A stretch of DNA of 64,000 nt from Streptomyces cyaneogriseus subsp. noncyanogenus. Its GTDB lineage: Bacteria; Actinomycetota; Actinomycetes; Streptomycetales; Streptomycetaceae. A program made the position numbers and the translations under genes. The notes beneath the pieces were generated by a model that searched no databases, had not been told where the DNA came from, and saw only the letters and a list, made by a program, of their open reading frames with translations. How positions within the stretch are numbered: the first letter of the stretch is position 1; every line of letters begins with the position of its first letter. The DNA lies in the NCBI RefSeq assembly GCF_000931445.1, contig NZ_CP010849.1, positions 2,356,001 through 2,420,000 of the forward strand. The letters are read 5' to 3'. Positions 1 through 64,000 of the stretch are shown piece after piece.

Positions 1-822
1 GCCGTGCGCGGCGATGTCGTACGACGTCCAGCCCGCGAGCCGGGTGAGGTCGGCCGCGGCGGCGAACAGGCGGCGGCCGGTCTGCTCGCCGTAGGTGCCG
101 CGCAGCATCGGCTCCAGTTCGTGCTCCAGGTAGCGCACGAGGGCCTGGCGGGCGTGGCCGCCGCCGTACATGTCGTCCAGGGTGCGGAACAGCTCGCCGA
201 CCGAGCGCAGCGCGGCGAGGTCCCCGGCGGTGACCCGCTGGCCGGGGCCGCGCTCGGCCGGAGGGCGTCTGCGGGCGGGCGCTCCCGGCTCGGCCGGGGC
301 CGGGGGCCCGGCGGGCCCGGCGGGGGCGCTCCCGCGGCCCTGGGCGGGGATGCGGACGGCCGCCTCGCCGCGGCCGACCTTCTCGTCGGCGCGGCCGATC
401 AGCCAGTCCCGGCTGGGCACCACCAGCCCGGCCGGGGTGAACGCGATCTTGCGCAGCTCCGCGTGGCTGCCGGAGTCCTTGCGCCACAGGCCGCTGACGA
501 TGTCGACGGCCTCCTCCGGGGTGGCGGCGAACTCCAGGCCGGCGTAGACGGGGGCGCAGGCGTCCAGCCCCAGGTCCTGGGCGGTGAGGCGGCGCCCGAG
601 GCGGCGGGTGAAGACCTCGGCGATCAGGGCCGGGGTGGTGCCCCGGGGCTGCTGGCCGCGCAGCCACCGGGTGACGGACGTCTTGTCGTATCTCAGGTCC
701 AGCCCGTGTTCGAGGCCGAGCTGGTCGACGCGACGGGCGAGACCTGCGTTGGAGAACCCCGCTTCTGCGATGAGCGCGGCGAGCTGGCGGTTGGGAGTGC
801 GCTGCGCGGGTCGTTCCGTCAT
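1..822 (-). CDS. Helix-turn-helix transcriptional regulator, C-terminus cut off by window edge
   Basis: The reading frame opens at an ATG at 822, with GGAG about ten bases upstream, and stays open to the window edge (274 codons). The N-terminus (MTERPAQRTPNRQLAALIAE) leads into a Cro/XRE-like DNA-binding region with the pattern FSNAGLARRVDQLG and later DKTSVTRWLRGQQPRG. This is the architecture of Streptomyces regulators with an N-terminal HTH and a long C-terminal, often TPR-like, region. A proline/alanine-rich linker lies near residue 180. It is divergent from lipB across 255 bp, so the promoters probably face away from each other. No target can be inferred, and the missing C-terminus prevents a finer call. 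Confidence 0.75.
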   Translation of the reverse strand, partial: MTERPAQRTPNRQLAALIAEAGFSNAGLARRVDQLGLEHGLDLRYDKTSVTRWLRGQQPRGTTPALIAEVFTRRLGRRLTAQDLGLDACAPVYAGLEFAATPEEAVDIVSGLWRKDSGSHAELRKIAFTPAGLVVPSRDWLIGRADEKVGRGEAAVRIPAQGRGSAPAGPAGPPAPAEPGAPARRRPPAERGPGQRVTAGDLAALRSVGELFRTLDDMYGGGHARQALVRYLEHELEPMLRGTYGEQTGRRLFAAAADLTRLAGWTSYDIAAHG

Positions 823-1077
823 CTGCGGTGCGGTCTCCTGCCTTCCGGAGCGAACATGTGTCCGGATTGCCTGTGAGCAGCCCTTATGGCCTCGTGACGG
901 CGCGAATGTAGCGGAGAGTAAGCACGTCATCACACACTTTGCCGGTCATTCATCCGATCGTGTGAGGATCGAGTTCCGGGCTGACGCCCGACGGCCCCCC
1001 GGTGGGCGTCCGGCGGGCGGACGTACAGTGGCGTGGGCACGCTGCGTGCCTTACGTCCTTCCAGGGAGGCGCTTGCC
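823..1077. promoter_or_regulatory. Divergent promoter region, HTH regulator / lipB
   Basis: These 255 bases separate two divergent genes. They hold the Shine-Dalgarno sites of both (caggagacc for the left gene, ccagggaggc for lipB) and a TACAGT hexamer around 1024 that could be a -10 element for lipB. No longer symmetrical operator is obvious. Confidence 0.4.
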
Positions 1078-1875
1078 GTGAGTGAGTTGCGGTTCGTCCG
1101 CATGGGGTTCGGATCCGAGGCCGTCGAGTACCAGCAGGCGTGGGACGAGCAGCGCCGGGTGCACGCGGCGCGCTTCGCCGACGAGGTTCCCGACACCGTG
1201 CTGCTTCTCGAACACCCGCCGGTCTACACGGCCGGCCGGCGCACCGCGGACGACGAGAGGCCCCTCGACGGCACCCCGGTCGTCGACGTGGACCGCGGCG
1301 GGAAGATCACCTGGCACGGACCGGGCCAGCTGGTGGGCTACCCGATCCAGAAGCTCCCGCGCCCGGTGGACGTGGTCGCGCACGTACGGCGGCTGGAGGA
1401 GGCGCTGATCCGCACCTGTGCGGAGTTCGGCCTGGAGACGACCCGGGTGGAGGGCCGCAGCGGCGTGTGGGTCCTCGGCGACCCCGTCGAGCGGCGGCCC
1501 GCGCTCGGCGGCCTGTCCCTGGACTTCGACCCGCGCCTGAACGACGACGAGTTCGACCCGCGCCTGAACGGCCCGGAGTACGCCCCGTCCAACGCCGGCC
1601 AGCGCCGCGAGGACCGCAAGATCGCGCAGATCGGCATCCGGGTGGCCAAGGGCGTCACCATGCACGGCTTCTCGTTCAACGTGAACCCCGACATGACGTG
1701 GTTCGACCGCATCATCCCCTGCGGGATCCGGGACGCGGGCGTCGCCTCGCTCGCCGGCGAACTGGGCCGGGACGTGACCATCGCCGAGGTGCTGCCGGTG
1801 GTCGAACGCCATCTGCGGGACGTCCTGGAGAACGCGGACCTGAAGCCGAGGGCGATCGAGAAGACCCCGGCATAA
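1078..1875 (+). CDS. lipB: Octanoyl-[acyl-carrier-protein]:protein N-octanoyltransferase (LipB)
   Basis: LipB moves the octanoyl group from acyl carrier protein to a lysine of lipoyl domains, the first step of endogenous protein lipoylation in the cytosol. The 265-residue product has the family signature [17 protein letters not shown] from residue 73, the catalytic lysine K181 (DRKIAQIG) and the catalytic cysteine C215 (IIPCGIRD). The GTG start is chosen because GGGAGG lies just upstream; an in-frame start at 1033 has no such site. lipA follows 156 bp downstream in the same direction. A tandem 27-bp duplication (1525-1578) adds an acidic DPRLN repeat before the catalytic lysine region. Confidence 0.96.
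1525..1578 (+). repeat. Tandem 27-bp duplication inside lipB
   Basis: Two adjacent 27-bp units (1525-1551, 1552-1578) share their first 19 bases exactly and encode FDPRLNDDE then FDPRLNGPE. The frame is kept. Confidence 0.8.
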
Positions 1876-2031
1876 ATCCAGCCCGTCCGGTGTTGGGGGG
1901 CATGACCCGTCCAGGGCCGAAGCGGGGGTCCGGGGGCGGCAGCCCCCGGCAGGGCCAGCACCCTCGCCGGGCACGGAAACAACGGGCGTACCCTGAGGGA
2001 CGCCGAAGAATCAAACGCTAGGGAGCCGGTC

Positions 2032-3021
2032 GTGTCCGCAGTCGCACCCGACGGACGCAAGATGCTGCGCCTGGAGGTCCGCAACAGCCAGACCCCCATC
2101 GAGCGCAAGCCCGAGTGGATCAAGACCCGGGCGAAAATGGGTCCCGAGTACACGAAGATGCAGAACCTCGTGAAGAGCGAGGGCCTGCACACGGTCTGCC
2201 AGGAAGCCGGCTGCCCCAACATCTACGAGTGCTGGGAGGACCGCGAGGCCACCTTCCTCATCGGCGGCGACCAGTGCACCCGGCGCTGCGACTTCTGCCA
2301 GATCGACACCGGCAAGCCCGAGGCGCTGGACCGCGACGAGCCGCGCCGCGTCGGCGAGTCCGTGGTCACCATGGACCTGAACTACGCCACCATCACCGGC
2401 GTCGCCCGCGACGACCTGGAGGACGGCGGCGCCTGGCTGTACGCGGAGACCGTGCGCCAGATCCACCGGCAGACGGCCGGCCGCGAGGGCGGGCGCACCA
2501 AGGTCGAGCTGCTGGCCCCCGACTTCAACGCGGTCCCCGAGCTGCTCGAGGAGGTCTTCTCCTCCCGCCCCGAGGTCTTCGCGCACAACGTCGAGACGGT
2601 GCCGCGCATCTTCAAGCGCATCCGCCCCGGCTTCCGTTACGAGCGCTCCCTGAAGGTCATCACCGCCGCCCGCGACTACGGCCTGGTCACCAAGTCCAAC
2701 CTGATCCTCGGCATGGGCGAGACCCGCGAGGAGGTCAGCGAGGCGCTGCGGCAGCTGCACGACGCCGGCTGCGAGCTGATCACCATCACCCAGTACCTGC
2801 GCCCGTCCGTGCGCCACCACCCGGTGGAGCGCTGGGTCAAGCCGCAGGAGTTCGTGGAGCTGAAGGAGGAGGCCGAGCAGATCGGCTTCTCCGGCGTGAT
2901 GTCCGGCCCGCTGGTGCGCTCCTCCTACCGCGCGGGGCGCCTGTACCAGATGGCGATCGAGCAGCGCCACTCGGCCGCTCCCCGGCAGGAGAGCGCGGCC
3001 GTCGCCACCCAGGCCGTCTGA
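2032..3021 (+). CDS. lipA: Lipoyl synthase (LipA), radical SAM
   Basis: LipA inserts two sulfur atoms into protein-bound octanoyl groups to make lipoyl cofactors, completing the pathway begun by LipB. The 329-residue protein shows both iron-sulfur cluster motifs: the auxiliary cluster cysteines C56, C61 and C67 ([12 protein letters not shown]) and the radical-SAM CX3CX2C at C82, C86 and C89 (CTRRCDFC). The C-terminal RSSYRAG segment, whose serine ligates the auxiliary cluster, is present. It starts at GTG preceded by CTAGGGAG and probably forms a unit with lipB, although 156 bp separate them. Confidence 0.97.
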
Positions 3022-3073
3022 CCGCCGCCCGCCCTCCTCTCTTGGTGGGCCGCCGGGCGTGTGAAGTCGCGCA

Positions 3074-3087
3074 CAAGTAATTACTTG
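3074..3087. repeat. Perfect 14-bp palindrome CAAGTAATTACTTG
   Basis: A fully symmetrical, AT-rich 14-mer lies 53 bp after the lipA stop, in an otherwise GC-rich 269-bp gap before the next gene. It looks like a dimeric repressor site; no regulator is identified. Confidence 0.5.
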
Positions 3088-3290
3088 CCGGTAGTACCCG
3101 GTACGACGCGGTCCCGACCGTCCTCGCAGATGAGGGCGCCGGTCGGGGCCGCGTCGGCGTTCCGCCCCCGCCCACCGGGGCTTCATGGGCGTTTGACCGG
3201 CCGGTCACGCCCTGGTAACACCAATCAGTGACCCTGACATCACACCGCGTGCACCCGCACCCCGTGCCGTACCGAGGGGGGACCTCCACG

Positions 3291-3494
3291 ATGCAGGCCG
3301 CACCCGTCCGCGCCACCGCGATCCCGTCGTTCGCCACCGCCCTGCGGGCCGTCGAGTCGCTGCTCATGAGCGGCGGCCAGCGCACCGCCCGCCGCAACGC
3401 CTGGACGTCCGTCCTGGAGGACCGCCGCCGCGCCAAGGACCGGACCGAGGCGCAGCGGGTCCTGGAGCAGGCGGTGGCCGCCCGCCGCCCCTGA
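3291..3494 (+). CDS. Small conserved Streptomyces protein of unknown function
   Basis: This 67-residue protein (MQAAPVRATAIPSFATALRA...) has no recognisable catalytic motif. Its C-terminal half is charged and probably helical (EDRRRAKDRTEAQR). The ATG at 3291 has GAGGGGGG upstream; an in-frame ATG at 3228 would add a poor-looking extension. From memory, a protein of this size sits at this position, between lipA and the DUF4191 gene, in other Streptomyces, which supports it being real. Function not recognised. Confidence 0.65.
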   Translation: MQAAPVRATAIPSFATALRAVESLLMSGGQRTARRNAWTSVLEDRRRAKDRTEAQRVLEQAVAARRP

Positions 3495-3560
3495 CCCCGC
3501 CCCCCGTCCCGCCGGGCACTGCCGTCGTGGGCGCCGCGGGGGCCACGTAGACTTCGTGGC

Positions 3561-4262
3561 ATGGCGAGGAAGGACAACGCGGCGGAGACTGCGAACCCCG
3601 GGCGACTGAAGCAGATCGCCCTGACCTACAAGATGACCCGCAGGGCCGACAAGAAGATCGGTCTTGTACTCGCGGCTGTCGGCATCATCACCTTCGGTGT
3701 CTTCCTCGCGATCGGTTTCCTGATCGGTCACCCCATCTATCTCGGCATCCTGGGCCTGCTCCTCGCCTTCCTCGCGACGGCGATCGTGTTCGGGCGCCGG
3801 GCCGAGCGGGCGGCCTTCGGCCAGATGGAGGGCCAGCCGGGCGCCGCCGCGGCGGTGCTCGACAACATCGGCCGGGGCTGGACGACGACCCCCGCGGTGG
3901 CGATGAACCGCAACCAGGACGTGGTGCACCGCGCGGTCGGCAAGGCCGGCATCGTGCTGGTCGGCGAGGGCAACCCGAACCGGGTGAAGTCCCTGATCGC
4001 CGCCGAGAAGAAGAAGATGAACCGGATCGTGGCCGACGTGCCCGTCCACGACCTGATCGTGGGCACCGGCGAGGGCCAGGTGGAGCTGAAGAAGCTGCGC
4101 ACCACCATGCTCAAGCTGCCGCGCGTGCTGACCGGTCCGCAGGTCACCACGACCAACGACCGGCTGCGCGCGCTGGGCGACCTGATGAGCAACATGCCGC
4201 TGCCCAAGGGCCCGATGCCGAAGGGCATGCGCCTGCCGAAGGGCGGACCGAGAGGCCGCTGA
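3561..4262 (+). CDS. DUF4191 family integral membrane protein
   Basis: This 233-residue actinobacterial membrane protein of unknown role has two adjacent hydrophobic segments (about residues 33-55 and 57-75: LVLAAVGIITFGVFLAIG, YLGILGLLLAFLATAIVFG) followed by a long basic cytosolic part rich in Lys/Arg. The C-terminus is a Gly/Pro/Lys-rich tail (PLPKGPMPKGMRLPKGG). The family is commonly found beside lipA in actinobacteria, as here. It ends 11 bp before a strong bidirectional terminator shared with the convergent RDD gene. Confidence 0.85.
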   Translation: MARKDNAAETANPGRLKQIALTYKMTRRADKKIGLVLAAVGIITFGVFLAIGFLIGHPIYLGILGLLLAFLATAIVFGRRAERAAFGQMEGQPGAAAAVLDNIGRGWTTTPAVAMNRNQDVVHRAVGKAGIVLVGEGNPNRVKSLIAAEKKKMNRIVADVPVHDLIVGTGEGQVELKKLRTTMLKLPRVLTGPQVTTTNDRLRALGDLMSNMPLPKGPMPKGMRLPKGGPRGR

Positions 4263-4272
4263 CCACCCCGTA

Positions 4273-4316
4273 CGCGTCAGGGGGCGCCCGGATCTCTCCG
4301 GGCGCCCCCTGACGCG
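4273..4316. terminator. Bidirectional hairpin terminator
   Basis: A perfect 19-bp inverted repeat (4273-4291 and 4298-4316, loop ATCTCT) lies between the convergent DUF4191 and RDD genes. Confidence 0.9.
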
Positions 4317-4338
4317 TGAGTGACCGTGAGTGACGCGG

Positions 4339-4806
4339 TCAGATCCGCACCTCGACCGTGCGCGCCAGCCGGTCGTGCAGGCCGCGGCCGTCGCGGTCCC
4401 AGATCAGGGCCGGGACCGCCAGGCACAGCAGCACCGAGCGGAGCAGGGCGCGCAGCGGGCTGACCCGGCCGGTGCCCAGCTCCACGACCCGCAGGCCGAG
4501 CAGCCGCTTGCCCGGGGTGAAGCCGACGGTGCCGACGGTCAGGACGCTCAGGACGAAGAAGATGAGCAGCGCCCAGTTGGACGTCGCCTGGCCGTAGCCG
4601 TCGGTGATGAGGCCGTATGCGATCAGCAGGCACAGGGCCCAGTCCACGGCCAGCGCGCCGATCCGCCGTCCGGGACCGGCGATCGAGCCCGGCCCCTCCT
4701 CCGGCAGACCGAGCTGCCGACCCCGGTACCCGAAGTCGGCCCCGGCGTCCTCCATGGCCGTGCGCGGCCCGGACAGCCATGATCCGATTGCTTGCCTCTT
4801 GTCCAC
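4339..4806 (-). CDS. RDD family membrane protein
   Basis: This 155-residue protein has the RDD domain pattern: an N-terminal arginine pair and aspartate (GRRIGALAVDW) at the start of the first membrane segment, a second segment (ALLIFFVLSVLTVGTVGF) and the downstream GKRLLGLRV motif. A third hydrophobic stretch (LLRSVLLCLAVPALIW) follows. RDD proteins are thought to act in transport or stress adaptation, but the substrate here is unknown. It starts at GTG 4806, is divergent from glnA and convergent with the DUF4191 gene. Confidence 0.88.
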   Translation of the reverse strand: MDKRQAIGSWLSGPRTAMEDAGADFGYRGRQLGLPEEGPGSIAGPGRRIGALAVDWALCLLIAYGLITDGYGQATSNWALLIFFVLSVLTVGTVGFTPGKRLLGLRVVELGTGRVSPLRALLRSVLLCLAVPALIWDRDGRGLHDRLARTVEVRI

Positions 4807-4902
4807 CCGTACACGGTACTGCGCCCGGATATGACCGGGGCACGGCGGGGTACGCGAGAGCTACCGTGGAAGGGTGCGGCGGATCCGTGGCGGGAAGTCC
4901 GG

Positions 4903-4940
4903 TTAACTTCTGCGAAACAAACGGGTCACGCCCGAGAAAT
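4903..4940 (+). promoter_or_regulatory. GlnR box upstream of glnA
   Basis: The motif TTAAC-n6-GAAAC-n6-GTCAC-n6-GAAAT matches the known Streptomyces GlnR site gTnAc-n6-GaAAc repeated twice, with exact six-base spacers. It ends 97 bp before the glnA start, suggesting nitrogen-responsive control of glnA by GlnR. Confidence 0.88.
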
Positions 4941-5037
4941 CACCCGTCCTTAGGGTCGAGCACAGCGTGTGCCACCCGCACTGGCCGCACGAACGATCTA
5001 CCACCCCGGCGGCACGGTCGGGAGTAGGAGGAGCTGG

Positions 5038-6447
5038 ATGTTCCAGAACGCCGACGAGGCCAAGAAGTTCATCGCGGACGAGGACGTCAAGTTCATCGAT
5101 GTCCGTTTCTGCGACCTCCCGGGCGTCATGCAGCACTTCACGGTGCCCGCCGAGGCGTTCGACCCGGACGAGGAGCTCGCCTTCGACGGTTCCTCGATCC
5201 GCGGTTTCCAGGCCATTCACGAGTCCGACATGGCGCTGCGCGCGGACCTGTCGACCGCCCGTGTCGACCCCTTCCGCCGGGACAAGACGCTCAACGTCAA
5301 CTTCTTCATCCACGACCCGATCACCGGCGAGCAGTACTCCCGCGACCCGCGGAACGTGGCGAAGAAGGCCGAGGCGTACCTGGCGTCGACCGGTATCGCG
5401 GACACCGCCTACTTCGGTCCCGAGGCCGAGTTCTACGTCTTCGACTCCGTCCGCTTCGCCACCAGCGCGAACGAGTCCTTCTACCACATCGACTCCGAGG
5501 CGGGTGCCTGGAACACCGGCGCCGTGGAGGACAACCGCGGGTACAAGGTCCGCTACAAGGGCGGCTACTTCCCGGTCCCGCCGGTCGACCACTTCGCCGA
5601 CCTGCGCGCCGAGATCTCCCTGGAGCTGGAGCGGGCCGGCCTCAAGGTCGAGCGCCAGCACCACGAGGTGGGCACCGCCGGCCAGGCCGAGATCAACTAC
5701 AAGTTCAACACGCTGCTCGCCGCCGCCGACGACCTCCAGCTCTTCAAGTACATCGTGAAGAACGTGGCGTGGAAGAACGGCAAGACGGCGACCTTCATGC
5801 CGAAGCCGATCTTCGGTGACAACGGCTCGGGCATGCACGTCCACCAGTCGCTGTGGAGCAACGGCGAGCCGCTCTTCTACGACGAGCAGGGCTACGCGGG
5901 CCTGTCGGACACCGCCCGCTACTACATCGGCGGCATCCTCAAGCACGCCCCCTCGCTGCTGGCCTTCACCAACCCGACGGTGAACTCCTACCACCGCCTG
6001 GTGCCGGGCTTCGAGGCGCCGGTGAACCTGGTGTACTCGCAGCGCAACCGCTCCGCCGCGATGCGTATCCCGATCACCGGCTCGAACCCGAAGGCCAAGC
6101 GCGTCGAGTTCCGCGCCCCGGACGCCTCCGGCAACCCGTACCTGGCCTTCTCGGCGCTGCTGCTGGCCGGCCTGGACGGCATCAAGAACAAGATCGAGCC
6201 GGCCGAGCCGATCGACAAGGACCTCTACGAGCTGGCTCCCGAGGAGCACGCCAACGTCGCGCAGGTCCCGACCTCCCTCGGCGCCGTCCTCGACCGCCTG
6301 GAGGCCGACCACGAGTTCCTCCTCCAGGGCGACGTGTTCACGCCGGACCTGATCGAGACGTGGATCGACTTCAAGCGCGCGAACGAGATCGCGCCGCTCC
6401 AGCTCCGCCCGCACCCGCACGAGTTCGAGCTGTACTTCGACGTGTGA
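5038..6447 (+). CDS. glnA: Type I glutamine synthetase (GSI)
   Basis: GSI condenses ammonium with glutamate using ATP and is the main ammonium-assimilating enzyme. The 469-residue product has the usual bacterial GSI length and motifs: DGSSIRGF near the N-terminus, the metal site [17 protein letters not shown], and NRSAAMRIP. The adenylylation tyrosine is Y397, in the context [11 protein letters not shown], so it is a substrate for GlnE, which is encoded at 30.2-33.2 kb. The ATG at 5038 is preceded by GTAGGAGGAG; the frame extends upstream without another good site. A GlnR box lies in the promoter and a strong hairpin follows the stop. Confidence 0.98.
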
Positions 6448-6466
6448 TCGACGTGTGAGCCGTCCG

Positions 6467-6502
6467 GCGGCCCCCGCTCCCCTCTCCGGGAGCGGGGGCC
6501 GC
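6467..6502 (+). terminator. glnA terminator hairpin
   Basis: A perfect 15-bp inverted repeat (6467-6481, 6488-6502) with loop CTCTCC begins 19 bp after the glnA stop. Confidence 0.88.
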
Positions 6503-6588
6503 TGTCGTGTGCGCGGAAACCGGCTTCCTGGTTTACTGGCACGGCTGTTCGATCCAGGGGATTCCAGGGGATGGGGGAAGGGTTCGTC

Positions 6589-6846
6589 ATGTCCGAACGG
6601 GACGACTGGGAGCGGGAGTTCGACCTCGCGTGGGCGGACGGGGCCGAGCACAAGGAGCCCTCCGCGCGGGCCCGGATGCTCGCCGCGCGTTGGAAGGAGA
6701 ACCCGCCCGCGCCGGTGCCGTTCCGCGCCGACCCGGAGCCGGTGCGGTCGCGCCGGTCGTCGTGGGTGTCGACGGCGGTGGTCCTCGGCTGCGTGGCCGC
6801 CGTCATCGTGCTGCTGGGGTACATCAACTTCCGGGCGCCGTACTAG
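6589..6846 (+). CDS. Small single-pass membrane protein
   Basis: This 85-residue protein has a charged, acidic N-terminal half (MSERDDWEREFDLAWADG) and one C-terminal membrane helix (WVSTAVVLGCVAAVIVLLGY) before a short FRAPY tail, so the bulk is probably cytosolic with a C-terminal anchor. ATG 6589 has GGGGGAAGGG upstream; an ATG at 6571 is possible. It is flanked by hairpin terminators on both sides, so it is its own transcription unit. Function not recognised. Confidence 0.75.
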   Translation: MSERDDWEREFDLAWADGAEHKEPSARARMLAARWKENPPAPVPFRADPEPVRSRRSSWVSTAVVLGCVAAVIVLLGYINFRAPY

Positions 6847-6857
6847 AGCGCGGACGG

Positions 6858-6890
6858 GTGCCGGGCCCCCTGGCTTCGGGGGCCCGGCAC
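6858..6890. terminator. Hairpin terminator between convergent small genes
   Basis: A perfect 13-bp inverted repeat (6858-6870, 6878-6890) separates the small membrane protein (+) from the next gene (-). Confidence 0.85.
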
Positions 6891-6915
6891 CTGTCGTCCG
6901 GCGGTGCGGGACGGC

Positions 6916-7230
6916 TCAGCGGCTGTAGCGCATCAGGGCCCGCACCATGTGGCAGGTGGTGTCGGACGGCGGGTGGACGCCGATGAGCTCCGCCGCGTCG
7001 CGTATGGTCTCGTCACGGGCCTGGTTCGGCAGGTAGACGCCGGAGTCGAGCAGGGCGATGGCCAGTCGCATCGCCTTCAGACGGCGGTTGTGCGTGATGT
7101 ACCACTCGCGGGGGCGGCCCGCCGGCAGCGGTCGCTTCTCCACGGGCGCGTACGGCAGGTCGAGCAGGACGGGGCGCTGGGCGGTCGACTGGGTGGGCAA
7201 CGGCTTCGGCTTCACTGCGGCAGCGGGCAC
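6916..7230 (-). CDS. Conserved actinomycete protein of unknown function
   Basis: This soluble protein of about 104 residues has a proline-rich N-terminus and a basic C-terminal region with REWYITHNRRLKAMRLAIA and HPPSDTTCHMVRALMRYSR. It is not a recognised enzyme. Start choice: AGGAGG (7237-7242) abuts an ATG at 7236, which leaves no spacing, while a GTG at 7230 has six bases of spacing and is preferred; both are in frame. It faces the small membrane protein across a terminator and is divergent from the ArsC-like gene. Confidence 0.7.
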   Translation of the reverse strand: MPAAAVKPKPLPTQSTAQRPVLLDLPYAPVEKRPLPAGRPREWYITHNRRLKAMRLAIALLDSGVYLPNQARDETIRDAAELIGVHPPSDTTCHMVRALMRYSR

Positions 7231-7406
7231 GGGCATCCTCCTGTCGCGGTCGGGGCACCGCCGGACGGCCCCGGCGACACCCTCGAACACTGCTTCAATT
7301 TTACGGCCCGGCACTGACAATCGCCCCTGGCCACAAGGGCTTTCGGGGATGCGGTGACGGGAGGGGCGAACAGGTTTTCCGCACCCCCGCGGCGTACCGT
7401 GGGCCC

Positions 7407-7766
7407 ATGGAGATCTGGATCAACCCGGCCTGTTCCAAGTGCCGCAGCGCGCTCACCCTGCTCGACGCCGAGGGCGCCGACTACACCGTCCGCCGCTACC
7501 TGGAGGACGTCCCGGGCGAGGACGAGATCCGCGACGTCCTGTCCCGGCTGGGCCTCGAACCGTGGGAGATCACCCGCACCCAGGAAGCCGCCGCGAAGGA
7601 ACTGGGCCTGAAGAACTGGCCCCGTGACGCGGCGTCACGCGACCGCTGGATCACGGCCCTCGCCGAGCACCCGAAGCTGATCCAGCGCCCGATCATCACG
7701 GCGGACGACGGCACGGCGCTCGTCGCCCGCACCGACGAGGCGGTGCGCGAGGCGCTGTCCCGCTGA
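7407..7766 (+). CDS. ArsC/Spx-family thioredoxin-fold protein (arsenate reductase-like)
   Basis: The 119-residue length and the N-terminal thioredoxin-like strand followed by PACSKCRSAL (cysteines C9 and C12) identify the ArsC/YffB family. Later family features are the LxxRPI segment (KLIQRPIITADDG). True arsenate reductases of this fold use the cysteine near residue 12 and conserved arginines. The two-cysteine CSKC form is common in actinomycete homologues, whose substrate is not established. No ars operon genes are adjacent, so arsenic detoxification is only one possibility. Divergent from the gene to the left; the glnII promoter region follows. Confidence 0.85.
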   Translation: MEIWINPACSKCRSALTLLDAEGADYTVRRYLEDVPGEDEIRDVLSRLGLEPWEITRTQEAAAKELGLKNWPRDAASRDRWITALAEHPKLIQRPIITADDGTALVARTDEAVREALSR

Positions 7767-8116
7767 CGGGCGGCGGGAGCCGGGGAAGGGCACCCGGCGC
7801 GGGCGGCAGGCCCAAGCCGCCTCACGGCCGCCGTCCCGCCCCCGCCGCCTGCCGCGCTCCCCGCCTCGCATACGACCGGCCGGGCCGGGCACGCGCTCCC
7901 CCGCGCTCCGGCGGCTGCCCCGGCCCGGCGCCGGGCGCGCCGTCCTCACACGGTGAGGTGGGCCACACCAGCGCCAGGTAACACGGGGTTCACACAAGGG
8001 CAATGGCCGGGAAACCCCTCGTTGACAGGCTGCCGTGCAGTTGAGGCGGCGCCCCGGTGCCGCAGCGCCGCAGCATCCGCGAGTGCGCCAAGACCCACCC
8101 GAAGGAAGTGGCACCC
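7767..8116. promoter_or_regulatory. Gap before glnII, including its promoter region
   Basis: This 350-bp stretch has no convincing gene. Its right third carries a GlnR-like site and a TTGACA hexamer (8022-8027). The left two thirds is GC-rich with short imperfect inverted repeats only. Confidence 0.6.
7978..8015 (+). promoter_or_regulatory. GlnR box upstream of glnII
   Basis: GTAAC-n6-TTCAC-n6-GCAAT-n6-GAAAC keeps the exact spacing of the Streptomyces GlnR site. The outer half-sites match well, the inner two are degenerate. It lies about 100 bp before the glnII start, as at glnA. Confidence 0.72.
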
Positions 8117-9148
8117 GTGACCTTCAAGGCCGAGTACATCTGGATCGACGGCACCGCGCCCACCGCCAAGCTTCGTTCCAAGACGAAGATCATCGAGGGC
8201 GCCCCCGCCGGTCTGGACGCGCTGCCGCTCTGGGGCTTCGACGGGTCCTCCACCAACCAGGCCGAGGGCAGTTCCTCGGACTGCGTGCTGAAGCCGGTCT
8301 TCTCCTGCCCCGACCCGATCCGCGGCGGCGACGACGTGCTGGTGCTCTGCGAGGTCCTCGACACGGACCTGACCCCGCACCCCACCAACACCCGCGCCGC
8401 GCTGGCCGAGGTCGCCGAGCGGTTCGCCGGCCAGGAGCCGATCTTCGGCATCGAGCAGGAGTACACCTTCTTCAAGGACGGCTACCCGCTGGGCTTCCCC
8501 AAGGGCGGCTTCCCGGCCCCGCAGGGCGGCTACTACTGCGGTGTCGGCTCCGACGAGATCTTCGGCCGTGACGTGGTCGAGGCACACCTCGACAACTGCC
8601 TGAAGGCGGGTCTGGGCATCTCCGGCATCAACGCCGAGGTCATGCCGGGCCAGTGGGAGTTCCAGGTCGGCCCCCTCGCCCCGCTGGTCGTCGCCGACCA
8701 GCTCTGGGTGGCCCGCTGGCTGCTGTACCGCACCGCCGAGGACTTCGGCATCGCCGCCACCCTCGACCCCAAGCCGGTCAAGGGCGACTGGAACGGCGCC
8801 GGCGCGCACACCAACTTCTCCACCAAGGCCATGCGCGAGGGCTACGACGCGATCATCACCGCCTGCGAGGCGCTCGGCGAGGGCTCCAAGCCGCTGGATC
8901 ACGTCAAGAACTACGGCGCCGGCATCGACGACCGTCTGACGGGCCTGCACGAGACCGCCCCGTGGGACCAGTACTCCTACGGCGTCTCCGACCGCGGTGC
9001 CTCGGTCCGCATCCCGTGGCAGGTCGAGAAGGACGGCAAGGGCTACATCGAGGACCGCCGTCCCAACGCCAACGTCGACCCGTACGTGGTGACCCGGCTG
9101 CTCGTCGACACCTGCTGCACGGCGCTGGAGAAGGCCGGCCAGGTCTGA
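8117..9148 (+). CDS. glnII: Type II (eukaryote-like) glutamine synthetase (GSII)
   Basis: GSII makes glutamine from glutamate and ammonium like GSI but belongs to the eukaryote-like family found in Streptomyces, Frankia and rhizobia. The 343-residue length is typical. Motifs include WGFDGSSTNQAEGSSSD at the ammonium/ATP site, EQEYTFF, the GII signature around WNGAGAHTNFST, and DRGASVRIP. No adenylylation-site tyrosine region is present, as expected for a heat-labile GSII not controlled by GlnE. The GTG start at 8117 follows GAAGGAAG. The GlnR-like box and TTGACA upstream suggest nitrogen-limited expression. Confidence 0.97.
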   Translation: MTFKAEYIWIDGTAPTAKLRSKTKIIEGAPAGLDALPLWGFDGSSTNQAEGSSSDCVLKPVFSCPDPIRGGDDVLVLCEVLDTDLTPHPTNTRAALAEVAERFAGQEPIFGIEQEYTFFKDGYPLGFPKGGFPAPQGGYYCGVGSDEIFGRDVVEAHLDNCLKAGLGISGINAEVMPGQWEFQVGPLAPLVVADQLWVARWLLYRTAEDFGIAATLDPKPVKGDWNGAGAHTNFSTKAMREGYDAIITACEALGEGSKPLDHVKNYGAGIDDRLTGLHETAPWDQYSYGVSDRGASVRIPWQVEKDGKGYIEDRRPNANVDPYVVTRLLVDTCCTALEKAGQV

Positions 9149-9161
9149 TCCGTTCCGCTTC

Positions 9162-9204
9162 CGCGCGAGGGGCGTCCACCGTCGAGGTGGGCGCCCCTCG
9201 CGCG
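9162..9204 (+). terminator. glnII terminator hairpin
   Basis: A 19-bp inverted repeat with one G-T pair (9162-9180, 9186-9204) begins 13 bp after the glnII stop. Confidence 0.85.
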
Positions 9205-9291
9205 CGTGGACCGTCGGTTTCCGGACAGGCGGGCGTCCACGCAGTGAGAGGGAGGGTCCTGCCGGGCCCCGGGGTCTGCTTCAATGGGTCC

Positions 9292-9414
9292 ATGGCCAGC
9301 CTCCAGAAGCTCAGCACGCCGGGTCGCCACGACCTCGAGCCCTTCTGGCCTTCCCGTCAGCACCACGACTTCGACCGGGTGTGTTGCCGCGCGACGAACG
9401 CGCCGGCCCTCTGA
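9292..9414 (+). CDS. Possible short leader peptide (40 aa) ahead of winged-helix regulator
   Basis: A 40-codon frame with ATG at 9292 ends in SRQHHDFDRVCCRATNAPAL. This resembles the HVDL-x-RV-x-x-x-x-CR ending of short Streptomyces leader peptides thought to work by ribosome-mediated attenuation, some of them cysteine-responsive. It carries two adjacent cysteine codons. It lies alone between the glnII terminator and the regulator at 9554, with 139 bp to that gene. The ribosome binding site is weak, so this remains a proposal. Confidence 0.4.
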   Translation: MASLQKLSTPGRHDLEPFWPSRQHHDFDRVCCRATNAPAL

Positions 9415-9553
9415 CAGCCCTGCACCCGGCACCCGCCGTACCACGGCTTTCGGTCCGCGCGCACCGCGTACGTCCCTCCCTCGGCCCGCCCGGCACGATC
9501 CGGCGCCCGCCGAGCTCTCCGACGAACCCCTCGCGCGAAAGAGCTGACCTCCC

Positions 9554-10147
9554 ATGGCGACCACCCGTTCCCTGACCACCGCCACGCTCACCTCCCCGGC
9601 TTCTCCGTCCGCCCCGGCCGCGAGCGGCCCGCGGCACCGGCTGCGCTCCGTCGGCCGGGACGAGACCGTCACCGTCACCGACCTCCTGCCGCCCGGCGCC
9701 ACCTGGCTGCCCGCGCCCCAGCACACCCTGCCCGCGCTGCCGGGGCAGCCGCCGATGGTCGGCTACCTGCTGCTGGTCCCCGCCGACCAGCAGCCGCCGT
9801 TCCCGGTGGCGGTGCCGGAACCGGCGCCGCCCGCCGCCGCCGGGCCCGGCGGCGACGCGCTGATCGCGATCGACACCGTGCGCCGCGTCGCCGCGGTCGC
9901 GGGAAGGCAACTGGACCTGACCTACCTGGAGTTCGAACTGCTCGCCCACCTCGTCGCCCACCCGCACCGGGTGCACACGCGGGACCAGCTCGTCACCACC
10001 GTGTGGGGGTACGGCCATGTGGGCGACGGACGCACCGTCGACGTCCACATCGCCCGCCTGCGCCGCAAGATGGGCGCCGAGCACCGGGGCGCGATCCAGA
10101 CCGTGCGGCGCGTCGGGTACAAGTACGTGCCGCCGTCGGACCGCTGA
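9554..10147 (+). CDS. Orphan winged-helix (OmpR/PhoB-type) transcriptional regulator
   Basis: The C-terminal hundred residues of this 197-residue protein form an OmpR/PhoB-type winged helix: LDLTYLEFELLAHLVAHPHR, HTRDQLVTTVWGY, then the recognition and wing segment RTVDVHIARLRRKMG ending in TVRRVGYKYVP. There is no receiver domain with a phosphorylatable aspartate; instead the N-terminus is a Pro/Ala-rich, weakly structured region. It is therefore an orphan DNA-binding protein, not a classical response regulator, and has no sensor kinase neighbour. A possible leader peptide upstream may control it. Confidence 0.88.
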   Translation: MATTRSLTTATLTSPASPSAPAASGPRHRLRSVGRDETVTVTDLLPPGATWLPAPQHTLPALPGQPPMVGYLLLVPADQQPPFPVAVPEPAPPAAAGPGGDALIAIDTVRRVAAVAGRQLDLTYLEFELLAHLVAHPHRVHTRDQLVTTVWGYGHVGDGRTVDVHIARLRRKMGAEHRGAIQTVRRVGYKYVPPSDR

Positions 10148-10212
10148 CGCCGGCCTCTGCCGTCGGCAGACAGCCGTTCCCCCCGGGGCCCGCGCCCGTC
10201 AGGATCAGCACC

Positions 10213-11250
10213 ATGAGACTGCTGACACTGGGCGGCACCGAGTTCGTGGGCCGCGCCGTCGTGGAGGCCGCGCTGCGGCGCGGCTGGGACGTGACCGTCT
10301 TCCACCGGGGGCGGCACCCCGCCCCGCCCGGCGCGCGGTCGCTGCACGGCGACCGCACCGCCCCCGGAGGGCTCGCCGCCCTCGCCGAAGGCACCTGGGA
10401 CGCCGTCGTCGACACCTGGTCGGCGGCGCCCGGCGCGGTGCGGGACACGGCGCGGCTGCTGCGGGGCCGCGCCGGGCGGTACGCGTACATCTCCAGTTGC
10501 TCGGTGTACGCCTGGCCGCCGGCCCCCGGGTACACCGAGGACGCCCCGCTGGTGGCGGACGCCTCGCCCGACGCCGGGCCGAGCGGCTACGCCCGGGACA
10601 AGCGGGGCGGCGAACTGGCCGTCCTGGACGCCTTCGGCGGGGACGCCTCGCTGCTGGTGCGGGCCGGGCTGATCCTCGGGCCGTACGAGAACGTGGGCCG
10701 GCTGCCGTGGTGGCTGGGCCGGGCGGCGCGCGGCGGCCCGATGCTCGCCCCGGGCCCGCGCGACCTGCCCTTGCAGTTCATCGACGTACGCGACCTCGCC
10801 GAGTGGCTGCTGGGAGCCGTGGCGCGAGGGCTGGGCGGCCCCTTCAACGTGACCGGGCCGCAGGGGCACGCCACGATGGAGGAACTCCTGCGGGAGTGCG
10901 TGCGGGTCACGGGCGGGGCCGCCGAGCTGTGCTGGACGCCGCCCGAGACGGTCCTCGCGGCCGGTGTCGAGCCGTGGACGCAGCTGCCGGTGTGGGTGCC
11001 GCCGGGCAGCGTCCTGCACGACGAGGTGTACCGCGCGGACGTCTCCCGCGCCCTGGCCACCGGCCTGCGCTGCCGCCCCGTCGCCGAGACCGTCGCCGCC
11101 ACCCGGGACTGGCTGGAGAGCATCGGCGGCACGGCGCCCCGGCGTCCGGACCGCCCGCCGGTCGGGCTCGCCCCGGAGACGGAGGCCGAGGTACTCGCCG
11201 CCGGGGGGGTGCGGCTGACACCGTCCCCGGCCCGGGGGGCGGCCCAGTGA
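10213..11250 (+). CDS. NAD-dependent epimerase/dehydratase (extended SDR family)
   Basis: This 345-residue protein starts with the NAD(P)-binding pattern LLTLGGTEFVGRAVVEAAL and continues with DTWSAAPGAV, YISSCSVYAW and the catalytic YARDK (Y-x-x-x-K). These place it among atypical or extended short-chain dehydrogenases that act on nucleotide sugars or related substrates. The LGGTxFVG variant is typical of reductase-like members. Substrate unknown; neighbours (a regulator and a TPR protein) give no pathway. The start at ATG 10213 follows a weak AGGATCAGC site. Confidence 0.85.
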   Translation: MRLLTLGGTEFVGRAVVEAALRRGWDVTVFHRGRHPAPPGARSLHGDRTAPGGLAALAEGTWDAVVDTWSAAPGAVRDTARLLRGRAGRYAYISSCSVYAWPPAPGYTEDAPLVADASPDAGPSGYARDKRGGELAVLDAFGGDASLLVRAGLILGPYENVGRLPWWLGRAARGGPMLAPGPRDLPLQFIDVRDLAEWLLGAVARGLGGPFNVTGPQGHATMEELLRECVRVTGGAAELCWTPPETVLAAGVEPWTQLPVWVPPGSVLHDEVYRADVSRALATGLRCRPVAETVAATRDWLESIGGTAPRRPDRPPVGLAPETEAEVLAAGGVRLTPSPARGAAQ

Positions 11251-11344
11251 CCCGGGCCCGCCGCCGGACGGGACCGGCGCCCACACACCGCACCGGAGCG
11301 GAATACGGGTGCCGGGGCGCGGCCGTCCGTGCGAAGGTGTCCCG

Positions 11345-11890
11345 GTGAGCGCGCATGCCGACCAGAGCTGGGAAGACCGCGTGGCCGCCGCCTGGGCCGC
11401 CTTCGACACCTACGGCGAGGAGCGCGCGGCCGAGTTCCGCGCGGTGATCGACGCCCTGGCCGGCGAACTGCCGCCCGACAGCCCGCTCGGCCTGTTCGAG
11501 CGGGCCTGCGCCTGGGACTCGACGGGCCACTCGGACCAGGCCGTCCCCCTGTACCGCCGGGCGCTGGACCACGGGCTGAGCGACGTCAGCGCCTACAAGG
11601 GCCGCCGGGCCAGGATCCAGCTCGCCAGCTCGCTGCGGAACACCGGCCGTCCGCAGGAGGGCGTCGAGCTGCTCACGCCCGAACTCCACGCCCCCTCCGA
11701 CGAGCTGGACGACGCCGTGCGGGCCACGCTCGCCCTGTGCCTGTCGAGCCTCGGCCGCGACCGCGAGGGGCTGTCCCTGGTGCTGGGTGCCCTCGCCGGT
11801 CACCTGCCGCGCTACCAGAGGTCGATGGCGAACTACGCCCGGTTGCTCGTGGAGCCCGAGCCGGCGGCGGAGCGCCCCGCCGCCAGGTGA
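11345..11890 (+). CDS. Tetratricopeptide repeat protein
   Basis: This 181-residue, almost entirely helical cytosolic protein shows TPR-type spacing, e.g. ERACAWDSTGHSDQAVPLYRRAL and LASSLRNTGRPQEGVELL, and a further repeat around ALCLSSLGRDREGLSLVL. It probably serves as a protein-protein interaction scaffold. The family often sits in small Streptomyces operons without a known partner. Start is GTG 11345, in a poorly defined ribosome-binding context. The sigma-like fusion gene starts 30 bp after its stop, so the two are probably co-transcribed. Confidence 0.82.
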   Translation: MSAHADQSWEDRVAAAWAAFDTYGEERAAEFRAVIDALAGELPPDSPLGLFERACAWDSTGHSDQAVPLYRRALDHGLSDVSAYKGRRARIQLASSLRNTGRPQEGVELLTPELHAPSDELDDAVRATLALCLSSLGRDREGLSLVLGALAGHLPRYQRSMANYARLLVEPEPAAERPAAR

Positions 11891-11920
11891 CCAACGGACG
11901 CGTCGCTCGTTCTGCTGGGC

Positions 11921-13840
11921 GTGCAGCCACAGGATGTCGCCCCGCGCCCCGCACCGTCCGCCGTCTCCCCGGTCGTCGACGTCGAACAGGCCGAGGCCGC
12001 GCTCGTCGAGCATTACCCGCGCCTGGCCCGGCTCGCCTATCTGGTCCTGCCGCCGGGCCTCGGCCGCAGCCGCCGCGTCCTGACCGCGCACGCCCTCACC
12101 CAGCGGGCGCTGCCCCGCAACCGCACCGAGGCGCCCGTCATCCCGTCGCAGCCGGGCGGGCGCGAGGTCGACCCGGGCTACGCCTGCCTCCGGCTGCGGG
12201 TGCTGCGCGCGGCGCTGGCGACGGGCCTGCCGCTCAGGCGCCGGCTGCGGCTCGGCCGGCCCCCGCTGCCGCCGGTACTGCCTCAGGTGTGGGGCCTGAA
12301 GCTGTTCCCCCGCTCCGGCGGCGCCGACGAGCTGGGCCTGGACCAGCGGCTGTCCGCCCTGTCCGGGCCCGGCCGGGCCGCGTACGCGCTGCGCGGCCTG
12401 GAGAAGCTGCCCGACGGCGATGTGCGCGAGGTGCTCGCCGCCGCGGGCGTCACCGACGTGGACGCCGCGCTGGGCGAGGCCGACACGGTCCACGGGCAGT
12501 ACGCCCTGCTGGACTCCCCCGAGTTCGACCCCTGCTCGCTGGTGGCCCGGCCGACCGATCTGATGCGGCGCCGGCAGCACGGGAAGGCCGCGCTGGTCGC
12601 GGGCGCGGCCCTGGTCGTGTGCGGGGTGCTGGTCGCCCTGCCCGGCGCGGGCTGGGGCCCCGACGGGCCCGCCGCCCCGCCCTACGCGCGCAACGCGGCG
12701 GCCCAGGCCGCTCTCGACCCCGGGAAACTGATCAGGATCTCCCCCGACGCCTGGCGGACCTCGCCCCGCACCGACTTCTCCGTGTGGCCGGCCCGCGGCG
12801 GCCTCACCGGTGACCGGGCCCTGCTGCGCCGCGCCCTCGCCGTCTGGGCCCGCCCCGGCGGGACCGTGCATGTCTCGGCGACGCCGGGCACCGCCACCGG
12901 CGGCCCGCCCGGCCCCCCGCACCTGCTGTACGCGGGGAACGTCGACAACGCGCGCGTGGTGATCCTCTACGACGGTCTGCGCCTGGTCCGGTACGCCGAG
13001 CCGCGGGACGGCACGCGGGGCGCGGCCCTGGACCTCGCGCGGGCGGACAACGCGCGCCGGGCCGAGTCGGGCGCGGTGGTCCTCGACCGGTCCGACGGCA
13101 ACGTCCGCTATCTGACCGCTCCCTGGGTGACCGAGGCCGCCGAGCGGGATCTGGCCGAACCGGGCTCCGGCGCGATGGAGCTGACCCTGACCGGCGGGGT
13201 GACCTCGCCGCTGTCCAGCCCCGTCCGGCACGACGGCGGGTGTCCGTCGTGGAACGTGCTCCAACTGACCGACGGCTCCACCACACGTCTGATGACCGAC
13301 CTCGGGGAACTGGTGCCCGCCCGCCTCACCACCGGGCGGCCCGGGTCGGTCCGGGAGGCGTCCGGTGCCGAGGCGCTGCGCACCTGGAAGCCGTACGCCT
13401 GCTCGCTCGGCGCGGTGCGCGGGCAGGGCGTGCGGTCGGTGAACGCCTGGGAGTTCGCCGAGCAGTCGCTGCCCGACGACAGCGGATCGGCCGCGTGGGT
13501 GTGCACCCGGGCCGAGACCTGGCGGGGGCGCGGGGCCCGGGCGCTGGCCCAGTTCCGCGCGCCGGGCGGCCGGCACGGCGCCGTGGCGGCCGGCGGCACG
13601 GATGTGACGGCGTGCGGGGCGCGCGACCCGCACGTGCTGGCCGGGGTGCTGTGGAAGTCGGAGGAGGGCGCCTGGTACCTGCTGGCCGCCGGGAGCGACG
13701 ACACGGAGTCGGTCCGGGCGACGGGCGGGATCCGCGCCTCCGCGGACGGCAACCTGCTGACGGCACGGGCGAAGCAGGGGGCGCGGGCGAAGCTGAAGGG
13801 CACGCTGGAGGACGGGCGGAAGATCGCCGCGCTGCGGTGA
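11921..13840 (+). CDS. Sigma-factor-like N-terminus fused to membrane helix and extracytoplasmic domain
   Basis: A 639-residue protein of unknown function. Residues about 20-45 (AALVEHYPRLARLAYLVLPP) resemble ECF sigma region 2, and about 143-190 (LSALSGPGRAAYALRGLEKL then VREVLAAAGVTDVDAAL) resemble the region-4 helix-turn-helix, both degenerate. A single membrane helix follows (about 222-245, AALVAGAALVVCGVLVALPG). The last 390 residues would lie outside the cell and contain beta-rich sequence with several cysteines (e.g. DGGCPSWN, YACSLGA, AWVCTRAE, VTACGARD). Starts at GTG 11921, 30 bp after the TPR gene. It may be a membrane-tethered regulator or a fused sigma relic; I cannot say whether the sigma part binds DNA. 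Confidence 0.65.
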   Translation: MQPQDVAPRPAPSAVSPVVDVEQAEAALVEHYPRLARLAYLVLPPGLGRSRRVLTAHALTQRALPRNRTEAPVIPSQPGGREVDPGYACLRLRVLRAALATGLPLRRRLRLGRPPLPPVLPQVWGLKLFPRSGGADELGLDQRLSALSGPGRAAYALRGLEKLPDGDVREVLAAAGVTDVDAALGEADTVHGQYALLDSPEFDPCSLVARPTDLMRRRQHGKAALVAGAALVVCGVLVALPGAGWGPDGPAAPPYARNAAAQAALDPGKLIRISPDAWRTSPRTDFSVWPARGGLTGDRALLRRALAVWARPGGTVHVSATPGTATGGPPGPPHLLYAGNVDNARVVILYDGLRLVRYAEPRDGTRGAALDLARADNARRAESGAVVLDRSDGNVRYLTAPWVTEAAERDLAEPGSGAMELTLTGGVTSPLSSPVRHDGGCPSWNVLQLTDGSTTRLMTDLGELVPARLTTGRPGSVREASGAEALRTWKPYACSLGAVRGQGVRSVNAWEFAEQSLPDDSGSAAWVCTRAETWRGRGARALAQFRAPGGRHGAVAAGGTDVTACGARDPHVLAGVLWKSEEGAWYLLAAGSDDTESVRATGGIRASADGNLLTARAKQGARAKLKGTLEDGRKIAALR

Positions 13841-14027
13841 CGCGGGGCCCCGGGTGGCACGGCGGGGGCCGCCGCCCCGGCGACCGCTGAAGGGGGCCGC
13901 GCCCCGTGGCGAGGCGCCGCCCGGTGCGGGACGCGGGGGCGCGCGACGCCCGTCCCCGCGCATGGGAGCGAACACCGGTGCCCGATCTGCCCGTTCCGCG
14001 GCCGGAATCGATCGGTAAAGTGTTCGT

Positions 14028-14768
14028 ATGACTACCGGGGTACGCCGCCGCATGGGCGTCGAGGAGCGACGGCAGCAGTTGATCGGTGTCGCTCTCGAAC
14101 TGTTCAGCCGCCGCTCGCCCGACGAGGTCTCCATCGACGAGATAGCCGCCGCCGCGGGCATCTCCCGCCCGCTCGTCTACCACTACTTCCCCGGCAAACT
14201 CAGCCTCTACGAGGCGGCGTTGAAGCGGGCGGCGGAGGATCTCGCCGCCCGGTTCGCGGAACCGCAGGACGGGCCGCTGGGGGCGCGGCTGCTGCGGGTG
14301 ATGGGCCGCTTCTTCGACTTCGTCGACGAGCACGGCCCCGGATTCTCGGCGCTGATGCGGGGTGGCCCGGCGGTCCCCGCGGGCGGCACCTGCTCCATGA
14401 GCACCGCCTCGGCGACGTGCGCGCTCATCGACTCCGTCCGGCAGGCCGCGTACGACCAGATCCTGTCGCACCTGGGGGTGCCGGACCCGCCCGCGCGCCT
14501 GGAACTGGTCGTCCGCACATGGATCTCACTGGCCGAGTCGACGGCGCTGATCTGGCTGGACGGCCGGCGCGTTCCGCGCGCGGAGCTTGAGACCCAGCTC
14601 GTGCAGGACTTCGCCGCGCTGGTGGCGGTGAGCGCCGCCCACGACGAGGAGATGGGCGCGCTGCTGCGCCGCGCCCTGGCGGACGAGCCGGCCGACGGCC
14701 CCTTCCGGGAGCTGGCCGCCCGGCTCGCCACGCTGGTCCCCCAGGGGTTCCAGGCGGACGCCCCCTGA
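14028..14768 (+). CDS. TetR family transcriptional regulator
   Basis: The N-terminal HTH is clear in this 246-residue protein: RRQQLIGVALELFSRR, then VSIDEIAAAAGISRPLVYHY and FPGKLSLYEAALKR, a typical TetR helix-turn-helix with the YxYFxxK signature. The C-terminal helical ligand domain is divergent. No Shine-Dalgarno site precedes the ATG, so the transcript may be leaderless. The converging neighbour is the tautomerase-like gene; the ligand and target are unknown. Confidence 0.93.
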   Translation: MTTGVRRRMGVEERRQQLIGVALELFSRRSPDEVSIDEIAAAAGISRPLVYHYFPGKLSLYEAALKRAAEDLAARFAEPQDGPLGARLLRVMGRFFDFVDEHGPGFSALMRGGPAVPAGGTCSMSTASATCALIDSVRQAAYDQILSHLGVPDPPARLELVVRTWISLAESTALIWLDGRRVPRAELETQLVQDFAALVAVSAAHDEEMGALLRRALADEPADGPFRELAARLATLVPQGFQADAP

Positions 14769-14786
14769 GGCCCTGCCGGACAGGGC

Positions 14787-15149
14787 CTAGCCTTCCTGCT
14801 CGTACTTCCGGTAGGACGGGTCGAGTTCGCGCACCTCGGCGGAGGCGTGCAGGGCGAGGCCGCCGACCGGTTTGACGTACTGCCGCAGCAGTTCCAGCAC
14901 GGCCTCGGTGAGCCGGGCCTTGGTCTCCTCGGTGCGGCCGGCGAGCAGCCCCAGGGTGACGTGCACGACGGCGTGCCCCTCGGTGTCCGGGCCGACCGTG
15001 GTGTGCTCGGTGCGGCGGAACTGGGTCTTGCACGCGGGCGGCCTGGCCGCCGCGATGTCGACCACGGCGGTGTGCAGGGCCCGCGCGAAGGCGGGCCGGT
15101 CGAAGTCGTCCGCCAGCTCCGCGGAGTAGTCGACGGTGATCTGCGGCAT
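14787..15149 (-). CDS. 5-carboxymethyl-2-hydroxymuconate delta-isomerase-like (tautomerase superfamily)
   Basis: The 120-residue length and N-terminal proline after Met removal (MPQITVDYS) fit the CHMI branch of the tautomerase superfamily, in which Pro1 is the catalytic base. The segments PACKTQFRRTEHTTVG and HAVVHVTLGLLAGRT match the family pattern. CHMI works in homoprotocatechuate degradation in enterobacteria, but no other genes of that pathway are next to it, so the physiological substrate here is unclear. It is separated from the convergent tetR by 18 bp. Confidence 0.85.
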   Translation of the reverse strand: MPQITVDYSAELADDFDRPAFARALHTAVVDIAAARPPACKTQFRRTEHTTVGPDTEGHAVVHVTLGLLAGRTEETKARLTEAVLELLRQYVKPVGGLALHASAEVRELDPSYRKYEQEG

Positions 15150-15202
15150 GAGCCCTCCTGTTCGTGAACAGCAGGGCTCACCCTAACCGTGCGCCGCGGT
15201 GC

Positions 15203-20611
<5,409 letters not shown>

Positions 20612-20675
20612 CGGTGAGAACTCCTTGGTCGTGCGGCTCGTGCGGGTCCGACCCCGGCGTGACGGTAGCGCCGGC

Positions 20676-20692
20676 GCAAGGTTTGCAGCAAG
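20676..20692. promoter_or_regulatory. MalR-type operator upstream of amylase-pullulanase
   Basis: Two GCAAG pentamers (20676-20680 and 20688-20692, 12 bp apart) with TTTGCA between resemble the CTTGC/TGCAAG elements found elsewhere in this cluster. They lie about 65-80 bp before the start codon on the minus strand. Confidence 0.55.
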
Positions 20693-20730
20693 GGTCGTGA
20701 AAGTAACGGAAAGACATTTCACGACCCTTG
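20689..20730 (-). terminator. 14-bp inverted repeat downstream of alpha-amylase gene
   Basis: CAAGGGTCGTGAAA (20689-20702) and its exact complement (20717-20730) flank a 14-base AT-rich loop, 27 bp after the amylase stop. It could terminate the amylase transcript; it overlaps an operator-like GCAAG, so it may also serve repressor binding. Confidence 0.55.
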
Positions 20731-20756
20731 CCCGGGACCTCCGCCCCGATCCGGGC

Positions 20757-22133
20757 TCAGCAGCCGGACTTGCCGGCGTACACGGCGAGCGCCGTGTTGC
20801 CGGCGAGCGTCGCCGTGAGCTGCCCGGAGCCGTTCACGGTCACCGTCGTGCTGTTCTGCACGTTGCAGTACGTCCCGGCGGGCAGCGACGTCTGGTAGGT
20901 GCGGGTCAGCGGGCCGGACTCGTGGTTGATGGCCACGAAGCCCTTCGCGCCCCGCCCGAAGGCGATCGCGTCGCCGCCGTTGTCCCACCAGTTGGTGACC
21001 GCCTCGCCCCGGGTGGCGTTGCGGAAGGCGACCATCGACTTGATCTCCGGCCAGGCGTGCTGGCACTTCCAGCCGTCCTGCCAGCAGGCGTTCACCCGGC
21101 CGCCGTTGGGCGGCCCGGCGTCGTGGTCGGAGAACTCGTATCCGGAGTTGATGTCGGGTGCCCCGTACGGCCAGGCCAGCATGAAGACGTTGGCCAGGGT
21201 GTAGTTCGCGTTGTCCTTGTAGCTGAGCGTGGAGCCGTTGCGCTCGGTGTCGTGGTTGTCGACGAAGACGCCGGCCGAGCCGCTGCCCAGGTAGCCCCAG
21301 CCCTCGCCGTAGTTCTTGAGGTAGGCGAGGTTCTCGCTGTTGAACACGCGCTTGAGGTCGTAGGCGTAGCGGAACTCCTGGACGTCGCCGTTGCCGGTGT
21401 ACTCGGCCGGCTGGACGGCCTCCCCGGCGCCGTGGATGACCTCCTGCTTCCAGTAGACGGACGGGTTGGACAGGCGGGACTTGATGTTCGCCAGGTCGGC
21501 GGCCGGGATGTGCTTGGCGGCGTCGACGCGGAAGCCGTCCACGCCGAGCGAGAGCAGGTCGTTCAGGTACCCGGCGACGGTCTTGCGGACGTACTCCTCG
21601 CCGGTGTCGAGGTCGGCCAGGCCGACCAGCTCGCAGTTCTGGACGTTGCCGCGGTCCTGGTAGTTGGTGATCTGCGCGGTGCAGTTGTCGAAGTCGTAGG
21701 AGGAGTACAGCCCGGGGTAGTCGTACTTCGTGTACGACGAGCCGCCGGTGCCGGTGCCGCTGCCCGCCGACATGTGGTTGACCACCGCGTCGACGACCAC
21801 CTTCACGCCGGCCGCGTGACAGGTGTTCACCATGTTCCGGAAGGCCGTGCGGTCGCCGAGCCGGCCGGCGATCTTGTAGCTGACGGGCTGGTACGAGGTC
21901 CACCACTGGGCGCCCTGTATGTGCTCGGCGGGCGGGGAGACCTGGACGTAGCCGTAGCCGGCCGGACCGAGGGTGTTGGTGCACTCCCGGGCGACGGAGG
22001 CGAAGTTCCACTCGAAGAGGACGGCGGTGACGTCCTTGGATCCCGGCGGGGACGCCTGCGCGGCGGACGGGTTCATGACAAGGGCGGCAGTCGCGAGGGC
22101 GAGGGCGCCGGAGAGGAGGGTTCTGCGTGCCAT
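20757..22133 (-). CDS. Secreted alpha-amylase (GH13), no starch-binding domain
   Basis: This 458-residue extracellular enzyme endo-cleaves alpha-1,4 bonds in starch. The signal peptide is [20 protein letters not shown] then AAQA. The GH13 catalytic set is visible: [20 protein letters not shown] (nucleophile Asp), EVIHGAGE (acid/base Glu region) and [10 protein letters not shown]. Conserved cysteines typical of actinomycete amylases are present (TCHAAGV, NCTAQI, QNCELVG). Many Streptomyces amylases carry a C-terminal CBM20; this one stops after a short beta domain ([11 protein letters not shown]). ATG 22133 follows AAGGAACCCC. An operator-like palindrome lies 49-69 bp upstream. Confidence 0.95.
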
Positions 22134-22181
22134 GTGTGGGGTTCCTTCTTCGTCGAAGGCTGTCGCGGCTCGTTGAAGACT

Positions 22182-22202
22182 CTTGCTGAAAGCTTCAGCA
22201 AG
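22182..22202. promoter_or_regulatory. MalR-type operator upstream of alpha-amylase gene
   Basis: A perfect palindrome with 9-bp arms and a 3-bp centre (CTTGCTGAA-AGC-TTCAGCAAG) lies in the amylase promoter region. The CTTGC...GCAAG ends are shared with the malE/malR and pullulanase promoters. MalR (encoded at 28.0 kb) is the likely binder. Confidence 0.7.
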
Positions 22203-22225
22203 GTTTCGGTGACGCAGATGTTAAA

Positions 22226-22253
22226 GGCCCGCCGCCCGAAAGGGCAGCGGGCC
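22226..22253 (-). terminator. aglA terminator hairpin
   Basis: GGCCCGCCGCCC-GAAA-GGGCAGCGGGCC forms a 12-bp stem with one mismatch 38 bp after the aglA stop; the loop is short. Confidence 0.65.
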
Positions 22254-22291
22254 GTACGAGATTGCCGAGAAAATTCCGGCGGGCCGGGGCG

Positions 22292-24001
22292 TCAGTCCGC
22301 CGTCGTCCACCACACGGTCGTGTCGGCGGGCACCTTGGCCTCGCCGCCCGCCTCGGTCACCTCGCCGCTGGCGAGCAGCACCCTGCCGTAGGAGGGCATC
22401 GCCACCGACTCGCCGGTGGTGTTCGCGACGCACACGACGTGCCCGCGCCGGAAGGCCAGGACGCCCTCGGGGGCCCGCAGCCACTCCACCGCCTCGCCCG
22501 CGCCCAGGTCGGGCTGGTCGCGGCGGACGGCCAGCGCGGTCCGGTACAGCTCCAGCGTGGAGCCGGGCACGCCGGTCTGCGCCTCGACGCTCAGCTCGCC
22601 CCAGCCCTCCGGCTGCGGCAGCCAGCTTCCGCCGTCGCCGAAGCCGTACGACGATCCGGTGCGCGTCCACGGGATCGGCACCCGGCAGCCGTCGCGGAAG
22701 CCGTCCTGGCCGGCGCCGCGGAAGTACGCCGGGTCCTGGCGCACCTCGTCCGGCAGGTCGACGACGTCCGGCAGGCCGAGCTCCTCGCCCTGGTAGATGT
22801 AGGCCGACCCGGGCAGCGCCAGCATCAGCAGCGTCGCCGCGCGCGCCCGCCGCAGCCCCAGCTCCCGGTCGCCGGCCAGGCGGATCTGGGTGCCGAGGCC
22901 GGGCGGGTTGGCGAAGCGGGTGGCGTGCCGGGTGACGTCGTGGTTGGACAGCACCCAGGTGGCGGGGGCGCCGACCGGGCGCATCGCCTCCAGGGTGCGG
23001 TCGATGACGCCGCGCAGCTCCTCGGCGTCCCAGTGGGTGCTCAGGTACTGGAAGTTGAACGCCTGGTGCAGCTCGTCGGGGCGGACGTAGTGCGCGGTGC
23101 GCTCGACGGTCGGGGTCCACGCCTCGGCGACGAAGATGCGCTCGCCCGAGTACTCGTCGAGGATGTGGCGCCACTGGCGGTAGATCTCGTGCACGCCGTC
23201 CTGGTCGAAGAAGGGCATGACGTCGTTGCCCAGCAGCTTCACCTGGTCGTGGGCGCCCAGGTCCGGCAGGCCCTCGGCCTTCACCAGGCCGTGGGCCACG
23301 TCGATGCGGAAGCCGTCGACGCCCATGTCCAGCCAGAAGCGGAGGATGGAGCGGAACTCGTCGCCGACGGCCGGGTGGTCCCAGTTGAAGTCGGGCTGCT
23401 CGGGGGCGAACAGGTGCAGGTACCACTCGCCGGGCGTGCCGTCGGGCTCGGTGACCCGGGTCCAGGCGGGCCCGCCGAAGATGGACTCCCAGTCGTTGGG
23501 CGGAAGTTCCCCGTTCTTCCCCTTGCCGGGGCGGAAGTGGTACCGCTCCCGCAGCGGGGAGCCGGGGCCCTCGGCGAGCGCCCGCTTGAACCATTCGTGC
23601 TGGTCGGAGGAGTGGTTGGGGACCAGGTCGACGATGATCCGCAGGCCCAGTCCATGGGCGTCGCGGATGAGGGCGTCGGCGTCGTGCAGGGTGCCGAACA
23701 TCGGGTCGACGGCCCGGTAGTCGGCGACGTCGTAGCCGGCGTCGGCCTGCGGCGAGGCGTAGAAGGGGCTGAGCCACACGGCGTCCACGCCGAGGTCGCG
23801 CAGGTACGGCAGGCGGGTGCGCACACCTTCCAGGTCGCCCATGCCGTCGCCGTTGCTGTCGGCGAAGCTGCGCGGATAGACCTGGTAGATCACCGCGTCC
23901 CGCCACCAGTCGCGGCGCTCGGCGACGGTGGCCAGGGCAGGGGATGCCCCCTGCTCGAACAGCTCGGTAGAGGGTGCCGGGGCGGCGGAGTGCTGGCTCA
24001 T
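22292..24001 (-). CDS. aglA: Alpha-glucosidase (GH13, intracellular)
   Basis: This 569-residue enzyme hydrolyses maltose and maltodextrins brought in by MalEFG. It has no signal peptide, so it is cytosolic. GH13 oligo-1,6/alpha-glucosidase motifs are clear: DAVIYQVYPRSFADSNGDGMG, DLVPNHSS, GFRIDVAHGL (nucleophile), FVAEAW (acid/base) and LSNHDVTRH. The start at ATG 24001 has AAGGA four bases upstream; an ATG at 24031 is an alternative. It follows malG by 158 bp on the same strand, giving the order malE-malF-malG-aglA. Confidence 0.95.
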   Translation of the reverse strand: MSQHSAAPAPSTELFEQGASPALATVAERRDWWRDAVIYQVYPRSFADSNGDGMGDLEGVRTRLPYLRDLGVDAVWLSPFYASPQADAGYDVADYRAVDPMFGTLHDADALIRDAHGLGLRIIVDLVPNHSSDQHEWFKRALAEGPGSPLRERYHFRPGKGKNGELPPNDWESIFGGPAWTRVTEPDGTPGEWYLHLFAPEQPDFNWDHPAVGDEFRSILRFWLDMGVDGFRIDVAHGLVKAEGLPDLGAHDQVKLLGNDVMPFFDQDGVHEIYRQWRHILDEYSGERIFVAEAWTPTVERTAHYVRPDELHQAFNFQYLSTHWDAEELRGVIDRTLEAMRPVGAPATWVLSNHDVTRHATRFANPPGLGTQIRLAGDRELGLRRARAATLLMLALPGSAYIYQGEELGLPDVVDLPDEVRQDPAYFRGAGQDGFRDGCRVPIPWTRTGSSYGFGDGGSWLPQPEGWGELSVEAQTGVPGSTLELYRTALAVRRDQPDLGAGEAVEWLRAPEGVLAFRRGHVVCVANTTGESVAMPSYGRVLLASGEVTEAGGEAKVPADTTVWWTTAD

Positions 24002-24119
24002 GGCGTCCTTGATGCGTAACGGATGTGACATCGGTCTTCGCGGCTCGGGGTCGGGGGCGGACGGAGGTGACGAGGCGGCCGCGGTGACAGCGGGGTCGGA
24101 TGGTGCACCGCGGCCGCCA

Positions 24120-24141
24120 CCCGCGCGATCGGGCGCGCGGG
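24120..24141 (-). terminator. Weak hairpin between malG and aglA
   Basis: CCCGCGCG-ATCGGG-CGCGCGGG is an 8-bp perfect stem just after the malG stop. It may partly separate aglA from the mal operon. Confidence 0.45.
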
Positions 24142-24159
24142 AGTCTGCCCGGCCGGGCG

Positions 24160-25074
24160 TCAGCCCTTGGTGCCGCCCGCCGTCAGGCCGGTGACCAGGT
24201 TTTTCTGTACAAGGTAGAAGAAGGCGGACACGGGGATGGCGATCAGCACGGCGGTGGCGGCCATCAGGTTGCGCTGCGCGTCGTGCTCGCTGACGAAGCT
24301 CTGCAGTCCCACGGCGAAGGTGTACTTCGTGTCGGACAGCATGAACGTGGAGGCGAACGCCACCTCGCCGAAGGCCGTGATGAAGCTGTAGAAGGCGGCG
24401 ACCGCCAGGCCGGGCCGGGCGAGCGGCAGGATCAGCCGGAAGAAGGTGCCGAAGGGCGTCAGCCCGTCGACCCGGCCCGCCTCGTCGATCTCGAACGGGA
24501 TGGTGTCGAAGTAGCCCTTGAGCAGCCAGGCGCAGTACGGCACCGCGGTCGAGCAGTAGACGAGGATCAGGCCGAGGTAGCTGTCGATGAGCTGGAGCTC
24601 GGACAGGATCTGGTACATCGGCACGATGAGCACGGCGATCGGGAACATCTGCGTCAGCAGCAGGATCCACATCAGCTTGCGGTAGCCCGGGAACCGCATG
24701 CGGGAGACGGCGTAACCGGTGGTGGCGGCGACCAGGACGCCGATGACGGTGGTGCCGAGCGAGACGATCAGCGAACTCTTCAGCCACTCGAAGAAGTTGG
24801 TGTGCTGGAGGACGTACGCGTAGTTGTCGAACGTCATCTTCCCCCAGATGCGCTCGGGGTGCAGGTAGTCGTCCTTGTCCGGGCCGAGGGAGAGGAAGAC
24901 CAGCCAGGCGATGGGGAAGAGCGCGATCAGGCAGGCGCCGGCCAGGACTCCGTGGGAGGCCAGGGCGGCGGCCCGGCCCTGTTCGCCGCGGCGGCGCGAC
25001 CTGCGGGGGGCGGCGGGGGGCGCGGAGGCCGGTTCCGCCGCAGCGGTGGCCTCGCCGAGGGTCGTGGTGCTCAT
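24160..25074 (-). CDS. malG: Maltose/maltodextrin ABC transporter permease MalG
   Basis: Inner-membrane permease (304 residues) that pairs with MalF. It has an N-terminal cytosolic extension rich in Ala/Arg, then six membrane segments beginning LIALFPIAWLVFLSLG. The EAA loop contacting the ATPase is EIDEAGRVDGLTPFGTFF with RLILPLARPGL. ATG 25074 is preceded by AGGAG and lies 13 bp after the malF stop, so translation is probably coupled. No ATPase gene is in the operon; Streptomyces sugar importers commonly share a distant MsiK ATPase. Confidence 0.95.
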   Translation of the reverse strand: MSTTTLGEATAAAEPASAPPAAPRRSRRRGEQGRAAALASHGVLAGACLIALFPIAWLVFLSLGPDKDDYLHPERIWGKMTFDNYAYVLQHTNFFEWLKSSLIVSLGTTVIGVLVAATTGYAVSRMRFPGYRKLMWILLLTQMFPIAVLIVPMYQILSELQLIDSYLGLILVYCSTAVPYCAWLLKGYFDTIPFEIDEAGRVDGLTPFGTFFRLILPLARPGLAVAAFYSFITAFGEVAFASTFMLSDTKYTFAVGLQSFVSEHDAQRNLMAATAVLIAIPVSAFFYLVQKNLVTGLTAGGTKG

Positions 25075-25087
25075 GGGGGCTCCTGCC

Positions 25088-26092
25088 TCAGTTCGCGAGC
25101 TGCTGCTCATTGCGGTTCAGCCAGCGGCGGTAGAAGGAGGTGAAGACGATCAGGACGGCCAGCAGCAGCATGCCGTAGGCCGCGGACTGCGCGAACTCGC
25201 GCGGCTGCTGCCCGAAGCCGAGCTGGTAGGCCCAGGTGACGAGGATCTGCGCGTCGGGGGCGGTGTTCCCGAACAGCAGGAAGATGATGGCGAACTGGTT
25301 GAAGGTCCAGATGATGCCGAGCAGCACGACGGTGGAGCTGACGGACCGCAGCCCGGGCAGGGTGACGTGCCGGAACCGCTGCCAGGCGTTCGCGCCGTCC
25401 ATCTCGGCCGCCTCGTACAGGGAGGCGTCGATGGACTGCAGGCCGCCCAGGAGCGAGACCATCATGAACGGCACACCGCACCAGGTGTTGACCATGATCG
25501 CGGCGAAGCGCTGCCAGAAGGTGTCCTCCAGCCACTGCGGCGCGGGCAGGCCGAGGAAGTCGAGGCCGGAGTTGATGATGCCGGCGTCGGCGAGCATGAA
25601 CCGCCAGCCGAAGACGGTGACGAAGGTCGGCACCGCCCACGGCAGCACGAGGACGAGCCGGTAGAAGGTGCGCCCGCGCAGCTTCTGGTTGAGCAGCAGG
25701 GCCAGGCCCAGGCCGATGCCGTAGTGCAGGGCGACGCAGGCGGCCGTCCACACCACCGTCCAGATGAAGTGCGACCAGAACCGCTCGTAGGCCGTCTCGC
25801 CCCACAGGATGTCGGCGTAGTTGTCGAAGCCGATGAACTTGTAGGTGGCCTCGATCTCGTTGACGCCGATGGTGCGGGCGCTGTTGAGGCTGTCGGCGTC
25901 GGTGAGGGTGAGGTAGAAGCCGTACGCCAGCGGATACAGCACGAGGACGCCGAGCACGACGGCCACCGGCGCGATCATGGCGTAGGCGTACCAGTGCTTC
26001 TGCCAGCCGTGCTTCAGACGCCGGCCCAGGCCGGGACGTGGCGCGCGGTCACCGCGGCGCTTGCCGGTCGCGCGGTCGATGGCGACTGTCAT
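25088..26092 (-). CDS. malF: Maltose/maltodextrin ABC transporter permease MalF
   Basis: A 334-residue membrane protein with the BPD-type permease fold. It has an N-terminal basic cytosolic leader, the segment MIAPVAVVLGVLVLYPLAYG, several further helices and the EAA motif LYEAAEMDGANAWQRFRHVT followed by LPGLR. It forms the translocation pore with MalG for sugar delivered by MalE. It follows malE after a 203-bp gap that contains a strong hairpin, which probably sets a lower level of malF and malG than of malE. Confidence 0.95.
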   Translation of the reverse strand: MTVAIDRATGKRRGDRAPRPGLGRRLKHGWQKHWYAYAMIAPVAVVLGVLVLYPLAYGFYLTLTDADSLNSARTIGVNEIEATYKFIGFDNYADILWGETAYERFWSHFIWTVVWTAACVALHYGIGLGLALLLNQKLRGRTFYRLVLVLPWAVPTFVTVFGWRFMLADAGIINSGLDFLGLPAPQWLEDTFWQRFAAIMVNTWCGVPFMMVSLLGGLQSIDASLYEAAEMDGANAWQRFRHVTLPGLRSVSSTVVLLGIIWTFNQFAIIFLLFGNTAPDAQILVTWAYQLGFGQQPREFAQSAAYGMLLLAVLIVFTSFYRRWLNRNEQQLAN

Positions 26093-26244
26093 GGTGCGAC
26101 ACCTTCTGGAGGATCAGGAGGACCGGGGATCACGGGCCGGGCACGGGCCGGGGATCACGCGGACGAGGACCGGGGATCGAGGAGACCGGGACCAGGGCCG
26201 CGGGCCGCGACGGACCGGCGCCCGGCCGGGGCGGCAGGCCGGTG

Positions 26245-26283
26245 GCCGCCGGATCCCCTCCCCCCTCCGGGGGATCCGGCGGC
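26245..26283 (-). terminator. Intercistronic hairpin malE-malF
   Basis: GCCGCCGGATCCCC (26245-26258) pairs exactly with 26270-26283 across an 11-base loop, 12 bp after the malE stop. It probably attenuates transcription or protects malE mRNA. Confidence 0.75.
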
Positions 26284-26295
26284 CGGTCGGACTCA

Positions 26296-27567
26296 CTACT
26301 TGGTGAAGTCGGGCACCAGCTTGGTCATCGCGGTCTCGACGTTGCTCAGTCCCTTGTCCAGGGACTCGTCGCCGCCGGCGATCTTGGGCAGCTCGTCGTC
26401 GAGCGGCACCCACAGCGAGCTGTACTCGGGCAGGGCCGGGCGCGGCTGGGCCGCGGACAGGACGGTCTGGTAGCCCGCGATGCCGGGGTCGGCCTTGACC
26501 TTCGCGGTGTAGGCGTCCTCGCGCGTCGGCAGGGTGGAGTTCTTCAGGGCGATGGTCTCCTGGGCCTTCGCCGAGGTCATGAACTTCACGAACGTCAGCG
26601 CGGCCTTCTGGTGCGCCTGGTCGGAACCGGCGTACACGGAGAGGTTGTGGCCGCCGGTCGGGGCGCCCGCCTTGCCGGTGGAGCCCGCCGGGACGGTGGC
26701 GATGCCGAGGTTGTTCTTGTCCTTGAAGGCGGAGCCCTTGTAGAAGTTGGTGATCTCCCACGGGCCCTGGATGATGGCGGCGACCTTGCCGCTGACGAAC
26801 GCGTCCTGGATGTGGGCGTAGGCGTCGGCGGTGGTGTCGGCCTTGTGCAGGCCCTTGCCGTCGAACAGGCTCAGCCAGGTGCCGTAGGCCTTCTCGGCCT
26901 CGGGCGACTTGACGGTGATCTTCTTGGCCTCGGCGTCGACCGTGTCGGTGCCCTCGCCGTAGAGGAAGGGCTGCGCGTAGTAGCCGGCGGTCGATCCCCA
27001 GTAACCGTCGACGCCGGTCTTGTCCTTGATCGTGGCGGCGGCCTTCTTCAGGTCGTCCCAGGTCTTGGGGGCCTCGACGCCGGCCTTCGCGAACAGCTCC
27101 TTGTTGTAGACGAGGGCGAGGGTGTCGGTGACCAGCGGCACCCCGTACGTCTTGCCCTCGTACTTCGCCTGCTCGATCAGGCTGGGCTGGAACTTGTCCT
27201 GCTCGGCCAGGGCCTCGGTGCCGTCCAGCGGCGCGAAGAAGCCCTTCTTGGCGAAGGCCGGGGTCCAGCCGACCTCGGAGCGCAGCACGTCCGGGGCGCC
27301 CTTGGAGCCGGCGGCGGTGTCGAACTTGTTCTGCGCCTGGTCGAAGGGGACGTTGACGTACTTGACCTTGATGTCCTTGTGGGCGGCCTCGAACTCCTTG
27401 ACCAGGGCGCGGTACGTCGGCGCCTCGTTGGTGGCGTTGGAGGTGTCCCACCAGGTGATCGTGACCGGTCCGCCCGACTCGCTGTCGCTGCCGCCGTCGC
27501 CGCCGCAGGCCGTCGCCGCGAGAGCCAGGGACGCCACCAGCGCGGTGGCCGCTATGCCACGCCGCAT
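26296..27567 (-). CDS. malE: Maltose/maltodextrin-binding lipoprotein MalE
   Basis: The 423-residue solute-binding protein anchored outside the membrane. The lipoprotein signal is MRRGIAATALVASLALAAT followed by the lipobox cysteine (LAATAC-GGDGG), cleaved before Cys20. The family-1 extracellular solute-binding fold shows ITWWDTSN, PDVLRSEVGW, GVPLVTDTLALVYNKELF and GKVAAIIQGPWE. It delivers maltodextrins to MalFG. GGAG lies five bases before the ATG. The divergent malR and the operator-like repeats between indicate MalR control. Confidence 0.97.
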   Translation of the reverse strand: MRRGIAATALVASLALAATACGGDGGSDSESGGPVTITWWDTSNATNEAPTYRALVKEFEAAHKDIKVKYVNVPFDQAQNKFDTAAGSKGAPDVLRSEVGWTPAFAKKGFFAPLDGTEALAEQDKFQPSLIEQAKYEGKTYGVPLVTDTLALVYNKELFAKAGVEAPKTWDDLKKAAATIKDKTGVDGYWGSTAGYYAQPFLYGEGTDTVDAEAKKITVKSPEAEKAYGTWLSLFDGKGLHKADTTADAYAHIQDAFVSGKVAAIIQGPWEITNFYKGSAFKDKNNLGIATVPAGSTGKAGAPTGGHNLSVYAGSDQAHQKAALTFVKFMTSAKAQETIALKNSTLPTREDAYTAKVKADPGIAGYQTVLSAAQPRPALPEYSSLWVPLDDELPKIAGGDESLDKGLSNVETAMTKLVPDFTK

Positions 27568-27700
27568 GAGTTCTCCTTGAGGGTGAAAGCCCGAGTGGTG
27601 CAGGGGACGGTCCCGTCGCCGTTCCTGCCGACTTGCCGACTGCGCCATTGCGGCCGCCGGGCGACGTGAACGTAACAGCGCTGAAAGGTTTCCGAAAGAC

Positions 27701-27721
27701 CTTGCAGAAAAAAAGTGCAAG
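27701..27721. promoter_or_regulatory. MalR-type operator (malE side)
   Basis: CTTGCA and TGCAAG (27701-27706, 27716-27721) form an inverted repeat around a nine-base A-rich centre, 134 bp before the malE start. Likely MalR target. Confidence 0.7.
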
Positions 27722-27807
27722 GCCCGCCGAGAGTTATGCCTCCGTGACCCCTCCTCGACCGCGTCGAGACCGCTGTTTCCGCCGGAGGGCGGGGACTCGG
27801 ACGTATG

Positions 27808-27830
27808 TGCAAGACTCTGCAAGCACTTGC
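27808..27830. promoter_or_regulatory. MalR-type operator (malR side)
   Basis: Two direct TGCAAG copies (27808-27813, 27818-27823); the second overlaps the palindrome GCAAG-CA-CTTGC (27819-27830). Position suggests autoregulation of malR. Confidence 0.65.
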
Positions 27831-27991
27831 CATTCGTTTCAGCGACGGACGAACATCCGTTGCGGCTGGACGCCCCCACCACGACAAGAGGGATCGCGAT
27901 GACGCAGCACCCCGCAGCGGGCCGCTCCAGGGCGCGCACCAGGCGTCCGATCGGTGTGCAAGCGCAGACACGGCCGCTACAGTCCATTCCT

Positions 27992-29020
27992 GTGACCACA
28001 CGGCTTTCCGACATCGCTGCGCAGGCGGGGGTGAGCGAAGCGACCGTCAGCCGCGTCCTCAACGGGAAGCCGGGCGTCGCCGCCACCACCCGCCAGTCCG
28101 TGCTGGCCGCCCTCGACGTCCTGGGCTACGAGCGCCCGGTACGGCTGCGGCAACGCAGCGAGGGCCTGGTGGGCCTGATCACCCCGGAGCTGGAGAACCC
28201 CATATTCCCGGCCCTGGCCCAGGTCATCGGGCAGGCGCTGACCCGGCAGGGATACACCCCCGTCCTGGCCACCCAGACCCCGGGCGGCTCCACGGAGGAC
28301 GAGCTGACGGAGATGCTGGTCGACCGCGGCGTCGCCGGCATCATCTACGTCTCCGGCCTGCACGCCGACACCACCGCCGACATGCAGCGCTACGAACGGC
28401 TGCGCGCGCAGGGCGTGCCGTTCGTCCTCGTCGACGGCTTCTCGCCGAAGGTGCAGGCGCCGTTCATCTCCCCCGACGACCGGGCGGCGACGACCCTGGC
28501 CGTCACGCACCTGGTCTCCCTCGGCCACACCCGCATCGGCCTGGCGCTGGGGCCCAAGCGGTTCGTGCCCGTGCAGCGCAAGATCGACGGCTTCGTCCGC
28601 GCCATGCAGGACCATCTGGGGCTGGACCCCGCCACGATCGAGTCGGAGCTGGTCCAGCACTCCCTCTACACCCTGGAGGGCGGCCAGGCGGCCGCCACGG
28701 CGCTCATCGAGCGGGACTGCACGGCGGTGGTGTGCGCCAGCGACATGATGGCGCTGGGCGCGATACGGGCGGCGCGCCAGCGCGGCCTGGAGGTCCCGAA
28801 GGACGTCTCGGTGGTGGGCTTCGACGACTCCCCCCTGATCGCCTTCACCGACCCGCCGCTGACCACCGTGCGCAAGCCGGTTCCGGCGATGGGCCAGGCG
28901 GCGGTGCGCACGCTGCTGGAGGAGATCGGCGGGACCCCCGCGCCGCACAGCGAGTTCGTGTTCATGCCGGAGCTGGTGGTGCGCGGCTCCACGGCGTCGG
29001 CCCCGGGCAACCGCTCCTGA
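27992..29020 (+). CDS. malR: LacI family repressor of maltose genes (MalR)
   Basis: MalR represses maltodextrin and amylase genes and is released by sugar ligand in Streptomyces. The N-terminal LacI helix-turn-helix is TTRLSDIAAQAGVSEATVSR with hinge VLNGKPGVAATTRQ, followed by a periplasmic-binding-protein-like sensor domain (GLVGLITPELENPIFPAL, GHTRIGLALGP, ALGAIRAARQRGLEVP). With GTG 27992 the protein is 342 residues with the HTH at the very N-terminus, as is usual for LacI. An in-frame ATG at 27899 with a good AAGAGGGA site would add 31 residues and cannot be excluded. Divergent from malE. Confidence 0.93.
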   Translation: MTTRLSDIAAQAGVSEATVSRVLNGKPGVAATTRQSVLAALDVLGYERPVRLRQRSEGLVGLITPELENPIFPALAQVIGQALTRQGYTPVLATQTPGGSTEDELTEMLVDRGVAGIIYVSGLHADTTADMQRYERLRAQGVPFVLVDGFSPKVQAPFISPDDRAATTLAVTHLVSLGHTRIGLALGPKRFVPVQRKIDGFVRAMQDHLGLDPATIESELVQHSLYTLEGGQAAATALIERDCTAVVCASDMMALGAIRAARQRGLEVPKDVSVVGFDDSPLIAFTDPPLTTVRKPVPAMGQAAVRTLLEEIGGTPAPHSEFVFMPELVVRGSTASAPGNRS

Positions 29021-29164
29021 GGTTCGTCCCCCGGACGGAGGCCCCGGCGTCCGCGCCCCGCCCGGGCAGGAGCCCGCGGTCCTGCGGCGGGCGTAGAACA
29101 TGCGACCGGAACCCGACCGGGGGATGATCGGTGGACGAAGGCTTTTCTGGCAGACTTTGTGCCT

Positions 29165-30025
29165 ATGGGTGAGACGACCGTGACGACTTTGGAAGGCCAG
29201 GAAGAGGCCCTTCCGCAGCCCGTCGCGGACGAAACGGGGCAGAGTGTAGTGCATCGGCTCCGCACCCCGCGCCGGCCACGCCTCTGGTTCGAGATCCTGC
29301 TGATCGCGGTGAGTTACTGGACGTACTCGCTCGTCCGCAACGCCGTACCGGAGCAGCGGGCGCAGGCACTGCGCAACGCCGACTGGATCTGGAAGGTCGA
29401 GCACCAGCTCGGCATCGCCGTCGAGCAGACCATCAACCACGCCGCCAACTCGGTGACTTGGCTCATCGTCGGCATGAACTACTACTACGCGACGCTGCAC
29501 TTCGTCGTGACCCTCGGTGTGCTGGTGTGGCTGTACCGCCGTCATCCCGGCCGCTACGCGGCGACCCGCCTGGTGCTGTTCTCCACCACGGGTGTGGCCC
29601 TGGTCGGCTACTACCTGTTCCCGCTGGCCCCGCCCCGGCTGATGGACGGCGGCCACTTCATCGACACCGTCATGGTCCACCAGACCTGGGGTTCGATGGC
29701 CTCCGGCGACCTGAAGAACATGTCCAACCAGTACGCCGCGATGCCGTCGATGCACATCGGCTGGTCCCTGTGGTGCGGCCTGACGATCTTCGCCCTGGCC
29801 ACGATCCCGTGGGTCCGCGTGCTCGGCCTGCTCTACCCCACGCTCACCCTGGTGGTGATCGTCGCCACGGCCAACCACTTCTGGCTGGACGCGGTCGGCG
29901 GCATGCTCTGCCTCGCCTTCGGCTACACGGTGGCCCGCCTCTGGTACGGCGCCCTGCCCCACGCCCTGCCCCGCGTGGTCCCGTCACAGAGCCGCACCGG
30001 CCCACTGCTGCCGACCCGCGTGTAG
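29165..30025 (+). CDS. PAP2-superfamily membrane phosphatase/phosphotransferase
   Basis: A 286-residue membrane protein with about six helices. The catalytic phosphatase motifs of the PAP2_3 / inositolphosphotransferase type are present: AMPSMHIGWSL (C2-like, with the PSMH histidine) and ATANHFWLDAVGG (C3-like His and Asp). NYYYATLHFVVTLGV and LAPPRLMDGG match actinobacterial members. These enzymes act on lipid phosphates or transfer phosphoinositol groups; the substrate is not determined. Start at ATG 29165 or GTG 29159; no Shine-Dalgarno is seen, so it may be leaderless. Confidence 0.88.
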   Translation: MGETTVTTLEGQEEALPQPVADETGQSVVHRLRTPRRPRLWFEILLIAVSYWTYSLVRNAVPEQRAQALRNADWIWKVEHQLGIAVEQTINHAANSVTWLIVGMNYYYATLHFVVTLGVLVWLYRRHPGRYAATRLVLFSTTGVALVGYYLFPLAPPRLMDGGHFIDTVMVHQTWGSMASGDLKNMSNQYAAMPSMHIGWSLWCGLTIFALATIPWVRVLGLLYPTLTLVVIVATANHFWLDAVGGMLCLAFGYTVARLWYGALPHALPRVVPSQSRTGPLLPTRV

Positions 30026-30223
30026 CCCCCGCGGCGGCTCTCGGGCCCCGCCGGGCCGCGGCCCGGGACGGCGGAAGCCGCCCCTGGCGAAGCGCCCCGC
30101 AGCCGCGAGACGGCGGGAGCGGGTCGTGGGGGTGCGGCGCAGCCCGCCGCTTGGCCGGTCCCACCGCCGCCCCGGCCGCTCCCCCGCAGGCACCACACGC
30201 CCCGCGGCCCCCGCAGGGCCCGC

Positions 30224-33220
30224 TCACCCCCCGTAGAACAGCTCCTCGACGACCCCCCGGGCCCGTCGCGCGGTGCGCCGGTAGGCGTCGAGCATGTCGC
30301 CCACGTGCCCCGGCCCGTACCCGAGGTACCGCCCGACCGCGGCCAGCTCCCGGCTCTCGGTGGGGAAGGTGTCCCCCGCCCGCCCCCGCACCAGCATCAC
30401 CGCGTTGCGCACCCGCGTCGCCAGCACCCACGCCTCGTCCAGCACCGCCGCGTGCTCCTCGGAGACGAGTCCCGCCTCGCGGGCCGCGGCCAGCGCCTGC
30501 CGGGTGCGGGTGGTCCGCAGCCCCGCCTCGGCGCTGCCGTAGCGCAACTGGAACAACTGCACGGTCCACTCGACGTCGGACAGCCCGCCCGGCCCCAGCT
30601 TGGCGTGGAGTTTCGGGTCGACCCCGCGCGGCAGCCGCTCGGACTCCATCCGGGCCTTCAGCCGCCGGATCTCGCGCACGGCCTCCTCGTCCAGCCCGCC
30701 CGCCGGATACCGCAGCGGGTCGACGAGCTCGATGAACCGCCGCCCCAGGTCCTCGTCGCCCGCCACGACCTCCGCCCGCAGCAGGGCGTGCGACTCCCAC
30801 GCCAGCGACCAGCGCCGGTAGTACGCCTCGTACGACTTCAGGGTCCGCACCAGCGGCCCCGACTTGCCCTCGGGCCGCAGACCGGCGTCGACGATCAGCG
30901 GCGGGTCGGCGCTCGGCTGCTGGAGCAGCCGCCGCATCTCGGCGACGACCTTCCCGGCGGCCTCCGCGGCCTCCCGCTCGTCGACCCCGTCCCGCGGCTC
31001 GTGCACGAACAGCACGTCCGCGTCCGAGCCGTAGCCCAGCTCGTGCCCGCCGAACCGCCCCATGCCGATGATCGCGAACCGGGTCGGCAGGGTGTCTCCC
31101 CAGCCGTCCCGCACCACCGCCCGCAGCGTCCCCGCCAGCGTCGCCGCCGTCAGGTCCGACACCGCCGCCCCGACCCGGTCCACCAGCGGCCCCTGGTCGG
31201 CCTCGGCGGGCTGCGCCTCGGTGCCGTAGGAGCCGACGATGTCGGCGGCGGCCGTACGGAACAGCTCCCGCCGCCGCACCCCGCGCGCGGCGGTGACCGC
31301 CTGCGCCGCCCCGTCGGCGCGGCGGACGGCCGCGAGGATCTCCTGCTCCAGCGGGGCCCGCCCGCGCGGCGCGAGCCCCCCGCCGTCGCCGTCGCCGAGC
31401 AGCGCCACCGCCTCGGGGGCCCGCATCAGCAGGTCGGGGGCGAGCCGACCGGCGGACAGGACGCGGGCGAGGTTCTCCGCGGCGGCGCCCTCGTCGCGCA
31501 GCAGCCGCAGGTACCAGGGCGTCTTGCCGAGCGCGTCCGACACCTTGCGGAAGTTGAGCAGGCCGGCGTCCGGGTCGGCGGAGTCGGCGAACCAGCCGAG
31601 CAGGACCGGCAGCAGGGTCCGCTGGATGGCCGCCTTCCGGGACACCCCGGAGGCCAGCGCCTCCAGGTGCCGCAGCGCGGCGGCCGGGTCGGCGTACCCG
31701 AGGGCGACCAGCCGCTCCCGGGCCGCCTCGGGGCTCAGCCGGGCCTCGCCGGGCGCGAGCTGGGCGACGGCGTCGAGCAGCGGCCGGTAGAACAGCTTCT
31801 CGTGCAGGCGGCGCACGGCGGCGGCGTGCCGCTTCCACTCGCGCAGCAGCGTGGCGACCGGGTCGGTGCGCAGGCCGAGGGAGCGGCCGAGCCGGCGCAG
31901 GTCGGCCTCGTCCTCGGGGACGAGGTGGGTGCGGCGCAGCCGGTGCAACTGGATGCGGTGTTCCATGGCGCGCAGGAAGCGGTACGCCTCGTCGAGCCGG
32001 GCGGCGTCCGCGCGGCCCACGTACCCGCCCTCCGCGAGGGCCTTGAGCGCGTCCAGGGTCGTACGGCTCCTGAGCGAGGCGTCGGCGCGGCCGTGCACCA
32101 GTTGCAGGAGCTGCACGGCGAACTCGACGTCCCGCAGCCCGCCCGGGCCCAGCTTGAGCTGGCGGTCGACCTCGGCGGCGGGGATGTTCTCCACGACGCG
32201 GCGGCGCATCTTCTGCACGTCGGCGACGAAGTTCTCCCGCTCGGCGGCCTGCCACACCAGCGGCTCCACGGCGGCGAGGTAGGCGGCGCCCAGCTCCTGG
32301 TCGCCGGCCACCGGGCGGGCCTTGAGCAGCGCCTGGAACTCCCAGGTCTTGGCCCAGCGCTGGTAGTAGGCGACATGGCTGCTGAGGGTGCGCACCAGCG
32401 GGCCGTTCCTGCCCTCGGGGCGGAGGTTGGCGTCCACCGGCCAGATGGAGCCCTCCACGGTCGTCTCGGAGCAGATCCGCATCATGTGGGAGGCGAGCCG
32501 GGTCGCGGCGCGCAGCGCCTTGTCCTCGTCGGCGCCGTCGGCGGCCTCGCCGACGAAGACGACGTCGACGTCGGAGACGTAGTTCAGCTCGTGGCCGCCG
32601 CACTTGCCCATCGCGATCACCGCGAGCCGGCACAGCGCGGCGTCGTCGGGCGCGGCGGCCCGGGCCAGGGCGAGGGCGGCGCGCAGGGTGGCGGTGGCGA
32701 GGTCGGCCAGTTCGGCGGCGGTCTCGGCGAGGTCGATGGTGCCGCACACGTCGCGGGCGGCGATGGACAGCAGGCAGCGCCGGTAGGCGACGCGCAGCGC
32801 GACGGGGTCGCCGGCCCCGGCGAGGCCGCGTTCGAACTCCGCCACGCCGCGGTGCAGGTCGCTCGGCTCGTACGTGACGAGGGCCCGCCAGTCGCCGGGG
32901 TGCCGGGCGAGGTGGTCGGCGAGGGCCTCGGAGGCGCCCAGGACGCCCAGCAGCCGGTCCCGCAGCGGTTTGGCGGAGGTGAGGGTGTCGAGCAGGGCGC
33001 GGCGGTCGGTGGGGCCGGGCTGCGCCTCCAGCAGCCGCACCAGGCCGTGCAGCGCGAGGTCCGGGTCGGCGGTGGCGCCGAGCGCTTCGAGCAGCACCGG
33101 GTCGGTGCGCAGCGAGGCCGGCTCCGCGCCGTCCAGCAGCCGCTCGGCGGCGGACGGATCGGTGAAACCGTGCCGCAGCAGTCGCGTGAAGGTGCTGCTC
33201 CTGCGCCCCGGCGCCGTCAT
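30224..33220 (-). CDS. glnE: Bifunctional glutamine synthetase adenylyltransferase/deadenylase
   Basis: A 998-residue cytosolic enzyme that adds and removes AMP on GSI (GlnA Y397) to set its activity. The two nucleotidyltransferase halves both show their metal-binding acidic motifs: YVSDVDVVFVGEA in the N-terminal deadenylase half and GYGSDADVLFVHEP in the C-terminal adenylylase half, each with an RPEG(R/K)xGPLVRT segment and a GGLxDVE(F/W) motif. ATG 33220 follows GGGAGG. Its substrate glnA lies 25 kb away and nadE follows upstream, an arrangement usual in Streptomyces. Confidence 0.97.
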   Translation of the reverse strand: MTAPGRRSSTFTRLLRHGFTDPSAAERLLDGAEPASLRTDPVLLEALGATADPDLALHGLVRLLEAQPGPTDRRALLDTLTSAKPLRDRLLGVLGASEALADHLARHPGDWRALVTYEPSDLHRGVAEFERGLAGAGDPVALRVAYRRCLLSIAARDVCGTIDLAETAAELADLATATLRAALALARAAAPDDAALCRLAVIAMGKCGGHELNYVSDVDVVFVGEAADGADEDKALRAATRLASHMMRICSETTVEGSIWPVDANLRPEGRNGPLVRTLSSHVAYYQRWAKTWEFQALLKARPVAGDQELGAAYLAAVEPLVWQAAERENFVADVQKMRRRVVENIPAAEVDRQLKLGPGGLRDVEFAVQLLQLVHGRADASLRSRTTLDALKALAEGGYVGRADAARLDEAYRFLRAMEHRIQLHRLRRTHLVPEDEADLRRLGRSLGLRTDPVATLLREWKRHAAAVRRLHEKLFYRPLLDAVAQLAPGEARLSPEAARERLVALGYADPAAALRHLEALASGVSRKAAIQRTLLPVLLGWFADSADPDAGLLNFRKVSDALGKTPWYLRLLRDEGAAAENLARVLSAGRLAPDLLMRAPEAVALLGDGDGGGLAPRGRAPLEQEILAAVRRADGAAQAVTAARGVRRRELFRTAAADIVGSYGTEAQPAEADQGPLVDRVGAAVSDLTAATLAGTLRAVVRDGWGDTLPTRFAIIGMGRFGGHELGYGSDADVLFVHEPRDGVDEREAAEAAGKVVAEMRRLLQQPSADPPLIVDAGLRPEGKSGPLVRTLKSYEAYYRRWSLAWESHALLRAEVVAGDEDLGRRFIELVDPLRYPAGGLDEEAVREIRRLKARMESERLPRGVDPKLHAKLGPGGLSDVEWTVQLFQLRYGSAEAGLRTTRTRQALAAAREAGLVSEEHAAVLDEAWVLATRVRNAVMLVRGRAGDTFPTESRELAAVGRYLGYGPGHVGDMLDAYRRTARRARGVVEELFYGG

Positions 33221-33724
33221 CCCGGCCTCCCGTCGGATCAAGGTCGTACGCGCCTTCGAGCCTAACGGCAGCGGCGGGGAGGGGCGCCCGCGCGGGGGCG
33301 GGAAACGCGCCGGCCCGGACGGCGGCACCGGCACCGGCACCGGCACCGGCACCGGGAGCGGGAACCGGAACAGGAACGGGAACGGGGATACGACCTGGCG
33401 GCGCGCGCGGGAGAGCAGGGAGCCGGCAAGGCCGAGCAGGCGGGAAAGCCGGGCAGGCCGTCTCCGCGTCCCCGGAGGCGGGCGGCCGGACACCCTGACC
33501 GCGCGGAACGCACGGAACCGCATGAACCCGCCCGAACGGAAGGCAGATTATAGCGATTTCCAGCACTTCGAGGCGCGCGACGGCCGGATGCACCACCGTC
33601 CCGGGCGTGCCGCCGCCCACTCGGTGGCGCCGCGCACCGTTTTCGGTTTCGGTAAGGGAGGACCGTGCGACCGGAGCGGCCGGACCCGCCGGCGGTTCCC
33701 GAAGGCCGACGAAGGAGTCACGCC
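33221..33724. other. 504-bp gap between glnE and VOC gene, with hexamer array
   Basis: No gene is supported here. Frames run upstream of glnE but give low-complexity Pro/Val or Arg-rich peptides and no start site. A tandem hexamer array (33324-33389) is the main structure. At 33545-33555 the AT-rich AGATTATAGCG, and near 33640 the run ttttcggtttcggtaaggg, may belong to promoters of the flanking divergent genes. Confidence 0.6.
33324..33389. repeat. Tandem hexamer (microsatellite-like) array
   Basis: Five exact GGCACC hexamers (33324-33353) run into six degenerate units such as GGGAGC, GGGAAC, CGGAAC and AGGAAC, eleven units in register. The array lies about 100 bp upstream of the glnE start. 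Confidence 0.85.
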
Positions 33725-34174
33725 ATGGACATGACCCTCGAAGTGATCCCCCTGCCCGTCAGCGACATCGACCGCGCCCGCGACTTCTACCGGGACAAGG
33801 TCGGCTTCCACGTCGACATCGACGCGGAGGTCATGCCGGGCATGCGGATCGTGCAGCTGACGCCCCCGGGGTCCGGCTGCTCGATCGCGCTGGGCGACAC
33901 CCTCTGGGAGCTGGCCAAGGGCCCGCGCCCGGCGGCCGGCTCCTACCAGGGCCTCCAGTTGTGCGTCGCCGACATCGAGGCGGCCCGCGCCGAACTGACC
34001 GGACGGGGCCTGGAGGTCTCCGAGCCGGTGCGGTACTCCCCGGACGACGGCGCCACGTTCATGTACTTCACCGACCCGGACGGCAACGGCTGGTCGATCC
34101 AGGAGTACCGGCGCCGGGCGACGGAGCCGCTGCACGAGGTGCTGGCCCACCTGAGGGGCGGGCGCCAGGGCTGA
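33725..34174 (+). CDS. VOC family (glyoxalase/bleomycin-resistance fold) protein
   Basis: This 149-residue protein shows the two beta-alpha-beta-beta-beta units of the vicinal oxygen chelate fold: EVIPLPVSDIDRARDFYRDK at the N-terminus and LQLCVADIEAARAELTGRG later, ending in YFTDPDGNGWSIQEY, the usual DPDGN turn. Metal ligands His/Glu are only partly visible, so it may not be a metalloenzyme. It could act as an antibiotic-binding or isomerase/dioxygenase-type protein; no neighbour narrows this. ATG 33725 is preceded by GAAGGAG. Confidence 0.88.
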   Translation: MDMTLEVIPLPVSDIDRARDFYRDKVGFHVDIDAEVMPGMRIVQLTPPGSGCSIALGDTLWELAKGPRPAAGSYQGLQLCVADIEAARAELTGRGLEVSEPVRYSPDDGATFMYFTDPDGNGWSIQEYRRRATEPLHEVLAHLRGGRQG

Positions 34175-34221
34175 CCGCCCGCCCCCCCCGGCCGCCGGAC
34201 GCGGGCCCCGCCGCCCACCGG

Positions 34222-35976
34222 TCAGGCGCTCTCCCGCCACCCGTTCGTGATCGGCAGCCGCCGGTCCTTCCCGAAGCCCTTGGGGGAGATCTTCGTCCCC
34301 GGCGGGTACTGCCGCCGCTTGTACTCCGCGGTGTCCACCATGCGCAGCGTCTTCGCCACCAGCGCCGGGTCGTACCCGGCCGCGACGATCTCGTCCGCAC
34401 CGCGGTCCCGGTCGACGTACAGCTCCAGGATCGCGTCCAGCACCGGGTAGTCCGGCAGCGAGTCCGTGTCGACCTGGCCCGGCCGCAGCTCCGCGCTCGG
34501 CGGCTTGGTGATCGAGTTCTCGGGGATCGGCGGGGTCTGCCCGCGCTCCCGCGCCGCCCGGTTGCGCCACCGGGCCAGCCGGAAGACGGACGTCTTGTAC
34601 ACGTCCTTGATGGGCCCGTACGCCCCCACCGAGTCCCCGTACAGCGTCGAGTACCCGACCGCCAGCTCCGACTTGTTCCCGGGCGCCAGCACGAGGTGGC
34701 CCTCCTGGTTGGAGATCGCCATCAGCAGCGTGCCCCGCAGCCGCGACTGGAGGTTCTCCTCCGCCAGCCCCGACAGCCCCAGCGACCCCATGTACGCGTC
34801 GAACATCGGCTCGATCGGCACGGTCCGGTAGTTCAGTCCGGTGCGCCGCGCCAGCTCCGCCGCGTCGTCCCTGGAGTGCGCGGAGGAGTACTTCGACGGC
34901 ATCGACACGCCGTACACGTGCTCCGCGCCCACCGCGTCGCAGGCGATCGCCGCGACCAGCGCGGAGTCGATGCCCCCGGAGAGCCCGACCAGCACCGACC
35001 GGAAGCCGTTCTTCGCGACGTACGCCCGCAGACCCACGACGAGCGCCGAGTAGACCTCCTCGTCGTCGTCGAGCCGCTCCGCGTGTCCCCCGGTCAGCTC
35101 CGGTTCGTAGGCGGGCAGCGGCTCCGGCGACAGCACCACCCGGTCGATGCGCAGCCCGTCGTCGACCACGCCCTCCGGCGCGTCCGCCGCCGCGGCCGGC
35201 AGCTCCAGGTCCAGCACCAGGCACCCTTCGGAGAACTGCGGCGCCCGGGCGAGGACCTCCCCGTCGGGGCCGACCACGATCGAGTCCCCGTCGAAGACGA
35301 GCTCGTCCTGCCCGCCGGTCATCGCCAGGTACGCGGTCGTGCACCCGGCCTCCTGGGCCCGCTTGCGCACGAGCTCCAGCCGCGTGTCGTCCTTGTTCCG
35401 CTCGTAGGGCGAGGCGTTGACCGACAGGAGCAGCCCGGCCCGCGCGGACCGCGCCGCGGGCACCCGACCGCCGTCCTGCCACAGGTCCTCGCAGATGGCG
35501 AGCGCCACGTCGACGCCGTGCACCCGCAGCACGGGCATCGTGTCGCCGGGGACGAAGTAGCGGAACTCGTCGAAGACGCCGTAGTTCGGCAGGTGGTGCT
35601 TGGCGTAGGTCAGCACCACCTCGCCCCCGTGGAGCACCGCCCCGGCGTTCTGCGGCGCCCCCGCCGGCTGGCCGTACCTCGGCTGCGCGGTCTCGGAGCG
35701 GTCGAGGTAGCCGACGACCACCGGCAGGTGTCCGAGGTCCTCCTCGGCGAGGCGCGCGGCGAGGTCCCTCAGGGCCGCCCGGGACGCCTTCACGAAGGAG
35801 GACCTCAGGGCCAGGTCCTCGACGGGGTACCCGGTCAGCGCCATCTCCGGGAACGCCACCAGGTGCGCTCCCTGCCCGGCGCAGTGCCGGGTCCAGCGGA
35901 CGATCGACTCGGCGTTCTGGTCCAGGTCGCCGACGCGGGAGTCGATCTGATTCAGGGCGAGGCGTAGTTGAGGCAC
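34222..35976 (-). CDS. nadE: Glutamine-dependent NAD+ synthetase
   Basis: NadE makes NAD+ from deamido-NAD+, ATP and glutamine-derived ammonia. The 584-residue protein has an N-terminal nitrilase-type glutaminase with the catalytic triad E44 (FPEMALTGY), K126 (TYAKHHLPNYGVFDE) and C162 (ALAICEDLW), then an ATP pyrophosphatase domain with the P-loop GLSGGIDSALVA (residues 331-342). It starts at GTG 35976 with no clear ribosome binding site, so the transcript may be leaderless. It makes NAD and also consumes glutamine, placing it beside the glutamine synthetase control gene. Confidence 0.96.
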   Translation of the reverse strand: MPQLRLALNQIDSRVGDLDQNAESIVRWTRHCAGQGAHLVAFPEMALTGYPVEDLALRSSFVKASRAALRDLAARLAEEDLGHLPVVVGYLDRSETAQPRYGQPAGAPQNAGAVLHGGEVVLTYAKHHLPNYGVFDEFRYFVPGDTMPVLRVHGVDVALAICEDLWQDGGRVPAARSARAGLLLSVNASPYERNKDDTRLELVRKRAQEAGCTTAYLAMTGGQDELVFDGDSIVVGPDGEVLARAPQFSEGCLVLDLELPAAAADAPEGVVDDGLRIDRVVLSPEPLPAYEPELTGGHAERLDDDEEVYSALVVGLRAYVAKNGFRSVLVGLSGGIDSALVAAIACDAVGAEHVYGVSMPSKYSSAHSRDDAAELARRTGLNYRTVPIEPMFDAYMGSLGLSGLAEENLQSRLRGTLLMAISNQEGHLVLAPGNKSELAVGYSTLYGDSVGAYGPIKDVYKTSVFRLARWRNRAARERGQTPPIPENSITKPPSAELRPGQVDTDSLPDYPVLDAILELYVDRDRGADEIVAAGYDPALVAKTLRMVDTAEYKRRQYPPGTKISPKGFGKDRRLPITNGWRESA

Positions 35977-36037
35977 GCGCCCAGTGTAATCGTCAGAGCG
36001 ACGCGATGTCCTGGTCTCGCGCCCGCCCGGCCCCCGG

Positions 36038-36664
36038 TCACCGCGGCTCGGCGCCCCGCTCGGCCAGCAGCTCCGCCATGAGCCCGAGCTCCGCCCGCTG
36101 CCCGTCCACCATCCCCTGCGCGAGCCGCTTCTCCGCCGCCACGGTGCACCGGGCGGCGCAGCCCTCGGCCATGTGCACACCGCCCCGGTGGTGGTCGGTC
36201 ATCAGCCGGAGGTAGAGGACCTCCGCGGCCTTCCCCTCCAGCGAGGCCAGCCGTCCCATCTCGGCGTCGGTGGCCATCCCGGGCATGAGCGCCCCGCTCC
36301 CCGGGTCCGGGTCCGCGCGCATGCCCATCCACGTCATCGGCGGATCGGACGACACCTTGGGCAGCCCCCACAGATCGAGCCAGCCCAGCAGCATGCCGCG
36401 CTGGTTGGCCTGGGTCTGCGCGATGTCGTAGGCGAGCCGCCGCACCTCCTCGTCCCGCGTCCGGTCGCGCACCAGGTACGACATCTCCACGGCCTGCTGG
36501 TGGTGCACCGCCATGTCCCGCGCGAACCCGGCGTCGGCCGAGCCGGCGGCGGGGATCCGCGCGCTCCCCCCGTCCCCGGCGTCCCCCGCGACCGCGTAGG
36601 TCAGCGCGCCGGCGGCGAGGAGCACCGCCGCCGCGGCCCCGGCGACCCACCCGGCGCGCCTCAC
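36038..36664 (-). CDS. DUF305 family membrane-anchored protein
   Basis: A 208-residue protein with an N-terminal membrane anchor or signal (AGAAAAVLLAAGALTYAVA) and a DUF305 helical domain outside the cell. Family His/Glu/Met clusters are evident: FARDMAVHHQQAVEMSYL and YLRLMTDHHRGGVHMAE, which look like ferritin-like metal ligands. Two cysteines in CAARC may form a disulfide or bind metal. GTG 36664 overlaps the TGA of the DUF3105 gene (GTGA), so the two are translated as a coupled pair, often seen together in actinobacteria, sometimes with copper handling. Confidence 0.9.
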   Translation of the reverse strand: MRRAGWVAGAAAAVLLAAGALTYAVAGDAGDGGSARIPAAGSADAGFARDMAVHHQQAVEMSYLVRDRTRDEEVRRLAYDIAQTQANQRGMLLGWLDLWGLPKVSSDPPMTWMGMRADPDPGSGALMPGMATDAEMGRLASLEGKAAEVLYLRLMTDHHRGGVHMAEGCAARCTVAAEKRLAQGMVDGQRAELGLMAELLAERGAEPR

Positions 36665-37344
36665 CGCGAGAGTCCCCCGGTGCAGGGCGCGCCCGGCTCG
36701 GGCGTCTGCTCGCCCTGGACGAACTTCTCGAAGAACGCGTCGACGGCCGGGTCGTCCGCGCCGGTCACGGTGCGCTGGTGGCCCCAGGCGGTCAGCACGA
36801 TCGGGTCCTTCTGCCGGTCGTCCGGGCTCATCAGCGAGTACGGCGTCCTGCGCACCTTCGCCGCCAGCGCCTCGACGTCGGCCTTCGGGGCCTTGCCGGT
36901 GTAGGTGACCCAGACCGCGCCGTGCTCCAGCGAGTGGACGGCGTTCACGTTCTTCACCGGCTTGCCGTAGACGTCGCCGTCGCAGTTCATCCAGACCTGG
37001 TGGTGATCGCCGCCGACCGGCGGCTCGACCGGGTACGCCACGTCCTTGGCGACATGCGTCCGCGACAGCGTCCCCTTCCAGGTCCGCACCCCGTCCTCAC
37101 CCGTGACGAAGCGCCCCGACCCGTCCCCGTCGGCCGCCGTGCCGCCGGAGCCGCCCGAACCGCCGGATCCGTCGGACTGCGTCCGGACGAGGAAGACGCC
37201 GCCGGCGACGAGGGCGCAGACGGCCACCACGGCGGCGGCGACGGTGAGCACCCGGGTGCGGCGCTCGCGCGCCTGCTCGGCACGCCGCATCTCCTCTATC
37301 CGTGCCGTACGCGCGGCGGTGCTGCTGTTCTTGGCGGAACCCAT
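36661..37344 (-). CDS. DUF3105 family membrane-anchored protein
   Basis: A 227-residue protein with a basic, charged N-terminus (RIEEMRRAEQARERRTR), one membrane helix (VLTVAAAVVAVCALVAGGVFLV), a Gly/Ser linker and an extracellular DUF3105 domain. The domain shows PPVGGDHHQVWMNCDGDVYG, SLEHGAVWVTY and TAWGHQ; its conserved histidines and cysteine suggest metal binding, although no activity is established. ATG 37344 follows GAAGGGAA. It is the first gene of a two-gene unit with the DUF305 gene and is divergent from glnA2. Confidence 0.9.
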   Translation of the reverse strand: MGSAKNSSTAARTARIEEMRRAEQARERRTRVLTVAAAVVAVCALVAGGVFLVRTQSDGSGGSGGSGGTAADGDGSGRFVTGEDGVRTWKGTLSRTHVAKDVAYPVEPPVGGDHHQVWMNCDGDVYGKPVKNVNAVHSLEHGAVWVTYTGKAPKADVEALAAKVRRTPYSLMSPDDRQKDPIVLTAWGHQRTVTGADDPAVDAFFEKFVQGEQTPEPGAPCTGGLSR

Positions 37345-37713
37345 GGGGTGTTCCCTTCGGGGAAACGAGGGCCGGTGGAGTGGGCTGATCGTAATGGGGG
37401 ACGAGGGACTGGCGTAGAGGGCCGGAAAGGATCTGTCCCGAGCGGCACCCTGGAATGGCCCGATCGAACACCTGCCCTCTACGCTGCCGGAAGAGACACG
37501 GCCGTTACGGATGCCGGTCCCGGCAGGCAAGATGGCGACAGAGCAGCACCTCCGCGTACGCGGCCGTGAGCACGGCGTTCAGACCGGGGTCGGCCGGCCG
37601 ATCCGGGTCCGCAACGCGCAGGAAACGGTCCTGTGGTGGGATGCTCACGTGCCCGACCGCCTCCCGCGGTACCGGAACAGGCGGCCTGACCAGCAAGGAT
37701 GGGGAAGCGGAAG
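37345..37713. promoter_or_regulatory. Divergent DUF3105 / glnA2 promoter region with spaced inverted repeat
   Basis: No gene is seen in these 369 bp. An exact 11-bp inverted repeat, GCGTAGAGGGC at 37412-37422 and its complement at 37474-37484, is split by 51 bp and could bind a regulator at both sites. A GlnR box like those of glnA and glnII is not evident. Confidence 0.55.
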
Positions 37714-39075
37714 ATGGACAAGCAGCAGGAGTTCGTGCTCCGGACACTGGAGGAGCGCGACATCCGGTTCGTACGCCTGTGGTTCACGGACGTGCTGGGC
37801 TTCCTCAAGTCCGTCGCCGTGGCCCCCGCCGAGCTCGAGCAGGCATTCGACGAGGGCATCGGCTTCGACGGCTCCGCGATCGAGGGCTTCGCCCGCGTGT
37901 ACGAGTCGGACATGATCGCCAAGCCGGACCCGTCCACCTTCCAGGTCCTGCCGTGGCGGGCCGAGGCCCCCGGCACCGCCCGTATGTTCTGCGACATCCT
38001 CATGCCGGACGGCTCCCCGTCCTTCGCCGACCCGCGCTATGTCCTCAAGCGGGCCCTGGCCCGCGCCTCCGACCAGGGTTTCACCTTCTACACCCACCCC
38101 GAGATCGAGTTCTTCCTGCTGAAGGACAAGCCGGTCGACGGGTCGGTGCCCACCCCCGCCGACAACTCCGGGTACTTCGACCACACCCCGCAGAACATCG
38201 GCATGGACTTCCGCCGCCAGGCCATCACCATGCTGGAGTCGATGGGCATCTCGGTGGAGTTCTCCCACCACGAGGGCGCCCCCGGCCAGCAGGAGATCGA
38301 CCTGCGCTACGCGGACGCGCTCTCCACGGCCGACAACGTCATGACGTTCCGCCTGGTGATGAAGCAGGTCGCGCTGGAACAGGGTGTCCAGGCGACCTTT
38401 ATGCCGAAACCGTTCTCCGAGCACCCGGGCAGCGGTATGCACACGCACCTGTCCCTCTTCGAGGGCGACCGCAACGCCTTCTACGAGTCCGGCGCCGAGT
38501 ACCAGCTCTCCAAGGTCGGCCGCTCCTTCATCGCGGGCCTGCTCAAGCACGCCGCGGAGATCTCGGCGGTCACCAACCAGTGGGTGAACTCCTACAAGCG
38601 CATCTGGGGCGGCTCGGAGCGCACCGCGGGCGCCGGCGGCGAGGCCCCCTCGTACATCTGCTGGGGCCACAACAACCGCTCGGCCCTGGTCCGCGTCCCC
38701 ATGTACAAGCCGGGCAAGACGGGTTCCGCCCGCGTCGAGGTCCGCTCCCTGGACTCCGGCGCCAACCCCTACCTCGCCTACGCCGTCCTGCTCGCCGCCG
38801 GCCTGAAGGGCATCGAGGAGGGCTACGAGCTGCCGCCGGGCGCCGAGGACGACGTGTGGGCCCTGTCCGACGCCGAGCGCCGCGCGATGGGCATCGAGCC
38901 GCTGCCGCAGAACCTGGGCGAGGCCCTGACGCTGATGGAGCGCAGCGATCTGGTCGCCGAGACCCTCGGCGAGCACGTCTTCGACTTCTTCCTGCGCAAC
39001 AAGCGCGCCGAGTGGCACGAGTACCGCTCCGAGGTCACCGCGTTCGAGCTGCGGAAGAACCTGCCGGTGCTGTAA
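37714..39075 (+). CDS. glnA2: GlnA2, glutamine synthetase-like (gamma-glutamylpolyamine synthetase type)
   Basis: A 453-residue GSI-fold protein. Ligand motifs are present (GFDGSAIEGF, EIEFFLL, HPGSGMHTHLSLFEG, NNRSALVRVP), but the adenylylation tyrosine region reads EDDVWALSDAE, with Trp where glnA has Tyr397, so GlnE control is unlikely. From literature memory, S. coelicolor GlnA2 glutamylates polyamines rather than ammonium; that specificity is known for the family, not shown here. ATG 37714 follows GGGGAAGCGG. Oddly, its last 28 codons and stop lie within the left attachment repeat of an integrated element, so the 3' end is partly donated by the element. The protein remains intact. Confidence 0.93.
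   Translation: MDKQQEFVLRTLEERDIRFVRLWFTDVLGFLKSVAVAPAELEQAFDEGIGFDGSAIEGFARVYESDMIAKPDPSTFQVLPWRAEAPGTARMFCDILMPDGSPSFADPRYVLKRALARASDQGFTFYTHPEIEFFLLKDKPVDGSVPTPADNSGYFDHTPQNIGMDFRRQAITMLESMGISVEFSHHEGAPGQQEIDLRYADALSTADNVMTFRLVMKQVALEQGVQATFMPKPFSEHPGSGMHTHLSLFEGDRNAFYESGAEYQLSKVGRSFIAGLLKHAAEISAVTNQWVNSYKRIWGGSERTAGAGGEAPSYICWGHNNRSALVRVPMYKPGKTGSARVEVRSLDSGANPYLAYAVLLAAGLKGIEEGYELPPGAEDDVWALSDAERRAMGIEPLPQNLGEALTLMERSDLVAETLGEHVFDFFLRNKRAEWHEYRSEVTAFELRKNLPVL
38988..39074 (+). repeat. attL: element end inside glnA2 3' coding sequence
   Basis: These 87 bp match 55393-55479 with a single substitution (G39054 versus C55459): 66 bp perfect, then 20 bp perfect. Read in glnA2 frame both copies encode the same residues, the difference being synonymous (CGG/CGC, Arg). 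The stop is TAA here and TAG in the right copy. Confidence 0.95.
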
Positions 39076-39096
39076 GGGCAGGTCAGCGCAGGTTTT

Positions 39097-39111
39097 CCGC
39101 TGATTCAGCGG
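39097..39111. repeat. Short palindrome CCGCTGA-T-TCAGCGG near attL
   Basis: A perfect 7-bp inverted repeat 22 bp past the glnA2 stop, inside the element. It may be a recombinase accessory site or part of the terminator region. Confidence 0.4.
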
Positions 39112-39144
39112 ACGGGGCCGTCGGTCGTGGACCGCCGGCCCCGT
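39112..39144. terminator. Element-supplied terminator for glnA2 / int
   Basis: ACGGGGCCG (39112-39120) pairs exactly with 39136-39144. It sits between convergent glnA2 and int and replaces the original glnA2 terminator, now at 55499-55526. Confidence 0.65.
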
Positions 39145-39150
39145 GGCGTC

Positions 39151-40419
39151 TCACTGGTCCTGGGCCGTCTGTGGGCCGTCTGGCGCCGGATCGTTGCCCT
39201 CGTACAGGCCGTCCACGGCCTTCCGGGCCCGCGCGTCGCTGCTCGGCATGAGGTGCGTGTAGACCCGGAGCGTGAACCCCGGATCGCTATGTCCCAGGTA
39301 GGAGCTCAGCGCCTTGACGTTCTCGCCGGCGTCCAGCAGCACGGAGGCGTAGAAGTGCCTCAGGGCGTGCATGCCGTGTTCGCGGGCAGCCTGATGACGC
39401 TCCCCTGGCTTCGGCGCGGGGATCACGCCAGCGGACACGAGAGCAGGCTTCCAGGCGCGGTCGTTGAAGTCAGTACGCCGGACCGCGCCTGCGCCATCGA
39501 GGCGGGTGAACAGCAGCCGCTTCGTGACAGGCGGACCGCCCACCCGGAGCCACGGCAGGGTGATCTCTACCGGAGCGAACACCTCCATGTGCTGCTTGAG
39601 GGCGTGCGCCACGCTGTCCGGCAGGGGAACATCGCGGACCTTGTTCCGCTTCGGTGGAGCGAATACGAGACCCTCTTTCGTCACCTTCACCTGGTTGGCG
39701 ATGTGCAACCATCCGGAGTCGAAGCCGATTGCGTCGACGGGCAACCCGAAGATTTCCCCTTGTCGGAGTCCGCATCCGCCTCCGAGGTCGACCGCCGCGC
39801 GGTATCGCTCCGGCAGCGCCTCTCGTACGGCGAAGACGCGCTTAGCACTCCACGGCACAACGCGACCAGCACCCGCAGCAGGTGGGCGCACCGATTGCGC
39901 GTGGCACGGGTTCTTCGACAGGTGCCCGTCGTCCACGGCTGCGTTGAGGACCGTCGACACGTTGTTGTAGATCACGCGCCGGTACGACGACGCAGGGACA
40001 GCCCGTTCCAGTTCGCTGAGCCAATTCCGGATGTGTTCCGGCTTGAACGAGCCGAGCGGTCGCGGACCCAGGTAGGGGATCGCATGGCCGCGAATCGCGG
40101 ACTCCACCGACTCTCGCGTGGTCATGTCGGTGCTCTGCGTCTTCAGCCACTTCTCGGCGTACTGCCGGAAAGTCACTCGGCTCGCGGCCGGGTCCACGTA
40201 CTGCCCCCGAGACATGTCCGCCTCAATGTGGGCGAGCCACTGATCGGCCAGTCGCTTCTGTCCGTCGGGGAATGACTTGCTCTTCTCGGTCCCGTCCGGA
40301 CCGATGTAGCGGGCGCGGTAGCGCATCCCCTTGCCGTAGCGGGCGGTGCGTACCCGGCGGGGCTTGCCGGCGGCGTCGAGCTCAGTCTTGTACCACCGGT
40401 CTTGAATGTGACCTGCCAT
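39151..40419 (-). CDS. int: Tyrosine recombinase integrase of the AICE
   Basis: The 422-residue phage-type integrase catalyses integration and excision at the glnA2 attachment sites. An N-terminal arm-binding region and a SAM-like core-binding domain (residues ~70-170) precede the catalytic domain. The catalytic tetrad is visible: R219 (GCGLRQGEI), H351 and R354 (MHALRHFYAS), H377 (YLGHSDPG) and nucleophile Y387 (VYTHLM). Its stop is 75 bp from the glnA2 stop, convergent. The 3' end of the gene contains one of the GGGCCGTC repeat pairs found at both element ends, so coding and site function overlap. A hairpin separates it from xis. Confidence 0.97.
   Translation of the reverse strand: MAGHIQDRWYKTELDAAGKPRRVRTARYGKGMRYRARYIGPDGTEKSKSFPDGQKRLADQWLAHIEADMSRGQYVDPAASRVTFRQYAEKWLKTQSTDMTTRESVESAIRGHAIPYLGPRPLGSFKPEHIRNWLSELERAVPASSYRRVIYNNVSTVLNAAVDDGHLSKNPCHAQSVRPPAAGAGRVVPWSAKRVFAVREALPERYRAAVDLGGGCGLRQGEIFGLPVDAIGFDSGWLHIANQVKVTKEGLVFAPPKRNKVRDVPLPDSVAHALKQHMEVFAPVEITLPWLRVGGPPVTKRLLFTRLDGAGAVRRTDFNDRAWKPALVSAGVIPAPKPGERHQAAREHGMHALRHFYASVLLDAGENVKALSSYLGHSDPGFTLRVYTHLMPSSDARARKAVDGLYEGNDPAPDGPQTAQDQ
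39160..39180. repeat. Candidate integrase arm site, left copy
   Basis: This 21-bp stretch is exactly repeated at 55268-55288. Each contains two GGGCCGTC octamers 11 bp apart (one DNA turn). A further octamer is at 39115-39122. In the circular form these would flank the core in the same orientation. Confidence 0.65.
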
Positions 40420-40444
40420 CAGGCACTGGTCCTCTCGACATGCG

Positions 40445-40476
40445 GCAGGGAGAGCCGCTCACGCGGCTCTCCCTGC
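40445..40476 (-). terminator. Hairpin between xis and int
   Basis: GCAGGGAGAGCCGC (40445-40458) and its exact complement (40463-40476) with loop TCAC lie in the 75-bp xis-int gap. It probably lowers int expression relative to xis, or ends a separate xis transcript. Confidence 0.8.
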
Positions 40477-40494
40477 TGTGTGGTGGGTATTCGG

Positions 40495-40731
40495 TCAGGC
40501 GGCGGCTTCGTCCTGCTTGCGTTGGTCGACGTAGGCCCATACGTCGGCGGGGTCGTAGCGAAGGTGCTTGCCGATGCGGAAGCCGCGCGGGCCGGTGCGC
40601 TTCTTGCGCCACTGGTAGACGGTCTCCAGGGGCACTTCGAACATCTCGGCGATGTCGTCAGGGGTGAGATAGCGGTCCGGGAGGCCGCCTCGGAGGGTGG
40701 CGCGGGGGTCGGGGTCTGCCTGCTTTGCCAT
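40495..40731 (-). CDS. xis: Excisionase (MerR/HTH_17-type DNA-binding protein)
   Basis: A 78-residue basic protein of the kind encoded upstream of AICE integrases. The winged-helix pattern is complete: RYLTPDDIAEMFEVPLETVY, WRKKRTGPRGFRIGKHLRYD, then ADVWAYVDQRK. Such proteins bend the attachment DNA and tip the reaction towards excision. ATG 40731 has TTGGAG upstream; the frame reads further upstream through the iteron array without a good start. It is followed by int on the same strand. Confidence 0.92.
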   Translation of the reverse strand: MAKQADPDPRATLRGGLPDRYLTPDDIAEMFEVPLETVYQWRKKRTGPRGFRIGKHLRYDPADVWAYVDQRKQDEAAA

Positions 40732-41105
40732 AGGGGACTCCAAGCGGGGCGGGGCCGCATCTGTCCGAGGTGCGGATTTCTGCGTCACCCGCGTCATCTG
40801 CGTCATTCGCGGCTCTGACCTGCGGTTTCGCGGTGACGCAGCGCGGTGGGTCTATGTCACCGGTGACACAGACCCGCGTCATCGGGTGACGCAGGTGACG
40901 CGGGGTGACGCAGGATTCGGCGGTCTGCGTCACCCGTCTTTCGGCAGGTCACCGGCCGTTTTCGGGGTGCGGGTGACGCAGGTGACGCAGGATCTCTCTA
41001 CTTCGGACAAAGAGGGGGTGGTGTCTGTTGTGGTGCGCGGCTCAGGACATGAAGAAGGAGCCGCTTCGCGGCGCGACCATCGCAGGGCGGCGCCGCCGCC
41101 GAACA
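40732..41105. other. Iteron region: candidate replication origin of the AICE
   Basis: No convincing gene. Between 40780 and 40990 lie eight exact copies of TGACGCAG or its complement (copies at 40780, 40798, 40833, 40886, 40905, 40925, 40973 and 40982, start of the 8-9 bp unit) plus a one-base variant at 40895, in both orientations, and the palindrome TGTCACCGGTGACA at 40855-40868. This resembles an iteron origin or a protein-binding array. It sits between the replication gene and xis. Confidence 0.7.
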
Positions 41106-41141
41106 GCAAGAGGAGCACGCGGGGCCGGGTGCTCTTCTTGC
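41106..41141 (-). terminator. Terminator of the replication operon
   Basis: GCAAGAGGAGCAC (41106-41118) pairs with GTGCTCTTCTTGC (41129-41141) with one mismatch, 26 bp after the stop of the ATPase gene. Confidence 0.7.
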
Positions 41142-41166
41142 TTGTCCGGGGTGCGGTGCCGTGCGG

Positions 41167-42651
41167 TCAGAAGGCCGCTTCCTGCTCGGGCGGGGGTGCC
41201 GCGGCGGCCGGCCGTGCGATCTCGATGTAGCGGGATGCATTGGTGCGTCCCCAGTCGATGAGGACGCCCCGGGCGGCGAGGGTGGGCTGAAGGCGCTTGA
41301 GGCGGTCTGAGAGCACCTTGCCGGTGGTCGGCCACCCTTTGGGCAGGGGACGGAAGTCCTCGCCCGTGTAGAGGCCCGTGAGGCAGTGCAGCCACTCGGC
41401 CGACGTCATCCGCTGCTCGGTCCCCGGTTCGATACTGGCGGCGTGCTTGAGCACGGTCTGTGCCAGCAGGTCCCCTTCGATCACGTCGTCGTTGAGGTCG
41501 TCCAGGCTGGCCCGGTAGGCGTTCAGCGCTCCCAGGCCGGTGGCCGCGTCGAGCTGCGCACACAGGTGGGCGAAGTCGGCCATGCGCAGGTCGGTCGGGA
41601 TCTCCGCCTGAGCTGCCCGCACCTGCACCGTGAGGTCCAGGAGCGAGCCGAGGACGACCGGTAGAACCTCCTCGTACTCCGCCCACAGCTCCGCCTCCGT
41701 ACGCCTGACGCGCGGGCGTTCCAGGCGCAGGGGAAGGAGGCGTTCGGCGAGGTCGGGCCGGATCACGCCCACGTCGATCCCGGTCAGGAGCAGGGGGCGG
41801 CGGTAGCGGGCCCGGAACACGTCCCCGTCGGTGAACAGGGCCCGCTTGACGTTCTCCGCCCCGGTGACGATGCAGCACATGGCGTCCGACAGGTCCGGAG
41901 TCATGTGGGAGAGGTTGTCCAGGGCGGTGACCCAGCCGGCGGCCACGGCGGCGATCAGGTTTTCCTCATCCTTCGGGGCCCGGCGCAGATCGCCGCTCAT
42001 GCCCTCGATGACCCGCACAAGCATGCGTCCACCGGTGGACTTTCCCGCTCCCTGCGGACCGGTGAGGAAGGGGGCCGGCACGGGGACGGACGGCCCGAGA
42101 CAGCCGATGAGCCAGGCGATGGCCAGGCACTCCGTCTCCGCGTTGGCGAAGTTGCACAGCCTCAACAGGGCATCGATGCCCTTGCCATCGGTGTCCTTGA
42201 CCGGCACCGGGAGTTCCCCGGTGAGCTGGGTACGCCGCCAGCACACCTCGTGCGGGTCGGGGACGGCGATGTCCCATCCGGTGGGGTGGATACGGACGGA
42301 CAGACCGTCGCTGCGCCCGAGGTCCAGCCACGTTGCCCCGTCGTGGCCGGGGGCGACGCGGATGTGGACGGGCTGGACGTCCTCGGTCAGCGCGAGTGCT
42401 TCGATCAAGTCCAGTGCCTCCTTCAAGGCGGTGCCGTTGAACACGCCGAGCCCGTCACGGAAGAGGCCGACCATGAGTTCCTGGCGGTGGCTTCCCGTGG
42501 TGCCCTGGGAGCGGATCGGGCGGGCCACGGGGTGGCCGTTCTTCTGCGCGTATACGGTCCCGTCGGCGGTGCGGAAGTACCGGAAGTGCGTTTGCGCGTA
42601 GTCGGTGATGACCTGGCGAGCGGGGTTCTTCTCGTCGTCGGACACGGTCAC
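41167..42651 (-). CDS. AICE replication protein, helicase-like P-loop ATPase
   Basis: A 494-residue protein with a Walker A at residues 198-206 (GPQGAGKST, K204) and a likely Walker B, WVTALDNLSH, 50 residues later. These fit a helicase/replication-initiator of the D5/primase-helicase type that accompanies the prim-pol in many AICEs. The C-terminal region (SAEWLHCLTGLY, SDRLKRLQPTLAARGVLIDW) looks like a winged helix for DNA binding. GTG 42651 overlaps the prim-pol stop (GTGA), so translation is coupled; an ATG farther upstream is less likely. Iterons follow its 3' end. It is needed for the element's replication in its excised state by inference. Confidence 0.85.
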   Translation of the reverse strand: MTVSDDEKNPARQVITDYAQTHFRYFRTADGTVYAQKNGHPVARPIRSQGTTGSHRQELMVGLFRDGLGVFNGTALKEALDLIEALALTEDVQPVHIRVAPGHDGATWLDLGRSDGLSVRIHPTGWDIAVPDPHEVCWRRTQLTGELPVPVKDTDGKGIDALLRLCNFANAETECLAIAWLIGCLGPSVPVPAPFLTGPQGAGKSTGGRMLVRVIEGMSGDLRRAPKDEENLIAAVAAGWVTALDNLSHMTPDLSDAMCCIVTGAENVKRALFTDGDVFRARYRRPLLLTGIDVGVIRPDLAERLLPLRLERPRVRRTEAELWAEYEEVLPVVLGSLLDLTVQVRAAQAEIPTDLRMADFAHLCAQLDAATGLGALNAYRASLDDLNDDVIEGDLLAQTVLKHAASIEPGTEQRMTSAEWLHCLTGLYTGEDFRPLPKGWPTTGKVLSDRLKRLQPTLAARGVLIDWGRTNASRYIEIARPAAAAPPPEQEAAF

Positions 42652-43490
42652 AGCCCCAACCGGGTACGGGCGTTGGTCCACGCGTCCGAGCAGTGCCGGC
42701 GGGACTCGCCCTTGGTCTGCGCGGCGGTGAACAGCCGCGTGATGTGAATCTCAGTGAGGCAGCCGCACCGGCCGTGCGTGGACAGCACAGCGAGGAAGGT
42801 CCCGTAGACGGTGGCGTGTACCTGACTGCGCGCCTGCGTGATGCGCTGCTCGGCCATCGCGATGCCGCGTTCCAGGTAGGCGGGCGTGCGGTGCGGGCAC
42901 TGCCCGCCGCCGGCCGGTGAGCGCACGGCAAGGGCGCCCGAGGCGGGCCGGACCGCAGGCGGCTTCGCCACGGTCAGCGCCCGGACGGCGTCCGGCAGGG
43001 GCGCCAAGGTGCCGGTGCCCGGCCCCCGCCAGCGGGCGTAGGCCATGGTCGACTTGATGTCGACGCCCTCGCGGACGGCGTTCACGGAACGCGTGGTGCC
43101 CTGGTAGATCCAGTGCTCCCCGCGCGTGGTGGCCACAGTCCGGGTCGGGGGCAGGGACTGCCGGGCCCATGCGATGGCCTCCGCGTCGTCCAGGTCGACC
43201 ACGGTCAGCCCGGCCCCGCCGGGGTGATAGGCGACCGCCACGGCCTGCCGCCACGCCGTGGCCCACGAGGGCGAGGTGAGCACGCGGATGTCGGTGGTGG
43301 CGGCGGCCCACCCGTGGCACGGGGCCGGGCACAGGCACGGTCCGGCCGCCTTCATGTTCGGCCGGTCCCCGCACGCGCTGTCCCTGCAAGTGGGGCAGTT
43401 CCCGAACGGCACCTTCCCCTTGCGCAGGGGAAACACGGGCAGACCGCTGACTGCGAGACGGAGAGCGGTGTGCAGCAGGCGCTCGCTCAT
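42648..43490 (-). CDS. Bifunctional primase/polymerase (prim-pol) of the AICE
   Basis: A 280-residue DNA primase/polymerase N-terminal-domain protein. The fold signature includes VSGLPVFPLRKGKVPF at the N-terminus, GLTVVDLDDAEAIAWAR (metal-binding Asp pair) and RTVATTRGEHWIYQGTT. A cysteine-rich insert (CPTCRDSACGDRPNM...CLCPAPCHGW) between the first strand and the active site could bind zinc, as is common in AICE prim-pols. ATG 43490 overlaps the stop of a 29-residue ORF (ATGA). The next gene overlaps its stop as GTGA, so the three are one coupled operon. Confidence 0.88.
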   Translation of the reverse strand: MSERLLHTALRLAVSGLPVFPLRKGKVPFGNCPTCRDSACGDRPNMKAAGPCLCPAPCHGWAAATTDIRVLTSPSWATAWRQAVAVAYHPGGAGLTVVDLDDAEAIAWARQSLPPTRTVATTRGEHWIYQGTTRSVNAVREGVDIKSTMAYARWRGPGTGTLAPLPDAVRALTVAKPPAVRPASGALAVRSPAGGGQCPHRTPAYLERGIAMAEQRITQARSQVHATVYGTFLAVLSTHGRCGCLTEIHITRLFTAAQTKGESRRHCSDAWTNARTRLGL

Positions 43491-43576
43491 GCGGCCACAA
43501 CCAGCCGGTGGGCGGGGCAGTCCAGCAGGTGCGGGCGGTGGCCGGGCACTCGCCGGATGGGGGTGGGTTGCGTCAT
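43487..43576 (-). CDS. 29-residue coupled small ORF ahead of prim-pol
   Basis: A 29-codon frame (MTQPTPIRRVPGHRPHLLDC... ending in RLVVAA) starts at ATG 43576 with GGAGGT about ten bases upstream, the best Shine-Dalgarno site in this operon. It stops in an ATGA overlap with prim-pol. The arrangement indicates real translation and coupling; the peptide itself is not recognised. It may simply bring ribosomes to prim-pol. Confidence 0.6.
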   Translation of the reverse strand: MTQPTPIRRVPGHRPHLLDCPAHRLVVAA

Positions 43577-43613
43577 GCTGGAGACCTCCACAGCTCTGTT
43601 GAGGGCAGGTGGG

Positions 43614-43658
43614 CAAGGGCGGCCCCGGGTCTTTGGCGAGATGTGGGGGCCGCCCTTG
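43614..43658 (-). terminator. Terminator after spread gene
   Basis: CAAGGGCGGCCCC (43614-43626) pairs exactly with 43646-43658, starting 7 bp beyond the end of the spd-like gene on the minus strand. It separates the transfer operon from the replication operon. Confidence 0.75.
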
Positions 43659-43664
43659 GCGTAG

Positions 43665-43976
43665 CTAGGTGCGCTTGTTGCGGGCGAGTTTGAGGGTGAT
43701 GCCGCCGATGCCGATGGGTCCGGCGGCGCCGGCGATGACGGTGGCGGCGTGGGTGGCGGCGTCGAGCAGGTAGCAGAGGGCGGTGACGAGTCCCCAGCCG
43801 CCGGCGACGGCGGCGCCGGCGATGGCGAAGGGGATCAGGCAGCGCCGCCAGGGGATGCCGGCCGGGTGGGTGTCGTTGACGACGATGACGACGGGCTGTC
43901 CGGTGGCCTGAGCGCGGTGGTAGGCGTCGGCGGGGATGTGCGGGGCGGTGATCCCCGGCGGTGGGCGGTGGGTCAT
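43665..43976 (-). CDS. Spread (Spd-type) membrane protein of the AICE
   Basis: A 103-residue protein with a proline-rich N-terminus and two membrane segments (about 48-70, CLIPFAIAGAAVAGGWGLVT, and 78-97, AATVIAGAAGPIGIGG), ending with a basic LARNKRT tail. Small double-spanning proteins in this position, downstream of traB, are Spd proteins that help an AICE spread through neighbouring mycelial compartments. Assigned by position and topology, not by sequence identity. ATG 43976 has GAGGGAG upstream. Confidence 0.7.
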   Translation of the reverse strand: MTHRPPPGITAPHIPADAYHRAQATGQPVVIVVNDTHPAGIPWRRCLIPFAIAGAAVAGGWGLVTALCYLLDAATHAATVIAGAAGPIGIGGITLKLARNKRT

Positions 43977-43999
43977 TTCGGGCTCCCTCGGGGTGAGCC

Positions 44000-44033
44000 G
44001 CGGGCCCGCACCAAAGGCTTGGTGCGGGCCCGC
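44000..44033. repeat. Perfect 15-bp hairpin upstream of spd-like gene
   Basis: GCGGGCCCGCACCAA (44000-44014) and its complement (44019-44033), loop AGGC. It may end the traB transcript or act in regulation of the spd gene. Confidence 0.75.
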
Positions 44034-44047
44034 TCGGGGTGGGTTGT

Positions 44048-44114
44048 CTTGTCGTGCGGCTTGTCGTCTTCCTTGTCGTGCGGCTTGTCGCTTGTCTTGT
44101 CTTGTCGCTTGTCG
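44048..44114. repeat. CTTGTC repeat array next to traB (candidate clt site)
   Basis: Eight CTTGTC copies, six of them CTTGTCG, are packed in 67 bp on one strand, with an inverted CGACAAG at 44181. The array begins 84 bp past the traB stop. Repeated octamers recognised by the TraB winged helix (TRS repeats at the clt locus) are known from Streptomyces plasmids. Confidence 0.6.
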
Positions 44115-44197
44115 CCTTGCAGGTCACAAGCCGTTTCCGGGTCCTTGGGGGCCCTGGACGGCGTGTGCTCTGCGCCGTGCCGACAAGCGACAGGTGA

Positions 44198-46321
44198 TCA
44201 GCTCTCGGGCGGTTGCTCGGGGGCGTGGTGGTGGTGGTGGTGGACGTAGCGGGCTTTGGTGCCCTCTCCGACGCGGACGGCGGTGCCGTCCTTGACCCAG
44301 TCCTTGAGCCAGCCGACGACCGTCTGACGGGTCGTGCCGTACTCGTCGGCCAGCGCCCGGGCGATGGCGGAAGCCCCGGTGCCCTCGCGGCCGGCGGCGA
44401 GCAGCAGGGCCAGCGCCGCGCGCTGTGCGGGACTCTCCTGCGCCCCCTCGTGGCGGAGCGCGGACAGGTTCAGCCCGCCCCCGGTCGGCGGCGCGGCGCC
44501 GCCAGCGGTGGGGGTGTGGGGGTCGGGGGCGGTGCCGAACTGGGCGTCGATCTGCTCGCGGAAGCGGCGCAGCATCTCCTCTTCCGCCGTGGCGGGCTTG
44601 GCCGGCTGCTCGCGGCGCAGCGCGGACAGGTCCAGCCCGCCCCCGGCCGCCCCGGAACCGGTCCGGGGCTGGTCGGGGGTGCGGTCGAGCATCCAGGCGG
44701 TGCGGTCGCCATCCCAGCGGCGGGCGTAGGCGGGCCCGGCCGCCCGGGCGGAGATCTCGTCGAGCACGGGGTGCCGGTCGGAGGTGGCGGCGATGATGTC
44801 CCGGATCTGGTTCGGCAGGATGCGCCACGCCTTGAACAGCGCGGCCGCCGATTCCGGGGTGCCCATGAACCCGGCGCCCTTGTAGGGGGCCTGGTCGACG
44901 CGCAGGCCGCGGGAGCCGGGGAACATCTTGGACAGGTCCATGCCCTCGGTCTCTCCGCCCGTGAGGGCGACGCGCACCTTGGCTTCCCGCCGGATCATGA
45001 GGTTGTTCAGCACGCTGCCGGTGGCCCCGAGAGCGGTGAGCACGGTGCGGATGCCCATGGCACGGGCGATCCGGATCACTTCCAGGATCTTCTCCCCGAG
45101 CTTGCGGACCTGCCGGTCCGGGCTGGCCAGGATCTCCGCGCCCTCGTCGATGACCAGCATGATCTGCGGGATCTTCGGGCTGATGGGCAGCAGGTCCGTG
45201 TTCGCCTTGGCCAGCACGCCCTGGTAGCCCATCTTGCGCTGCTTGGCCACCCGCACGGCCACATCCAGCATGGTCATGGCCTCGTCGAACGTCCCCGCCA
45301 GCCAGTCGATACCGGACCGCACCGGCGTGCCGTCCCCCGTGCTGATTTCGCCGTTGAGGGCGGGCAGCACCCAGGGCAGACCCGCCGATCCGGCGTTCAG
45401 GTCGATCACCCAGGTCAGCACGTCCTCGGCGCGAGCGAACCCGGCCAGGATCGAGTGGACCAGATTTGTCTTGCCCGAGCCGGTGGGCCCGACGATCAGC
45501 GCGCACTGCTCGCGCAGGTAGGCGCGGATCTCCTCGGCGTTGGTGCGGTACCCCCACGGGATGCCGGTGTGCAGCGAGAGGGGCCCGTAGTCGGTGGGGT
45601 AGGTGCGTTCCTGCTCCAGCACGTTGACGGTGGTCACGTCGATGATGACGCGGCCCTGATGGATGCCGGGCGAGGCGGTGGCGGTGCAGCCGTGCGGCAG
45701 CCGGGCGTCCGCGGACAGCCGCGCCGACTCCGCTGCGATCTTGCTCCAGGTGGCGCCCCCGGGCGGGAGCTCGGCGTCGATGGAGTAGCCGGTGCCGGTC
45801 GCCCACTGCTCCACCCCGACCACCCGGACGGTGATGGAGCAGACCCGCTGGATGCGGTCGATCCACTCCGCGGCGATCGCCCGGCGTTCCGCGGACAGCT
45901 CGGCGGCGATCTGCCGCTGCTCCGCCGCGTACGCCTCCTCTTCGCGGGCCTCTTCGTAGAGGGCGACCGAGCGGGCGGCGGCGCCGATACCGACACCGAT
46001 CGTCGCGAGCGAGCCGAGAGCGGTCCAGGTCAGGGGGCCGGTGGCCATGGCCCAGGTGGTCCAGCCGGCGCCGACCAGCCACGAGGCGGCGCGGGTGGCC
46101 AGGGTGCGGCCGGCGTAGCGCATGCGCAGTCCGGCGACGGTGTGCCCCAGGGCGCCGGCGGCGCCGACCGCGAGAGCCCAGCCGGGCGGCATGGAGGTGG
46201 CGGCGCCGGTGGTGGCGAGGGCGAAGGCTCCGGTGGTGGCGGACAGGGCGCCGGTCACGGGTCCGTGACCGGCGCTCCAGTCCAGCACCGGGCCACTGGG
46301 CTTGGTGGCGGTGGTGGCCAT
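44198..46321 (-). CDS. traB: FtsK/SpoIIIE-type conjugal DNA translocase (TraB)
   Basis: A 707-residue protein that alone moves double-stranded element DNA between mycelia in this class. N-terminal membrane segments are at residues ~20-62 and 76-115. The motor domain has Walker A GPTGSGKT (residues 278-285, K284) and Walker B IMLVIDEGAE. The C-terminal 70 residues form a winged helix (ASAIARALADEYGTTRQTVV) that probably reads the clt repeats, with a natural run of six histidines just after (YVHHHHHH). A repeated linker element (GGGLDLSALRRE / GGGLNLSALRHE) precedes it. ATG 46321 is three bases after the upstream gene's stop. Confidence 0.94.
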   Translation of the reverse strand: MATTATKPSGPVLDWSAGHGPVTGALSATTGAFALATTGAATSMPPGWALAVGAAGALGHTVAGLRMRYAGRTLATRAASWLVGAGWTTWAMATGPLTWTALGSLATIGVGIGAAARSVALYEEAREEEAYAAEQRQIAAELSAERRAIAAEWIDRIQRVCSITVRVVGVEQWATGTGYSIDAELPPGGATWSKIAAESARLSADARLPHGCTATASPGIHQGRVIIDVTTVNVLEQERTYPTDYGPLSLHTGIPWGYRTNAEEIRAYLREQCALIVGPTGSGKTNLVHSILAGFARAEDVLTWVIDLNAGSAGLPWVLPALNGEISTGDGTPVRSGIDWLAGTFDEAMTMLDVAVRVAKQRKMGYQGVLAKANTDLLPISPKIPQIMLVIDEGAEILASPDRQVRKLGEKILEVIRIARAMGIRTVLTALGATGSVLNNLMIRREAKVRVALTGGETEGMDLSKMFPGSRGLRVDQAPYKGAGFMGTPESAAALFKAWRILPNQIRDIIAATSDRHPVLDEISARAAGPAYARRWDGDRTAWMLDRTPDQPRTGSGAAGGGLDLSALRREQPAKPATAEEEMLRRFREQIDAQFGTAPDPHTPTAGGAAPPTGGGLNLSALRHEGAQESPAQRAALALLLAAGREGTGASAIARALADEYGTTRQTVVGWLKDWVKDGTAVRVGEGTKARYVHHHHHHAPEQPPES

Positions 46322-46324
46322 GGT

Positions 46325-47938
46325 TTAGACGTTCCAGCCCTTCTCGGCCTCGTGGCCGTTGCGGGGGTCCAGGTGCCGGGCGATGTCCTGCTCGTGGGCC
46401 TGGTGGAACAGCGGGAACAGGTCTTCTGCGACCGCAACCGCGCTCATCAGGGCGCCGAAGATGTCGTTGAAGCCGTCCGCGACTTCCTTCTCCAGCGGGA
46501 ACTCCGAGTCGGAACGCTCCGCGAGGGTCTTCATCACGTTCGCCACCGAGGTGAGCGCGGCGGGCAGACCCTCGATCATGTCCAGGATCTCCATGGCGCT
46601 CTCGGGGTCGTACTGCTTGGCGGCCTGCTCCATCTCGGCCGCGGCCTCTTCGAACCGGAAACCGGACACGTGCTCTCCCTCAGTCGAATCGGGTGTGCTG
46701 CTGGTCGGGACCGGCGCCGCGGGCCGCTCGACGTTGTCCGCGATACCGCCCGTGCCGTCCTCGGCGGCCTGTGTGTCCGCGGCGGCCTCCTGCTCGGCCA
46801 GGTCCTCGCGGATCGCCGCATCGCGGGCGGCGCGCTGCTCGGCCGCCACCCCGGCCAGGCGCCGGAACAGGCGCCGCCCGGGGTGCATCAGCCACGGCAT
46901 CCCGAACTTGCGGCCGATCGGGGTGGTCAGGCAGCCCAGCACACCGACCGGCAGGGCGAGCAGCGCGGCGAGCAGGCGGCGGCCGTGGAAGCGGGCCGCG
47001 GACCGGCGCAGCGCCTGACGTGCCGCACGGCGGGCCGGCGCCTTACGCAGCACGGCGCGCTGGGCAGCGACCTTGCCGGCCATGGCGGCATCCCGCCGGG
47101 CGCGGTTCTTACGGACCGCAGCATCCCGCGCGCCACGGAATTGCCGGGCGGTACTGCCGAGCACCCGGCCAGCCGCGCCCCCGCGGCGCCCGGCCCGGCC
47201 GGCGAGCCCGGTGGCCCGGTTGGCCGTGGCGTTCCGACGGGCATCCGCCACCGCTCGACGGGCCGCGGTGGTCTGCGCGCGCTGTCCACCGCGCGAGCCG
47301 GCCGCGGCCCTCTGCGCCGAACGCAGCCCCTTGACCTGCCCCAGCCTGCCGCCAGCCGTGCCGCCACCGGCAGCCCGCTTACTCAGGCTGTGACCAGCGC
47401 TCTTGCTGCGGCCCTTCGTGCCAGTGGAGGTGCCGGCATTGCGGGTGGGGACCTTGCCGCGGCGGTGCCGCCCGGACGTGCTGCTGCCGGGTCGGCCATT
47501 CCCGCCGCCAGCTCGGCCAGCGCGGGAAGGGGACCGACTTCCGGCGCTGCGGGTACCGCCTACTGCGGCACTGCCCCGGCGCAGGTCCACACTGCGGGCG
47601 GCACTGCGGCCGGCCGCGCGGGCGGCGGCCCGCCGGGCGTCGCGGCGAGGGTTGGGCTTGCGGGAGCGTGTCACGGCGACCGTGCCCAGGACGACCGCAC
47701 CGGTGGCGGCAACCATCGCGGCGACCGGCCCACCGACCAGGGCCACGGCGGCAACCGCACCCACAGTGCTGTTCGCCCCGGTCACAGCGAGCGGGACGAC
47801 CGGCCAGCCACCGGGCGTGTGCTCCACCTCCCCCGCGGCCGGCGTCTTCTCGACCGGCACAGGCCGCGAGGGCAGGGGCGCGGGCGGTACGGGCTCGGCA
47901 GCCTCGACGGCTACCGGCTCGGTACTCAGTTCCGTCAT
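46325..47938 (-). CDS. Large basic membrane protein of the AICE transfer operon
   Basis: A 537-residue protein directly ahead of traB. It has an acidic/proline N-terminus, a hydrophobic stretch (about 52-88, containing VGAVAAVALVGGPVAAMVAA), a very basic Ala/Arg/Gly-rich middle (about 90-310), a second hydrophobic segment (LLAALLALPVGVLGCLTTPI) and an acidic C-terminal helical domain (EEAAAEMEQAAKQYDPESAM...). The middle part could bind DNA. Such proteins recur before traB in AICEs but have no assigned function. AGGAG lies ten bases before the ATG. It is followed by traB with a 3-bp gap. Confidence 0.8.
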   Translation of the reverse strand: MTELSTEPVAVEAAEPVPPAPLPSRPVPVEKTPAAGEVEHTPGGWPVVPLAVTGANSTVGAVAAVALVGGPVAAMVAATGAVVLGTVAVTRSRKPNPRRDARRAAARAAGRSAARSVDLRRGSAAVGGTRSAGSRSPSRAGRAGGGNGRPGSSTSGRHRRGKVPTRNAGTSTGTKGRSKSAGHSLSKRAAGGGTAGGRLGQVKGLRSAQRAAAGSRGGQRAQTTAARRAVADARRNATANRATGLAGRAGRRGGAAGRVLGSTARQFRGARDAAVRKNRARRDAAMAGKVAAQRAVLRKAPARRAARQALRRSAARFHGRRLLAALLALPVGVLGCLTTPIGRKFGMPWLMHPGRRLFRRLAGVAAEQRAARDAAIREDLAEQEAAADTQAAEDGTGGIADNVERPAAPVPTSSTPDSTEGEHVSGFRFEEAAAEMEQAAKQYDPESAMEILDMIEGLPAALTSVANVMKTLAERSDSEFPLEKEVADGFNDIFGALMSAVAVAEDLFPLFHQAHEQDIARHLDPRNGHEAEKGWNV

Positions 47939-48016
47939 GCTGAGAGCACTCCTTTTCGGGGAGTAGGGCCCGGCCGGGGCCGTAGGAAGTTGCCGGCCGG
48001 GCCTGCCGACAGGGGC

Positions 48017-48358
48017 TTAAGCAGCGCGCTGTTCGTCGGGAAAGGCGCAGGTCGCGCACATGCCGAGCGAGGGCGGGATGACGTATCCGGCATCCCGGCG
48101 GCAGGCAGGGCAGGTGCGGCGGACGGCGTTCGCCTTGGCCAAAGCGGCCCGCTTCGCCGGCGTCATCGGCCGGACGGGCTTGGCCTGCTCGATGGAGTAG
48201 AGGTAGGCGACCAGCGGGCCGCGGCGCCGGCGCGGGCGCTCGACCTGCGCGGCCACGTCCTGCCCGCCGGGCCGCAGGCCCAGGGCGCGCAACTGGCGGC
48301 GGGTGGCCAGCCCGTCAGGAGCGAGCCGCCAGCGGTAGACCGGAACGGCGGCCATCAC
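48017..48358 (-). CDS. RRQRL-motif zinc-binding protein
   Basis: A 113-residue protein with an Arg-rich RRQLRALGLRPGGQ segment near the N-terminus and a C-terminal zinc-ribbon pair CPAC...CATC (CPACRRDAG and GMCATCAF). These match the actinobacterial family named for the RRQRL motif with a zinc-binding end, usual in Streptomyces conjugative elements. Role unknown. GTG 48358 overlaps the stop of the DUF2637 gene (GTGATG), showing translational coupling; an ATG at 48355 could also be used. Confidence 0.85.
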   Translation of the reverse strand: MMAAVPVYRWRLAPDGLATRRQLRALGLRPGGQDVAAQVERPRRRRGPLVAYLYSIEQAKPVRPMTPAKRAALAKANAVRRTCPACRRDAGYVIPPSLGMCATCAFPDEQRAA

Positions 48359-49362
48359 CGGCTCGCGATGGCCAGCTCAGCACCCTGGGAGCTGGGCTCG
48401 CGGTGCTCGGCGTAGCGGGCGGACACCCACCCGACCGACCAGCCGCACAACTCCGCAGCCTGCCGCACCGACAGCCCGGCCGCGAATGCGGCGGCCACGA
48501 TCTGCCGGGCCTCGTCCTCCGGGAGCTTGCCGGCGGCCGGGCCGCGCTCCAGCAGGGCGGCGCGTTCACACGCGGCCTGCTCCTCGCGCTCCTGCCGTTC
48601 ACGGCGTTCACGCTCCACCCGCTCACGGCGCTCCCGCTCGCGGCGTTCGGCGGCCTCCCGCTCGGCGCGTTCACGCTCCCGCTCACGCTGTTCACGCTCG
48701 CGTTCACGGCGTTCACGCTCGGCCCGCTCCTCACGCTCGCGGGCGGCCTGCTGCTCCTGCTCCTTGAGCCAGCGCCGCTCCTCCCGCTCCGCCTGCTCAC
48801 GGGCCAGACGGGCTTCGTGTTCACGCTGTTCACGGGCGAGCCGCTCGGCGTGCTCGCGTTCCTCGCGGGCCCGCAGAAGGGCGGCTTCCTCCCGCTCCCG
48901 CTCGGCCTGCTCGGCCCGCTCCCGGTCCGCGCGCTGCTGCCGCTCCAACGCCGCCACAGCGGCAGCGATGGCACGGCGGTAGGCCAGACTGGTCTCCGCG
49001 GTGACGATCAGCAGCAGCGGCGCCACCGCGTGCACGGCCACGCCCACCAGGTCCTTCTTCAGCGCGGAGTCGGCCGTGTTGAGGGCGAGGGTCATCAGGC
49101 CCGTCATCCACCGCAGCGTGACCGGCCACCGGCCGCCATGCCCGCCCAGACGGGCCAGCACGTCATCGAGCTTGACCACGATGACCACCGCGGCATCCAC
49201 CACGAGCGGCAGGATCGGCGCCGTCCAGTCCCACTTCTCAGGGGTGTGGGCGGCCATCAGCGGCGTGACCGTGAGGATGGAGTACAGCATCGCCCCGCAC
49301 ACGATCAGCCACGTACCAGACGACAGCGCGCGCTCCGCTGAACGGGTCTGAACACTGTTCAC
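48355..49362 (-). CDS. DUF2637 membrane protein with long charged coiled coil (SpdB-like)
   Basis: A 335-residue protein with about four membrane segments in the first 125 residues, including WLIVCGAMLYSILTVTPLMA and APILPLVVDAAVVIVV. A long Arg/Glu-rich coiled coil covers about residues 138-272 (runs such as EREEAALLRAREEREHAERL). A short C-terminal HTH follows (AGLSVRQAAELCGWSVGWVS). DUF2637/SpdB proteins are typical of Streptomyces transfer operons and aid spread of the element. The coiled coil is encoded by repetitive cgctcacgctc-like DNA. GTG 49362 overlaps the stop of the gene before it (GTGA). Confidence 0.87.
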   Translation of the reverse strand: MNSVQTRSAERALSSGTWLIVCGAMLYSILTVTPLMAAHTPEKWDWTAPILPLVVDAAVVIVVKLDDVLARLGGHGGRWPVTLRWMTGLMTLALNTADSALKKDLVGVAVHAVAPLLLIVTAETSLAYRRAIAAAVAALERQQRADRERAEQAEREREEAALLRAREEREHAERLAREQREHEARLAREQAEREERRWLKEQEQQAAREREERAERERREREREQRERERERAEREAAERRERERRERVERERRERQEREEQAACERAALLERGPAAGKLPEDEARQIVAAAFAAGLSVRQAAELCGWSVGWVSARYAEHREPSSQGAELAIASR

Positions 49363-49646
49363 GCGGCCACCCCCGCCCGTGAACGGACCGACACGGCGGC
49401 GATCAGCACGACAGGCGACGCCGGGTCGTCAGGGACGTGGGTGTCCTCCGTCCACTGCCACAAGGCACCCGGCACCGGCTCGAAGCCAAGCACGCTGAGC
49501 GCCTGCACCCGCTCGGTGAACGTCGGCACCGGCGCGGCACGGCCGAAGTCGTACTCAGGCCAGGGCTCGGTGGTGTTCAGCAGCACCACGTACAGGCGCC
49601 ACCGGCCGCGGTGCATGGACATCTGCGCGGTGAACTCGCGCGCCAT
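49359..49646 (-). CDS. Small AICE protein (DUF6303-like)
   Basis: A 95-residue protein (MAREFTAQMSMHRGRWRLYV...) with TTEPWPEYDFG, LSVLGFEPVPGALWQWTED and a hydrophobic C-terminus VVLIAAVSVRSR. The pattern fits a small family commonly carried in Streptomyces conjugative elements; DUF6303 is my recollection and not certain. Function unknown. ATG 49646 overlaps the stop of the gene before it (ATGA), and its stop overlaps the DUF2637 start. Confidence 0.75.
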   Translation of the reverse strand: MAREFTAQMSMHRGRWRLYVVLLNTTEPWPEYDFGRAAPVPTFTERVQALSVLGFEPVPGALWQWTEDTHVPDDPASPVVLIAAVSVRSRAGVAA

Positions 49647-50179
49647 CAGGCCACCTCCCCGACCGGCTTCCCCGCGGGCATCCACGCGCGACGAAAGCCG
49701 TTGCAGGCGGCGTCGTAGATGAACGCCGCACACCGCCACTCGGACTCGGCGGCCGGGCGTTCACCGGCGGGCACCCACACCGCGCCCGGGTCAACTCCGT
49801 GGGTGGCGGTGTCGGCGTAGGCGTCCTCGCGGGAGGCATAGATCGTGTGGGGCTCGCCGTAGTGCAGCAGCACCGTCAGCGACCGCCCCTCCAGCGACTC
49901 GCCCTCCAGCTCCGCACGCAGTCGGCGGATCTCGATGTCCTTCAGCAGCAGCTCCTGCTGCGCGGCGGACAGCTCCTCCACCGCACGGGCCAGCAGTACG
50001 CCCACCTCGGTGGCCGTCGCCTCCGCCCGCTCCGCGCGGTCGACGGCGGCGTACAGCTCCAGCAGGTGCCGGCCGAACGCTTCGTCCGCCGCACCGCTCG
50101 TCTGCCGGGCGTACGCGCGGGCTACACGAGCGTCGCGCTCAAGCCGGGCGATGCGGGCCCCGGTGACGATGCGGATCAC
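49646..50179 (-). CDS. Coiled-coil protein of the AICE transfer operon
   Basis: A 177-residue protein. The first 110 residues are charged and predicted coiled coil (ARLERDARVARAYARQTSG, EELSAAQQELLLKDIEIRRL). The rest (LLHYGEPHTIYASREDAYAD..., WRCAAFIYDAACNGFRRAWM) looks like a small globular domain. Unknown function. GTG 50179 overlaps the stop of the DUF6284-like gene and its stop overlaps the next start, so it is read as part of the coupled operon. Confidence 0.75.
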   Translation of the reverse strand: MIRIVTGARIARLERDARVARAYARQTSGAADEAFGRHLLELYAAVDRAERAEATATEVGVLLARAVEELSAAQQELLLKDIEIRRLRAELEGESLEGRSLTVLLHYGEPHTIYASREDAYADTATHGVDPGAVWVPAGERPAAESEWRCAAFIYDAACNGFRRAWMPAGKPVGEVA

Positions 50180-50445
50180 GCCGCACCACCCGGCAGGCTG
50201 ACACCGGCCGCGCGGTTGGCGAGCGCCGCACGCTCGGCCAGCACCCGTCGACGCGCCCGGCGGATGCGGCGGGCGTCCAGCTCGGTCGGCACGCGGTCCA
50301 GGGTGATGATCTGCGCGTCGAGCAGGTCGACGTCCGCCAGGATGACGGGCATCTCCTGCTCGATCGCGTCCAGCTCCGCGTCCGTCGGCTCCATGAAGTC
50401 CGCGAACGCCGTAACAGCGTCCTGAACAGTAACGATGTGGCTCAT
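50176..50445 (-). CDS. DUF6284-like small protein, first gene of the transfer operon
   Basis: An 89-residue helical protein (MSHIVTVQDAVTAFADFMEP...) with an acidic region (DAELDAIEQEM) and a basic C-terminus (ARRIRRARRRVLAERAALAN). The family is small, recurrent in actinomycete mobile elements and of unknown function; DUF6284 is a recollection. It opens the leftward operon that runs through traB. Two hairpins lie in the leader and operator-like repeats farther out. Confidence 0.75.
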   Translation of the reverse strand: MSHIVTVQDAVTAFADFMEPTDAELDAIEQEMPVILADVDLLDAQIITLDRVPTELDARRIRRARRRVLAERAALANRAAGVSLPGGAA

Positions 50446-50484
50446 TGGGTCGTGGTCTCCCTTGCAGGTGGAACGGCCCGAACA

Positions 50485-50514
50485 GCGCCCCCGGAGTTGC
50501 CGCTCCGGGGGCGC
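50485..50514 (-). repeat. 12-bp hairpin in transfer-operon leader
   Basis: GCGCCCCCGGAG (50485-50496) and its exact complement (50503-50514), loop TTGCCG, 40 nt ahead of the first start codon on the minus strand. Possible attenuator. Confidence 0.7.
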
Positions 50515-50550
50515 GCGCCGTTGAAGTCGGAACATCCGGCTCCCCTCAGC

Positions 50551-50573
50551 GCTGCTCGTACGAGACGAGCAGC
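50551..50573 (-). repeat. 9-bp hairpin in transfer-operon leader
   Basis: GCTGCTCGT-ACGAG-ACGAGCAGC, perfect stem, upstream of the 50485 hairpin. Confidence 0.65.
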
Positions 50574-50784
50574 GGAGGCAACCGGCCGCAGCAAAGCTGC
50601 GGAAGTTGGGTCGCGCTGTACCTCACACGGAGAGCCCGTGTGGCCGCCTACTTGGCCGAGGAGAGGCGGCGTGATCCCCATTCAGTTGTCAATAAACAAC
50701 CAGTTCAGAGCCTTACGACTGCCTGCAAGCGCGCCGCAGCTACCCTGCCCGGATACAAAGACTGACTCAACGGTGTTGGTGGTG

Positions 50785-50797
50785 TTGTACCAACAAC
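50785..50797 (-). promoter_or_regulatory. Candidate GntR/KorSA-type operator 1
   Basis: On the minus strand reads GTTGTTGGTACAA; the same motif, 12 of 13 bases, occurs at 50852-50864 on the plus strand. A related half-site pair is at 50685-50700. Confidence 0.6.
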
Positions 50798-50851
50798 CGA
50801 TTGCCCTGAGCTTGCCCCGAGTCATTGGGGCCGTCAAGCCGAAGGGCGTAT

Positions 50852-50864
50852 GTTGTTGGCACAA
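50852..50864 (+). promoter_or_regulatory. Candidate GntR/KorSA-type operator 2
   Basis: GTTGTTGGCACAA lies 25 bp before the gntR start and is followed by an inverted GCCAA (50869-50873). Position suggests autorepression. Confidence 0.6.
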
Positions 50865-50889
50865 GTCAGCCAACTAGCAGGGAGGCACC

Positions 50890-51651
50890 GTGCGGGAGCA
50901 GCGCCCGAGGTACCACCGGATCGCGGATGACCTGCGGGGACAGATCGAGCGGGGGGAGCTTGAGGCCGGTGAACAGCTCCCGACGGAGTTTGAACTGGTT
51001 GAGCGATACGAGGCGAGCCGCAACACTGTTCGGCTGGCACTGCGTCGCCTGACCGAAGAGGGGCTCATCATTGCAGGTCAGGGGCGTGGGAGCTTCGTTC
51101 GCCGTAGCCTGACGCCGGCAGTCTGGGATTGGTCGGTGCTGGAGTCGCGCGCACGGCACAAGTCAGACGACAACGGCGACCAGTGGGCCAGCATCGTGGC
51201 TGAAAGTGGTCGCCAGCCCCGGCAGGAGGTGCGTGTGTCGATCCGGCGTCCACCGACGGAAGTCGCGGAACGTCTCCAGCTTGACCCCGAGACTGCGCTG
51301 ACCGTTGTCCGCGAGCGAGTACGCATAGTCGACCAGGACCCGTACGCCTTGGCTGACTCCTACTTCCCCGAAGAACTGGTTCGGGGCACGCCGCTCATGC
51401 TGCCGGAAGACGTGTCGGCGCCTGGCGGCGTCCTGGCCAGTGTTGGCCTTGTCCAGGCTCGCTATCGCGACGAGATCACGGTACGGATGCCGACGCGCGT
51501 GGAAATCGAGAAGCTGTCTCTACCCTCTGCCACTCCCGTGGCCGTCCACATGCGTACGGGCTACGACGAGAACGACCGGCCGCTACGAGTAATGATCACA
51601 ATCCTTCCGGGAGACCGTCATGTCATCAGGTACGACGTTTCGGCAGAGTGA
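50890..51651 (+). CDS. GntR family (HutC/UTRA) repressor, KorSA-like
   Basis: A 253-residue regulator. The N-terminal winged helix is RYHRIADDLRGQIERGELEA, LPTEFELVERYEASRNTVRL and GLIIAGQGRGSFV, and the C-terminal UTRA ligand-binding domain covers about residues 90-245. In pSAM2-like AICEs a GntR protein at this position (KorSA) represses replication and transfer; the same role is inferred here from divergent orientation to the transfer operon and operator-like repeats between. GTG 50890 follows GGGAGG. Confidence 0.9.
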   Translation: MREQRPRYHRIADDLRGQIERGELEAGEQLPTEFELVERYEASRNTVRLALRRLTEEGLIIAGQGRGSFVRRSLTPAVWDWSVLESRARHKSDDNGDQWASIVAESGRQPRQEVRVSIRRPPTEVAERLQLDPETALTVVRERVRIVDQDPYALADSYFPEELVRGTPLMLPEDVSAPGGVLASVGLVQARYRDEITVRMPTRVEIEKLSLPSATPVAVHMRTGYDENDRPLRVMITILPGDRHVIRYDVSAE

Positions 51652-51676
51652 GCACGTCCCACAGGAGCTAGCCAGA

Positions 51677-52348
51677 GTGAAAGCCCTGCGAAGCATCGAC
51701 TCGACACTTCCGCGCAACCTGCACCCTCCGAGGGTGTGGTACACGTCCTACGGCTCGAACATGCATCTGGACCGACTTGCCGCCTACATCCAAGGCGGCC
51801 GGCCGCCCGGAGCGGCAAGGGAGTACCCGGGGTGCCGCAACCGAGCCATGCCAACTCAGTCCATCCCCGTGGAACTGACCGGCGCAATGTACTTCGCCAC
51901 GGAGTCGCCCGTGTGGGGAGGCGGCAGGGCCTTCTACGACCCGGACGCGTCCGGGCGCGTGCTCGCCAGGGCGCACCTGATTACGGTGGAGCAGTTTGCC
52001 GACATCGCGGCTCAGGAGATGTACCGACAGCCGGGAGTAGACCTTGACCTGGTTGATGCTCTGACACAGGGGCGTGATGTGTTGGGTGGCGGTCGATATG
52101 AAACGCTCGTGTGTGCTGGACAGGTCGATGGCCTGCCTGTTCTGACCTTTACTGCACCGTGGGGAATGAACGATATTCAGTGGGTTCCCCCCTCACCGGC
52201 ATACGTGCGTTTCCTGGCGTCGGGCCTACTGTCGACTGGCGCGTGGGACGAGGATGCCGTGGCCACGTACGTCGCGGCATGTCCGGGCGCATCCGGTCAC
52301 TGGTCGTCGAAAGACATCGCCGCTCTACTGAAACCAAAAGCGCTCTGA
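51677..52348 (+). CDS. Gamma-glutamylcyclotransferase-fold (GGCT/AIG2-like) protein
   Basis: A 223-residue protein. The N-terminal WYTSYGSNMHLDRLAAYI contains the YGSN motif that lines the active-site cavity of the gamma-glutamylcyclotransferase fold, and a conserved acidic residue is expected later (RAHLITVEQFADIAAQEM). The biochemical role is not known. Start GTG 51677 is preferred for GGAG nine bases upstream; an ATG at 51620 overlaps gntR. It follows gntR on the same strand and is probably co-transcribed with it. Presence in an AICE next to the repressor is unexplained. Confidence 0.72.
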   Translation: MKALRSIDSTLPRNLHPPRVWYTSYGSNMHLDRLAAYIQGGRPPGAAREYPGCRNRAMPTQSIPVELTGAMYFATESPVWGGGRAFYDPDASGRVLARAHLITVEQFADIAAQEMYRQPGVDLDLVDALTQGRDVLGGGRYETLVCAGQVDGLPVLTFTAPWGMNDIQWVPPSPAYVRFLASGLLSTGAWDEDAVATYVAACPGASGHWSSKDIAALLKPKAL

Positions 52349-52542
52349 ACGCGAAGCTGGGGTCGACCAGGGATGAGGCATCACGGGATGCCAAGTGTCG
52401 TCCTTTCAAGTGGCGGTGGTGAGACATCCATCATCTGCGGAGCGGCCGCGTAGCCATTCTAGTAGTCACTCGCCCTTGCGGCATACAGAAGAGCGCTCCC
52501 GCAGGTATTCACACCCCCCGCCCTTGCGTCGTGATAGGCGAA

Positions 52543-54018
52543 TCAGTTGACGGATCTCGAACTGTCCAATTGGCGAGAAATTGCATGAATCTGCATTTCC
52601 AGATCATGAATCGAAGAAGCTGTATCGAGAAGCTTCCGCCTGCTTTCCTTTGCTTCCCTGGCAAGCCTTTCCCGCTCTGCGTCCGGCGTGGTGGAGTCCG
52701 CGTTACGCGCCGCCCTCTCATTTTCCGCAACCACAGCTATCGCCATATCACGCTCTTTGCGAGCAGATTCCAGCAACCCCCTAAGATCGGCCAACTCATT
52801 CATGAGGAGGCGGTACTCGCTGGTCCTGTCCTCGCGTTCTGGTCCCTCACTATCTGTGCCACCTACGGCGCTTTGCACACTGACGTAATGACGGAAACGC
52901 TCGAAGCACTCTAACGGGATCGCAACCAAGACATCCCCATGAGTGTTCCGTTTGCGTATCTTCATTGAGTTGAGAATCCGAAGAGTTTCCTCCGCCGCTC
53001 CCTCCTCTTCGGAACTCAATGAGCCATCAGCGCGGACATAGTGGTTCTCATAGTAGGTAGCAATGTAGTTGTAGATCGGACCGAAATGTCGGCTGGGAAG
53101 GGTGACAAGCACGTCTCGCTCCGATCCGCTATCGCGCACATTCTTCGCCTGTTGCATAGTCGATTGACTCACCGCAGCACCCAGCACCTCCTTCGCCATG
53201 CCAAGAAAATGCGGCAGTTGAGTCATCAAGAGATCATTGTTGCAGCGTTCCTTGAACTCTTCGAGAAGTTCAGGGCGGGCCCCAACAACGAATCCAGCTT
53301 CCTTTTTTACCCAATCATCCTTAACGTCATTCGTAACCAACAGGACTGGCGTTTGCCGTTGCGCAGCTTCTCTCAGCAGTTGCTCCCAGACGAAAAAATC
53401 CCCGTGCGCGTTCTCGGACTTGCCCGCATCTCGATAGCCTGGCGGAATTTGCTCAGCAACTCTTTCTTGGAATTCCGCAATAAGGGCGTCGCTGTCTTCG
53501 TCGGAGAACGGGTCACCTGTTTTCCCGTCCAGGATTCGCGAGAGGGCGGAGAGGATGGGGTCATCGCGCACGACTTTAGCTAGCGATAGGTCAAATGCGT
53601 CCGAATGACGCCGAATCTCTGCAGCGACCTTATCGAAGGCATCATTGATAGGCGCTGTCAGAAGTTGTTTATCTGCGTCGTTCATCGAACATCTTTTAGC
53701 CAGATTCTGCACCTCGTGTAGCGCCTTATTGCGCAGCGTGTTGAGGCCGTCAGGGACAGAAGTGTAGAGATTCAAATGCTCGCGCACGGCTTCAAATCGG
53801 CGGTTGTGATATTCGCGTGCTACCTGATGGGGGACCCACAAGCGGTGATCCAATTGAGCTAGCACGTCAAGTAGCTCATGCCGCGCCTGTGGAGTAAATC
53901 GGTAGAGTTCCAGCAATACGTTCGTATCTAGCACGATCAGGTAGCGTTTGACGGCTTCCTTGTAATCGTCGATGGAACGAGCCCACAACCCATCAAAGCC
54001 AGCAAGAAACGTTGACAT
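52543..54018 (-). CDS. PIN-like nuclease-domain protein, low GC (candidate defence cargo)
   Basis: A 491-residue protein. The N-terminal PIN-like (PIN_8/DUF4935-type) nuclease has conserved acidic residues: D31 (VLDTNVLLELYR), E69 (HQVAREYHNRR), D207 (HGDFFVWEQ) and D231/D234 (LVTNDVKDDWVKK), consistent with a metal-dependent RNase or DNase. The middle is helical and the C-terminus (about 400-491) a coiled coil. GC is visibly lower than the surroundings: one 60-base line I counted has 42%, another about 55%, against about 70% in the flanking chromosome. This suggests recent transfer. Start ATG 54018 faces the SRA-HNH gene. Phage defence is inferred only. Confidence 0.75.
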   Translation of the reverse strand: MSTFLAGFDGLWARSIDDYKEAVKRYLIVLDTNVLLELYRFTPQARHELLDVLAQLDHRLWVPHQVAREYHNRRFEAVREHLNLYTSVPDGLNTLRNKALHEVQNLAKRCSMNDADKQLLTAPINDAFDKVAAEIRRHSDAFDLSLAKVVRDDPILSALSRILDGKTGDPFSDEDSDALIAEFQERVAEQIPPGYRDAGKSENAHGDFFVWEQLLREAAQRQTPVLLVTNDVKDDWVKKEAGFVVGARPELLEEFKERCNNDLLMTQLPHFLGMAKEVLGAAVSQSTMQQAKNVRDSGSERDVLVTLPSRHFGPIYNYIATYYENHYVRADGSLSSEEEGAAEETLRILNSMKIRKRNTHGDVLVAIPLECFERFRHYVSVQSAVGGTDSEGPEREDRTSEYRLLMNELADLRGLLESARKERDMAIAVVAENERAARNADSTTPDAERERLAREAKESRRKLLDTASSIHDLEMQIHAISRQLDSSRSVN

Positions 54019-54244
54019 GGCACACCCCCCACTCCTGCGAACAGGTTATCCGAGTACCTGCCCTCTCGGATGTTTTCTGCAGGACACCGGTCGGCAGCAC
54101 GCTCCGGTGTCCGGGGTGCGGCCAGCACGAGGCGGCAGAGGGGTCGGCCTGACCTGGAAGAGAGAGAAGCTCTCCTGCCCTCCCTGAGCGGTGTCCGGGT
54201 CAAACCGCTGTGGGAGCGTCAGTACCGCGTGCCAGGCTGTGGCC
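54019..54244. promoter_or_regulatory. Divergent gap, PIN-like / SRA-HNH genes
   Basis: Contains a 9-bp inverted repeat GGACACCGG ... CCGGTGTCC (54082-54090, 54104-54112). No other gene is supported. It probably holds both promoters. Confidence 0.5.
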
Positions 54245-55138
54245 ATGATCGGTGATGTACCCAACGTTGAAGCGGGCCAGGAGTTCAGCACGCGCCGGCA
54301 GGCGCACGAGGCGGGTGTCCATAGGCCCTTGCAGGCGGGCATCTGCGGGACGAAGAAGACCGGTGCCGAGTCCATCGTCGTGTCCGGCGGCTACAAGGAC
54401 GATGAGGACTACGGTGACGTCATCGTCTACACCGGCCACGGTGGCCAGGACGGCGCCGGCAACCAGGCGAGCGACCAGACCTTGGACGACTCTGGCAATG
54501 CAGCGCTCGTGACGAGCTACCTCGAAGGACTGCCTGTCCGCGTCCTGCGCGGCTACCAGGCTGGTACCCCTTACGCCCCTGCGTCCGGGTACCGGTACGA
54601 CGGTCTGTACCGGGTCACCAACTACGGCAGCAAGCTTGGCATCGATGGCTTCCTGATCTGGCAGTTCCGCCTCGAAGCCTATGACGACACCCCCACGCCC
54701 CAGGCGACGCAGCAGGCGGAGCTCCCGAGCGCGCCTGGAGAGGGGGAGGCTGCTGTCACGGGGAATGAGACCCCGGAGCGCATTACCTCGACTGTGCAGC
54801 GCATCGTTCGAAGCAGCGCTGTAAAGCGACAGGTGAAGGAGTGGCACGACAACCGGTGCCAGATCTGCGACCTGCGCATCGAGGTCCCCGGCGGAAGCTA
54901 CAGCGAAGGCGCCCACATTCGAGCCCTCGGGGCTCCTCACAACGGCCCGGACACGACCGGCAACGTCCTCTGCCTGTGCCCGAACTGCCACGTGATGCTC
55001 GACGCCGGCGCCATCGTCATCGAAGACGACCTGACGGTGATCCGCGGCGGCCAGCCTGCCGGCACGTTGCGCACCGACCCCCGGCACACGATCGACCTAG
55101 AGTGCGTCCGTCACCACCGCGAACGCTGGCGCCAGTAG
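54245..55138 (+). CDS. SRA-HNH modification-dependent restriction endonuclease (type IV-like)
   Basis: A 297-residue protein with an N-terminal SRA/YDG domain (residues ~5-150; DYGDVIVYTGHGGQD, ALVTSYLEGLPVRVLRGY, YRYDGLYRV) that flips and reads a modified cytosine, and a C-terminal HNH nuclease with C205-x2-C208 (CQIC), H224 (EGAHIRAL), N240, C245-x2-C248 (CPNCH). The SRA-HNH order is that of known 5-methylcytosine-dependent nucleases; methylation-dependent restriction is widespread in Streptomyces. Inferred role: cutting incoming methylated DNA. ATG 54245, or GTG 54239, is used; no strong Shine-Dalgarno. Divergent from the PIN-like gene. Confidence 0.86.
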   Translation: MIGDVPNVEAGQEFSTRRQAHEAGVHRPLQAGICGTKKTGAESIVVSGGYKDDEDYGDVIVYTGHGGQDGAGNQASDQTLDDSGNAALVTSYLEGLPVRVLRGYQAGTPYAPASGYRYDGLYRVTNYGSKLGIDGFLIWQFRLEAYDDTPTPQATQQAELPSAPGEGEAAVTGNETPERITSTVQRIVRSSAVKRQVKEWHDNRCQICDLRIEVPGGSYSEGAHIRALGAPHNGPDTTGNVLCLCPNCHVMLDAGAIVIEDDLTVIRGGQPAGTLRTDPRHTIDLECVRHHRERWRQ

Positions 55139-55267
55139 GCGCGACCGAACCCCATCGCGGCGGGCCAAATCTGCGCCTGTTCCCCCAGGTGTCCCCCGGC
55201 ACCGAGCGAGTAGAGGAAGGCCGCAGGGCATGAGCTGAGCGCGCTGTAACTCTGCCGTGTTCCAGCG

Positions 55268-55288
55268 CTGGGCCGTCTGTGGGCCGTC
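55268..55288. repeat. Candidate integrase arm site, right copy
   Basis: Exact copy of 39160-39180, with two GGGCCGTC octamers at 55270 and 55281. It lies 104 bp before the right att repeat, in a 254-bp stretch (55139-55392) that otherwise holds no gene. Confidence 0.65.
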
Positions 55289-55392
55289 GAAGGGCGGCCC
55301 AGGGTGACCAACGACGACCACCAATACCCCCTCGGCAGGCAGTCAGCGCTGCACCGACGCCGCTCGCCCCAGGTTGCTCCCGCCCCGCGCCA

Positions 55393-55479
55393 CTTCCTGC
55401 GCAACAAGCGCGCCGAGTGGCACGAGTACCGCTCCGAGGTCACCGCGTTCGAGCTGCGCAAGAACCTGCCGGTGCTGTA
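55393..55479 (+). repeat. attR: right copy of glnA2 3' end
   Basis: This repeats glnA2 codons for the final 28 residues but has no gene upstream in frame, so it is a non-functional 3' fragment, the original chromosomal end, still ending in TAG at 55480. See attL for the alignment. Confidence 0.95.
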
Positions 55480-55498
55480 GGCGCCCGGTGCGGCGGGC

Positions 55499-55526
55499 GG
55501 GGCCGGCGGGCGGGTCCGCCGGCCCC
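55499..55526. terminator. Original glnA2 terminator, now orphaned
   Basis: GGGGCCGGCGG (55499-55509) pairs exactly with 55516-55526, 19 bp after the TAG of the right copy. It would have followed glnA2 before insertion; it now separates the element from convergent tetR. Confidence 0.75.
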
Positions 55527-55540
55527 GTCGCCGTTCCCGT

Positions 55541-56164
55541 TCACGGCCGCAGGCGCGGTGCCGAGGGCAGCGGCGGCCGTGGTTCCGTACCCGGCACGGC
55601 GCGGAACGCCTCGATCATGTAGGCGGCGAAGCGGCGGGAGGCCGTGAGCCGGTCGGCGGGCGGCAGGTCCTGGACGCCCCGGTGGGCCGCGAGCATCAGG
55701 ATCAGGTCGTCCACGACGAAGCCGGCCCGCAGCTCGCCGGTCCGCCGGGCGCGGCGGGCCAGTTCGGTGACCGCGAAGAGGCTCCGTTCCCGGTCCGCGG
55801 CGAAGTCGGCGGCCTCGGGGAACGCCGTCATGAAGGCGTCGGCGAACCCGGGGCTGCGGGCGTGCAGTTCGCAGATCCGCTCGATGAGGCTGCGCAAGCC
55901 GTGCCAGGGGTCCGGGTCCGCGAGGGCGTCGCGGACGACGGTGCGGCAGATGTGCCGCTGGTCGGCGAAGGCGGCCTCGGCCAGGTCCCGCTTGGCCGGG
56001 AAGTGCCGGTAGAGCGTGGCGGGGCCGACGCCCGCGTGCCGGGCGACCTCGCGCACGGGCGCGCCCAGTCCCCGCTCGCCGAACACCGCGCGGGCGGCCC
56101 TCAGGATGCGGGCGCGGTTGTCGCGGGCGTCGGAGCGGGCCAGGTGAGACGAACGGCCGGTCAT
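55541..56164 (-). CDS. TetR family transcriptional regulator
   Basis: A 207-residue regulator with an N-terminal HTH: NRARILRAARAVFGERG, APVREVARHAGVGPATLYRHF, PAKRDLAEAAF. The C-terminal domain is a divergent TetR ligand domain. It is divergent from the oxidoreductase at 56252 across 87 bp, the usual layout of a local repressor controlling its neighbour. Ligand unknown. Confidence 0.93.
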   Translation of the reverse strand: MTGRSSHLARSDARDNRARILRAARAVFGERGLGAPVREVARHAGVGPATLYRHFPAKRDLAEAAFADQRHICRTVVRDALADPDPWHGLRSLIERICELHARSPGFADAFMTAFPEAADFAADRERSLFAVTELARRARRTGELRAGFVVDDLILMLAAHRGVQDLPPADRLTASRRFAAYMIEAFRAVPGTEPRPPLPSAPRLRP

Positions 56165-56251
56165 CGCTTCTCACTTCGGTCGGGCGGGCGGGGGCGTCCG
56201 TTACGTTCCGAACGCCCAGCGTACGAGGAGCCACCGCGCCGAGGAGCCGAG

Positions 56252-57217
56252 ATGAAGGCTGTCGTGATCAGGACGTTCGGAAGCGCCGACGGCCTGGAGG
56301 TCGTCGACCTGCCCGTGCCCGGCCCCGGGCCGGGGCAGGTGCGGATCGCCACGGAGGCGGTCGGGGTGGGCGGGGTGGACGCCGTCGTCCGCCGGGGCAC
56401 CCTCGCCGGGTACGGCTTCCGGGAGGGGCATCTCCTCGGCAGCGAGGTCGCGGGGCGCGTCACCGCGGTGGGCGAGGGCGTGGACGCCTCGTGGCGGGGG
56501 CGGCGGGTCTGGGCGTTCACGGGTCTGTCCGGTGGCTACGCCGAGCAGGCCGTCGCCGCGGTCGGGGACGTCCTCCCGCTGCCCGACGGGCTGGGAGCCG
56601 TCGACGCGGTGACCCTCGGCGGGTCGGGGGTGGTCGCCCACTTCGCGCTGCGGCACGGCCGGCTCGCGCCCGGCGAGACCGTGCTGGTGCGCGGCGCCGC
56701 GGGCAGCATCGGGATCGCGGCGGTGCAGCTCGCGGCCCGGGGCGGGGCGGGCGCGGTGGTGGTCACCACCTCGTCCGCCGGGCGCGGTGCCCGTCTGCGG
56801 GAGCTGGGCGCGACCCATGTCCTGGACCGGGCCGGCGAGGGCGGCGGCCCGGACGCGCCCTCCGGCTTCGACGTGGTGATCGACGTGGTGGGCGGCCCTC
56901 AGGTCCCCCGCTTCCTGGACCGGCTGCGGCCCGGGGGCCGGTTCGTCGCCGTCGGCGTGGTCGCCGGGCCGCCGCCGGCGGACTTCGGCATGCGGCTGGT
57001 GGACGCCTTCCGCAAGTCCCTGACGTTCGCCACGTTCAGCTCCGACACGGTGCCGGGCCCCGACCGTCAGGCGGTGCTCTCGGCCCAGTTCGCCGAGGCC
57101 GCCCGCGGCGAACTGCGCACGGTCGTGCACCAGGTGCTGCCCCTGTCCGAGGCGGCCCGGGCCCACCGGGCGATGGACGCGGGCGAGGTCTTCGGCCGCA
57201 TCGTGCTGACCCCCTGA
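56252..57217 (+). CDS. Zinc-independent MDR oxidoreductase (quinone reductase-like)
   Basis: A 321-residue medium-chain dehydrogenase/reductase. The N-terminal domain has GLEVVDLPVPGPGPGQVRI and LLGSEVAGRVTAVGEGV, with no zinc-binding cysteines. The cofactor domain has the nucleotide-binding VLVRGAAGSIGIAAVQLAA and DVVIDVVGG. This pattern fits quinone oxidoreductase (QOR-like) NADPH enzymes. ATG 56252 follows GAGGAG. It probably responds to the divergent TetR regulator, perhaps for detoxification of reactive quinones or aldehydes; the substrate is not indicated. Confidence 0.9.
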   Translation: MKAVVIRTFGSADGLEVVDLPVPGPGPGQVRIATEAVGVGGVDAVVRRGTLAGYGFREGHLLGSEVAGRVTAVGEGVDASWRGRRVWAFTGLSGGYAEQAVAAVGDVLPLPDGLGAVDAVTLGGSGVVAHFALRHGRLAPGETVLVRGAAGSIGIAAVQLAARGGAGAVVVTTSSAGRGARLRELGATHVLDRAGEGGGPDAPSGFDVVIDVVGGPQVPRFLDRLRPGGRFVAVGVVAGPPPADFGMRLVDAFRKSLTFATFSSDTVPGPDRQAVLSAQFAEAARGELRTVVHQVLPLSEAARAHRAMDAGEVFGRIVLTP

Positions 57218-57221
57218 ACCG

Positions 57222-57245
57222 CCGTCGCCCCTGCCACGGCGACGG
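57222..57245. terminator. Hairpin between oxidoreductase and MFS gene
   Basis: CCGTCGCC (57222-57229) pairs with GGCGACGG (57238-57245) 4 bp after the oxidoreductase stop; a second GC-rich hairpin-like stretch follows before the convergent MFS gene. Confidence 0.55.
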
Positions 57246-57308
57246 GGTCCGCCCCCGCCGCCGGGGCGCCGGCGGGACGGCCCGGCCGGTGCCCCGGAGG
57301 GCGGCGCC

Positions 57309-58523
57309 TCAGCGGCGTACGGTCTCGGAGACCTCCGGTACGTGGCCGGTCACCACGCGCTCCCGGACCGGGCGCGGGGTCCGGCGGTCGACGACGTACG
57401 CCACGGCGGCCACCGCGAGGCCGAGGGCCGCGAGGGCGGCGCCGGCGAGCGCGGGGGAGGTGACGCCGAAGCCGGCCGCCAGCGCCAGGCCGCCGATCCA
57501 GGCGCCGCCCGCGTTGGCCAGGTTGAAGGCGGCCTGGTTGGCCGAGGAGGCCAGGGAGGGCGCCGCGGCCGCCTTCTCCATGACCATCAGCTGGAGCGGC
57601 GAGCCGGTGACGAAGGCCGCCATGCCGAGGAGGGCCACCGCCACGGCCGCGCCGGCCTCCGTGCGCATGAGGAGGGGGAAGAGAGCCAGGACGGCCAGCA
57701 GCGAGACCAGGCCGCCGAAGAGGGTGGCCCGCAGGGAGTGGTCGGCGAGCCGGCCGCCCAGCAGGTTGCCCGCGGTGGCGCCCACGCCGAACAGGGCGAG
57801 CAGCAGGGTCACACTCGCGTCGGCGAACCCGGCGGTGTCCGTGAGCATCGGCGTGATGTAGCTGTACGCCGAGAAGAGCGCGCCGAAGCCCGCGACGGTG
57901 GTGGCGAGGGCCAGCCAGACGGGGAGGGAGCGCAGGGCGGCCAGTTCGCCCCGCACGCCCGTGACGGAGGCGTCCGCGCCGTCGCGCGGGACGAGCAGCG
58001 CGAGGGCCGCGATCGCCGCCAGGCCGATCGCGCTGACGCCGAGGAACGTCGCCCGCCAGCCGAGGTGCTGGCCCATGAGCGTGGCGACCGGCACGCCCGC
58101 GATGTTGGCGACGGTCAGGCCGAGGAACATCAGGGAGACGGAGCGGGCCTTGCGTTCCGGCGCGACCATGTTCGTGGCGACGACGGCGCCGACGCCGAAG
58201 AAGGCGCCGTGCGGCAGACCGCTGAGGAAGCGGGCGGCGAGCAGGGAGTGGTGGCCGGGGGCGAGGGCGGACAGGGCGTTGCCGGCCACGAACAGGACCA
58301 TCAGGCCGATGAGGACCGTCCGCCGGGACAGCCGGGCGGTGGCCGCCGCGAGCAGCGGGGCGCCGATGACGACGCCCAGCGCGTACGCCGAGACCAGATG
58401 GCCGGCGGTGGGGATCGAGATGTGCAGGTCGGCCGCGACGTCGGGCAGCAGCCCCATCATCACGAACTCGGTGGTACCGATGCCGAAGGCGCCCACGGCA
58501 AGGGCGAGCAGGGCCAGGGGCAT
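57309..58523 (-). CDS. MFS transporter, DHA1-type (AraJ-like)
   Basis: A 404-residue membrane protein with about 12 hydrophobic segments starting LALLALAVGAFGIGTTEFVM, typical of the drug:H+ antiporter DHA1/AraJ branch. The MFS signature ATARLSRRTVLIGLM (loop 2-3) and LSGLPHGAFFGVGAVVA (segment 4) are present. It ends in an Arg-rich tail. It may export a drug or sugar. ATG 58523 is preceded by AAGGCACC. It is convergent with the oxidoreductase. Confidence 0.93.
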   Translation of the reverse strand: MPLALLALAVGAFGIGTTEFVMMGLLPDVAADLHISIPTAGHLVSAYALGVVIGAPLLAAATARLSRRTVLIGLMVLFVAGNALSALAPGHHSLLAARFLSGLPHGAFFGVGAVVATNMVAPERKARSVSLMFLGLTVANIAGVPVATLMGQHLGWRATFLGVSAIGLAAIAALALLVPRDGADASVTGVRGELAALRSLPVWLALATTVAGFGALFSAYSYITPMLTDTAGFADASVTLLLALFGVGATAGNLLGGRLADHSLRATLFGGLVSLLAVLALFPLLMRTEAGAAVAVALLGMAAFVTGSPLQLMVMEKAAAAPSLASSANQAAFNLANAGGAWIGGLALAAGFGVTSPALAGAALAALGLAVAAVAYVVDRRTPRPVRERVVTGHVPEVSETVRR

Positions 58524-58658
58524 GAAGGGGGGTGCCTTTCGAGAGCGGAGGTCCGTACTTCGTATGTTCCAGTACGGAATAAAGCCTCTCAGGGCGAGTA
58601 TTCCGCCAGGTTACGGGGCGGTGGCCGGGGGCCGCCGAACCGGGGGTGACCTGGGGTT

Positions 58659-59711
58659 TCAGGAAGCGGATGTGTCGACCTTCACACGGGCGGCGACCGG
58701 GAGGTGATCGCTGCCGGTGGCCGGCAGGGTCCAGCTGGTCTCCGGTTCGACCCCCGTGACGAGGATCTGGTCGATCCGGGCCATCGGGAACGACGCCGGC
58801 CAGCTGAAGCCGAAACCGTCGCCCGCCGCGCCCTGCGTGGAGCGCATCTGGGAGGTGATCGCGTTCAGCGCGCGGTCGTTCATGGTCCCGTTGAGGTCGC
58901 CGAGGAGGATCTTCCTCTCCAGTTGCTCGTCGGCGATGGCCTCGCCCAGCGCGTCGGCGCTCTTGTCCCGCTGCCGGGCGGTGAAGCCGGCCTCCAGCTT
59001 CACGCGGACCGAGGGCAGGTGGGCGACGTACACGGCGACCGGCCCCTCGGGCGTGGTCACGGTGGCGCGCATCGCGCGCTTCCAGCCCAGGCGGATGTCG
59101 ACCGCGTCGACGTCGCTCATCGGGTACTTGCTCCACAGCCCGACGGTGCCGACCACCGCGTGGTACTTGTACGTCGGCGCCAGCGCGTCCTCGTAGGTGG
59201 CGACCGCGGACGCCTTCAGCTCCTCCAGCGCGAGCACGTCCGCGCCGGAGGCGGCCACCGACCGGGCCGTACCGGCGGGGTCGGCGTTGCCCGCGTTGAC
59301 GTTGTGCGTGGCCACCGTCAGGTCGCCGCCCGCGCCGGCCTTGTCGGTGAGCAGGCCGCCGAAGAGGTTCAGCCACACGATCGCCGGGACCAGCACCGCG
59401 ATCAGCGCCGTCGCCGACCGCCGCAGCAGGGCGACGGCGAGCAGCACGGGGACGAGCAGGCCCAGCCACGGCAGGAAGGTCTCGATCAGGCTGCCGAGGT
59501 TGCCGACGGCGTTGGGGATGTGGGAGTGCGCCGCCATGACGGCCGAGAGGAGGAGGGCCACCAGGGCGGTGAACAGGCCGCGGCGCCAGATCCGCCGGTC
59601 GCCGCGCCAGCCCGCGGCCAGCCGCTCGAACAGGCGTCGAATCCGGGTGCCGCGGCGCTCGGGTCCCGGGCCGCCGTTGTCCGTCTCCGTCATGTACGCC
59701 TGCTGCGCCAT
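58659..59711 (-). CDS. Membrane-anchored endonuclease/exonuclease/phosphatase (EEP) family protein
   Basis: A 350-residue protein. Three N-terminal membrane segments (LFTALVALLLSAVMAAH, LPWLGLLVPVLLAVALL, LIAVLVPAIVWLNLFGGLL) place the catalytic domain outside the cell. The EEP motifs are all seen: ATHNVNAGN, ALEELK (catalytic Glu), LWSKYPM, HLPSVRV, LLGDLNGTMND (Asp/Asn pair), RIDQILV and GSDHLPVAA (final His). Substrate could be phospholipid, phosphoester or nucleic acid; actinomycete members of this design are numerous and not well characterised. Expressed alone. Confidence 0.9.
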   Translation of the reverse strand: MAQQAYMTETDNGGPGPERRGTRIRRLFERLAAGWRGDRRIWRRGLFTALVALLLSAVMAAHSHIPNAVGNLGSLIETFLPWLGLLVPVLLAVALLRRSATALIAVLVPAIVWLNLFGGLLTDKAGAGGDLTVATHNVNAGNADPAGTARSVAASGADVLALEELKASAVATYEDALAPTYKYHAVVGTVGLWSKYPMSDVDAVDIRLGWKRAMRATVTTPEGPVAVYVAHLPSVRVKLEAGFTARQRDKSADALGEAIADEQLERKILLGDLNGTMNDRALNAITSQMRSTQGAAGDGFGFSWPASFPMARIDQILVTGVEPETSWTLPATGSDHLPVAARVKVDTSAS

Positions 59712-60017
59712 ACCGTCGCCTCACTGCCTGCCGTGCACACCGTCGCCCCCCGTGCCACAAGACCCTAGGGGATGATCGGCTTCGTTCCTGCCGTCCCATG
59801 ACGGCCGTACGGGCACGAGGACGTGGTTGCCGGTGCGCGGAGTTGCACCCGGGGACGGCACGCGTGGGGCTTGTGACGAAACGCGCACATTCGCGGGGCC
59901 GGGACACCGGCCCGGACCCGGGGGGCGCTCTGGCCCTCGCCGACCCGAAGTGCCACCATGGAGGGGATCCGGGGACGCCGTCAGGGCGCCTCGAGATGAC
60001 ACGAAGGAGCCGTTGCA

Positions 60018-60884
60018 ATGACGCAGCTTCCGGCTGCCCGCAACAAGTCCGCCGACGGCAGCAAGGCGCTGTACGGCGGCAAGGGCACCCGCCGCATCAC
60101 CGTCCGCGACATCGCCGCCGCCAAGGAGCGCGGCGAGAAGTGGCCGATGCTCACCGCGTACGACGCGATGACCGCGTCCGTGTTCGACGAGGCCGGCATC
60201 CCGGTCATGCTGGTCGGAGACTCCGCGGGCAACTGCCACCTCGGGTACGACACCACCGTGCCCGTCACCCTCGACGAGATGACCATGCTGTCGGCGGCGG
60301 TCGTGCGGGGCACCAGCCGCGCCCTGATCGTCGCCGACCTGCCCTTCGGCTCGTACCAGGAGGGGCCGGTGCAGGCGCTGCGCTCGGCGACCCGGCTGGT
60401 GAAGGAGGCGGGCGTGGGCGCCGTGAAGCTGGAGGGCGGCGAGCGCTCGCACCGGCAGATCGAGCTGCTGGTGGAGTCCGGCATCCCGGTGATGGCGCAC
60501 ATCGGGCTCACCCCGCAGTCCGTCCACGCCATGGGGTACCGCGTGCAGGGGCGCGGCGAGGAGGCGGCCCAGCAGTTGCTGCGGGACGCCAAGGCCGTGC
60601 AGGACGCCGGCGCCTTCGCCGTGGTGCTGGAGCTGGTGCCGGCCGAGCTCGCGGCCGAGGTGACGCGGACCCTGCACATCCCGACGGTCGGCATCGGCGC
60701 CGGGCCCGAGACCGACGCGCAGGTGCTGGTGTGGACCGACATGCTCGGGCTGACCGGCGGCCGGGTGCCGAAGTTCGTGAAGCAGTACGCCGACCTGCGT
60801 CAGGTCATGGGTGACGCGGCGAAGGCGTTCGCGCAGGATGTCGTCGGCGGAACGTTCCCGCAGGAGGAGCACTCCGTCCACTGA
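60018..60884 (+). CDS. panB: 3-methyl-2-oxobutanoate hydroxymethyltransferase
   Basis: PanB transfers a hydroxymethyl group from methylene-tetrahydrofolate to ketoisovalerate, the first step to pantothenate and coenzyme A. The 288-residue protein has [20 protein letters not shown], the metal-binding [36 protein letters not shown] and [20 protein letters not shown] motifs. ATG 60018 follows AAGGAGCC. A Rho-independent terminator follows 34 bp after the stop. Confidence 0.97.
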
Positions 60885-60918
60885 GGCCCACGGGCCCGCA
60901 GAGCCACTGCCGCACCAC

Positions 60919-60962
60919 GGCAGCCCGCCGATCTTCCCCCGTCGGCGGGCTGCCCCTTTTTT
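60919..60962 (+). terminator. panB Rho-independent terminator
   Basis: GGCAGCCCGCCGA (60919-60931) and its complement (60942-60954) with a ten-base loop, followed by CC and six T residues. It is the only terminator in the window with a clear T-run. Confidence 0.95.
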
Positions 60963-61060
60963 CGGGCCGGGCACGGGGTGTCGGCGCCGTGTCGGCGGTC
61001 CCGGCCGTCTGTCGGTGACCTGTAGGCGGTCTGTCGGCGGGGGCTGGAACCGTCTTCGGT

Positions 61061-62086
61061 ATGACGCGAATCGACGACTACCCCGAGACCGCGAAGAGCG
61101 CGGTCACCGTGCGGGGGCTGGTCAAGCACTACGGCCGCACCAAGGCGCTGGACGGCGTCGACCTGGACGTCCGCGAGGGCACCGTGATGGGTGTGCTCGG
61201 ACCGAACGGCGCCGGCAAGACCACCCTCGTGCGCATCCTCTCCACCCTCATCGCCCCCGACGCCGGGCAGGCCGTCGTCGCCGGCTACGACGTCGTGCGG
61301 CAGCCCCGGCAACTGCGCCGGGTGATCGGGCTCACCGGCCAGTACGCCTCGGTGGACGAGAAGCTCCCGGGCTGGGAGAACCTCTACATGATCGGCCGGC
61401 TGCTGGACCTGCCCCGCAAGGCGGCACGGGCCCGGGCCGACGAGATGCTGGAGCGGTTCTCGCTGACCGAGGCCGCCCGGCGGCCCGCGGGGACCTACTC
61501 CGGCGGCATGCGGCGCCGCCTGGACCTCGCCGCCTCCATGATCGGACGGCCCGCCGTCCTCTTCCTGGACGAGCCGACCACCGGCCTGGACCCGCGCACC
61601 CGCAACGAGGTCTGGGACGAGGTGCAGCGGATGGTCGGGGACGGGGTGACCGTCCTGCTGACCACCCAGTACATGGAGGAGGCCGAGCAGCTCGCCTCCG
61701 AGCTGACCGTCGTCGACCGGGGCAAGGTCATCGCCGGCGGCCGCATCGAGGAGCTGAAGGCCAAGGTGGGCGGGCGCACCCTGCGGATACGCCCGGCCGA
61801 CCCGCTGCGCCTGCGGCCGCTCGCCGCCTTCCTGGACGGGCTGGGCATCACCGGGCTCGCCACCACCACCGTGGACCCCGAGCGGGACTCGGTGCTGGTG
61901 CCCGTCCTCAGCGACGAGCAACTGACCGCCGTGATCGGCGCGGTGACCGCGCACGGCATCACCCTCGCCGCCGTCACCACCGAACTGCCCAGCCTGGACG
62001 AGGTGTTCCTGTCCCTCACCGGCCACCGCGCCAGTGCCCCGCAGGACGCCGTGCCCGCCGACGCCCGCGAGGAGGTCGCCGTATGA
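61061..62086 (+). CDS. ABC transporter ATP-binding protein (DrrA-like)
   Basis: A 341-residue cytosolic ATPase of an exporter. It has Walker A LGPNGAGKTT, Q-loop GLTGQYASVDE, the ABC signature TYSGGMRRRLDLA, Walker B AVLFLDEPTTGLD and the switch TTQYMEEAEQ. Length and C-terminal extension (RIRPADPLRLRPLAAFL...) fit daunorubicin-resistance-type DrrA proteins. It is fused by ATGA overlap to its permease. Substrate unknown. ATG 61061 has no obvious ribosome binding site. Confidence 0.95.
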   Translation: MTRIDDYPETAKSAVTVRGLVKHYGRTKALDGVDLDVREGTVMGVLGPNGAGKTTLVRILSTLIAPDAGQAVVAGYDVVRQPRQLRRVIGLTGQYASVDEKLPGWENLYMIGRLLDLPRKAARARADEMLERFSLTEAARRPAGTYSGGMRRRLDLAASMIGRPAVLFLDEPTTGLDPRTRNEVWDEVQRMVGDGVTVLLTTQYMEEAEQLASELTVVDRGKVIAGGRIEELKAKVGGRTLRIRPADPLRLRPLAAFLDGLGITGLATTTVDPERDSVLVPVLSDEQLTAVIGAVTAHGITLAAVTTELPSLDEVFLSLTGHRASAPQDAVPADAREEVAV

Positions 62087-62889
62087 GCGCCGCCACCGTC
62101 ACCCCCGACGCCCGGATCCCGCTGCGCGGGCATCTGCGGCACACCGGCGCGCTGGTGCGCCGCAACCTGCTGTGGATACGGCAGGACCCGGAGTCCCTGT
62201 TCGACGCCGTGCTGATGCCGATCGTCTTCACGCTGCTGTTCGTGTACGTCTTCGGCGGGTCCATCGGGCAGGCCCTGGGCGGCGGTCAGGACAGTTACGT
62301 GCAGTACGTGGTGCCCGGCCTGCTGGCCATGATGAGCCTGACCATGGCCCAGGGGGTCGGCACCGGCTTCAACCAGGACTTCAACTCCGGTGTGATGGAC
62401 CGCTTCCGGTCCCTGCCCATCGGGCGCGGCTCCGTGCTGATCGCCAAGATCGTGGTGGAGCTGGCGCGGATGCTGGTCGCGACGGCGATCCTGCTGGCCG
62501 TGGGCGTCCTGGTCGGTTTCGACATCACCCACTGGGGCGGTCTGCTGGCCGCCGTGGCCCTGGCGGCGGCGTTCGGCTCCGGCCTGATGTGGGTCTTCCT
62601 CACCCTCGGCGTCACCATGAAGAACGTCCAGTCCGTGCAGGCGATGGGCTTCCTGGTGATGATGCCGCTCCAGTTCGGCTCGTCGGTCTTCGCGCCGCCC
62701 AGTTCGATGCCGGGCTGGCTGCGGGCCTTCACCGACTACAACCCCGTCTCGGCCCTCGCGGACGCCTCGCGCGGGCTGATGACCGGCGGCCCGGTCGCGC
62801 ACGACCTGTGGCTGACGCTCGGCTGGGCGGCCGCGCTCACGGCGGTGATGGCCCCGGTGGCCGTCCACAAGTTCCGCACCAAGAGCTGA
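62083..62889 (+). CDS. ABC transporter permease (DrrB-like)
   Basis: A 268-residue membrane partner of the ATPase with about six segments, including LFDAVLMPIVFTLLFVYVFG, VPGLLAMMSLTMAQGVGTGF and MGFLVMMPLQFGSSVFAPP, fitting the ABC-2 type permease. The FNQDFNSGVMDRFRSLPI stretch is typical of DrrB. Its ATG overlaps the ATPase stop (ATGA), so the two are translated together. It exports a hydrophobic compound by inference. Confidence 0.93.
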   Translation: MSAATVTPDARIPLRGHLRHTGALVRRNLLWIRQDPESLFDAVLMPIVFTLLFVYVFGGSIGQALGGGQDSYVQYVVPGLLAMMSLTMAQGVGTGFNQDFNSGVMDRFRSLPIGRGSVLIAKIVVELARMLVATAILLAVGVLVGFDITHWGGLLAAVALAAAFGSGLMWVFLTLGVTMKNVQSVQAMGFLVMMPLQFGSSVFAPPSSMPGWLRAFTDYNPVSALADASRGLMTGGPVAHDLWLTLGWAAALTAVMAPVAVHKFRTKS

Positions 62890-62905
62890 CCGCCCGCCGG
62901 CCGGA

Positions 62906-64000
62906 TCAGACCAGGGCGGCGGCCTCCTCGGGAGAGAGGCCGCCGCCCTCGGCGTACGCGGTCTCGTACGCCGCGTCGCCGAGCGCCTCCCGGACCCGGG
63001 CGACGGCCCGTTCCCGCGAGTCGCGTTCCATGGCGGTGGTGACATGGGCGGGGGGCGTCATCGCGGCGGCGGCTCCCAGGCACCGGGCGGCGTCCCCGGC
63101 CCGGCGCCCGCCGTCCACGCGGGCCAGCGCCATCGCGGCGATCGTCAGATAGGCGGAACGCATCTGCGGGGCGATGGCCGTGGACAACGGGTCGTCGGCC
63201 TGTTCCAGTGCCCTGCGGATCGCCGACAGGGACTCCTCGTGGCGGCCCTCCAGGGTGTCCAGCCAGGCCTCCGAGGCGAGGACGAACGCGTCGAAGATGG
63301 CGAACCGGGCGGTGTCGGACTCCTCGCGCAGCCGCCGCACCTGCTCGCGCGCCTCCCCCGTCCGCCCGGTCATGCTCAGCCGGCCGGCGAGGAAGAGCCG
63401 GGCGGCGGGCAGTGCGCCGTGGTCACCGGTGCGGACCGCCTCCTCGATCACCTCGCGCAGGATGCGCTCGCCCTGTTCCGCCGCGTCCGGATCGCCGGAG
63501 TCCACCAGCGCGCTGCCGCGCCGGGCGCCGAGGACCGCCACCTGGGCGCGGGCGCCCAGACGTTCGGCGTACCGCGCGGCGGCGGCGTAGTCGGCGGCGG
63601 CCCGCAGGTGGTCGCCCCTGCGCTCCAGGGCCTCGGCGCGCGCGGACAGCGCCTCGGCCGTGCCCCAGGCGTCGCCGAGGCGCCGGAAGATCTCCAGCGA
63701 CTCGTCGGCGTCGCGTGCCGCGTCGCCCGCCCAGTCGGCCCGGTTGGCCAGGACGGCGGCGCGCATCTGGAGGCTGCCGGCCAGCTCCCATTCGTAGCCC
63801 GCCGTCGTACGGCAGGTGCGCACGGCCGCGTCCAGGATGAGGCGCAGCCGCTCCAGGTCGCCGGTGAGCATGACGGCGAAGAACCACAGCAGGCCGGGGC
63901 TGCGGCAGGTCTGCGGCAGCCCGGGTTCGTAGGTGTCGGCGATGGTGCGCAGCTTCTCCCGCACCGCCGGGGAGCGCAGCACGTCCGGGTTCTTGTCCAG
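62906..64000 (-). CDS. C-terminal part of a large TPR/regulatory protein (AfsR/LuxR-like), start outside window
   Basis: The frame is open to the window edge and ends at 62906 (about 365 codons visible). The visible part is helical with TPR-like repeats (e.g. LEIFRRLGDAWGTAEALSAR, AEALERRGDHLRAAADYAAA, ESLSAIRRALEQADDPLSTA) and a C-terminal EALGDAAYETAYAEGG segment that is common in AfsR/SARP- or LuxR-type Streptomyces regulators with an ATPase and TPR tail. The DNA-binding part, if present, lies beyond 64 kb. It is convergent with the DrrB gene. Confidence 0.75.
   Translation of the reverse strand: MDKNPDVLRSPAVREKLRTIADTYEPGLPQTCRSPGLLWFFAVMLTGDLERLRLILDAAVRTCRTTAGYEWELAGSLQMRAAVLANRADWAGDAARDADESLEIFRRLGDAWGTAEALSARAEALERRGDHLRAAADYAAAARYAERLGARAQVAVLGARRGSALVDSGDPDAAEQGERILREVIEEAVRTGDHGALPAARLFLAGRLSMTGRTGEAREQVRRLREESDTARFAIFDAFVLASEAWLDTLEGRHEESLSAIRRALEQADDPLSTAIAPQMRSAYLTIAAMALARVDGGRRAGDAARCLGAAAAMTPPAHVTTAMERDSRERAVARVREALGDAAYETAYAEGGGLSPEEAAALV

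What the first reader, a model, noticed from the sequence alone, without database searches (positions are those of the whole stretch)
52543..54018. Low-GC PIN-like nuclease as AICE cargo, possible unknown defence gene
A 491-aa PIN-domain protein with all acidic residues, a long coiled-coil C-terminus and strikingly lower GC than the element lies in its variable right end, back to back with a modification-dependent endonuclease. No antitoxin is adjacent, so it is not a simple VapC pair. Such cargo positions often hold phage-defence genes.
Basis: inference. Interest (0 to 1): 0.7.

Follow-up and report, generated by a model that had tools for sequence, protein, structure and literature searches.

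The report
Lone PIN nuclease, probable phage-defence cargo
A mobile element in a Streptomyces chromosome carries a single-gene, probably RNA-cutting enzyme of a little-studied family, in a spot where sister elements carry other anti-virus-type genes; it is probably a stand-alone weapon against phages, but this has not been tested.

Summary
Window 52543-54018 (minus strand) is a real 491-aa gene of Pfam PF18476 (PIN_8; E 1e-58), GC 53% against 72% for the window. It lies in a 16.4-kb AICE-like element between 92-nt direct repeats, the left one being the 3' end of a glutamine synthetase gene. The predicted fold is a PIN nuclease split by a long helical hairpin, with a hypervariable tail. Context favours phage defence. 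In four sister elements (neighbour SRA-HNH 88-97% identical) this interval holds other cargo; in three of four it matches defence-type models. Homologues are mostly single genes: 17% have a close same-strand partner, against 61% of other genes. They also occur on tiny plasmids, beside integrases, and after DruE in Druantia IV-type operons. Closest published case: DS-3, a one-protein PIN system in E. coli whose catalytic mutants lose defence; whether DS-3 is PIN_8 could not be checked. The near-versus-far PADLOC control did not discriminate, and no random control was run. Best reading: an auto-inhibited, phage-triggered RNase. Untested.

The parts
52543..54018 (-). PIN_8 (PF18476) protein, 491 aa: the subject
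53266..53940 (-). PIN_8 domain, residues 27-251, with D31, E69, D153, D207, D231, D235
   Evidence: Pfam E 1e-58; conservation; PIN fold, VIA Z 9.7 to 1ye5
53596..53829 (-). long helical hairpin (residues 64-141) inserted in the PIN core
   Evidence: AlphaFold2 models, block pLDDT 94-98 there
52543..53118 (-). hypervariable C-terminal part (residues 301-491): small alpha/beta region about 302-385, then helices 393-439 and 446-490
   Evidence: alignments 61, 68
54191..55138 (+). SRA-HNH endonuclease, TagI-like (start possibly 54239); neighbour, probably not a partner
51620..52348 (+). left border gene of the cargo interval (no Pfam family at 0.01), also present in L268
50890..51651 (+). GntR/UTRA regulator (KorSA-like; that name is recalled)
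50176..50535 (-). DUF6284 element gene, anchor shared with sister elements
42648..43616 (-). Prim-Pol protein of the element
40495..40806 (-). HTH_17 protein, excisionase-like
39151..40419 (-). tyrosine integrase of the element
38988..39079 (+). attL: 92-nt repeat at the 3' end of the glutamine synthetase gene
55393..55484 (+). attR: 97% identical direct repeat
37699..39075 (+). glutamine synthetase gene, presumed target of integration

Best explanation
A stand-alone, single-protein phage-defence effector carried as exchangeable cargo of an AICE. The N-terminal 300 residues are a metal-dependent PIN ribonuclease whose core is split by a long helical hairpin. The fast-evolving C-terminal part (small alpha/beta region plus coiled coil) is the regulatory and probably sensing part. 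It is made as its own transcription unit without an antitoxin and kept quiet by intramolecular inhibition. A phage product or process relieves the inhibition; the nuclease then cuts RNA (tRNA or mRNA) and blocks phage growth, likely at the cost of the cell. SHOWN by computation: family, predicted PIN fold, conserved acidic site, hypervariable tail, mostly single-gene habit, mobile-element and defence-gene surroundings. INFERRED: RNA as substrate, metal use, auto-inhibition, trigger, abortive outcome.
For: PF18476 over the whole profile. PIN fold: 1ye5 Z 9.7 over 144 residues, 3.4 A; VapC2 of R. felis Z 8.9; PAE2754 8.3; exosome chain 5vzj_K 8.3 (Rrp44, name recalled); FitB 7.9. Conserved acids: D31, E69, D207, D235 invariant in A3 and A7. 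Tail: N-part 59% and C-part 23% identity to the closest homologue; over nine homologues N 32-59%, C 22-34%. Single-gene habit: 27 of 160 PIN_8 genes (17%) have a same-strand gene within 50 bp, against 61% of 2537 other genes of the same loci. Cargo interval: in four elements with SRA-HNH 88-97% identical (L267-L270; none of the four genomes has a PIN_8 match) it holds other low-GC genes; 5 of 8 scanned proteins, in 3 of 4 elements, match PADLOC (PDC-S60-like plus a weak ThsB/TIR-like; McrA-like type IV enzyme plus OLD/GajA/AriA-like ATPase; RmrA). PIN_8 directly follows an integrase-cluster gene in AICE-like L072 and L188. An integrase-cluster gene is adjacent in 16 of 174 loci and within three genes in 20. 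IMG/VR: 101 of 123 pattern matches encode relatives; 20 of 140 adjacent genes in viral loci match integrase phrog_1. Small plasmids with little other cargo: 6 records. Druantia IV-type: PIN_8 within 10 kb of DruE in 5 of the 13 Streptomyces genomes with DruE, of 392 searched (PADLOC naming from L186). Low GC: 80 of 80 viral, 32 of 36 Streptomyces, 16 of 17 plasmid loci. Published precedent: DS-3.
Against: No phenotype. PADLOC has no model for the window protein; of 51 members two gave single weak matches to other families (JetC, CARF). The near/far control did not discriminate: 144 near genes matched 108 PADLOC families, 144 far genes of the same 36 loci 77, both with clear defence genes (25 families shown each). 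No random-position control. Of 21 plasmid records read (chosen, not random), 6 show no defence-type neighbour by product name (L038, L097, L099, L101, L102, L105). 0 of 50,697 phage records have a match, so the prophage signal rests on IMG/VR contigs, whose borders can include host DNA. 8 of 13 DruE carriers have no PIN_8 within 10 kb. Foldseek finds no PDB match at E <= 0.001. L269 has no recognised defence gene; the TIR-like match of L267 is partial, and RmrA-like proteins may be regulators. A fifth genome with a >=92% identical SRA-HNH in two pieces (G106) was not fetched.
Confidence: 0.6

Rival explanations
1. Addiction or maintenance module: a VapC-like toxin whose antitoxin is unlinked, a small RNA, or a short overlapping ORF, stabilising the AICE or plasmid.
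For: PIN fold near VapC-type proteins; presence on very small plasmids; small overlapping ORFs exist and were not scanned.
Against: No recurrent adjacent partner: close same-strand partners are rare, and 16 of the 28 seen belong to no cluster; no Rfam match in 50-56 kb; 491 aa with a long variable tail is unlike a bare VapC.
Confidence: 0.15
2. It works as one unit with the divergent SRA-HNH enzyme, for example as the RNase arm of a type IV restriction system.
For: Back to back, about 172-220 bp apart.
Against: SRA-HNH of 88-97% identity occurs in four elements of genomes without a PIN_8 match; no SRA-HNH homologue (blastp 1e-8) among 2871 called flanking genes of 174 PIN_8 loci (the 21 plasmid loci were not in that comparison).
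Confidence: 0.06
3. Competition between mobile elements: the nuclease is aimed at incoming plasmids, AICEs or prophages rather than virulent phages.
For: Many contexts are mobile elements, often beside integrases; no match in 50,697 phage records.
Against: Druantia IV-type and R-M-like operon contexts suggest general antiviral use; the two aims are not exclusive.
Confidence: 0.13
4. A tRNA- or mRNA-processing enzyme with a housekeeping-like role, comparable with minimal RNase P (HARP).
For: HARP chains 8ssg and 8kda Z 7.7 and 7.5.
Against: A relative in only 34 of 392 Streptomyces genomes; one copy in its own genome, on a mobile element.
Confidence: 0.06

Closest known systems
DS-3 (DefensePredictor; PMC13092281, Science 2026)
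   Same: One protein, PIN ribonuclease domain described as split, no cognate antitoxin, proposed auto-inhibited; found in a set of 69 E. coli strains, mainly ECOR (passages and section 7 read)
   Different: An ECOR 10 plasmid carries a PIN_8 gene: a lead only.
PF18476 PIN_8 / 'PIN-like domain-containing protein'
   Same: Whole-profile match, E 1e-58
   Different: It is a member. No paper of the held library contains PF18476; one contains DUF4935 (listing only).
VapC toxins (VapBC)
   Same: PIN fold and acidic site
   Different: Helical hairpin insert, 190-residue tail, no recognised antitoxin partner
Druantia type IV (PADLOC DruE4/DruF4/DruL4)
   Same: In some relatives PIN_8 lies 10-166 bp after the DruE gene on the same strand
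   Different: No Druantia gene was found in the element (the genes scanned), and the genome has no DruE match at 1e-60
TagI (SRA-HNH type IV restriction)
   Same: Describes the neighbour 54191-55138
   Different: Not the PIN gene

Membership tests
PF18476 PIN_8 | score above Pfam's gathering cut-off over the whole model | tested here: met
   199.4 bits against 26.1; profile 1-227 of 227
PIN nuclease superfamily | PIN fold | tested here: met
   Model pLDDT 94.8; VIA Z 9.7, 144 aligned, 3.4 A to 1ye5, then VapC/FitB-type chains; Pfam PIN_8 and PIN_12 above cut-off. Foldseek alone inconclusive
PIN nuclease superfamily | conserved acidic residues | tested here: met
   D31, E69, D207, D235 invariant in A3 and A7; in A1 D31 nearly invariant. 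D231 invariant in A1, nearly in A3, in neither list in A7
PIN nuclease superfamily | nuclease activity | not testable with these tools
   needs protein
VapBC toxin-antitoxin | conserved adjacent antitoxin gene | tested here: not met
   No conserved close partner over 160 PIN_8 genes. Small overlapping ORFs at this locus were not scanned
One-protein PIN defence (DS-3 type) | single gene with a PIN domain, no recognised antitoxin | tested here: met
One-protein PIN defence (DS-3 type) | sequence homology to DS-3 | not testable with these tools
   no DS-3 sequence in the main text; supplements not readable here
One-protein PIN defence (DS-3 type) | protection against phage that needs the catalytic residues | not testable with these tools
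   experiment
Druantia type IV | DruE/DruF/DruL present | tested here: not met
   No DruE in G000 at 1e-60; holds for some relatives only
AICE | integrase, replication and regulatory genes between att repeats | tested here: met
AICE | two-sided empty site in a relative | tested here: inconclusive
   the gene end is seen without the element in L054, L056, L057, but the right flank is not next to it
AICE | FtsK-like transfer protein; transfer and excision | tested here: inconclusive
   44198-46321 and 46325-47938 had no Pfam hit at 1e-3; mobility not testable

The most novel reading that the evidence does not exclude
PIN_8 is a broad, so far uncatalogued family of antiviral nucleases spread over bacteria and some archaea. 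One conserved, helical-hairpin-split PIN core is joined to swappable tails (coiled coil, GHKL ATPase-like, others) that sense infection. It is used alone on plasmids, prophages and AICEs, and is also wired in as a nuclease of Druantia IV-type and of methyltransferase-GHKL-helicase operons.
Probability: 0.45. Interest if true: 0.7.

Novelty: new variant of a known kind. Interest (0 to 1): 0.55.

Why it matters
If right, a family annotated only as 'PIN-like' and without a PADLOC model that matches it becomes a single-gene defence found in many phyla. It would show how a ribonuclease toxin can be kept safe without an antitoxin, and give AICE cargo intervals in Streptomyces as a place to find defence genes. 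The link of PIN_8 to Druantia IV-type operons would suggest a nuclease for a system whose effector is, as I recall, not settled.

Tried and rejected
Partnership with SRA-HNH and a housekeeping role: rejected (see rivals). Recent import from one low-GC donor as the sole cause of the low GC: weakened, because PIN_8 is below its surroundings in loci from about 27% to 70% GC.

Controls and dead ends. The near-versus-far PADLOC comparison (36 loci, 144 + 144 proteins; a locus drawn twice by the script was used once) did not discriminate; the tool reports families, not proteins. A random-position control was not run. E. coli genomes: one of 5426 for one PIN_8 DNA query, none for two others. A single-protein search of IMG/VR found no relative; the alignment query did. 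Foldseek on PDB and BFVD: no match at E <= 0.001. PDB by sequence profile: four weak coiled-coil-type matches, E 0.11-0.63. Promoter-like sites: none; terminator-like: one, mean 1.7 in shuffles. A two-sided empty site was sought and not found; on re-check L055 proved to hold an integrase-like remnant at the same gene end.

Literature. PF18476 was searched (no paper); further searches. Papers seen: PMC13092281 (passages, section 7, legends, first of three parts of the references), PMC8297831, PMC11980606, PMC10853773, PMC3710099 (passages), PMC12839542 (find, no occurrence), PMC10482375 (outline and abstract); all others listing only. Names recalled and from no call: KorSA, Rrp44, MutS (read by eye).

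Rows dropped. Of 59 ORF hits, 50 went into A1 with P0001; left out were L101, L106 (two), L034 (two), L085, L091, L093 and L094. Neighbour counts use 174 loci after collapsing 195 at 90% identity; partner counts use the 160 with genes on both sides. Gene calls in unannotated loci come from my own simple caller, so gap and partner figures are approximate. Of the sister intervals, 9 proteins plus one SRA-HNH were scanned, not every ORF. PADLOC and Pfam naming of the two operons was done on L186 and L213 genes; other loci were assigned by blastp clusters.

Full report
WHAT IS THERE. The gene runs from 54018 down to 52543 on the minus strand, 491 codons. Pfam PF18476 (PIN_8) covers residues 27-251 at E 1e-58; NCBIfam and PADLOC gave nothing for it. 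GC is 53.3% in a 71.6% window. It is the only PIN_8 match in this genome of 7.76 Mb.

THE ELEMENT. A 92-nt direct repeat (97%) lies at 38988-39079 and 55393-55484. The left copy is the 3' end of a glutamine synthetase gene (37699-39075). Between the repeats are an integrase, an HTH_17 protein, Prim-Pol, DUF6284, a GntR/UTRA regulator, the PIN gene and SRA-HNH. Sister elements share Prim-Pol, DUF6284 and SRA-HNH DNA in the same order, which places PIN_8 inside the element. A two-sided empty site was not shown: three relatives (L054, L056, L057) have the gene end without the element, a fourth (L055) has an integrase-like remnant there, and the window's right flank is not next to that gene in them. 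PIN faces away from SRA-HNH and is tail to tail with 51620-52348, so it is a single-gene unit.

THE PROTEIN. In A3 (71 rows) D31, E69, D153, D207 and D235 are invariant and D231 nearly so; in A7 (71 rows, N-part) D31, E69, D207, D235 are invariant; in A1 (51 rows) E69, D207, D231, D235 are invariant and D31 nearly so. The model of the N-part has pLDDT 94.8 and pTM 0.89 and matches PIN proteins over residues 21-280: 1ye5 Z 9.7, VapC2 8.9, PAE2754 8.3, 5vzj_K 8.3, FitB 7.9, HARP 7.7. The single-domain targets have 133-147 residues, so about 110 residues are extra, chiefly a helical hairpin at 64-141. Foldseek alone gives no confident PDB match. The tail (301-491) is predicted as a small alpha/beta region and coiled coil and diverges fast: N 59%/C 23% to L187, N 54%/C 27% to L188. 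In an Atlantibacter plasmid homologue the tail holds a GHKL domain (PF14501).

WHO HAS IT. Streptomyces: 34 of 392 genomes, the window's own included. Plasmids: 54 of 72,556 records with the N-part at E 1e-3. Phage records: 0 of 50,697. IMG/VR: 101 of 123 pattern matches are relatives, 80 kept. Species genomes: 128 of 179 pattern matches are relatives, 80 kept, including Actinomycetota, Pseudomonadota, Bacteroidota, Chloroflexota, a cyanobacterium, Bacillota, Patescibacteria and methanogenic archaea by record title.

THE CARGO INTERVAL. SRA-HNH relatives occur in 72 of 392 genomes. I fetched the five best apart from the window's own: G341, G020, G077 (96-97%), G215 (88%, with an in-frame stop) and G159 (81%). 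G106 (92-98% in two pieces) was not fetched. The first four genomes have no PIN_8 match; G159 has one nearly 2 Mb away. In L268 both borders are shared with the window (50764-52306 and 54184-55257) and 4.4 kb of other DNA stands in place of PIN_8. In L267, L269 and L270 the shared left anchor is DUF6284, so those intervals include a regulator too. Contents: L267 a PDC-S60-like and a weakly ThsB/TIR-like protein; L268 an McrA-like type IV enzyme and an OLD/GajA/AriA-like ATPase; L270 an RmrA/capP-like protein; L269 none recognised (PDB support). In L271 the one protein scanned had no match. The four intervals are 60-62% GC in loci of 69-70%. This is the most direct evidence that PIN_8 sits in a defence-cargo position; the sample is small.

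OTHER CONTEXTS. In L072 and L188 PIN_8 follows an integrase-cluster gene in AICE-like surroundings; L062 and L063 also show AICE genes such as DUF6284. Over 174 distinct loci an integrase-cluster gene is adjacent in 16 and within three genes in 20; a C5 methyltransferase cluster is within three genes in 9. In viral loci 20 of 140 adjacent genes match integrase phrog_1; portal-protein families match 5-6 members each and tail-protein families 5 each. Two operon types recur. (a) DruF-DruL-DruE-PIN_8, with PIN_8 10-166 bp after DruE (L082, L083, L084, L089, L186; in L090 nearby); PADLOC names the L186 genes DruF4, DruL4, DruE4. (b) GHKL ATPase, Mrr/helicase, a 175-205 aa protein and PIN_8 (L213, L217, L259, L266), with a C5 methyltransferase gene upstream, on the other strand in L259, and Vsr in the first three; plasmid L103 looks similar by product names. 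DruE was found in 13 of 392 Streptomyces genomes; in 5 (G047, G128, G145, G379, G179) PIN_8 lies within 10 kb, in 8 not; G072, one of the five closest DruE copies, has none. Of 21 plasmid records read, 7 have defence-type neighbours by product name (L035, L036, L037, L096, L098, L100, L103), 6 are small plasmids of 2.1-6.0 kb (L032-L034, L093-L095), 2 have large helicases (L104, L106), 6 have none. These were chosen, not drawn at random.

STAND-ALONE HABIT AND GC. 27 of 160 PIN_8 genes (17%) have a same-strand neighbour within 50 bp, against 61% of 2537 other genes; in viral loci 6 of 67, elsewhere 21 of 93. PIN_8 is below the local GC mean in 80 of 80 viral, 32 of 36 Streptomyces and 16 of 17 plasmid loci. 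Low GC is a general tendency of defence genes according to PMC13092281, so it agrees with the reading but does not prove it.

WHAT FAILED TO SUPPORT. The near/far PADLOC control did not discriminate, and no random control was run. PIN_8 is absent from the phage records.

MECHANISM. The nearest published case is DS-3: one protein, split PIN, no antitoxin, catalytic mutants lose defence, auto-inhibition suggested by its authors. The present protein has a similar plan and a candidate regulatory tail. I therefore commit to an auto-inhibited RNase triggered by infection, at 0.6; trigger and substrate are unknown.

VERDICT. A genuine member of PF18476, probably defence cargo, function untested. New variant of a known kind; interest 0.55.

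Noticed in passing
window 37699-39079 and L055: The element sits at the 3' end of a glutamine synthetase gene, not a tRNA (ARAGORN finds no tRNA in the window). In L055 166 nt at 92% identity to the integrase end lie at the same gene end, as if a related element had been there.
   Followed up: partly
window 55485-58523: The MFS gene right of attR lies beyond the NAD synthase gene in relatives L051, L054, L055 and L057, suggesting a rearrangement of this region.
   Followed up: no
L213:9283-9897, L217:9282-9896, L259:9474-9998, L266:9461-9985: A conserved 175-205 aa protein precedes PIN_8 by 0-78 bp in operon type (b); the L213 copy has no Pfam or PADLOC match.
   Followed up: partly
L083, L087, L089, L090, L092: A conserved protein of about 198 aa follows PIN_8 by 45-128 bp; the L089 copy (6957-7550) has no Pfam or PADLOC match.
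   Followed up: partly
L065 (6109-7566 and 9083-10363): Two different PIN_8 genes about 1.5 kb apart in one Streptomyces genome.
   Followed up: no
L100:7956-9371: PIN_8 with a GHKL-like C-terminus, on a plasmid that also carries SIR2-family and ATP-binding genes.
   Followed up: partly
L035:7944-9524: The tail of this Acinetobacter plasmid PIN_8 contains near-identical repeats of about 17 residues.
   Followed up: no
L093 (2099-bp record): A 2.1-kb E. coli plasmid record (given as linear, so perhaps incomplete) is mostly a PIN_8 gene; a 99.7% identical gene is on an ECOR 10 plasmid, L095.
   Followed up: partly
L116, L117, L132, L148: In these viral contigs PIN_8 lies between a MutS-like gene (by eye) and an integrase-cluster gene, i.e. 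probably at the end of an integrated element.
   Followed up: partly
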